33,957 bases of DNA from Planctomycetota bacterium (lineage in GTDB: Bacteria; Planctomycetota; Planctomycetia; Gemmatales; Gemmataceae): NCBI GenBank assembly GCA_021325115.1, contig JAJPHU010000186.1, positions 1 to 33,957 on the forward strand, written 5' to 3'. This document shows, one piece after another, positions 1 through 33,957 of the stretch. Each line of letters opens with the position of its first letter. Positions within the stretch are counted from its first letter, which is position 1. The translations under genes were made by a program, and so were the position numbers. The notes beneath the pieces were generated by a model. It was not told where the DNA came from. It did not search any database and saw only the letters and a program-made list of their open reading frames with translations.

Positions 1-246
1 TTGATCGAACAACACGGCAAGCGTGTGACGGCGCTAGCCAGCGCGAGCCGCGAGGATGTAGCCGCCGCCGTCGCTTGTTTGCCCGGCATTCTCGACAATC
101 GCCGCGGCCCAGCGGCGCGACACAAGTTGACCGTGGAAGAGTGGAATGGTCAATCCATCACATCATCGGAAGGCCGCGAATTGCTGGAAGCAGCCGGCTT
201 TGTGCGCGATTATCAAGCCATGACGCTGTATGCCGTCTGGCGCTGA
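1..246 (+). CDS. Lhr-like/DEAD-box ATP-dependent helicase, C-terminal fragment (5' truncated by window)
   Basis: Open at left edge; C-terminus ...LLEAAGFVRDYQAMTLYAVWR resembles Lhr-type helicase C-termini. Confidence 0.6.
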   Translation: MIEQHGKRVTALASASREDVAAAVACLPGILDNRRGPAARHKLTVEEWNGQSITSSEGRELLEAAGFVRDYQAMTLYAVWR

Positions 247-373
247 AAATCATTCATCGCTGAAAATCATTCATCATTCTCAATATTGCCTGGCAACTTC
301 CAACGGGTACACTGGAGCATGGACAGGCTGTGGCAGAGTAATCGACACATCGAATCTTTGTTGGGGGGCACCT

Positions 374-928
374 ATGTTTATCACTGCGGGTGAGAAATTG
401 TTCGGAAGGGTCGATCGTGTTCCCGGTCGCTTTTACATTGCGACGCCATTCCTTTTCTTCTGTGAATTCCCTATCTTCCCTGGCCGTAGTTACCTCGTGC
501 TGGAAGGCACTCAGGTCGATCCGACCATTTTCCGCAAGGGATCATTCGTCGGTTTTTCGATTTATTGGAGCTTCAAGTCCATCCTGATGGCGTGGTTTCG
601 CGCTGTGCTCGCCTTTGTGGGGAGCGCTGGCGGCGTCTTGGCTCCTCTGATGTACCTGGTCTACTTTAGAGACACAAGTAATCTTCAAGCCCGGTACATC
701 GCGGTAGCTGCGACTGTGGTGGCGTTCCTTTGCCTGATGGCTTATCTGTTCACCCGTTGGTTGGAACTGGCCAGTCCCCGGCGGGTGATGGCGCTAGCAC
801 GGCATCTGGAAGGAAAATATCCCAAGGCAGCCCTGGTCGTTCAGTCGTATCTGAACGAGATTGGCCTGGACCCTTCAACCGCGGTACCTGGTCAATCCCA
901 AGGCACAGGTGAACCAAGTGCGGAGTAG
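374..928 (+). CDS. Hypothetical membrane protein
   Basis: ATG at 374, 184 aa, two hydrophobic segments (MAWFRAVLAFVGSAGGVLAPLMYLVYF; YIAVAATVVAFLCLMAYLF); longer ORF from 230 is less likely. Confidence 0.6.
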   Translation: MFITAGEKLFGRVDRVPGRFYIATPFLFFCEFPIFPGRSYLVLEGTQVDPTIFRKGSFVGFSIYWSFKSILMAWFRAVLAFVGSAGGVLAPLMYLVYFRDTSNLQARYIAVAATVVAFLCLMAYLFTRWLELASPRRVMALARHLEGKYPKAALVVQSYLNEIGLDPSTAVPGQSQGTGEPSAE

Positions 929-934
929 ACTGTC

Positions 935-1711
935 TTGCGAGCGCACCCCGAATGGCAGCCGGCCGCGCATCCGCCGCCGTTGACGACAGACGACGTACAC
1001 GTCTGGCGCATCGCCCTGGAAGTCGGCGATCCGTTGCTGGCGCGCTTGCACGAAATCCTGGCGGATGACGAACGGCGACGGGCCGAGCGTTTTTATTTCG
1101 AGAACGATCGTCGGCACTTCACCGTCGCCCGTGCTGCCATGCGCATCCTCCTGGCCGGCTATCTGACGCGACGCCCGGAAAAAGTGAACTTTGCCTACGG
1201 CAACTACGGCAAGCCCCGACTTACAGACGAGAACAACGCAAGCCCTCTTCGTTTCAATCTCACGCATTCACACGGCTTGGCGCTCCTGGCGGTGACACGT
1301 GGTCGAGAGATCGGCGTCGATGTGGAGCGCCTCCGGGACATGGAACAGGACGGCGAACTGTTGGCCGAGCGATTTTTTTCGCCGCGTGAGGCAGCCGTGT
1401 TGCGGTCGCTACCCCCGCAGCGGCGGCGCGAGGCGTTTTTTCACTGCTGGACACGCAAGGAAGCCTACATCAAGGCCCAAGGCAAGGGCTTGTCGCTGCC
1501 GTTGGATCAGTTCGATGTCTCGCTGCATCCCGATGAGCCGGCCGCCTTGATCGCCACGCAGCACGATCCGCAAGAAGCGCAGCGCTGGTCGCTGCGAAGC
1601 CTGTCTCCGGCAGAGGGATACGTCGGGGCGTTGGCGGTCGAAGGACATTCGTGGCGGTTGTGGTGCGGTGCCTGGATTGCGGAGGGGTATGGCGGTACTT
1701 CCCTGGATTGA
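935..1711 (+). CDS. 4'-phosphopantetheinyl transferase superfamily protein (Sfp type)
   Basis: IGVDVER...FF...EAFFHCWTRKEAYIKAQGKGLSLPLDQFDVSL matches Sfp/AcpS signature; TTG start. Confidence 0.88.
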   Translation: MRAHPEWQPAAHPPPLTTDDVHVWRIALEVGDPLLARLHEILADDERRRAERFYFENDRRHFTVARAAMRILLAGYLTRRPEKVNFAYGNYGKPRLTDENNASPLRFNLTHSHGLALLAVTRGREIGVDVERLRDMEQDGELLAERFFSPREAAVLRSLPPQRRREAFFHCWTRKEAYIKAQGKGLSLPLDQFDVSLHPDEPAALIATQHDPQEAQRWSLRSLSPAEGYVGALAVEGHSWRLWCGAWIAEGYGGTSLD

Positions 1712-1805
1712 TTTGTTTCACTTTTCTCACTACAATTCGATAGGGTCATGGGTCGCTATTAAAAAGCCACACCTTTCTGCTACCCTTGTCCCCATAGGAC
1801 TCCGT

Positions 1806-1821
1806 AACGCCGAAAGGCGTT
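1806..1821 (+). promoter_or_regulatory. Hairpin with GAAA tetraloop in clpC leader
   Basis: aacgcc-gaaa-ggcgtt, perfect 6-bp stem. Confidence 0.4.
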
Positions 1822-1877
1822 GAACATCTGGAAATGTAGGAACGATTTACTGACCACACTCGCATAGAATTTCAGTG

Positions 1878-1891
1878 ATGCCGCAAGGTGT
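1878..1891 (+). promoter_or_regulatory. Second related hairpin with GCAA tetraloop in clpC leader
   Basis: atgcc-gcaa-ggtgt; stem held by G-U wobbles; similar to copy at 1806. Confidence 0.35.
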
Positions 1892-1918
1892 TGAGGAAAG
1901 CAGCGGGGAGATCATCGG

Positions 1919-4432
1919 ATGTATGAACGTTTTACCGACCGTGCTCGCAAGGTGATGCAGCTGGCCAACCAGGAGGCCCAGCGCTTCAACCACGAGTATA
2001 TTGGCACCGAACACATCCTCCTGGGCTTGGTCAAGGAAGGCTCAGGCGTTGCCGCCAACGTCCTGAAAAACCTTGACATCGACCTGCGTAAAATTCGCCT
2101 GGAGGTCGAGAAGATTGTACAATCCGGCCCGGACATGGTGACGATGGGCAAATTGCCGCAAACACCACGGGCCAAAAAAGTTATCGAATATTCCATTGAA
2201 GAGGCCAGGAACCTCAATCACAACTATGTTGGCACCGAACACCTGCTCTTGGGCTTGCTCCGTGAACAGGAAGGGGTGGCCGCTCAAGTCCTTATGAACT
2301 TGGGGCTAAAGTTGGAAGATGTACGAGAAGAGGTCCTGAATTTACTGGGGCACAACATGGCAGCGGAAGAACAAGCGGGCGGAGGCACAGGAGAACGTCA
2401 GAAGCAGGGCAAGTCCAAGACGCCGGCCCTGGACAGTTTTGGCCGCGATTTGACCGAATTGGCCCGTCAGGGCAAGCTCGATCCGGTCATTGGCCGGCAT
2501 AACGAGATCGAGCGCGTCATTCAAGTGCTCAGCCGCCGTACCAAGAACAATCCGGTGTTGCTAGGCGAGGCCGGCGTCGGCAAGACGGCCATCGTCGAAG
2601 GGCTGGCCCAGCTGGTCGTCGATGCCAACGTACCGGAACTGCTGCGTGATCGCCGTATTGTCGTGCTTGACCTGGCCATGATGGTCGCCGGCACCAAGTA
2701 TCGCGGCCAATTTGAGGAACGCATCAAGGCCGTTATGAATGAAGTGCGCCGAGCGCGGAATACCATTCTATTCATCGACGAACTGCACACGTTGGTCGGC
2801 GCCGGCGGTGCCGAGGGGGCCATCGATGCGTCCAACGTACTCAAGCCGGCCCTGGCACGCGGCGAGATTCAGTGCATCGGTGCCACCACACTCGATGAGT
2901 ACCGCAAATACATCGAGAAAGACGGCGCCCTGGAACGCCGCTTCCAGCAGATCATCGTTAATCCGCCGTCCAAGGAAGAGACGATCGAGATCCTCCGCGG
3001 CCTGCGGGATCGTTACGAAGCGCATCACCGTGTCCAGATCAAAGACGAAGCACTGAATAGCGCTGTCGAGCTGTCGGATCGCTACATCAGCGGTCGTTGC
3101 TTGCCTGATAAGGCTATCGACGTGATCGATGAGGCTGGAGCGCGTGTGCGGCTCAAGGCCATGACGCGGCCGCCGGACCTGAAAGAGATCGACGCTCAGA
3201 TTGAGCAGCTCAATCAGGAAAAGGAAGCTGCCGTCGCCGAGCAGGACTTCGAGAAGGCCGCTCACCTGCGCGATCAGGCCGATAAACTTAAGAAAAAGAA
3301 GGAATCGATCACCCGCGAATGGCGCGAGAAATCGAAAGAGATCGACGGCGTCGTCGATGAAGAGGTGATCGCCGAGGTCGTCAGCAAGATGACCGGCGTG
3401 CCGCTCAAGCGGCTGGAGGACAACGAGACGCAGCGACTACTCCATATGGAGGACGAGTTGCACAAGCAGGTTGTCAGCCAACACGAGGCGATCAACGCCA
3501 TCGCCAAGGCGGTGCGTAAGAGCCGGGCCGGATTGAAAGATCCGAAACGGCCCATCGGCAGCTTCATCTTTGCCGGACCCACTGGGGTCGGCAAGACGCT
3601 GTTGGCCAAGCGGCTCGCCCACTTCATGTTCGGCGATGAGAATGCGCTGGTGCAGATCGATATGTCCGAATACTCGGAGAAGCATAACGTCAGCCGACTG
3701 ATCGGCGCGCCTCCGGGCTATATCGGCTACGAAGAGGGTGGTCAGCTGACCGAGAAGATCCGCCGTCGGCCCTACAGCGTGGTCTTGCTCGATGAGATCG
3801 AGAAGGCCCATCCCGAAGTGTGGAACATGCTCTTGCAGATCATGGAAGAAGGCCGACTGACCGACAACGTCGGCCGCACCATCGATTTCAAGAACACCAT
3901 CCTCATTATGACGACGAACATCGGTGCCGAGCAGATCGCCGGCCGACAGGAGTTCGGTATCCATGCCGCCGCGCGGCGTAGTGAGGAATCCACCTACGAG
4001 GGTATGAAGCAGAAGCTCAAGGCCGAGATGGAGCGTAACTTCCGGCCTGAGTTCCTCAACCGCGTGGACGACATCATCGTCTTCCGCAGCTTGACCAAGG
4101 ACAACCTCAAGAAGATCATCGACATCGAGCTGAGCAAGGTGTCGAAGCGCCTGGCCGATAAGGGACTGGCGCTGGTCCTGACTGAGGAAGCCAAGGACTT
4201 CTTGATCGAGAAGGGCACCAGTCTGGAATACGGGGCGCGTCCGTTGCGTCGGGCTATCGAGCATTATCTCGAAGACCCGCTGGCCGAGGATCTACTGCAT
4301 GGCCGCTTCGCCGGTAAGGACACGGTCACCGTCCGTGTTCAGGAGGAAGGCGGCGAGAAGAAGCTGTACTTCGATGCCACGACGACCGCCACGCCCGAGC
4401 TGGTCGGCGCCGGCAGCGAAGCGAAGGTATAA
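1919..4432 (+). CDS. clpC: ATP-dependent Clp protease ATP-binding subunit ClpC
   Basis: [37 protein letters not shown]; two Walker A motifs ([18 protein letters not shown]), UVR-like segment, 837 aa. Confidence 0.97.
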
Positions 4433-4438
4433 ATGCTA

Positions 4439-4515
4439 GCGGACAAAACTGTAGGGCAAGGGGGCAGTGTGTCTGAAAAGGACAAACGGCCCCCTTGCCC
4501 TACAGTTTTGTCCGC
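4439..4515. terminator. Long perfect palindrome, probable bidirectional terminator between convergent genes
   Basis: 27-bp perfect arms 4439-4465 and 4489-4515, 23-nt loop. Confidence 0.65.
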
Positions 4516-4536
4516 CTGTCCTTTGTTTCCTCGCCT

Positions 4537-5835
4537 TTAAACGGACGAACGAGATTTCAGTACTTTAGCGATCGCTTTTGTTAGCTGTTTCTCGCTCGGT
4601 GCGGCCAAGGCCACGGTTGGTTCATAGCCGCCTTCCCAATACGCTTGGTCCGTCGGAATGTAGCCGGGCCCCCCATCGCCGTAACCTGCCACGCACACGA
4701 ACGCATCTTTGCGCAATTCTTGGGCCTTCAATTGATACTCAATGAACGGTTCGCCTGGCAGATGCAGCACCAGCGCCTTGCCCAGATCGAGACAGGTCAA
4801 ATCGATGGGCCGTTCCAGGCGCTTCAACCAGGCCAGCTGGAAGGCAGCGTTGCCGCGCCGCGCCTTAACGGCCTTGGGATCGCCCAACACTTTGCGGCTT
4901 TCTTCTTCGCCGAAGGATTTTTCACGGCGTGGCGGCAGCTGGATCGGTTCGACGCGCCATTCCCACGAAGTCAGCGGATAGCGTTGGGTCGCCTTCCAGG
5001 CCGCTTTCAGAGCGGTGTAGACGCGATCGCGCAGCACGGGGCGATGGGCCTTGGAGCCGTCGTTGTACTTGCCGGCTGTGATGTTGCCGGCGCAGCCGTT
5101 AAAATACATTTGAAAAATCGGCGGCTCCTCGTCTTGCCGTTTTTGCCGCGCCAGGCCACAGAAATCGGCACTGACCCGACCATCTCCGTAGTAGCTCATC
5201 GGATGCACGGCATAATAGCTCAGGGCTGCCAACGGCTGCTCGTCGTTCCAAAAACTCAACGTTCTCAGCCACGGATCGATCAACCCCTCTGGCTCGGCGC
5301 GGATCTTGGGATCTTTGGTAGCGCTGTAGCGCGTAAATCGGACTTTGCCGTCCGCGCCGATAATACGGCGATTGGAAGCGACTTGCTCCACACGTGCCTG
5401 TCCGATGCCCAGGTGCGAAAAGGGCATCGTCTTCTTTAATGCTGTACGAAGCGCGTCTGCGGATTGCTGAACCACACGATCAAAAAAGGCAAGGTCCAGC
5501 GACGGCGCACCATGAACACTTTGCAACAGGCGCTCGGCCTCGGTATCGGCAAAGGGCGCGTTGTGCGGATGAACACAGTGAACGGCGACGCGCTCCGGTG
5601 TGGTGTTCGCTGCTTGCGCCAAGGCTTGACGCCAGGCTCGATTCGCCTCGTTGCGTAGACCGCACCAGTCTACGGCACACAGCACCACCGGCCTTCCTGC
5701 ACCAAGCAGGACGATACCCAAAGCACGTAGCGGATCATCGACGCCGCGCACCGGCTCGATCCAGCCGCCGCAGAGGGGATGTCCCAACGGCGGCGTGGCA
5801 TCGGATTGAAACGTTGTCAAATGCAGAGACGGCAT
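4537..5835 (-). CDS. Neutral/alkaline ceramidase-like N-terminal domain protein
   Basis: HCVHPHNAPFADTEAE, YYAVHPMSYYGDGRVSADF, FNGCAGNITAGKYNDG, LPGEPFIEYQ. Confidence 0.7.
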   Translation of the reverse strand: MPSLHLTTFQSDATPPLGHPLCGGWIEPVRGVDDPLRALGIVLLGAGRPVVLCAVDWCGLRNEANRAWRQALAQAANTTPERVAVHCVHPHNAPFADTEAERLLQSVHGAPSLDLAFFDRVVQQSADALRTALKKTMPFSHLGIGQARVEQVASNRRIIGADGKVRFTRYSATKDPKIRAEPEGLIDPWLRTLSFWNDEQPLAALSYYAVHPMSYYGDGRVSADFCGLARQKRQDEEPPIFQMYFNGCAGNITAGKYNDGSKAHRPVLRDRVYTALKAAWKATQRYPLTSWEWRVEPIQLPPRREKSFGEEESRKVLGDPKAVKARRGNAAFQLAWLKRLERPIDLTCLDLGKALVLHLPGEPFIEYQLKAQELRKDAFVCVAGYGDGGPGYIPTDQAYWEGGYEPTVALAAPSEKQLTKAIAKVLKSRSSV

Positions 5836-5927
5836 AAAGCTTGCTCTCCTGGAGGCGGAATCTCAGGCACTATTTTGGCCGAAACCCGTCACAAAGGGAA
5901 GCAGAAAGCGTATTATTTGGTGGATAG

Positions 5928-5969
5928 TTTCACCATGAGCCGTGGACACGCCTACGGCTCATGGTGAAA
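5928..5969. repeat. Palindromic repeat element in divergent intergenic region
   Basis: 16-bp perfect arms tttcaccatgagccgt / acggctcatggtgaaa. Confidence 0.6.
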
Positions 5970-6050
5970 TAAAAATAGGGGTTATGCCCGATTGATTAAA
6001 AGGGTGTCCGCTTGATTTGGGCGTGTAGGAGGGCTTACGTGCCAGGTGCT

Positions 6051-6101
6051 TCTCCCTTCCCCCACCCCAGCTCTCTCCCGCCAGGAGAGAGGGGGAAAAC
6101 C
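6051..6101. repeat. Possible partial copy of the pyrimidine-rich palindromic element seen at 16183-16316
   Basis: cccaccccagctctctcccgccaggagagaggg resembles cccatcccagccctcccccacaaggagggagg at 16265-16297. Confidence 0.35.
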
Positions 6102-6276
6102 TCCTCGAGGGCTGGCGCAACCCCGCTCGCCAAAATCAAGAAGGACAGCCGATTAAATTGATGTTGCCATGTGGCAGGAGGATCGCTATAGGACGCTCCT
6201 TCTCGTGGGATGATAACGGGGGGATGGGCCGCGGGGGAGCCGCGCACACGCGGCTGCGGCAAGGGGGACGATTCCT

Positions 6277-6648
6277 ATGGTGGCCAATCCGTTGCTCCAT
6301 CACATCCTCAGCGACGAGCGGCTGACACAGGGTTTGGGGGATGCGGAAGCACGTATCTTGGTAGAATGGCTGGTCGAACAAGCCGAGGATCTGATGAAAC
6401 AAACGGGTGAAACCGAAGCGGCGGCGGAGGTAAAGTGGTTATGCCGGCGCGGCCGGGCCTTGGCGCGCTTTGTGCGTCTATGGTGTCTGGAGCGATCGCG
6501 TGGCGCCGCTGGACAGCTGGCTGCGGCCGAGCGCTTCGCCTGGCCCTTGCCCAAAGCCGGAGCCGATCCCTGCGAATTGATGCAAGCCATCGTTTCCTGG
6601 GAGAACGATCAGTTTTGGCAACGCCGCCGAGCCAAAGCAGTAGCGTGA
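6277..6648 (+). CDS. Conserved-looking hypothetical protein, 123 aa
   Basis: ATG ORF, acidic/helical N-terminus, upstream of adaptor locus. Confidence 0.6.
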   Translation: MVANPLLHHILSDERLTQGLGDAEARILVEWLVEQAEDLMKQTGETEAAAEVKWLCRRGRALARFVRLWCLERSRGAAGQLAAAERFAWPLPKAGADPCELMQAIVSWENDQFWQRRRAKAVA

Positions 6649-6822
6649 AGCGAGCGAACCGGCAGCGTTCCTTGCCGGGGGATTTTGAAAAAAGACAAAA
6701 TAGGTCAAGGGGGAGCTTGCCAGCCGCGCACAAAACGTCTATGGTGGAATAGCTTTCCATTTGTCCCTTGGATTTTGCTCCCTGCAGGTACACCCCGTTT
6801 TCGGAAGTGAGGTAGTAGGGCC

Positions 6823-8940
6823 GTGAATGCCGCTCCTAATACACAGATCGGATCCGATCTGGAACAGGAACGCCGACGAATCGCGACTCGGCTTGAGGAA
6901 GTCGCTCGTTTGAGCGAATCGAACGTCCCCGCGGGGACGTTCTACGGCGAGATGCTCAAGCGCTTGCTGGAAACGCTGGCCGCCCCGGCTGGCGCCGTCT
7001 GGGCGCGCACTCCTCAAGGCAATTTGCAGTTGCAGTATCAGATCAACCTGAAAGAGATTGGCCTCGATCAAAACGAGGCGGCACGAGCTAGCCATGAAGA
7101 ATTGCTACGGCAAGCCGTGACACAGCCGCGGCCGTTTCATGTGCCGCCGCGTAGCGGCGTCGGCGTCCAAAATGATGGCAAACCACCGGCCGGCAACCTC
7201 ACCAATTATCTGCTGCTTATCGCTCCTGTCATCGTCAATCAGCAGTGTGCCGGACTCATCGAGGTTTGGCAAAGCGCCAACCGCCCCGCCCAGGCGACCA
7301 CCGGCTATCTGCAATTCATGACCTACATGGCCGAATTGTCCTCGCGCTATCAACGCAATCAGGTCATGGGGCATCTTACGGGGCAGCAACAGGTATGGAC
7401 ACAGCTGGAAGCGTTTGCCCGTCAGATCCACAGCAGTTTGCATCCTACAGAAGTCGCCTATCAGGTGGCCAACGAAGGCCGGCGGCTCATCGAATGCGAT
7501 CGCCTCAGCGTGGCTGTTCGGCAATACGGCTCCAAGGCCCGTATCGAGGCCGTCAGCGGCGCCGACGTGGTAGAACGACGCTCCAACCTGATTCGCCTCA
7601 TGCAAAAGCTGAGCGAACAGGTCATCAAATGGGGCGAGAAGCTGATTTTCAACGGCGTCCGCGATGACAGCTTGCCGCCCAAAGTGCTGGCGGCGCTGGA
7701 CGCTTATTTGGCTGAGAGCAATAGCAAATTGTTGGTCGTGCAGCCGCTACGCGACGAACGGGAGACAGGCAAGCGTCCGCCGCGGTCGGCGTTAGTGATG
7801 GAGTGCTTCGAGCCGCCTGCCGAGCCGCAACAGTTGATCGCACGCCTGGATGTCGTGGCCCGTCACGCCACACCGGCCTTGTACAACGCCGTTGAACATC
7901 GTCGCATTCCCGGCCGCTGGGTCTGGCAGCCGTTGGCCAAAGTGCAAGACGGTATCGGTGGCAAGGCCAAGGCCATCTCTGCTGTCGTCATCGCCCTGGT
8001 GAGTCTCCTCGTCGCCATGCTTTTCTTGGTGCCCTACGAGCTGGAGATGGATTCGACCGGCAAACTGGTGCCGTGGGCGCGGCGCGTCGTCTATGCGCCG
8101 GCTACCGGACAAATCGTGGAGTTCAAGGTCGATCCCGGAAGCACTGTCAGCGAGAAGATGGAGTTGGCCGTCTTGAACTCTCCCGAGTTGTTCAAGAAGT
8201 TCCTTGAGTTGGAATCTGCAATTGAGGGAACTCACAAAGAGGTGCAGACTGCGGATCTTCTCCGCCGTCAAGGGACGGCCAATAAAGATCAGGGCAGGGA
8301 TACAGACGATGGACTCAAAAGACAGCTCGAGCAACGTAAAAAGAAAGAGCTTGAGAAATTCATCGAGGATAACAATGCCAATCCCGGCAGGCCCGGTGAA
8401 TACTACTTGCGGGCGCCGGAGTTCACGCCGGAGGAGAAGCTGCGTGTCGGTCGTCTGGAGTGGACGGTGTTATCTGGTAACTTCAAAGATGAATGGCATC
8501 TCAGAACGGCCAAGCCTTCCGATCCGATCTTGAAGCTGGGCGCCAAAGACGGCCCCTGGGAAATCGAGTTGCGTATTCCGCAAAAACACATCAGTCAGGT
8601 GCTCAAGGGTTTTGAGTATTTGCACCGCGATACGCTTGATGTCAACTTTATCCTCCGCAGCGATCCGACGCGCAAGTATCGCGGCCTCCTCAAGCGTGAG
8701 CGCATCGCCAGTGAGGCTATTCCCAACCGCGATGAAAAGGACGAATCCGAACCAGAGGTCATCGCCTATGTCACGATCGATGATCCGAGCATCGATCCGG
8801 CCTATCGTCTGTCGCGCGAGGCGTTGACCAGCGGCACCGAGGTCCGCGCCCATGTCCGCTGCGGCAAGCACTGTATGGGCTATTCGCTGTTCTATGGCGT
8901 GTGGGAATTCATCTACGAAAAAATCGTGTTCTTCTTCTGA
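6823..8940 (+). CDS. GAF-like domain(s) - TM - HlyD-family periplasmic adaptor
   Basis: GTG start; cytosolic GAF-like region, TM ISAVVIALVSLLVAMLFLVPY, then MDSTGKLVPWARRVVYAPATGQIVEFKVDPGSTVSEKMELAVLNSPEL (lipoyl/HlyD-like). Confidence 0.75.
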   Translation: MNAAPNTQIGSDLEQERRRIATRLEEVARLSESNVPAGTFYGEMLKRLLETLAAPAGAVWARTPQGNLQLQYQINLKEIGLDQNEAARASHEELLRQAVTQPRPFHVPPRSGVGVQNDGKPPAGNLTNYLLLIAPVIVNQQCAGLIEVWQSANRPAQATTGYLQFMTYMAELSSRYQRNQVMGHLTGQQQVWTQLEAFARQIHSSLHPTEVAYQVANEGRRLIECDRLSVAVRQYGSKARIEAVSGADVVERRSNLIRLMQKLSEQVIKWGEKLIFNGVRDDSLPPKVLAALDAYLAESNSKLLVVQPLRDERETGKRPPRSALVMECFEPPAEPQQLIARLDVVARHATPALYNAVEHRRIPGRWVWQPLAKVQDGIGGKAKAISAVVIALVSLLVAMLFLVPYELEMDSTGKLVPWARRVVYAPATGQIVEFKVDPGSTVSEKMELAVLNSPELFKKFLELESAIEGTHKEVQTADLLRRQGTANKDQGRDTDDGLKRQLEQRKKKELEKFIEDNNANPGRPGEYYLRAPEFTPEEKLRVGRLEWTVLSGNFKDEWHLRTAKPSDPILKLGAKDGPWEIELRIPQKHISQVLKGFEYLHRDTLDVNFILRSDPTRKYRGLLKRERIASEAIPNRDEKDESEPEVIAYVTIDDPSIDPAYRLSREALTSGTEVRAHVRCGKHCMGYSLFYGVWEFIYEKIVFFF

Positions 8941-8957
8941 GAAATTTGTTGCACTCC

Positions 8958-9024
8958 CCGGCGAGTGGGGCGTGGGAACGCCCTGGTTTTTTCTACCGGG
9001 GTGTTCCCACGCCCCACTCGCCGG
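8958..9024. repeat. Palindromic element between two genes of the adaptor locus
   Basis: 22-bp perfect arms 8958-8979 and 9003-9024, inner stem continues with wobble. Confidence 0.65.
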
Positions 9025-9054
9025 AACTTGCTGCCGCTCCTGGAGGCTCAATCT

Positions 9055-11244
9055 ATGTTTCGCTGGATATTTGTTACACTTCTGTTGTCGGCCAGCGCCG
9101 TCGTGGCGGTGTGGGTATTAGTTCCGCACGTGAATTCGCTATCGGCGACTCAGCCGGCGCCGGCAGGCGAGGCACCGGAGAAGAAAAAACCGGCAGCCGC
9201 GCCGCACGAAAAAGCACTGCCGCCGCTGCCGCGGCAAACGGCCGCATCGATGGCAACACACAGCCAACCTGCGGTCTACATCCATCACCGAGAAGGTTCG
9301 CAGAACCTAGCCGAGCCTGTCCTCATCCCGGACTGTCCTCTCGTTATTGTCGAGAGGCAAGAAGTGGCAAGCGAGAAAGAAGGCGTGTTGCTGTTCATCG
9401 GCACCGAAGTGCTGATGGGAGAGACTGTGCCGCCGGAAAAGCAGCTTCCCGAAGCGAAATTGGGCTTTTTGGCCGTTTTGGTGGGAGACAAACCGATCGA
9501 GGGAGAAGAGTGCGTCCAGATTCCCAACGATCCTCGATACTATCGACGTGCTCGCGCCACAGACTCGTTTGAGCCGGAGAAGGTCTTTCTGCTAACAAAA
9601 AGGCAGCCGGTGCGGAAGCTCCAGGTCGGCGATCATGTCAAGCGCGGCCAACTGCTGGCCCAGGTCAATCCCGCCAAGTCTTCCGATGATGTCTCGGTGA
9701 AAATTGCCAAGCTGAACGCCGTCGAGTTTGCCCGTCAATCCGCGCACTCGATGAAAATGGAATATGGGCGCCGCTATGAGAATTACCGAGCAACCAATCG
9801 GAGTCAGCCGGGCGCCATCCCCACAGACACGCTGATGGAGACCCATTTGCAGTATGTGAAAGCCGACTCGGAAGAAAGTGTCAAGAAAGCTGAGATCGTT
9901 GAAGCTCAACGCACCCTTAATGCGGCCTGGACCGACCTGAGAATGCACGAGATCCGGGCCGCCATCGACGGTGTGATCAAGGAGATTTACAAGAACCACC
10001 AAGGCGATGCGGTCAAGCCGTATGAAGCGATCTTGCGGATTGAGAACCCGGGGCGTCTGCGTGCGGAAGGCCGCTTACCGATCGAAGAAGCACTCAAGCT
10101 CGCGGAAGGCATGACGGCTTTCATCGAGGCCAGCCGGCCGGAGGCGCCGCGACTGGTCCTCAGCGGCCATCTCGGTACGGTCAACTGTGTGGCTGTCAGC
10201 AAGGGCAAACGGCCGATCATCGTTTCCGGCAGTGATGACAAAACGCTGCGTGGCTGGGATTCTGCCACCGGCGACTTGTTGTGGACAGTGTGGCCACTGC
10301 CTTCGTCTGTCCGCGCCGTGGCCTGCACGCCGCCAACCAGCAAATATAACCTGGCCTGCTTCGGCTGTGCCGACGGCACCGTTCGCCTGATTGATTTGGA
10401 CCATCCGGAGCAGCAAAAGCTGCGCGAGATGTCCGAGCGTCATACTCGGTCTGTCCTCGGCGTGGCCTTCCGTCCCGATGGCGAGGTGATCGCTACCTGC
10501 GGCGACGATAGCCTGATCCGTTTGTGGAAGACGGAGACCGGCGATTTGTTGCGGGTTGTGCCCGGTCATGCAGGTCCCGTTACGTCGGTCCAGTTCGCCT
10601 CGGCCAAACGGCTGGTATCGGCTGGCAAAGACGGTCGCCTGATCGTCTGGGACGTGGAGGATGTGAATCGGACACACCAAATCGCCCCGCGTTTCGATGG
10701 CCGCACCGGTCAAGTCTGGACCCTCGGCGTCAGCCCGGACGGCAAAACTGTGCTGTTCGATCAAGGCAAGGAGATACGCCTCTTGACGCTGGAAAACAAG
10801 GATCTGGTCGGCACATTGCGGAATCCTTCCGACGAGATGAACTTTTCGACCATGGCCTTGTTCTCGCCAGACGGCAAGACCATCTTGACCAATCGCTCCG
10901 GCTCAGCACCCGAGAAGCTGCAACTGTGGCGCACGCCGATGACGCAAACGCGGCGCGGCTCGGAGCTGCGCCAGTTCATCTGGCAAGGCGCGGTCACCTG
11001 TGGGGCTTTCGCTCCGGAAGACAGTTCGTTCGCCGTCACCGGCACCGAGGACCATAAGGTGCTGGTTTGGACGATGCCGAGCAAGGAAGAGATCGATAGT
11101 CGACTGGAAGCGCGGCTGACACTGGTGGAAAAATACATTGACACACGAAATCGAGACGTTCGTGTTTGGGCTGAGCTGGAAGCGCCTGAATGGCTCATCC
11201 CTGGAATGCGGGCCACCATGGTCGTGCTGCCGCCGCGAAAATAA
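9055..11244 (+). CDS. HlyD-family periplasmic adaptor with embedded WD40 repeats
   Basis: N-terminal signal/TM MFRWIFVTLLLSASAVVAVWVLV; RQPVRKLQVGDHVKRGQLLAQVNP; WD40 (LSGHLGTVNCVAVS...IVSGSDDKTLRGWDSATGDLL...VWTMPS); RDVRVWAELEAPEWLIPGMRATMVVLP; RBS ggagg at 9042. Confidence 0.82.
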   Translation: MFRWIFVTLLLSASAVVAVWVLVPHVNSLSATQPAPAGEAPEKKKPAAAPHEKALPPLPRQTAASMATHSQPAVYIHHREGSQNLAEPVLIPDCPLVIVERQEVASEKEGVLLFIGTEVLMGETVPPEKQLPEAKLGFLAVLVGDKPIEGEECVQIPNDPRYYRRARATDSFEPEKVFLLTKRQPVRKLQVGDHVKRGQLLAQVNPAKSSDDVSVKIAKLNAVEFARQSAHSMKMEYGRRYENYRATNRSQPGAIPTDTLMETHLQYVKADSEESVKKAEIVEAQRTLNAAWTDLRMHEIRAAIDGVIKEIYKNHQGDAVKPYEAILRIENPGRLRAEGRLPIEEALKLAEGMTAFIEASRPEAPRLVLSGHLGTVNCVAVSKGKRPIIVSGSDDKTLRGWDSATGDLLWTVWPLPSSVRAVACTPPTSKYNLACFGCADGTVRLIDLDHPEQQKLREMSERHTRSVLGVAFRPDGEVIATCGDDSLIRLWKTETGDLLRVVPGHAGPVTSVQFASAKRLVSAGKDGRLIVWDVEDVNRTHQIAPRFDGRTGQVWTLGVSPDGKTVLFDQGKEIRLLTLENKDLVGTLRNPSDEMNFSTMALFSPDGKTILTNRSGSAPEKLQLWRTPMTQTRRGSELRQFIWQGAVTCGAFAPEDSSFAVTGTEDHKVLVWTMPSKEEIDSRLEARLTLVEKYIDTRNRDVRVWAELEAPEWLIPGMRATMVVLPPRK

Positions 11245-11259
11245 TCGAAATGGAACCGA

Positions 11260-11309
11260 GCCGCGACCGTAAGAGAACAGACTGCTTACCGCTCCCTTAC
11301 AGTCGCGGC
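11260..11309. repeat. Imperfect palindromic repeat (gccgcgaccgtaagggagcgg-type)
   Basis: 21-nt arms 11260-11280 / 11289-11309, 17/21 complementary. Confidence 0.6.
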
Positions 11310-11329
11310 CCTGCTGGAATCCTGTACGC

Positions 11330-13903
11330 ATGGAAACCACCACCCCTGCATCGGAACTCGAACGACGCAAACAATTGCGCTTGCGCCTGCGCCGGGATCT
11401 CATCATCGAAGCACAGAAGTACGAAGGCCGTACCTACCATGTCGTCAAAGATCCCGTCAGCCTGCGCTACTATCGTCTCAAAGACAACGAGTATTTCCTC
11501 TTGCAATTCCTCGATGGGAAACACACCCTTGAGGAAGCACAGAAAGAATACGAGGCACGCTATCGTCCCGATCGCCTCAAACTGGAGGATGTCGAAGCGT
11601 TCGGCCAACAACTCATCAACGCTGGTCTGGCCCAGAATGAATCGCCACGCGCCGGCAAGCAGCTCTACGAGCAGCGCAAAAAACGGCGGCGCAACGAATG
11701 GATGCAAACACTGACCAACATTCTCTATATCAAAATCCCTGTTTTCGATCCGGATTGGCTCTTGAAGCGCATGCTCCGGTGGCTGGGCTGGATCTTCACG
11801 TTTTGGTTCTTCGCTCTCAGCGTCGGCCTGATGTTGGCGGCGGCAGGCCTGGTGGCCACCCACTTCGAGACATTCCGCGCCAAGCTGCCGGAGCAGCATA
11901 TGTTCTTCCGTTTCCAGACCATTGCCTACATGTGGGCGGCCCTGGGTGCGGTCAAAATCATTCACGAATTCGGCCATGGACTTAGTTGCAAGAAGTTTGG
12001 CGGCGAAGTCCACGAGATGGGAGCGCTATTGTTGTGTCTGTCGCCGGCCCTGTACTGCAACGTCTCCGATGCCTGGACACTGCCGAATAAATGGCACCGC
12101 ATCATTATCAGCGCTGCTGGTATCTATGTCGAATTGGTCATCGCTGCCATCGCCACATTCGTGTGGTGGAATAGCGCTGCTTACCCGTTCATTAATAACT
12201 TGGCCTTGAGCTTGATGGTAGTGTGCAGCATCAGCACGGTGGTCTTCAACGCCAATCCGTTGATGCGTTACGACGGCTATTACGTTCTGGCCGACTGGCT
12301 GGAGATTCCCAACCTGCGTGAGCGCTCTAATCGCTTCCTCAAGAACCTGGTGCTGCAATATTGCCTGGGGATCGAAGTGGTGCCGGAGCCGTACATGGCG
12401 TTGTGGCGACGCATCTTGTTCGTCTCGTATGCCATCGGCAGCTACATCTACCGCTGGGTAGTTACGTTCGCCATCTTGTGGTTTCTGTATTCGTTCCTTC
12501 GGCCTTACAAACTGGAAGTTATCAGCCAAATGTTGGCCCTGGGTGCGGCGGCATCGATGGCCGGCTGGCCGCTGTATCGCCTGGGCAAAGCGATTTACAA
12601 GCGTGGGAGAATCCCGGACATGAAGAAATGGCGTGTGTTGGCCAGCACCACGGTCGTGACCGGCCTGGTGTTGTTCGCCTGCCTGGTACCTGTGCCCGTC
12701 AGCCGCATTCGCGGCCCGGCCCTGGTGCTGGCAGACCCAAACCCGTCGGCCACTGGCAAAGTGTATGTCCGCCGCGACGGCATCTTGACCAAGCTCAACG
12801 TTCGCCCCGGCGATCATGTCGAGAAAGACGAGGTCATCGCTGAGTTCCGCGATCCCGAATTGGAAGCCGAGCTACTCAAGGCCCAGATCGAGCGCGAGGA
12901 AGCAGATTGGCACCTGAAGCAGCTGGAAGACAAGCTGCGGCAGACCCATGATCCCGACGAGAAGAATAAAATCATCACAAAGATGAGCGAACTGGACGCG
13001 AAGTATGAGGCAGCCAAAGCAGTGGTACGTGCTCTGGAGTGGATACGTGATGAGGATCTGAAGCTGCGTGCGCCTTGTTCGGGCACAGTCGGCGTGGCCC
13101 CCTCGGTCGAGGACATCACGCGTTTATTCCCCGCTGATCCCCTCAATCCCTTCTGCACCATCAACAATCCCGGTCAGGTTCGCGTGTGCCTGCCACTGAT
13201 CACGCCGGACTTCAATCGACTGCGACAAGACCTCGAACAACTGTCACCCGCCGCCGTCCAGACACGCCGGCTGATGAGACACCGCGTCACTGTTTCTTAC
13301 AATAACACGCGCCTGGCCGATGTTCTGGCCGATCTGAAGAAGCAAGTTAAGGACCTGAAATGGACGTTTGACAAAGGTGCCGGCGCCATCGAGGATCTGA
13401 AGGTTTCCTACCAGGCCAAGGAGCAACGTCTGGGCATGGTGCTCGACGCCCTCTTTGGGCGCATGGGGCTCGGCTTTGTGATCGTTTCAGAGCCAGACAG
13501 CCCACAAGATGGCCATTTGCTGGTCCGTCCTGGGTCAGAGCGCGGTGAGCCGCAGGGCGGTCGTCCGCTGGCCGCCCTCGACGTCACCATCCGTATCAAG
13601 GGCCGCGATAGCCAGACGTGGAAGGGCAAGATCCGCCAACTGCCCGAATCGGAGGCCAAGACTGTGCCGCCGATGCTGTCCAACCGCCAAGGCGGTCCCG
13701 TGGCCGTCAAGGCGACCGTAGGCAACGAAAAACAACTGGTTCCCTCCACACAGCAATTCTTGGTTTACGTTGAGATCGTCGATCCAGACGAATCGATCAT
13801 GCCAGGTACGGCGGCGCAGGTGAAGATCTATTGTCAGCCGGAAACTTGCGTCCACTGGCTGTGGCGCTGGCTCAACGAGACCTTCGATCTCGGCCTGATG
13901 TAA
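11330..13903 (+). CDS. PqqD-like domain - M50 site-2 protease - HlyD-like adaptor - STN-like domain protein
   Basis: N-term DPVSLRYYRLKDNEYFLLQFLDGKHTLEEA; HEFGH zinc motif; NPLMRYDGYY; KVYVRRDGILTKLNVRPGDHVEKDEVIAEFRDPELEAELL; VTVSYNNTRLADVLADLKKQ... Confidence 0.82.
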   Translation: METTTPASELERRKQLRLRLRRDLIIEAQKYEGRTYHVVKDPVSLRYYRLKDNEYFLLQFLDGKHTLEEAQKEYEARYRPDRLKLEDVEAFGQQLINAGLAQNESPRAGKQLYEQRKKRRRNEWMQTLTNILYIKIPVFDPDWLLKRMLRWLGWIFTFWFFALSVGLMLAAAGLVATHFETFRAKLPEQHMFFRFQTIAYMWAALGAVKIIHEFGHGLSCKKFGGEVHEMGALLLCLSPALYCNVSDAWTLPNKWHRIIISAAGIYVELVIAAIATFVWWNSAAYPFINNLALSLMVVCSISTVVFNANPLMRYDGYYVLADWLEIPNLRERSNRFLKNLVLQYCLGIEVVPEPYMALWRRILFVSYAIGSYIYRWVVTFAILWFLYSFLRPYKLEVISQMLALGAAASMAGWPLYRLGKAIYKRGRIPDMKKWRVLASTTVVTGLVLFACLVPVPVSRIRGPALVLADPNPSATGKVYVRRDGILTKLNVRPGDHVEKDEVIAEFRDPELEAELLKAQIEREEADWHLKQLEDKLRQTHDPDEKNKIITKMSELDAKYEAAKAVVRALEWIRDEDLKLRAPCSGTVGVAPSVEDITRLFPADPLNPFCTINNPGQVRVCLPLITPDFNRLRQDLEQLSPAAVQTRRLMRHRVTVSYNNTRLADVLADLKKQVKDLKWTFDKGAGAIEDLKVSYQAKEQRLGMVLDALFGRMGLGFVIVSEPDSPQDGHLLVRPGSERGEPQGGRPLAALDVTIRIKGRDSQTWKGKIRQLPESEAKTVPPMLSNRQGGPVAVKATVGNEKQLVPSTQQFLVYVEIVDPDESIMPGTAAQVKIYCQPETCVHWLWRWLNETFDLGLM

Positions 13904-13916
13904 GGCGAGGATTCTT

Positions 13917-13969
13917 CCTCAGCCTGCTGCGGCTGCCAGGGCATCCCTGGCAGCCGCAGCAGGCTGAGG
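13917..13969. terminator. Perfect 25-bp stem, 3-nt loop palindrome
   Basis: cctcagcctgctgcggctgccaggg-cat-ccctggcagccgcagcaggctgagg. Confidence 0.6.
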
Positions 13970-13985
13970 AGAGGAGGATCGCCCG

Positions 13986-14618
13986 ATGGCCAGTTATCGC
14001 GGACACCTGACCTTCGCTGGTCTGCTCGGCGCCGGTTACGGCAGTCTCGCTTTGCTCGAAGGCAACGGGGACTGGGGACCGGCCCTGATTGCAGCGGGAC
14101 TGACGACGCTGGGCGGGCTGCTGCCCGATCTCGATAGCGACAGCGGCGTACCGGTGCGCGAGTTATTCGGCGCTGCCGCTGCTGTCGTTCCTATCCTGCT
14201 CTTCGATCGCGTCAAAGACCTGTGCCAGCAATCCACCGAGCAAACCCTGTTTGTCCTGGCGGTTCTTTACCTCTTTATCCGCTACGTTTTGTCGTATATT
14301 TTCAAAAGTTTTACCGTCCATCGCGGCATGTTTCACAGCGTTCCTGCGCTTCTGATCGCTGGCCTGGCGACGTATCTGCTCTATCCCAGCGATGACGTGC
14401 GGCGGCGCCTGTTCCTGAGCGGCGCCACCATGCTCGGCTTTTTGTCACATCTGATCCTCGATGAGATTTACAGTGTCGATTTCCTGGGAGCACGGCTGCA
14501 TCCCAATAAATACGCTGGCAGTGCCTTAAAATTTTTCTCGAAATCATGGCTGGCAACGCTGACAACGTATCTGTTATTGGGATTCTTGGCCTGGCGCGCG
14601 TGGCTGGATGGACGCTAA
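13986..14618 (+). CDS. Metal-dependent hydrolase, YdjM/DUF457-like membrane protein
   Basis: LGGLLPDLDSDSG, VHRGMFHSVPALLIAGLATYLLY, FLSHLILDEIYSVDF. Confidence 0.75.
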   Translation: MASYRGHLTFAGLLGAGYGSLALLEGNGDWGPALIAAGLTTLGGLLPDLDSDSGVPVRELFGAAAAVVPILLFDRVKDLCQQSTEQTLFVLAVLYLFIRYVLSYIFKSFTVHRGMFHSVPALLIAGLATYLLYPSDDVRRRLFLSGATMLGFLSHLILDEIYSVDFLGARLHPNKYAGSALKFFSKSWLATLTTYLLLGFLAWRAWLDGR

Positions 14619-14812
14619 TCCATACTGATAGAGGAGCCTCCTAAACGGAGACCACTCGTCTGATTGACGCCGCTGTACTGCTTGTGGCGGCAATGCCGTT
14701 GCTATTGGCAGGGCCGCCAAGGAGAGTAAAGCGTCGAAAATCGCATCGGTAAATGAAGTAGTCGAGTCGTTTGGAGGGAGCTTTCTCTCCATTACCAAGT
14801 TGTGGAGCAACA

Positions 14813-16036
14813 TTACAGGACAAGCGCCTCATAATCGACAGGATGCTCCTTATCGATACGCGGCAAGTTCAGTGAGATGACTTCTGGATATTTCTGCGCT
14901 GCCCCGGTGTTGAAAACAACCACTTCCTCATCGGCGTCGATCTTGCCGGCCGTGATCAACTGCTCCAGGCAATCGAAACAAACCGCCGTTTCCGGACAGA
15001 TAGAGATGCCTTCCAGACTCATACCGCGACGCATCCATTCGACGATGCGTCCTTCGCGACCGGCGCTGGCGCAACCGCCACTGGCGCGAATGGCATCGAG
15101 CATCATAAAATCGCCGACTGCTGCCGGCACCCGCAGACCACTGGCAATCGTATGTGCATTGGCAAATGTCTCGGCGAAGCGCTCGCCTTTCTCGAAGGCC
15201 CGCACAATCGGCGCACAGCCCTCGCTCTGGCAACTGACCAGACGCGGCAAGCGCTCCGAGCGCAGCCAACCTAATTCGCGCAACTCAGTGAACGCCTTCC
15301 ACATGCCGATCAGGCCGGTGCCGCCACCGGTTGGATACAGGATCACGTCTGGCAACCGATATTCGGTTTGCTCAGCCAACTCCAGGCCCATCGTCTTTTT
15401 GCCTTCGAGGCGATACGGCTCCTTGAGCGTGGATACGTCGAACCAACCGAGTTTCGCCGTACCTTCGCGGACAATTCGGCCGCAATCGGTGATGAGTCCG
15501 TTGACGAGAAAAACGCGCGCCCCCGCCAGGTGTGCCTCAATCTGGTTGATGATCGGCGTATCTTGCGGCATGAACACATAAACTTCCATGCCGGCCCGAG
15601 CGCCGTAAGCGGCCAGAGCACCGCCGGCATTGCCCGCGGTCGGAATGGCCAAGCGACGCAGGCCGAGATGCTTGGCCATGCTAACCGCCATGGTCATCCC
15701 GCGACTCTTGAAACTGCCGCTTGGCAGCTGCGATTCATCTTTGATGAACAGTCGTCGCAATCCCAACGCTTGCCCCAGACGTGGACAGGGCAACAGCGGC
15801 GTCATGCCTTCGCCAAGCGTCACCGGCTCCACATCCAGCGGCAAAGGCAGCAATTCCCGATAGCGCCATAGGCTCGGTGGCCGAGAGGTAAAGGTGTCCG
15901 GCGTGACGGCACGGCGCACAGCCGGCAGATTGTAGCGGACCCAGAGAGGGCGTCCCTGATGTACCGTGTGGACCTGCCCGGCGGGAAATTGAGTGCCATC
16001 GAGGGCGCTTTCCAGATGGGTGACGTAGCTGTTCAT
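14813..16036 (-). CDS. thrC: Threonine synthase (PLP-dependent)
   Basis: LGEGMTPLLPCPRLG, IKDESQLPSGSFKSRGM, PTAGNAGGALAAYGARAG, PTGGGTGLIGMWKAF. Confidence 0.87.
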   Translation of the reverse strand: MNSYVTHLESALDGTQFPAGQVHTVHQGRPLWVRYNLPAVRRAVTPDTFTSRPPSLWRYRELLPLPLDVEPVTLGEGMTPLLPCPRLGQALGLRRLFIKDESQLPSGSFKSRGMTMAVSMAKHLGLRRLAIPTAGNAGGALAAYGARAGMEVYVFMPQDTPIINQIEAHLAGARVFLVNGLITDCGRIVREGTAKLGWFDVSTLKEPYRLEGKKTMGLELAEQTEYRLPDVILYPTGGGTGLIGMWKAFTELRELGWLRSERLPRLVSCQSEGCAPIVRAFEKGERFAETFANAHTIASGLRVPAAVGDFMMLDAIRASGGCASAGREGRIVEWMRRGMSLEGISICPETAVCFDCLEQLITAGKIDADEEVVVFNTGAAQKYPEVISLNLPRIDKEHPVDYEALVL

Positions 16037-16107
16037 GGTGTTTCCTCAAACGGACGACAGAAGCAGGACGGAGTAAGTTCGAACGGCGTCATCTACCGTG
16101 AGTACAG

Positions 16108-16161
16108 TCAATCAGTGTCAAGGTACCACAAGAAGACATGAGTATCGAGCAACAGTCTCAT
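16108..16161 (-). pseudogene. 5' remnant of PIN-domain (VapC-like) toxin gene
   Basis: ATG AGA CTG TTG CTC GAT ACT CAT GTC TTC TTG TGG... = MRLLLDTHVFLWYLDTD*, start overlapping the ancestral antitoxin stop (ATGA). Confidence 0.7.
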
Positions 16162-16536
16162 TCCCCCTCGAACTCCTTAAGGGCTAACGGACTTTTCCCT
16201 CCCTCCTTGTGGGGGAGGGTTGGGGTGGGGGGACACAACTCCTTGGCTCCATTGCCTTGACACCTCCCATCCCAGCCCTCCCCCACAAGGAGGGAGGAGG
16301 TTTGGTCCGCTATCTCTAAGGATTTCATCGGGCAATGGACTGTCAAAGCCAGCGGGAACAGTAAACTGGCTGGCACAAAGGCCGAAAGGGCGCAGCTGCG
16401 CGGCCGCCTTGGCAATTGGGCGCACTTCTACCAAAGGTTGTTCTGCTCGGACCACGAGGAACGACTCTCTCCCTTCCAATAGCTGCAGGAAGGCGGAGGG
16501 ATCGCGCCGGATATTTTGCACACGGATGGTGTTCAT
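16158..16536 (-). pseudogene. Phd/YefM-type antitoxin gene with 3' end interrupted by palindromic element
   Basis: MNTIRVQNIRRDPSAFLQLLEGRESFLVVRAEQPLVEVRPI...LPDEIL, then element; ancestral tail KEFEGE* lies on the far side at 16158; current reading frame ends at 16177. Confidence 0.75.
16178..16321. mobile_element. MITE-like palindromic element with flanking TAAGG direct repeats
   Basis: TAAGG at 16178-16182 and 16317-16321; arms gggctaacggac...ccctccctccttgtgggggagggttgggg / ccca(t)cccagccctcccccacaaggagggagg...gtccgctatctc. Confidence 0.7.
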
Positions 16537-16792
16537 GTGCCTCATTGTAGACGGCGCAGACAAGCAATCAAAGGATTTTTGTTGAAACAACGCAAAAAAT
16601 CATGTATGCACCCGCCCTGCCAACAGCTCTATATTAGGGGGAGTTCTATCAAAGGGTGAGTATTCGATGGCCAACATACGACATCAGTGAACGCCAGGGC
16701 GGCAGCCCAACCAAGCCCGTTCGATGACCCGTGGTAACGATTATCGAATTTCGGAGTTTTCTGGGCATCTGTATCTCCAAGCGACGATGAGT

Positions 16793-16867
16793 CCTGATGC
16801 GTGTGGGGCGTGTGAGCCTCCCGGTTGCTTCCACCGGGACATCCACACATCCCGCTCGCCAATCAGG
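16793..16867. repeat. Imperfect palindromic repeat related to the ggcgagcggggcgtg... family
   Basis: cctgatgcgtgtggggcgtgtgagcctcccggt / accgggacatccacacatcccgctcgccaatcagg. Confidence 0.55.
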
Positions 16868-16906
16868 CTTCTGGAACAAAAGACATGTCAGGTATGCGAT
16901 CCACAC

Positions 16907-18217
16907 TCACGCTACGATCTCCGCGATCGGCTTGGCCGTCGGTTCGACAAGACGGATCGGCCGGCCGACGTTAGATTGGTTTTGTTTGCGCGGATCGAGT
17001 CCGAGCGCAAGGCAGATAGTGGCGAGCAAGTCAGCCACTTCGATCTTGCGTTCCTCGATAGTCATGCCGTCGCCGCTGGTCTTGCCGATGACCTGTCCGC
17101 CCTTGATGCCGCCGCCGGCCAGCACCGTGGACCAGCCAGAAGCCCAGTGATCGCGGCCCGTGTTGTCGTTGATACGGGGCGTGCGGCCGAATTCGCCCAT
17201 CCACACGATCAACGTCGAATCGAGCATTCCCCGATCTTTGAGGTCGTTCATCAATGTCGCCCAAGCCGGATCGAGAATGTCGCTAAGTCGCTTGACCTGC
17301 TCGAAATTCTGCTGGTGTGTGTCCCAGCCGTTGAGCGTGACTTCGATGAACGGCACGCCACGTTCAACGAGCCGTCGGGCTAACAGGCAGCCCTGGCCGA
17401 ACAAATTGCGGCCATAGGCATCACGCAGCTTGGCTGGTTCTTCTTCGAGATGGAATGCCTTGGCGGCGGAAGAGCGCATCATGGTGACGGCACGGCGATA
17501 AGCGGTGCGATGGCTCTCGGCAGTGACGCTGGAATGTTGAGCGAGGAACTCTTGTTCTATCTCTTCGAGCATTTGCAGACGAGCTTCGCAGCGCTTGGCG
17601 TTCACATCGCTGGGCAGATCGAGGTCTTGCACACGCAGTGCCTGGGCGATGTCGCCGCCGGCAGTATTTTCGCCGACAATCAAAGGAGCATAACGTGGCC
17701 CCAGGAAACCGGGAGAGTAGGCGGCTGCATTGAGGAAACGGAAGGGGGCGATGCTGACGAAGCCGGGCAATTCGACGCCGGGATGCTCCAACTCCTTGGA
17801 CACAAACGAACCCAAAGGCGGATACTGAATTGGCCCACCCGGCACGCGGCCGGTGCGCAGAAAGAAAGTGGCCCGGCTATGATCGGCTTCCTTCGTATTC
17901 ATGGAACGAACTAGCGCCATGTGGTGCATGTGCTGGGCGATCTTGGGCAGGTGTTCGCTGATTTTGATGCCGGGGACGCTGGTGGCGATTTCCTTGTAGG
18001 GGCCGCCGTTGGCGTGTCCGGGTTTCAGATCGAAGGTATCCATCTGGCTGGGACCGCCGGCCATCCACAGCAAAATGCAAGCACGCTTGCGCTCAGGGCT
18101 TTTCGCTACCGCGGCAGCCAGATTTTCCAACCAAACAGACATAGAATATCCCATAAATCCGGAAATAGACAGCGTCAGCCATTCCCGGCGCGACAGGAGG
18201 AACGCGGAACGAGACAT
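16907..18217 (-). CDS. DUF1501 domain-containing protein
   Basis: MSRSAFLLSRREWLTLSISGFMGYSM leader; ILLWMAGGPSQMDTFDLKPG, GREHWASGW-like GRDHWASGWSTVLAGGGIKGGQVIGKT; RBS aggaggcc before ATG at 18217. Confidence 0.9.
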   Translation of the reverse strand: MSRSAFLLSRREWLTLSISGFMGYSMSVWLENLAAAVAKSPERKRACILLWMAGGPSQMDTFDLKPGHANGGPYKEIATSVPGIKISEHLPKIAQHMHHMALVRSMNTKEADHSRATFFLRTGRVPGGPIQYPPLGSFVSKELEHPGVELPGFVSIAPFRFLNAAAYSPGFLGPRYAPLIVGENTAGGDIAQALRVQDLDLPSDVNAKRCEARLQMLEEIEQEFLAQHSSVTAESHRTAYRRAVTMMRSSAAKAFHLEEEPAKLRDAYGRNLFGQGCLLARRLVERGVPFIEVTLNGWDTHQQNFEQVKRLSDILDPAWATLMNDLKDRGMLDSTLIVWMGEFGRTPRINDNTGRDHWASGWSTVLAGGGIKGGQVIGKTSGDGMTIEERKIEVADLLATICLALGLDPRKQNQSNVGRPIRLVEPTAKPIAEIVA

Positions 18218-18457
18218 GGGAAGGCCTCCTTTTGTTAGGCCGTCAGGTGTAACAGTTTCACGGTACACCTGCGTGATTGTCCTGTCAAACAAATTTGTCT
18301 TGTTCCTCCAGAGAAGACGCTGATCCACATGCGAATTAGCCGCGCAATCCCTTGCGCTCCCACGAGTTCGCCGTGTGCATGAACGGACCGTCAATGCTTG
18401 CGCAATGCTTCTTTTTTCGAGTAATAATAAAGATAGAGAAGGAGAGTCGAGGTCCTC

Positions 18458-19393
18458 ATGACGTCATCCAAAACGTGCGTGATTTATAACCCAGCGTCCG
18501 GGCGCGGCTGGTCGGCGCATCGATTCGCAGAGTTGCGCCGCGCTTGGGCGGAGCGTGCTACGTTTTGGCCGACCAATGCGCCGGGCCAGGCTGAGGAATT
18601 GGCCCTGCGAGCGGCACATTCCGGTTTCACTCTCGTGGCCGCTGCCGGCGGCGATGGCACCGTCCATGAAGTGGCCAATGGTCTGCTCCGCGCCGAGCGC
18701 TCCGACATTGTCTTGGCCGTCATCCCTACCGGTTCGGCCAACGACTATGCCGCCGATTTGGGGTTGGATCGACAGTGGTGGCAGCACGAGGATCCCACCA
18801 TTCAGCCGCACGCCGTCGATGTCGGCATCCTGCGCGCCTGCGGACGCCGCCGTTATTTCATCAGTTGCATGGGACTGGGGTTCGTCGGTAGAGTGGCTCA
18901 GGAAGCGTGCCGTATTCGTTGGCTCAAAGGCCTGCCCTTGTATGGACTCGCGGCTTTGCGCACTTTTTCTTCCCATTATCAACAAACGCCCATGACCGTC
19001 CACATCGACGGGGCGGAGCGAACGACGCCGACACTGGCGTTCACTTTAGAATTGGGCCGACTCGAGGGCAATTTCGTATTGGCCCCGGAAGCGGCCCTGG
19101 ATGACGGACTGTTCGATTACATCCATGCCGGACCGCTGCGCCGCCGCGATTGTGTGCGCCTGTTGCCGAGGATCCTCCTGGGGCGGGGATTGCCGCACGA
19201 TTATCCGAATTTATGGCTGGGCCGCTGTCGTCAGGTCCGTCTGCACGCCGAAGCGCCTCTGGTCGTTCACGCCGACGGCGAAATGTTTTGTGTACATACC
19301 GATGATGTGCACGATTTGGAGATCGATTTAGTGCCAAAAGCGTTGCATGTTCTGGGTAAGATTGGCGAGCGGAGCATGTCCATGCCCCGGTGA
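18458..19393 (+). CDS. Diacylglycerol kinase family lipid kinase
   Basis: VIYNPASGRG, AAGGDGTVHEVANGL, VIPTGSANDYA. Confidence 0.9.
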   Translation: MTSSKTCVIYNPASGRGWSAHRFAELRRAWAERATFWPTNAPGQAEELALRAAHSGFTLVAAAGGDGTVHEVANGLLRAERSDIVLAVIPTGSANDYAADLGLDRQWWQHEDPTIQPHAVDVGILRACGRRRYFISCMGLGFVGRVAQEACRIRWLKGLPLYGLAALRTFSSHYQQTPMTVHIDGAERTTPTLAFTLELGRLEGNFVLAPEAALDDGLFDYIHAGPLRRRDCVRLLPRILLGRGLPHDYPNLWLGRCRQVRLHAEAPLVVHADGEMFCVHTDDVHDLEIDLVPKALHVLGKIGERSMSMPR

Positions 19394-19430
19394 ATCTTCA
19401 CCGGGATGTTGACACGCCCTGCTCGCCAAT
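19361..19430. terminator. Palindromic element between convergent genes, contributing coding 3' ends
   Basis: 34-nt arms 19361-19394 / 19397-19430, about 27/34 complementary, loop tc. Confidence 0.6.
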
Positions 19431-20506
19431 TATTCTTCTGTGCTGAGTGGCAGCTTCACGGTCATGCCACTGCGGGCGCTGCGAGCGACGGCTTCGGTGA
19501 ACTCCATGTAAGAGACGCCGGTCTCGAAGTTGGTTAACTGCACCGGCAAGCCCAGACGAATGGAGTCCACGAAATCCGCCTCCACTTGCCAACCGCGTTC
19601 CTTCTCCTTGGGGATAGGGATTTCCCGCAGTGATTCCACCGGCGCCATCTCGGCGCCGTGCATGCGGCTAGCGCCGAGAATGCGGTCGTTGAGCAAATCG
19701 TAATAAAGGACGCCATCGGTGCCATATAACTGAATGGCAGCCCCTTGGCCGAAAGGCGTCACGCCGCTGAGGTGATAACTGGCGCGGGCGCCGTTGGCCA
19801 AGACGCTGAGCACTTGCACGCTGTCCGGCGTGCCCACCGGCCGACGCACACCGCTCTCTGGATCGATGCGTTCCAACGTAAATGCATGTGCTTGAGCCAG
19901 CACACGCACCGGCGGCGGCGCCCAGCGCAAGAGCGTCTCGTGAACGATGCCCAGGGTCAGCATATTGACGCCCGACAGCGCCGCATCCTGTCGCCAGGAT
20001 AGTGGAGCAGCAGGGTCCGCCAAGTCGCCATTACGGCTGTAAACATGGACCTCGCGCAGTTGGCCGATAAAGCCTTCCCGAAGCAGCTCGCGCATGACGG
20101 TATCACCCTTGAGACCGTAGGGACTAGGCACGATCTGGCAGACCAGGCGCGGATGACGCCGTGCCGCCGCCAACATCTGGTGCGCTTCCGCCGCATTCAT
20201 GCTCATGCGCGCCTCGGTCAGGACATGCTTACCAGCTTGCAGCGCGGCCAAAGTAATGGGACAATGCAGATACGGCCAGGTACCGATGACCACGGCATCG
20301 ATCTCCGGGTCAGCGATTAGATCTTCCCAACGTTCGTAGGTATGCGGGATGTTAAACTCGCGGGCCACGGCGACTGTCGAAGCCGGCCGGCGATTGCACA
20401 CGGCCACGACCTCCACGTCCGGTAACGCTTGCAAGCCTGGAAGGTGACGCAAACGAGTATTCGCGCCGGCGCCGATCAGGCCAACGCGCAAGATGCGATG
20501 TGCCAT
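19430..20506 (-). CDS. Gfo/Idh/MocA family oxidoreductase
   Basis: RVGLIGAGANTRLRHLPGLQALPDVEVVAVCNRR; VIGTWPYLHCPITLAALQAGKHVLTEARM. Confidence 0.93.
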   Translation of the reverse strand: MAHRILRVGLIGAGANTRLRHLPGLQALPDVEVVAVCNRRPASTVAVAREFNIPHTYERWEDLIADPEIDAVVIGTWPYLHCPITLAALQAGKHVLTEARMSMNAAEAHQMLAAARRHPRLVCQIVPSPYGLKGDTVMRELLREGFIGQLREVHVYSRNGDLADPAAPLSWRQDAALSGVNMLTLGIVHETLLRWAPPPVRVLAQAHAFTLERIDPESGVRRPVGTPDSVQVLSVLANGARASYHLSGVTPFGQGAAIQLYGTDGVLYYDLLNDRILGASRMHGAEMAPVESLREIPIPKEKERGWQVEADFVDSIRLGLPVQLTNFETGVSYMEFTEAVARSARSGMTVKLPLSTEE

Positions 20507-20818
20507 GCTGTCCCCCCTTTCGCCCGCGGTTGGTAGTTCGTGATCCGTAGTAAAAATAGCAACTCTCTTTGCGGCGGACCACAGGCAACAATTCGTGCGT
20601 GGAGGCGCGAATCAGGGCTGTTCGATAATCGAAAAGCCGTAGTCGCACAGGGAGACGAGCAAAGCAAGGGCTACCCTGCGGCGGCCCTGGCTGGAAACCT
20701 CAAACGGCTCGGGCGAAGATGAGGAAAAACTGGAAATCCGCGCTTCCAGGCGATACAAAACATAAGATCGCTTGTTTCCCCTTCTGCCGCGGTGGCGGAT
20801 GATACAAGGAGCCAGCTC

Positions 20819-22414
20819 ATGCATCGAACGACTCTCCTAACTCTGCTGGCTGTTCTTCTGCTGTTGCCGGCTGAGGGACCAGCAGAAGAAGGCAATCGCT
20901 TCGCCGACCTGCTTGCCTTGCAAGAGGCGATTCATCAATCGATTGAGCGGGCCGAGCCCTCCATTGCCTGTATCCTCGTGTCGCGCAGCGACAAGTACCG
21001 CGCTTTCGAGGGGGTTGGTCCCCACGCACCGGGTCAGCTGGGGCAATTCGATCCCTCTCGCATTCGCCTGAACCGCGATGATCCGCAATTCGATGCGCTG
21101 GCCCGGCTCGACCTCAGCGATCCCGATACGGTGCCGGAATCCTACGGCAGCGGGGTCGTCATCGACGAAAAGGAAGGCCTGATCCTCACTTTGGCCCATG
21201 TTGTTCGCAAGGCCACGAAAATTTACGTCCGTCTGCCGCCTGTGCCTGACCGGCGCGACGTTGGTCAGGGCCGCCGTGCCGCCAGCCGCGGCAGCTGGGC
21301 CGACATCCACGCCCTGGATCCACGCAGCGATCTTGCGGTGTTGCGCTTGATCGAACGTGTGCCGGACCTCAAGGCGCTGAAGCTCGGCGACGGCGGCAAG
21401 CTGCGCAAGGGGGATTTTGTCCTCTCGCTGTCCAATCCATTCGCTGCTGGCTTTCGTGACGGCAGCCCCAGCGCTTCCTGGGGCATCGTCAGCAATCTAC
21501 GCCGCCGGGTCACCGGCGTGCTCAGCGATATTCCCAGCACCGAACGCAACGCCAAGCTGCCGTTGTACTGTTTCAATACGCTGATCCAGACCGATACGCG
21601 GCTGAATCTGGGATGCAGCGGCGGCGCTTTGCTCAACCTGCAAGGTGAGTTGGTTGGCTTGACCTCATCGCTGGCCGGCATCGCTGGCGGCGAAACGCCT
21701 GGCGGCTTCGCGGTGCCATTTGATGACGGCATGCGCCGCATTCTCGATGTGCTGCGCCGCGGCGAAGAAGTCGAGTACGGTTTTCTCGGCGTCTACCTGA
21801 AACGGCCGGAAGAGTTGCCCCAAGGCGCGGTTCAGATAAGCAGCCTGATTCCTGGCGGTCCCGCCGCACGAGGAGGAATACATGGAGCGACCTTCCGCGA
21901 GGGCGCCTTGCTGTTCCGCAACGAGGGCGGCGGCGATTTCATTCTGTCCGTCAACGGTATTCCCATACATAGCAACGACGACCTGTTTCTCGCCGTGGGT
22001 ATGAGCTTGGCCGGCAACACAGTTCGCATCGAAGTATCGGAAAGTCCAGATGGACCGCGACGCCCTTGTTCGGTGACGTTGGCCAAGTTTCCATCGCTTG
22101 AGCCGGTCATCGCTTCGAAGCGGCCACCGGCACGCGGCGGACTGCGCGTGGACTGGACCAGCATCCTGCTGCCGCGCCACCGTTCCCGCAGCGGTATCCC
22201 GGAAGGCGTCCTGATCCGCGAAGTACTGCCTGACAGCCCCGCCTTCCATGCCCGCCTTCAGCCGGACATGATTATCAAGAGCGTCAATGGCAAGAAAGTG
22301 ACTACCCCCGCCGAGTTCTACCACGTCATGGAGAAAGCCCATGGCCCCGTCGAGCTGATCCTCGGCACGGTGGACCAAAACGGTGAGGACCGTGTCACCA
22401 TCAACATCAAATGA
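20819..22414 (+). CDS. Trypsin-like S1C serine protease with PDZ domains
   Basis: Signal peptide MHRTTLLTLLAVLLLLPAEG; SGVVIDEKEGLILTLAHVV, DPRSDLAVLRL, LNLGCSGGALLN; PDZ-like C-terminus. Confidence 0.87.
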   Translation: MHRTTLLTLLAVLLLLPAEGPAEEGNRFADLLALQEAIHQSIERAEPSIACILVSRSDKYRAFEGVGPHAPGQLGQFDPSRIRLNRDDPQFDALARLDLSDPDTVPESYGSGVVIDEKEGLILTLAHVVRKATKIYVRLPPVPDRRDVGQGRRAASRGSWADIHALDPRSDLAVLRLIERVPDLKALKLGDGGKLRKGDFVLSLSNPFAAGFRDGSPSASWGIVSNLRRRVTGVLSDIPSTERNAKLPLYCFNTLIQTDTRLNLGCSGGALLNLQGELVGLTSSLAGIAGGETPGGFAVPFDDGMRRILDVLRRGEEVEYGFLGVYLKRPEELPQGAVQISSLIPGGPAARGGIHGATFREGALLFRNEGGGDFILSVNGIPIHSNDDLFLAVGMSLAGNTVRIEVSESPDGPRRPCSVTLAKFPSLEPVIASKRPPARGGLRVDWTSILLPRHRSRSGIPEGVLIREVLPDSPAFHARLQPDMIIKSVNGKKVTTPAEFYHVMEKAHGPVELILGTVDQNGEDRVTINIK

Positions 22415-22532
22415 GGAGAAACAGAAACGAGAAAGTATCAGAAGAAGTTCATTATTTGTCCCTTTCCTTTTACTGTTTTCTTCTTTATCTTCTCTGTGTT
22501 CTCGATGATTCTGGGGTTAGCTCTTTATTCTT

Positions 22533-23360
22533 ATGCGCTACGCTATTTGCAACGAAACGTTCGAAGGTTGGGATCACGAGCGCATTTGTCGTTTCGTGGC
22601 CGAATTGGGATATCAGGGCTTGGAGATCGCTCCTTTTACCCTGGCGCACTCCATCGAGGAAGTGTCCGCCCAGCGTCGCCGCGAATTGCGCCGTCAGGCC
22701 GAGGACCACGGGCTGACGCTCCTGGGGTTGCACTGGTTGTTGGCGAAAACGGAGGGGTTGCAGCTGACGGCGACCGATGCAGCTGTTCGCCAAAGGACTG
22801 CTGATTATCTGGTAGCATTGGCGCGCTGCTGTGCCGATCTCGGCGGCGCTGTACTGGTGTTCGGCTCCCCAGCGCAGCGGCGCATCCCTGCCGGAGCCAG
22901 CCGCGCTCAGGCGGTTGATTACGCCATCGATACCTTTCGCCGTGCCCAGAACGGCATCGGCGACAGCGGCGTCAAACTGTGCCTGGAGCCCCTGGCGCCG
23001 GCCGAGGCCGATTTCATCAACACCTGTGCCGAGGCCGTCGAGATCCTCGATCGGCTGGGGCATCCAAATTTCCTGTTGCACCTCGATGTCAAGGCGATGT
23101 CCGCAGAGAATACGCCGGTCCCGGAGTTGATTCACCGTTACGCTGCACGTACCGGCCATTTCCACGCCAACGACGCCAATCGTCGTGGACCGGGGTTCGG
23201 ACACGTCGATTTCGTACCGATCCTCCGCGCCCTGCATGATAGTGGCTATGGAGGTTGGGTATCGGTTGAGGTGTTCGATTACTCTCCCGATGCGGAGACG
23301 ATTGCACGCGAGAGTCTGCGTTATCTGCGCGAATGCGAGGCGAAGGCGAGTCAATGCTGA
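22533..23360 (+). CDS. Sugar phosphate isomerase/epimerase (xylose isomerase-like TIM barrel)
   Basis: YAICNETFEGWDHERICRFVAELGYQGLEIAPF; CLEPLAPAEADFINT; HFHANDANRRGPGFGHVDF. Confidence 0.88.
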   Translation: MRYAICNETFEGWDHERICRFVAELGYQGLEIAPFTLAHSIEEVSAQRRRELRRQAEDHGLTLLGLHWLLAKTEGLQLTATDAAVRQRTADYLVALARCCADLGGAVLVFGSPAQRRIPAGASRAQAVDYAIDTFRRAQNGIGDSGVKLCLEPLAPAEADFINTCAEAVEILDRLGHPNFLLHLDVKAMSAENTPVPELIHRYAARTGHFHANDANRRGPGFGHVDFVPILRALHDSGYGGWVSVEVFDYSPDAETIARESLRYLRECEAKASQC

Positions 23361-23572
23361 CGCAATGCCTTGAGGATGCCTGCCAGCCATTCATACAGCA
23401 GCAGAAACGCAAACGAGGTGACCCACAGAAACAGGGCCAGACGCCAATACCACGGCACGGCGGAGGTCGGCAGCCGTTCCCGCGTCTCGCTGGAGTTGAC
23501 GGCGGCAGGCGTCGGCAGCGAGGCTTTTTCCGCCTGAACGGCGCTGGTGCGACGAGCAGCAGATCGAGTCAT
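23351..23572 (-). CDS. Small single-TM hypothetical protein, 73 aa
   Basis: MTRSAARRTSAV...WYWRLALFLWVTSFAFLLLYEWLAGILKALRQH; GGAG 8 nt upstream of ATG. Confidence 0.55.
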   Translation of the reverse strand: MTRSAARRTSAVQAEKASLPTPAAVNSSETRERLPTSAVPWYWRLALFLWVTSFAFLLLYEWLAGILKALRQH

Positions 23573-23590
23573 AGGTGCGTCTCCTTCGAT

Positions 23591-23643
23591 TTCGTGGCAC
23601 ACTGGCAACGTGTAGGGGGGGCACGCTGCCAGCGTGCCACGAA
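23591..23643. repeat. Palindromic repeat (cgtggcacgctggcagcgtg-type)
   Basis: 22-nt arms 23591-23612 / 23622-23643 with 2 mismatches. Confidence 0.65.
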
Positions 23644-23648
23644 TCTTA

Positions 23649-26225
23649 TCAGCTGCCGAACATCTTGAGGACGTAATTCTGAATGTCCTGGTAAAATACG
23701 AACAACATAAGGAAACCAATGGCGGCCAGGCCGATATAGGTGGCGATGACGCGCGCCCTTTCGGTGGGCGGCCGACCGCGCAGCTTCTCGTAAATCAAGA
23801 ATACCATGTGTCCGCCATCGAGAATGGGGATGGGCAGAAAATTGACCACCGCCAAGTTGATGCTGATAATGCCCAAGAACAAGAGCAGTTCGAAATTGCC
23901 GGCCTGAGCGTTGGCGAAAGCCTCCATGCCTATGCCGATTGGGCCGGCCGTCCCCTTGAGCGGTATGCGTCCCGTGGCCAAGCTGCGCAGCTGCAAGTAC
24001 ATGAGGACAATCATGTCACGCGTTTCGCGACCGCCCATAATCAGTGCTTCGCCGAGACTGTCGGCTTTTTGGAGCGTATAGTCATTGAGCAAGTTAAGAC
24101 CACGCGAAGCTAACGGCCAACTACGGTCCTCCTCGGCGGTCAGAGTCAGCGGTTCCGGTACATCCCCATCCGGACGCTTGACCTTGACCTGCATCTTCTT
24201 ATACTCGCTTCTCTGCAGGTACCAGAAGGGCTGTGCCCAACGATCGTGTACCAGGTCGCCATTCTGTTCGGATACCAACGGGAACCAGAGCGACCAGCCC
24301 AACTCTCGGGTGAAGCGCGAATGCTCCCAAACACGGTACTCCGTGAGCGTATCGTCCTTTTTCAGTCCGACTTGGGCTGCCGGCGAACCCGGCTTGACCT
24401 CGACAATTTGGCTGAGGATCCAGTAGGCAACGCCGAGCTGAGGGATGGGTAAAGGCGAGGCCGCCCCGAGCGGCGCCTCAGCGTCGTTGTTCCAGCGCTC
24501 ATCCCAATCGACTGGCTCGCAGGTGATGTCCTTGGCGGTGCGCTCCGCCTCGCGGCGCAACGTCAGGATCACTTTTTTCTTGCCCGGCTGCCGGGCCGCC
24601 TGCACCAGTTCGGAAGGCAAGCGTTCAGGATCGAGATCTTCTTGAGCGTACAGCTTCTCGCCGTCCGCACCGATCATAACCACTTTGATGAGTTCATCGC
24701 CTTTTTGGACACCGGCGCGGGCGGCGGACGAGCCTTCGCGGACGGCGGCCACCTTGCCCATCTTCATGCGCATGCCGAAGGTGAAGTGATAAGCTGGCGG
24801 CACAAACAGGTTGACAAGGTCTCCGTTGGCCGGCGGCTGGCGTAGCGACGTGTTGTTGGGATCGCCGCGCCGAACCTGGATAACGATCGGCATTCCGGCC
24901 AGCTGCCGTAGACGAGCCTGAAAAACGAACGGATCGCGCAGATCACTACTGCGGGTGGAACCGGTGTCTCGCCGGCCGCGCCGTGGATCACGTGGCAGTT
25001 CGCGGATACGAAAAGGATTATAGGAGCCGGCCTCTTGCACTTCGGTGCAACCGATGATGGCGTCGTTCCACTGGAAACCCTCCAACGGCACTTCACGGTC
25101 AATAGCTTTGGCTTTGTCGCTGCTTCCCTTTGGCAAAACGCGAACGATCATCTTCTTGCCACGCAACGCCAAGACGCGCCGGCTCAACTCCTGATAATCG
25201 AATGTACCGGCCTGGGGATCGTGCTTGATCTCCGTGATCGATTTTGGATTATCGGGATCGGTAGTAGCGATGATAATCTCGTCTTGGTTGACGGGGACAG
25301 GGCGGGCCGCAGCAGCGGGACTGTCTTTGAGTACGGGAAACACATCAAGCTCTCTTTCCGGTTTGGGCGGCAGCCGCAGTTGCAGCGGCGGCGACACGCC
25401 TACAACCGGAACCTGATCATTGGCCTCTCGGCGCGGTAGCAAATGGACCGTTTGCTCGCCCTCTTCTTCGCCGTTGTCGCCGTATTTCTTGATGGTGAAG
25501 GCCAACTCCTCACCCTTGCTCGAGAGAGCCACCTTGCGCTTCAGCGTCTTGAACGTGGGATTGGCGATGCCAGCGAGCTTGGTGATGAGGGTGCCGCTGG
25601 GAATACCTTTTTGCCACAACGCTCCACCGGCATCGACACGACCGACCACGGCAGGCTGATCGGGGATGCCGTGATAATAATACACCACGATGAACAAAAT
25701 ACAGCCGAGCAACACGTTCATAAGGACGCCGGCCGAGATGATGAGCATGCGCTGACCGACCGTCTTGTTCTTGAATGAGCGCGGATAGTTCTCGTCTTCT
25801 TCGGCTTCCAGACCCTCGCCGACCATATTGACGTAGCCACCCAATGGCAGTACGGCGAGTTTGTAGGTAGTCTCGCCGCGCTGGAAGCTGCAACCGGGCA
25901 GAGCGGGACCGAAGCCGATGCTGAACGTCTGCACATGGACATCGCACCATTTGGCGGCCAAGAAATGCCCCAGCTCATGAATGAAGATGACAAAACCGAT
26001 GCCGAAAACGACCTTGGCAGCGGACCAGACGCCTTCCAGTCCAAGCTTATACCAGATCAGGCCGACAGCAGCGCCCAGAAGGACCAGATAGACGGCATTG
26101 TTGGCCAACCAGGCGGCCGGCGTCAAAGACGGAGCCTCGGCGAGCCGGGTTGCGTCCGCGCCCGGAGATGAAGTCTCAGCCGGTTTTACTTGATCGATGT
26201 GGTTTGGGTTCGGAGACTGATCCAA
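23649..26225 (-). CDS. rseP: RseP-type site-2 zinc metalloprotease with PDZ domains
   Basis: FVIFIHELGHFLAAKWCDVHVQTFSIGFGP; NFLPIPILDGGHMVFLIYEKLRGRP; candidate TTG start at 26225 (ORF open to 26321). Confidence 0.9.
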   Translation of the reverse strand: MDQSPNPNHIDQVKPAETSSPGADATRLAEAPSLTPAAWLANNAVYLVLLGAAVGLIWYKLGLEGVWSAAKVVFGIGFVIFIHELGHFLAAKWCDVHVQTFSIGFGPALPGCSFQRGETTYKLAVLPLGGYVNMVGEGLEAEEDENYPRSFKNKTVGQRMLIISAGVLMNVLLGCILFIVVYYYHGIPDQPAVVGRVDAGGALWQKGIPSGTLITKLAGIANPTFKTLKRKVALSSKGEELAFTIKKYGDNGEEEGEQTVHLLPRREANDQVPVVGVSPPLQLRLPPKPERELDVFPVLKDSPAAAARPVPVNQDEIIIATTDPDNPKSITEIKHDPQAGTFDYQELSRRVLALRGKKMIVRVLPKGSSDKAKAIDREVPLEGFQWNDAIIGCTEVQEAGSYNPFRIRELPRDPRRGRRDTGSTRSSDLRDPFVFQARLRQLAGMPIVIQVRRGDPNNTSLRQPPANGDLVNLFVPPAYHFTFGMRMKMGKVAAVREGSSAARAGVQKGDELIKVVMIGADGEKLYAQEDLDPERLPSELVQAARQPGKKKVILTLRREAERTAKDITCEPVDWDERWNNDAEAPLGAASPLPIPQLGVAYWILSQIVEVKPGSPAAQVGLKKDDTLTEYRVWEHSRFTRELGWSLWFPLVSEQNGDLVHDRWAQPFWYLQRSEYKKMQVKVKRPDGDVPEPLTLTAEEDRSWPLASRGLNLLNDYTLQKADSLGEALIMGGRETRDMIVLMYLQLRSLATGRIPLKGTAGPIGIGMEAFANAQAGNFELLLFLGIISINLAVVNFLPIPILDGGHMVFLIYEKLRGRPPTERARVIATYIGLAAIGFLMLFVFYQDIQNYVLKMFGS

Positions 26226-27388
26226 CGGCCTACCTCCTGTCGCGCCCAACGATCGCAAGCACTCAACTCGGCCAGCGTCGGCGTCGGGCTGTAATGATGA
26301 TGATCCAAAGCCGCGCGGCAAGCGCGGGAAATATCGAGAAAATCCAGGTCGCCCCGCAGGAAGCGTTCGACAGCCGCCTCGTTAGCAGCGTTGAGCACAG
26401 CGCCGCAGGTTCCGCCGCGGCGGGCAACCTCATATCCTAATTGTAGGGCCGGAAACGTTTCGTGATCGGGCTGCTCGAAGTGCCAGGCCGACAATTCGCG
26501 CCAGTTCAGCCGTCGCGCTGGGCCGGCCACGCGCTCGGGATAGGTCAGGGCGTATTGGATCGGCAAACGCATGTCTGGAGGCGACAGCTGGGCCAATACC
26601 GAGCCGTCCTGAAATTCAACGAAGGAATGAATGACTGATTCTGGATGGATGATGACCTCGATGCGCTCCGGCGGCAAACCAAACAGCCAGCGGGCTTCGA
26701 TAACCTCCAGCGCCTTGTTCATGAGTGTGGCCGAGTCAATGGTGATTTTCGGCCCCATGCGCCAGGTTGGATGATTCAGAGCTTCCGCGACCGTAACGTC
26801 AGCCAATTCTTCTCGTGTTCGGCCGCGGAAGGGGCCGCCGCTGCCGGTTAGTACGATGCGCTCGACGGCATCGGACGGACTGCCTTGCATGGCCTGGAAA
26901 ATGGCGCTATGCTCGCTATCAACCGGCAAGAGCCGGCCGCCGCGGCGCGCAGCCAGGTCGGTGACAAGCGCGCCAGCGAGGACCAGCGTTTCCTTGTTGG
27001 CGACAGCGACGGTTTTGCCAGCTTCCAGGGCAGCCCAGGTACCCAGTAGCCCCGCCGCGCCGACGATGGCTGTGACCACAATGTCCACGTCTGGATCTTG
27101 CACCATCTCGGCGACGGCCTCGGGGCCATAGAGCAGCCGACAGCCAGGCGGCAACTGGGAAGCATCCATTTGTTTGGCCGCCGCGGCATCGGTCAGCGCC
27201 ACCCAACGCGGCCGATAACGCTGGGCCTGGCGCAACAAGGCGTCGCTATTGGAATGGGCACTGAGTCCCTGCACTTCCAGACGGCCGCTCAGATGGTCCA
27301 CGACGTCGAGGCAATTAGTGCCGATCGAACCGGTGGAACCAAGAACGACAATCCGGCGGCGCGCAGACGTAATGCGGCTGACATTCAT
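26186..27388 (-). CDS. dxr: 1-deoxy-D-xylulose-5-phosphate reductoisomerase
   Basis: RRIVVLGSTGSIGTNCLDVV; VANKETLVLAG; VDSEHSAIFQ; LTGSGGPFRG; HPTWRMGPKITIDSATLMNKALEVIEA. Confidence 0.97.
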   Translation of the reverse strand: MNVSRITSARRRIVVLGSTGSIGTNCLDVVDHLSGRLEVQGLSAHSNSDALLRQAQRYRPRWVALTDAAAAKQMDASQLPPGCRLLYGPEAVAEMVQDPDVDIVVTAIVGAAGLLGTWAALEAGKTVAVANKETLVLAGALVTDLAARRGGRLLPVDSEHSAIFQAMQGSPSDAVERIVLTGSGGPFRGRTREELADVTVAEALNHPTWRMGPKITIDSATLMNKALEVIEARWLFGLPPERIEVIIHPESVIHSFVEFQDGSVLAQLSPPDMRLPIQYALTYPERVAGPARRLNWRELSAWHFEQPDHETFPALQLGYEVARRGGTCGAVLNAANEAAVERFLRGDLDFLDISRACRAALDHHHYSPTPTLAELSACDRWARQEVGRWISLRTQTTSIK

Positions 27389-27443
27389 GGCAGGCATTGT
27401 AGCCCGTCTCGCTGCAACCCTGCAAGACGATTGAGGAATGGCC

Positions 27444-27527
27444 ACGAGCCGGAAGCGTAAGCGATGGCAAAACATCCGTCACTTACACTTCCGGCTCGTT
27501 ATACCGTCGCGAACGCTTCCGGCTCGT
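27444..27527. repeat. Three copies of a 24-nt repeat acgagccggaagcgtaagcgaYgg (one +, two -)
   Basis: 27444-27467 (+), 27476-27499 (-), 27504-27527 (-). Confidence 0.75.
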
Positions 27528-30500
27528 TACTCGGTGACGGCGGGCGGCGGCCGATAGCCGGTCTGCGTTTCTTCCTCTTCGGCCTGGATAATGATGCGCG
27601 GCGTCACCATGATGAGCAAGCTCTCGGCCGAGCGCCCGTAGCCGATGTTGCGGAACAGACGGCTCAGATAGGGGATCTTGCTCAGCACCGGCGGGCCAAA
27701 TTCATTGCGGCCCTCGGACAAACGTTTCAGACCGCCCATCAGCACGGTGCCGCCGTCCGGCACCGCCACGGTTGTGTTCACCGAGACACGCGACAGGCGC
27801 GGCTGCTGGATGAACTGGGTGAACACCACGGGCTGGCCGGTTGCTGTGCCGTCGAACAGAGGGAAGATCGGCGTCACTACCGGGAACAGGTTGACTTCGC
27901 CGTTGACTACGTTGGCCAAGCTGGGCGCCAGCGACAGACGCACGAAACGGCGATCGCCGGAGATGACGGCGTTGATGGTCAGGATGATATTCAAGGGGAA
28001 CAACGTGGTGATGGGATTGTACACCACTTGGCCGTAGCCGCCGTTGACCACCGAGACACCAATCGTGAAGAACTGGTAGTCCTGGACAGCGATGTTGGCC
28101 GTCTGCCCGTTGAACAGCGTCAGCTTGGGCGCCTGCATAACATTGGTACGAGTATCGCCAGCTACCGCTTCCATGAACAGGAACACCTGAATGTCGCTGA
28201 GGAATGCCAGGCCCATCGTCAGGCCGCCGTAGCCGGGGATGCCGGGGTAGCCACCAAACGGTGGCACAGCCTGCGGATAGGTCAGCTGCGTGATCGGAAT
28301 GTTCAGGTCGCTCGTCAGGGTGCCAGCCGGCGTCAAACCGGAGACCAGGTTGTTGGGGGCGAAGAAGTTGATGTACGCCGGATTGGCAAACTGGCCGGAG
28401 ACCAATTCCGGCTGGACTTGCAGCGCGGACCGGCTCTTGTTGAGGATGTTCATGTTGAAGTTGACGCCAATACGCTCGAAGAAATCCTCAGCGATGCTGA
28501 TGAACTTGACCTCGACGGCCACTTCCTGATCGATCAGGCGCCGCAAGGCGTTGAGCAGATCCTGAACCTGGTCCTGAATGTCTGGCGTCTGATTGACAAC
28601 CAAGGCCAGGGTCAGCGGATGGAAATCGATGGTCCCTGATCCGCCTTGCTCGGCCCAGCTGTGCGGCGCGATGGTGTTGGTGATTAGTTTGATGAGCATC
28701 TCTTCATGCGTCTGCGGACGCTGCTTGGTCACCTGGACATTGCTGCCCGATGCTCCCTCGGCGAAGCTGCTCGGCGACGCATTGGCCTGCGAGCTGCCAG
28801 GCGGCGCGGCCGGCAGGCTGACCGGCTGGCCGCCCGGCATTCCGGTCATGGCAGTCGGGGGCATCGTTGCGCTGAGCGCTTGATTGACATTGATCATGCC
28901 CAGCTGCGTTGTGGCGTCCGGCGTCGTACCAACCTGGCCGAAATTCTCCACGGCGATGACCAGGTCGGCCACCGGATAGACCACTTGCTTGAGCTTGCCG
29001 CGTGCCTGATCTTCCGTGGTGATTTTCAACACATCGTCGGACACGACATAGGTGAGGTGCACCAGACCCAACACCAATTTCAACGCCGATTTGAGAGAGA
29101 TATTGTCAAGTTTGATCGTCACCGGCGCGTCCAGCTGAATCCCTTTGTCGGCCAGGGCCGGCTCGTCAATGAAGATGTTGATACCCTGATCGCCGCGGAT
29201 GTAATCGATGACCTCGCGCAACGGCTGGTTGGTGCAGCTGAGACTGATCGGTGCCGTCAGCTTGCGCTCAATGTTGCGCTCTTCCGTCGAGATGCGCTGC
29301 GGAGATACGCCTTCCAGCGACTTGCGGCTTTGGATTCTCCGGCGACGCCCTTCATCTTTGGTGAAGGTGATGTCGTTCGAGACCGCATCCGGATCGCCGA
29401 TGTCGTCTGTACCGTGCATCGCTTCGATGAACACGTCTTCCTTGCGTGCCTTGTCATTCTCGTACTGAGAATGGTTGCGCTGGTACTTGGCCATGGTGAT
29501 GGCGGCGGTGGCCATCGGATTATCCGGATCCAACTCCTTGATCCGCAGCGCCACCATTTCCGCTTCGGGATACTTGGCGTCGTGGAACAACTCGTTGTAC
29601 TGCTTCATCAACTGGGCGATGTTTTTCTGCTTGACCTGCTCGGCGTTCTTGGCTTTGGCCATGTCGCTCTTGACCTTCCGTGATCGTTCATCGAAGCGGC
29701 TGTTGGCCAGTTCGGACTGCGCCTTGAGGAGCTGGAACTGTTGCAGGCGCGAATCGATCGGCCGCCGCAGCATCGCCAGCTGAGCCGGATCCAGCTGCTC
29801 CTCTGCCAGCCGGGCGAGATATTCCTGGAGCATGTCCACGGCCACATCGGTCTGTCCGGTGCGGAAGCGTTCCAGGGCTTGCGCCTGAACGTTCAGCCCT
29901 TCGGTGCGGAGTTGCTGGAACTTGACTTCGCGCAAAGCGCGTGTACGGGCCAGCAGCGATTGTCCTGGATCATCAGTGGCGCGGGCTTGTCCTTCCCTTG
30001 CTTGCCCTTCGGACTGGTAGGCACTGGTGAGGGCAATGCCGTTGCTGCGCGCACCGGGCTGCATCTCCGGCGTGTTGAGTATCTCACGTAGCCGGCCGCG
30101 GCGTCGTTCGTCGAGTTTGTTGGTATCGATGCTGGCCAGGATCAGATTAGCCCGACGATAATCGCGGTGCTGATAGGCCACAACGGCCTCATCAAAAGTG
30201 CGATTAGCTCGCCGCCGATTCTGCGCGTCCTCCTCGGCATCGATGGTGCGCAGCACGGCCAGGCCGGCCTCACCGGCGCCGAGCTTGACAGCTTCCTCAG
30301 CGAAACGCCGCGCGTTGGCTGTCTGACCGCTGCGTAGCTCCAAACGGGCCTGATCGAGCAACTGCTCAAAGTTCTGCGTTCGGAGTTCGGAATTCGGAGT
30401 TCTAAGCTGTGATTTCTCAGACCCCGGAACGTGGGACTCGGCACGGACGAGAGTGGTACCGCCGCCGCGCAGTTGATTGACCATCTGCATGGCGGCGTTG

Positions 30501-32320
30501 ATCGGCTGCAAGTCCAGACCGAAGGCAACGGCCAGCTGTCGGGCTTGAGACAGATCGCGCTCGGCGCCTTGGCAGCGCACCATTGGCGCCTGGGTCCCGT
30601 AGCGGAGCGTTTCGTTGGCCTGATGGACCAAACTGTCGATGCGTTGACGCGCCTGGAAGACAAGCTGTTGATAAACCTGGTTCGGCGTTTCTTCGCCAGG
30701 CCGAGAAGACACGCCGAGCTGCTGGGCTTCGGCGATCTTGTCGCGCGCCTCCAGAAGCCGATTTTGTTGCTGCAACATCTTTGCTTCCGCTATCAACTGA
30801 CGGGCGCGCATCTGCCCGTCCTTTGCTGGCGCTGCGGGCGGGTAGGTGGTTTGTGTTTGCGCTGTAGGCTGGTAGGTGGTTTGCACGGTGGGCGGATAGA
30901 CGGTCTTGCCGTTGTCGATCGGCTGGTTGGCCAGATAGGGCGAAGACGGCTGCGGATTGTTAGCAGCATAGGGCGCTGCTGCCGGCGTACCGTTCCCCTG
31001 CGAGTGCTGCGACATCTGTTGAATCTGACTGGTTTGCACGATGCCGCTTGCGTTAACGGAAGGCGCCGGATTGTTCGAAGCAACAGCGTTGTTGTTTTGA
31101 GCGAGCGGGCCGCGGCTCAGATCAGCCGCTTGACGCGGCGTCGTTGGCGGTTCCGGCAACTTGACACGCCGCTCCTTCTGACGCGCTACCTGAATGTCGG
31201 CCAACAGTTTATCGGGCCGATCGCCGAGGTCCCAGATACTATACGGCCCATGTTTGGTGCGTGCTTCGTAGGCCAGCTTCTCGGCACCATCGTAGTCTTT
31301 CTTCTCAAAACGTCGCCGCGCTTCAGCGAGCAGCTCCACAGACTGATGCTTGTCGCGCTGCGAACGAGCGCGGTCCACGTCGGATTGAAGTTTATCGGGC
31401 GTGTCCTCAAAGAACAGTCCCCAATGAATGTGACGAGCCGCGCGAAGCCGTGCGGCCGTTTTGTTGGCTTCTTCCAACTGCCCCTTGGCGAGCTGTTCGC
31501 GTCCTTGTTTCAAAAGAGCCAGGGCGTCTTCCTTGGTCTTGATGGAACTGGCCGACGCAGTGCCAGTCCCAGCTGAACCAGCGACTGGCGCGGTACCAGT
31601 CCCGCCGCCAGTGCGGGCAATGTCCTCCAGCAACCGGGCTGGATTGTCCTCGTTCCAGCTCAATCCCGCATTCAGAGCGGAGGCTTGCTCGGCACACTTG
31701 CGCGCCTCGGCGATGTCGCCGCGGCTCAGCGCTTGCCGTCCTTGCTGTACCAGGGCGCGTGCTTTTTCCGTATTGATCGAGGCTGTCGGGGATGCGCCCG
31801 GCTGAACGTGCATGCGTTGGCACAACGCCTGGAAGCGCTGTTTATCAGCAGGGCTGAGATATAGCTCATTGGGGATGATCTTCTTGAGGAGGGCAGCAGT
31901 TTCCGCGGACCGGCCATGCTGGAAGGCCGAATCGGCCAGGCCGAGTTGTTCGCGGGCCTCACGCCGCGCCTGAAGGGCCAGAGTATTGGCGGCGATGCGA
32001 CGCTCCAGTTCACGCCGCTCCTCCGGCGTCAAATCGTTGGCACGGTTTTGCGCTTCATGGTAAAGGGAGGCCGCCTTATCGTAATCGCCGAGCCGTTCCG
32101 CATCGATGCCGGCGTTAAGCGCCATCCGCGCCCGCGAGCTTCGGCCGCCGAGCTGCGCGACCACTTGCTCCGGATTATCTGTGGCCGCCGGCAGCGAGAC
32201 GAGGCCGGTGTCCGGGCTGGCGAGCAACGCCAGCGGTTGGGTCGCTGCCCCTACCAGAAGACTACCGACAAAATCGATCCATTTTCGCTTCTGTGCCCTA
32301 GCCACCATGGCCTCCTTCAT
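27527..32320 (-). CDS. Giant secretin-domain protein (type II/III secretion system GspD-like) with TPR-like N-terminus
   Basis: C-terminus VAVPDGGTVLMGGLKRLSEGRNEFGPPVLSKIPYLSRLFRNIGYGRSAESLLIMVTPRII; STN-like region; ATG at 32320 with ggagag upstream preferred over ORF start 32356. Confidence 0.88.
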   Translation of the reverse strand: MKEAMVARAQKRKWIDFVGSLLVGAATQPLALLASPDTGLVSLPAATDNPEQVVAQLGGRSSRARMALNAGIDAERLGDYDKAASLYHEAQNRANDLTPEERRELERRIAANTLALQARREAREQLGLADSAFQHGRSAETAALLKKIIPNELYLSPADKQRFQALCQRMHVQPGASPTASINTEKARALVQQGRQALSRGDIAEARKCAEQASALNAGLSWNEDNPARLLEDIARTGGGTGTAPVAGSAGTGTASASSIKTKEDALALLKQGREQLAKGQLEEANKTAARLRAARHIHWGLFFEDTPDKLQSDVDRARSQRDKHQSVELLAEARRRFEKKDYDGAEKLAYEARTKHGPYSIWDLGDRPDKLLADIQVARQKERRVKLPEPPTTPRQAADLSRGPLAQNNNAVASNNPAPSVNASGIVQTSQIQQMSQHSQGNGTPAAAPYAANNPQPSSPYLANQPIDNGKTVYPPTVQTTYQPTAQTQTTYPPAAPAKDGQMRARQLIAEAKMLQQQNRLLEARDKIAEAQQLGVSSRPGEETPNQVYQQLVFQARQRIDSLVHQANETLRYGTQAPMVRCQGAERDLSQARQLAVAFGLDLQPINAAMQMVNQLRGGGTTLVRAESHVPGSEKSQLRTPNSELRTQNFEQLLDQARLELRSGQTANARRFAEEAVKLGAGEAGLAVLRTIDAEEDAQNRRRANRTFDEAVVAYQHRDYRRANLILASIDTNKLDERRRGRLREILNTPEMQPGARSNGIALTSAYQSEGQAREGQARATDDPGQSLLARTRALREVKFQQLRTEGLNVQAQALERFRTGQTDVAVDMLQEYLARLAEEQLDPAQLAMLRRPIDSRLQQFQLLKAQSELANSRFDERSRKVKSDMAKAKNAEQVKQKNIAQLMKQYNELFHDAKYPEAEMVALRIKELDPDNPMATAAITMAKYQRNHSQYENDKARKEDVFIEAMHGTDDIGDPDAVSNDITFTKDEGRRRRIQSRKSLEGVSPQRISTEERNIERKLTAPISLSCTNQPLREVIDYIRGDQGINIFIDEPALADKGIQLDAPVTIKLDNISLKSALKLVLGLVHLTYVVSDDVLKITTEDQARGKLKQVVYPVADLVIAVENFGQVGTTPDATTQLGMINVNQALSATMPPTAMTGMPGGQPVSLPAAPPGSSQANASPSSFAEGASGSNVQVTKQRPQTHEEMLIKLITNTIAPHSWAEQGGSGTIDFHPLTLALVVNQTPDIQDQVQDLLNALRRLIDQEVAVEVKFISIAEDFFERIGVNFNMNILNKSRSALQVQPELVSGQFANPAYINFFAPNNLVSGLTPAGTLTSDLNIPITQLTYPQAVPPFGGYPGIPGYGGLTMGLAFLSDIQVFLFMEAVAGDTRTNVMQAPKLTLFNGQTANIAVQDYQFFTIGVSVVNGGYGQVVYNPITTLFPLNIILTINAVISGDRRFVRLSLAPSLANVVNGEVNLFPVVTPIFPLFDGTATGQPVVFTQFIQQPRLSRVSVNTTVAVPDGGTVLMGGLKRLSEGRNEFGPPVLSKIPYLSRLFRNIGYGRSAESLLIMVTPRIIIQAEEEETQTGYRPPPAVTE
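30375..30402. repeat. Heptanucleotide tandem repeat (ggagttc/ggaattc) inside secretin gene
   Basis: tgcgttc ggagttc ggaattc ggagttc; encodes LRTPNSELRTQNF in frame. Confidence 0.7.
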
Positions 32321-32356
32321 TGATTGCACCAGCTCTCCATCGGTCAATCCCCCCAT

Positions 32357-32416
32357 CAGTCCGCCAAAGCTAGCAGCTTTGGTTACTTAACCAAAGCAAG
32401 CAACTCTGGCGGACTG
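32357..32416. repeat. Imperfect palindrome in 5' leader of the secretin gene
   Basis: 29-nt arms 32357-32385 / 32388-32416, 23/29 complementary. Confidence 0.55.
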
Positions 32417-32670
32417 ACAGGAAATCAACCGAAGGAGACCCCCGTTGCCCCCATGCTGTCCCCGTAAGCCTTCCGCACCGTCTCGAACCAGGCCTCCCCA
32501 GCCCGATTCGGAAACTTTGGTCTTTTGTTTCACTCAAGTTTCGGACGGAAAAGCGATGCGGCTATAGCCATGACCTGCAATCAGGTCAAGACCGATTCTC
32601 TGCCACAGATATCCCTTACTAGATATTGGCGATCGAGGTTGCACCAGTCGCTGAGTAAGTTTTTCCACTC

Positions 32671-32703
32671 CCTCCCACAAGGGGAGAGGGAAGCCGCCGA
32701 TAG
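32671..32703. repeat. Possible truncated copy of the ccctcccacaagggagagg element
   Basis: ctccctcccacaaggggagagggaag shares core with 16183-16316 element. Confidence 0.35.
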
Positions 32704-32811
32704 ATTGGCCTTCCGCAAGGCTTGCCGATTCGCTATGCCGTTGCGCGGCGCATTCTTCGCCAGCCCGCAGCGCCAGCAAGAGATGTTGGTGAAAAAAGGA
32801 CGAGTTGGCAA

Positions 32812-33957
32812 ATGAGAGGCCTGCCGCTATTTCTATTTTTCTTTTGCAATTATCTTTATTCGTCTGGACCTCTTTCGCTCTGGGCGCAATCTGGGGAAGA
32901 GACCTCAACGGTCAACGAAGGGTTCATCGCCTCGGCTCGTCGCAATTTACGTCAGGGAAATACGGCCGCGGAGTGTACGATGGAAATGCTCGGTCGGATG
33001 GCTGAGCAGGCACGCGCCGCCGGGGAATCGCTGACCTTGGTCCGCAGTTTTGCTAACGATTTGGCCGACCTGGCGGTTCAGGGACCGCCGCGCTTGCGCG
33101 GCCTCGCTGCTCGCACCCTGGCCCAGATTGAGCCGCCCCTCCGCGTCGCCGTGCCGGCTTTGACGGCATTACTTCGCAGCGAGGATACGGAATTGCGCTG
33201 CGCCGCTGCCGATAGCTTCGTACTGATACTCCAGAATTTGTTGAACGCGGCAGGTCCGGCTTTTCACCCCGCTTCACGCAGCGATTTGATCTTGGCAGTT
33301 AGCACCATCTTGCCAGTGGTACGTGCAGGGTTAGATGATAGGCGCCCGGAAGTTCGCCGCCGCTGTCTGGAAACGATCGGCTTGGCCTGCGCTGCCCTGA
33401 CCCGCCTCATGGATGAACCAATCGGCAACGATGATCCATCCACGCGTCGGCCGTTGCAAGCCGAGTATGAGGAGTTGCGTCCCCTGTTATCAGCCCTGCA
33501 CACTCTAGGTCCGGAGTTGGAGCGTTTTTTACACTATAGTGATCCCGAAATGCGAATTTTGACACATAAAGTGCTGGAGGAGTTAGGCGTAGCGCGGAAC
33601 CGCTGGCTGCACCGTTGCGCCGCGCGGCAGGAAGAGATCAATGAAAAAGTGCTGGGCGAACTGTTGCACGAGGCCGTCCCGCACTTGGCCGAGGAGTTGG
33701 CATATCCCGATGTGCGTGTGCGCCGCAGTGCTCTGGACGTGCTGGAAATGTCCGGTCCCTTAGCCCTGCCAGCTCTGCCGGCGCTGACACGCGCCCTGCG
33801 CGATCCCGATCGCTTTGTCCGCTGGTCGGCGGTGCGCACGGTGGGCAAGCTTGGCCCCGCGGCCGCACCGCAGACACGCGCTGACCTCACGCGCTTACTG
33901 AACGATCCCGATGTGGACCTGCGCAAAGCTGCCGCCCACGCACTGGAGCGGCTGCAA
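32812..33957 (+). CDS. HEAT-repeat protein with signal peptide, 3' truncated by window
   Basis: Manual translation from ATG 32812: MRGLPLFLFFFCNYLYSSGPLSLWAQSGEE...; ALPALTRALRDPDRFVRWSAVRTVGKLGPAAAPQTRADLTRLLNDPDVDLRKAAAHALERLQ; no stop before window end, so missing from ORF track. Confidence 0.85.
   Translation, partial: MRGLPLFLFFFCNYLYSSGPLSLWAQSGEETSTVNEGFIASARRNLRQGNTAAECTMEMLGRMAEQARAAGESLTLVRSFANDLADLAVQGPPRLRGLAARTLAQIEPPLRVAVPALTALLRSEDTELRCAAADSFVLILQNLLNAAGPAFHPASRSDLILAVSTILPVVRAGLDDRRPEVRRRCLETIGLACAALTRLMDEPIGNDDPSTRRPLQAEYEELRPLLSALHTLGPELERFLHYSDPEMRILTHKVLEELGVARNRWLHRCAARQEEINEKVLGELLHEAVPHLAEELAYPDVRVRRSALDVLEMSGPLALPALPALTRALRDPDRFVRWSAVRTVGKLGPAAAPQTRADLTRLLNDPDVDLRKAAAHALERLQ

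Follow-up and report, generated by a model that had tools for sequence, protein, structure and literature searches.

Three consecutive genes of a planctomycete, denoted here A, B and C, probably encode the inner-membrane and periplasmic core of a secretion system that is linked to a short SecA ATPase (SecA2), lacks an ABC transporter and exports large extracellular proteins carrying the N-terminal LEPR-XLL tag, an assignment derived from sequence comparison. A broader proposal, which we consider plausible and put forward tentatively, is that these genes represent a distinct, widespread secretion system of Gram-negative bacteria, in which a PqqD-M50-HlyD protein reads and cleaves the N-terminal LEPR leader, and giant proteins are driven through a conduit of three adaptors and TolC by a dedicated short SecA, without an ABC transporter. 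Giant surface proteins with a conserved tag at the N-terminus are encoded in planctomycetes and many Proteobacteria, the largest of the annotated plasmid genes reaching about 12,700 codons; the reading given here is the first suggestion of the cargo of this machine and of the way the cargo is recognized.

Gene organization and domain architecture

The window, that is, the entire stretch of DNA analyzed (33,957 nucleotides), corresponds to contig C329 of the draft genome G000, which has a size of 5.6 Mb. The best 80 matches of a genome-contig scan come only from Planctomycetota, the closest named relatives among them being Gemmataceae MAGs; the wider spread described below is taken from plasmids.

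A, B and C lie on the same strand, with gaps of 24 nt between A and B and 85 nt between B and C (Table 1). A preliminary description of this DNA had proposed three co-directional genes with an HlyD-type adaptor on each and no transporter gene in the flanks. The former is confirmed by the ORFs, the domain matches and the AF2 models, and the latter is borne out by the scanned ORFs of the window, among which there are no ABC, MFS or RND genes. The modules it had assigned, namely GAF plus TM in A, WD40 in B and PqqD plus M50 in C, are upheld as well; the STN-like segment of C is real, with a weak resemblance to STN. In a separate part of the window, the minus strand (23649-26321, 26186-27475 and 27527-32356) encodes an RseP-like M50 protease that has PDZ domains and whose gene overlaps dxr; a secretin of 1609 aa comes next.

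Table 1. Coordinates of genes A, B and C and of their domains and motifs in the window
Feature	Position	Strand	Evidence
A: tandem GAF, one TM and HlyD/MacA-type adaptor, 705 aa	6823..8940	+	ORF; family GAF and HlyD matches; AF2/Foldseek
A: two GAF-like domains, about residues 34-330, predicted cytoplasmic	6922..7812	+	family profile, AF2/Foldseek
A: transmembrane helix, residues 385-403	7975..8031	+	hydropathy, one strong TM
B: N-terminal membrane anchor and HlyD adaptor split by WD40 propeller, 759 aa	8965..11244	+	
B: WD40 propeller within the barrel region of the adaptor	10159..11064	+	alignment, tblastn
C: PqqD (RRE-like), M50 site-2-type protease and HlyD adaptor, 857 aa	11330..13903	+	
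C: PqqD/RRE-like winged-helix domain, residues 37-100 by domain match	11381..11638	+	PF05402, AF2
C: M50 catalytic HEFGH, residues 212-216	11963..11977	+	H212, E213 and H216 invariant, 29 homologs
C: second M50 motif NPLMRYDG, residues 309-316	12254..12277	+	N309, P310, L311, D315 and G316 invariant
C: lipoyl/barrel-sandwich and coiled-coil hairpin of adaptor	12692..13243	+	
C: STN-like insert, about residues 636-745	13244..13573	+	pLDDT<50 in AF2
C: C-terminal barrel strands of adaptor, resumed past the insert	13574..13900	+	

The window copy of A has no significant Pfam GAF match, so the GAF assignment is based on its family and its fold. PF01590 (GAF) is matched by 18 of the 25 members of the A family, the profile of the family recognizes histidine-kinase GAF domains, and the AF2 model (pLDDT 85.9) resembles the tandem GAFs of PDE5 and PDE6 together with the MacA/MexA adaptors. 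Because the single transmembrane helix comes after the GAF domains, these are predicted to reside in the cytoplasm.

B, which starts with the membrane anchor, matches both RND_mfp/HlyD_3 and WD40 repeats. The propeller is inserted into the adaptor rather than appended to it, given that the last adaptor strands resume behind the propeller in the alignment. The WD40 domain is present in B of Gemmatales and of one further family of the class; elsewhere, it is missing from the B homologs, which are plain adaptors of about 300 aa.

The PqqD domain of the window C scores slightly short of the PF05402 cut-off (E=2e-4, 21.9 bits against 23.4); 15 of the 29 members of the C family match PF05402, and the AF2 model displays the winged-helix order. 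In other systems, the PqqD fold is a reader of leader peptides, and RREs bind RiPP leaders, which pair with the beta3 edge in structures of RRE-leader complexes. The M50 domain (match at residues 202-289) retains the HExxH and NPxxRxDG motifs invariant in 29 C homologs, and its core is membrane-embedded according to the AF2 model and hydropathy. The barrel-sandwich adaptor is matched at residues 442-640 and 749-857. In the AF2 model (mean pLDDT 81), membrane helices separate the PqqD domain from the adaptor; seven membrane-spanning helices, as counted from this model and hydropathy, would leave PqqD on the cytoplasmic side and the adaptor on the periplasmic side.

Alignment of C with its homologs in the family runs over residues 4-638, stops and restarts at 750-856, which identifies the intervening STN-like part as an insert; only members of the window's genus (G000, G002, G003) have it. 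The nearest relative of the insert is encoded beside gyrA in the same genome by a stand-alone ORF of roughly 150 aa (~154; on contig C327, at 4509-4973 of the extracted locus), which matches PF07660 at 2e-4, short of the curated cut-off. The insert is a recent domain acquisition. It occupies the adaptor region that corresponds to the position of WD40 in B, and the two might be lineage-specific docking surfaces.

Conservation of the gene set and the associated genes

Conservation of A-B-C across dozens of genomes rules out chance association. A survey of neighborhoods across planctomycetes finds the triad recurring as a set, as the preliminary description had envisaged: in 20-kb neighborhoods, the order and the strand are kept through Gemmatales and the class, and by tblastn the parts of A, B and C occur together and in order in nearly all Gemmatales loci, including some high-GC loci where ORF calling alone had missed B. 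C is matched in 58 of 59 relatives, in a few of these (e.g., G001, G008, G025) through the region of the STN-like insert only. At E<1e-20, C is present in 46 of the 201 sampled genomes of the phylum; matches short of this threshold, being generic M50 or HlyD, were left out of the counts. Three draft genomes count against the export reading: G001, from the genus of the window, has neither A nor C and keeps SecA2 and a LEPR-type protein; G025 likewise has neither and keeps the short SecA; and G029 has A and B, with C found nowhere in the assembly.

In distant planctomycetes, a short SecA of about 630-740 aa adjoins C, and the C clusters also hold DUF3467, TolC and A/B genes. A profile search of the 201 genomes yields, among the matches listed, short SecAs in about 30 genomes, 29 of them C-positive (p=6e-22), and about 19 C-SecA pairs no more than 6 kb apart, in 16 genomes; the short SecAs were picked by frame length, and these counts are approximate. 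The genome of the window encodes a short SecA on contig C309 (698 aa; SecA_DEAD, 4.7e-105; no significant wing-scaffold match), which is probably the missing motor, along with one DUF3467 protein (C279) and a large number of OEP genes, none of which is linked to the triad. In Gemmatales, SecA2, TolC and the tagged genes are likewise separate from the triad, which counts against the export reading.

In alphaproteobacterial plasmids, the genes run giant gene, DUF3467, A, C, SecA-like, B, TolC, with members absent in some records; those of Burkholderia and Escherichia coli show the arrangement giant gene, TolC, B, A, C. The annotated plasmid clusters contain no ABC, RND or MFS translocase within the module. 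No SecA2 was found next to C in the plasmid loci of Thalassospira, Magnetospirillum and E. coli, which again counts against the export reading. DUF3467, the small protein that recurs at the start of the module, is possibly a chaperone. The Methylosinus plasmid gene annotated as a prepilin peptidase (14180-16096 of the extracted locus) encodes a SecA_DEAD protein (E=1e-103). The search with C matched 18 Escherichia plasmid records; on one E. coli plasmid (NZ_CP081687.1), a giant Ig-like gene with a degenerate LEPR tag is followed by TolC, two HlyD genes and C.

The LEPR-XLL tag as a candidate export signal

LEPR-XLL (NF012209), also described as Planc_extracel (PF07595), is a short N-terminal motif of giant or surface-type proteins encoded beside the module. 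The consensus is [LVF]ExLE-x-R-x-LL-[SDN]A, with basic residues ahead of it; the leaders are basic before the motif and have no strong hydrophobic core. The planctomycete leader set was chosen by the motif, and therefore its consensus is not independent evidence.

The distribution of the tag follows that of C. Among the 201 genomes of the phylum, 22 have both C and LEPR, 24 C only, 2 LEPR only and 153 neither (Fisher 1.3e-14), so that C is present in 22 of the 24 genomes with LEPR. The association persists at the level of families (p=1.7e-7) and within the families that include both C-positive and C-negative genomes, where all 9 LEPR-positive genomes carry C against 4.5 expected (p=7e-4), with genomes inside one family treated as exchangeable. 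For PEP-CTERM, another short surface tag that served as the control, the odds ratio is 1.7 (p=0.07), and the within-family signal is absent. Two classes of genomes count against the export reading, namely the 24 of the 46 C-positive genomes without a LEPR match over the cut-off of the insensitive 24-aa model, and the 2 LEPR-positive genomes without C.

LEPR-tagged genes lie close to C in the planctomycetes G047, G092, G163, G210, G215 and G240. On proteobacterial plasmids, the tag is present in all 8 giant neighbors examined, namely those of Pseudosulfitobacter, Methylosinus, Alisedimentitalea, Thalassospira, Pontibrevibacter, Mesorhizobium and Burkholderia, with such variants as FEPRVLLSA and LEPRLLLSA, and, in the degenerate form LESRQLFDGA, that of E. 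coli. In one of the eight, the gene for a giant calcium-binding protein on NZ_CP123586.1, the LEPR leader is found in frame upstream of the annotated start, which appears to have been set too far downstream. LEPR-type proteins of the window's own genome are encoded on contigs C139, C201 and C365, unlinked to the triad.

Large proteins bearing a LEPR-type tag at the N-terminus are a more likely cargo than a small peptide. The sensing, cleavage and export assembly conceived in the preliminary description stands to the extent that there is one conserved, export-flavored envelope system whose PqqD and M50 domains suggest that a peptide region is recognized and cleaved; the idea of small-peptide cargo does not fare as well, the LEPR co-occurrence favoring large proteins.

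Relationship to known systems

The module had been outlined computationally by Kamneva, Poudel and Ward in 2015 (PMC4452313) as a combination of GAF-HlyD, M50, HlyD and a secondary SecA_DEAD protein, related to type I secretion (T1SS). These authors proposed that SecA is the ATPase and M50 the membrane pore, and described the role as "completely unknown", with no substrate reported (PMC4452313). The operon of Methylobacterium extorquens AM1 is META1p2402-2399 (PMC4452313). The triad is accordingly a known one by description, though not by function, and the label "uncharacterised" given to it in the preliminary description has to be withdrawn in that sense. The system of the window shares with this module the GAF-HlyD, M50(+HlyD) and HlyD/biotin_lipoyl proteins and the association with SecA_DEAD and sometimes OEP; the secondary SecA_DEAD of the 2015 module, linked or not, lacks all or part of the wing-scaffold (PMC4452313), as does the unlinked SecA on C309. 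The window stands apart through the WD40 propeller within B, the STN-like part of C and a SecA2 gene away from the triad. The main text of PMC4452313 has no LEPR, PqqD or WD40, and a search of the open-access literature found no paper linking the module to LEPR cargo, a PqqD domain or a WD40 variant. Compared with the 2015 outline, our analysis contributes the likely LEPR cargo, the PqqD fold of C and the WD40/STN-like variation of the Gemmatales type. LEPR-XLL and Planc_extracel, formerly just a motif, are here tied to a machine as its proposed export signal, and linking the orphan tag to the 2015 module assigns a candidate function to both.

With type I secretion (HlyB-HlyD-TolC), the module has in common the HlyD-type adaptors, the TolC partners (TolC in homologous clusters, OEP genes in the window's genome), giant RTX/Ig-like cargo and the fact that no hydrophobic N-terminal signal is seen. 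However, type I secretion employs an ABC transporter and a C-terminal signal, whereas the module combines three adaptors, an N-terminal tag, a SecA-like ATPase and M50; there is no ABC partner in the scanned window ORFs or in the homologous clusters, and hence we do not class it as T1SS. Exosortase/PEP-CTERM likewise pairs a dedicated membrane enzyme with a short tag on many proteins but differs in that the tag is C-terminal and the enzyme unrelated; nor does PEP-CTERM track C.

Proposed mechanism and alternative explanations

We rate each of the enzymatic steps of the putative export pathway lower than the export of LEPR-tagged proteins as a whole. By analogy with the RREs that bind RiPP leaders, the cytoplasmic PqqD/RRE-like domain of C could bind the LEPR leader; the M50 core might then hold the leader in the membrane and cut at or near its ...LLSA end, freeing or licensing the cargo. 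Synteny and co-occurrence suggest that SecA2 would drive translocation, either via C itself or via SecYEG, and fold and synteny suggest that A, B and C would build, from their adaptor portions, a conduit leading across the periplasm to a channel of the TolC family. Binding of a small ligand to the tandem GAFs of A in the cytoplasm may gate the machine, and additional docking surfaces on the periplasmic side may be provided in this lineage by the WD40 propeller of B and the STN-like part of C. If this scheme is correct, it represents an export route that joins Sec-type and type I-type parts, with a leader reader in the style of natural-product biosynthesis as its gate.

C could instead be a sorting or anchoring protease, exosortase-like in function, such that the LEPR proteins reach the periplasm otherwise, M50 merely trims the tag and the adaptors position M50. 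The tag is indeed short, the M50 catalytic residues are invariant and some clusters have no adjacent SecA. We nevertheless consider this unlikely: three adaptors, TolC and SecA2 in the same clusters point to a conduit and, with an N-terminal tag and no hydrophobic signal peptide, an alternative export route is not apparent. There is little probability, too, that PqqD and M50 mature a small peptide that the adaptors export, as in a RiPP-type system. C does have a PqqD domain, and it resembles the daptide metalloprotease, YydH and LiaK in PqqD-M50 layout and motif: among curated models, it scores highest against that of the daptide intramembrane metalloprotease (NF041824; 185 bits, 1.8e-54, over PqqD and M50), followed by the epipeptide protease LiaK. 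Both scores, however, are far under the equivalog cut-offs of 300 and 225, respectively; C differs further in its fused HlyD adaptor and large-protein partners, and no RiPP enzyme is found among the scanned window ORFs or the labelled neighbors of the module, and the proteins associated with the module are large LEPR proteins instead.

Equally improbable is that A, B and C serve as the adaptors of a type I secretion system or a conventional tripartite pump whose ABC or RND transporter is encoded elsewhere: the folds are those of HlyD and MacA, and the genome of the window encodes RND pumps, but the plasmid modules lack an ABC, RND or MFS translocase, whereas the SecA-like ATPase recurs. Most doubtful is regulated intramembrane proteolysis, in which a GAF ligand would trigger M50 cleavage of an anti-sigma factor or a similar protein, with the adaptors as scaffolds. 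GAF and M50 do share one operon; yet there is no sigma or anti-sigma gene among the scanned neighbors, the window has a separate RseP-like M50 with PDZ domains, and the association with the cargo is left unexplained. On this evidence, weighed rival by rival, RiPP export, an ordinary tripartite pump and pure signaling are rejected.

Follow-up and report, generated by a model that had tools for sequence, protein, structure and literature searches.

The locus and its features

The window analysed here (33,957 nt) is contig 329 of a 5.6-Mb draft assembly of 383 contigs. On its minus strand, a frame starting at 16536 encodes a Phd/YefM-like antitoxin, of which the first 73 codons (16318–16536) are intact and 63% identical to those of homologues over 73 aa. 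The frame is interrupted at codons 73–74 by a 136-bp element (16181–16316, GGGCTAACGGAC ... GTCCGCTATCTC) with internal palindrome arms of 35 nt. The displaced 3' end of the gene, encoding KEFEGE*, lies on the same strand at 16158–16178, out of frame with the start. Downstream are two minus-strand remnants of a PIN-domain toxin gene in different frames: an N-terminal one at 16108–16161 (MRLLLDTHVFLWYLDTD*), matching the start of an intact 130-aa toxin of a congener, and a C-terminal one at 16046–16111 (LTVLTVDDAVRTYSVLLLSSV*), matching LTLVTMDDAIRAYSIALLPAQ of the same toxin.

No gene, and in particular no transposase gene, is contained in the 136-bp element. Its two terminal inverted repeats (TIRs), at 16181–16192 on the plus strand (GGGCTAACGGAC) and at 16305–16316 on the minus strand (reading GTCCGCTATCTC on the plus strand), are identical at 9 of 12 positions, with GRGCTASCGGAC as the 12-bp consensus of the element. 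The predicted single-stranded folding energy is -46.4 kcal/mol, compared with a mean of -24.3 for shuffled sequences (z = -7.7). Rfam gave no match anywhere in the window, and no terminator-like site was found in 16000–16950, the region around the insertion site. On the evidence given below, we are highly confident that the 136-bp element is a miniature transposon (MITE) of the non-autonomous type, whose ends are those of IS5-family insertion sequences.

Copies, borders and target duplications

About 95 cores of the interior of the element were found in the genome with up to 2 mismatches, while a reversed control gave none; these copies had no place in the original prediction. The right-end consensus GTCCGSTAGCTC occurs 98 times, compared with 27 for its reversed control. 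Borders were drawn from an alignment of the 40 best copies of a similarity search, after which the 98 exact GTCCGSTAGCTC sites were located and 60 further stretches fetched. When left ends were paired with right ends, 99 candidates resulted, and the 68 falling in the main size classes were used for the flank counts.

The palindrome, whose sequence is as first quoted, lies between two copies of TAAGG and had been described as an element of about 134 bp flanked by a 5-bp target duplication. The duplication is real, but it consists of 3 bp (TAA, at 16178–16180 and 16317–16319), and the borders make the element 136 bp long. Only 7 of the 68 copies match in the 5-bp register, and a TAAGG duplication was rejected, as the two left bases are part of the element in nearly every copy and bases 4 and 5 of the right flank vary freely. 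The element begins with GG in 47 and with GA in 13 of the 68 copies, bases that complete the 12-bp inverted repeat GRGCTASCGGAC. The 3-bp and the 5-bp reading predict one and the same empty site, because by chance GG follows in the target as well.

Duplications of 3 bp are likewise present at other copies: identical flanks were seen in 46 of the 68 size-restricted copies, where shuffling of the right flanks predicts 24.5 (P<=5e-5), the maximum in 20000 shufflings being 37. These 46 comprise TTA (30) and TAA (12), together with GAA, AAA, TTT and TAC (1 each), the last four being non-consensus pairs. An exact match is missing in the other 22 pairs, some of which are false pairs; in several, the two flanks are distinguished by the middle base alone. 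Six copies thus carry TTA on one flank and TAA on the opposite one, for which mutation or recombination among copies may be responsible.

The copies come in forms of about 57, 94, 136 and 170 bp, plus one with a second, unrelated palindromic interior (CCGTAGGGCAAGC...), all having the 12-bp end GRGCTASCGGAC in common. What is most unusual about this family is that a second, different interior is joined to the same ends. Tentatively, and with less than even likelihood, it could be viewed as a modular MITE platform of >100 copies, in which IS5-type ends stay fixed while interiors are exchanged or shrink, in a genome without the driving transposase. The assembly contains one locus in two versions (on contigs 44 and 188) whose flanks and target duplications are identical, one with a 57-bp and the other with a 135-bp form. 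This pair suggests that elements can shrink internally, for which slippage involving short repeats of the two arms is a possible mechanism.

Two further sites in the window resemble these elements. At 4431–4518, a decayed second-interior element (ATGCTAGCGGACAAAACTGTAGGGCAAG ... GTTTTGTCCGCCTGTCC) lies at the TAA stop of a ClpC-like ORF (1919–4432), with no clear target duplication seen. At 6059–6093 there is a lone arm, 83% complementary to one MITE arm, which is probably a MITE remnant.

Complete IS5-family elements in relatives

Full-length elements of this type were sought by scanning 98 genomes of the family for the end motif together with the target. Apart from matches in the own genome and in one congener, the scan yielded a genome with exactly two pairs of ends 871 bp apart, that of Limnoglobus roseus PX52 (NZ_CP042425.1), which was also recovered by a separate pattern scan. 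Its two 871-bp elements have 19-bp perfect inverted repeats (GAGCTAGCGGACAAAACCC) and are flanked by TTA/TTA and TAA/TAA, respectively. A 905-bp relative, flanked by TTA/TTA, is present in an Isosphaera MAG; in the congener, a decayed relative of 904 bp lies between TAA and TCG and carries the end variant GAGCTACCGGAC that is also common among the MITEs. The Planctomycetota MAG JANXLS contains the end motif on many contigs. The left TIR of the MITE at 16181–16192 matches the ends of the relatives' IS5-family elements, GAGCTA(G/C)CGGACAAA.

The L. roseus elements encode two overlapping frames, the first with PF13340 and the second with PF01609, both above cut-off. The transposase halves match NF033580 ('IS5 family transposase') at positions 6–97 and 105–257 (58.7 and 69.2 bits); neither half reaches the 110-bit cut-off set for the whole protein. 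A TCAAAAAAGGGG motif is found at the frame junction in all three relatives (L. roseus, the Isosphaera MAG and the congener). A transposase associated with matching terminal repeats, which the original prediction proposed to look for, was found in complete elements of relatives.

In the 383-contig draft genome of the window, neither half of the L. roseus-type transposase has a match, and searches with the families PF13340 and PF01609 yielded nothing but fragments or IS5 elements whose ends differ. The source of the transposase has probably been lost from this genome or is unassembled in it. The proposal that this palindrome class moves as a MITE-like unit is supported, but with no matching transposase in the own draft genome it is more accurate to say that it moved.

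The partner elements can be compared with known groups of the IS5 family. Members of the IS427 group have two overlapping ORFs with a frameshift motif, a length of 832–865 bp and TIRs of 13–21 bp (PMC3281130); the layout of the partner is the same, with 871–905 bp and up to 19 bp of perfect TIR. However, IS427 members mostly duplicate 2 bp (PMC3281130), while the partner and the MITE duplicate 3 bp. The partner's insertion site of three bases, a trait noted for ISLxx6 and ascribed to the IS1031 group (PMC2516522), is shared with that group and with the intermediate ISLxx6/IS1237 (899 bp for IS1237), but the IS1031-like layout is a single ORF (PMC2516522) and not two frames. The partner combines the two frames of the IS427 type with the 3-bp site of the IS1031 type.

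An alternative driver would be another IS5-family element of the own genome, with ends GAGCGTGTTTGC and TNA targets, in which case the MITE may still be active. Three IS5-family fragments with such ends were observed, adjoining TNA and in some cases located at contig edges. These elements exist in the genome and share the GAGC tip with the MITE, but the copies are fragments and their inner TIR bases are unlike those of the MITE, whereas the L. roseus-type ends match; we consider this source unlikely. Far less probable is placement by a RAYT transposase, a single-strand (HUH) enzyme, as for REP/BIME-type palindromes, which carry no target duplication. The element is short, palindromic, strongly folding and present in high copy number, all as expected for REP/BIME sequences, but it has 3-bp target duplications, and its two-ended inverted repeats are those of complete DDE-type IS5 elements.

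On the IS5-based reading, a transposase produced from orfA and orfB, which a -1 frameshift at an A6G slip site probably joins, would have recognised in trans the GRGCTASCGGAC ends and placed the MITE into TNA targets (TTA or TAA in most cases), with repair of a 3-nt stagger giving the three-base duplication. At the present locus, the MITE would have entered codons 73–74 of the antitoxin gene, exchanging KEFEGE for a 46-residue tail.

The antitoxin gene and its toxin partner

In the actual frame of the antitoxin gene, the last six residues (KEFEGE) are replaced by 46 residues read out of frame from the MITE (RDSGPNLLPP...SVSP*). Scripted joining of the flanks, with 139 bp left out, gave a 79-codon frame ending in DEILKEFEGE*, the same empty-site tail as in the original prediction. 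A search of 60 related genomes gave three homologues of the 73 intact codons, and all of them stop six codons past the insertion point: GEILKEFEGT* (the congener, 63% identical), DDILKEFEGA* (a genome of another genus, 63%) and DDVLRGFEGR* (the third). The extended tail, which in relatives would have spoken against an insertion, is absent from all three. That the TAAGG repeats are coincidental and that the palindrome has long been native to a longer-tailed antitoxin, as the frame open through the element might suggest, is hardly credible, as homologues end exactly at the stop of the joined frame and about 95 copies of the element lie elsewhere with different flanks. An orthologous empty site was sought at the threonine-synthase loci fetched from the congeners and by antitoxin searches in three of them; no antitoxin was found in two, and in the third the copy is located elsewhere. 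These searches thus gave no orthologous empty site, which is instead deduced from the protein homologues and from nested copies (see below). With Pfam PF02604, the antitoxin of the window gave no match, and its congener homologue scored 12.8 bits, below the 29.8 cut-off.

The antitoxin gene of the congener overlaps a gene for a 130-aa PIN-domain toxin (PF01850, 58 bits, E 1.8e-15), and the same overlap is kept in the window as an ATGA junction. The toxin remnants comprise the first 16–17 and the last ~21 codons, with ~90 internal codons missing, a defect that had escaped the first description of the locus. The gene order, the overlapping ATGA junction and the PIN toxin of the congener are those of Phd/YefM plus PIN (VapC-type) pairs, but in the window both genes are broken. 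With the toxin dead, loss of the antitoxin tail would not be selected against; the insertion was probably tolerated for this reason and probably cost the cell nothing. By this logic of tolerance, the toxin may have been lost before the antitoxin. In one genome of another genus, the PIN toxin next to the antitoxin homologue is also internally deleted, with different breakpoints.

Nested insertions in another repeat

A second repeat, CGCTTACGCTTCCGGCTCG, occurs in 42 exact intact copies genome-wide, one of them at 27445 of the window. Diverged copies of this repeat harbour seven MITE copies, which split it exactly at its TTA; when the outer sequences of these seven were joined with one TTA removed, the CGCTTACGCTTCCGGCTCG repeat was restored. 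These nested copies are independent evidence of insertion. In the window, 27444–27529 contains arms of the high-copy repeat CGAGCCGGAAGCGTAAGCG, with 42 exact copies genome-wide, other copies being split by the MITE.

Relation to known MITEs

Prokaryotic MITEs such as the Correia elements and QMITEs have been reviewed (PMC10969869). They are likewise short and gene-free, with TIRs, direct repeats, many copies and disruption of coding sequences. This review mentions neither Planctomycetes nor antitoxins, and the likeness is one of description. Our search at title and abstract level found no relevant report on MITEs of Planctomycetes. The event described here is of an ordinary kind and, in this case, well documented: a hairpin element jumped into an antitoxin gene and truncated it. 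Its value is that i) an anonymous high-copy palindrome is tied to a transposase family and given exact borders and a rule for its targets (3 bp, TTA or TAA in most cases), ii) the complete L. roseus elements make trans-mobilisation directly testable, iii) the locus clearly exemplifies a toxin-antitoxin pair in decay, and iv) recognition of MITEs that interrupt other repeats helps the annotation of Gemmataceae genomes.

Two other strong hairpins were observed in the window. One, at 8958–9024, has 30-nt arms that are 93% complementary; the other, at 13916–13970, has 26-nt perfect arms and is located just after an 857-aa ORF, where it is likely to be a terminator.
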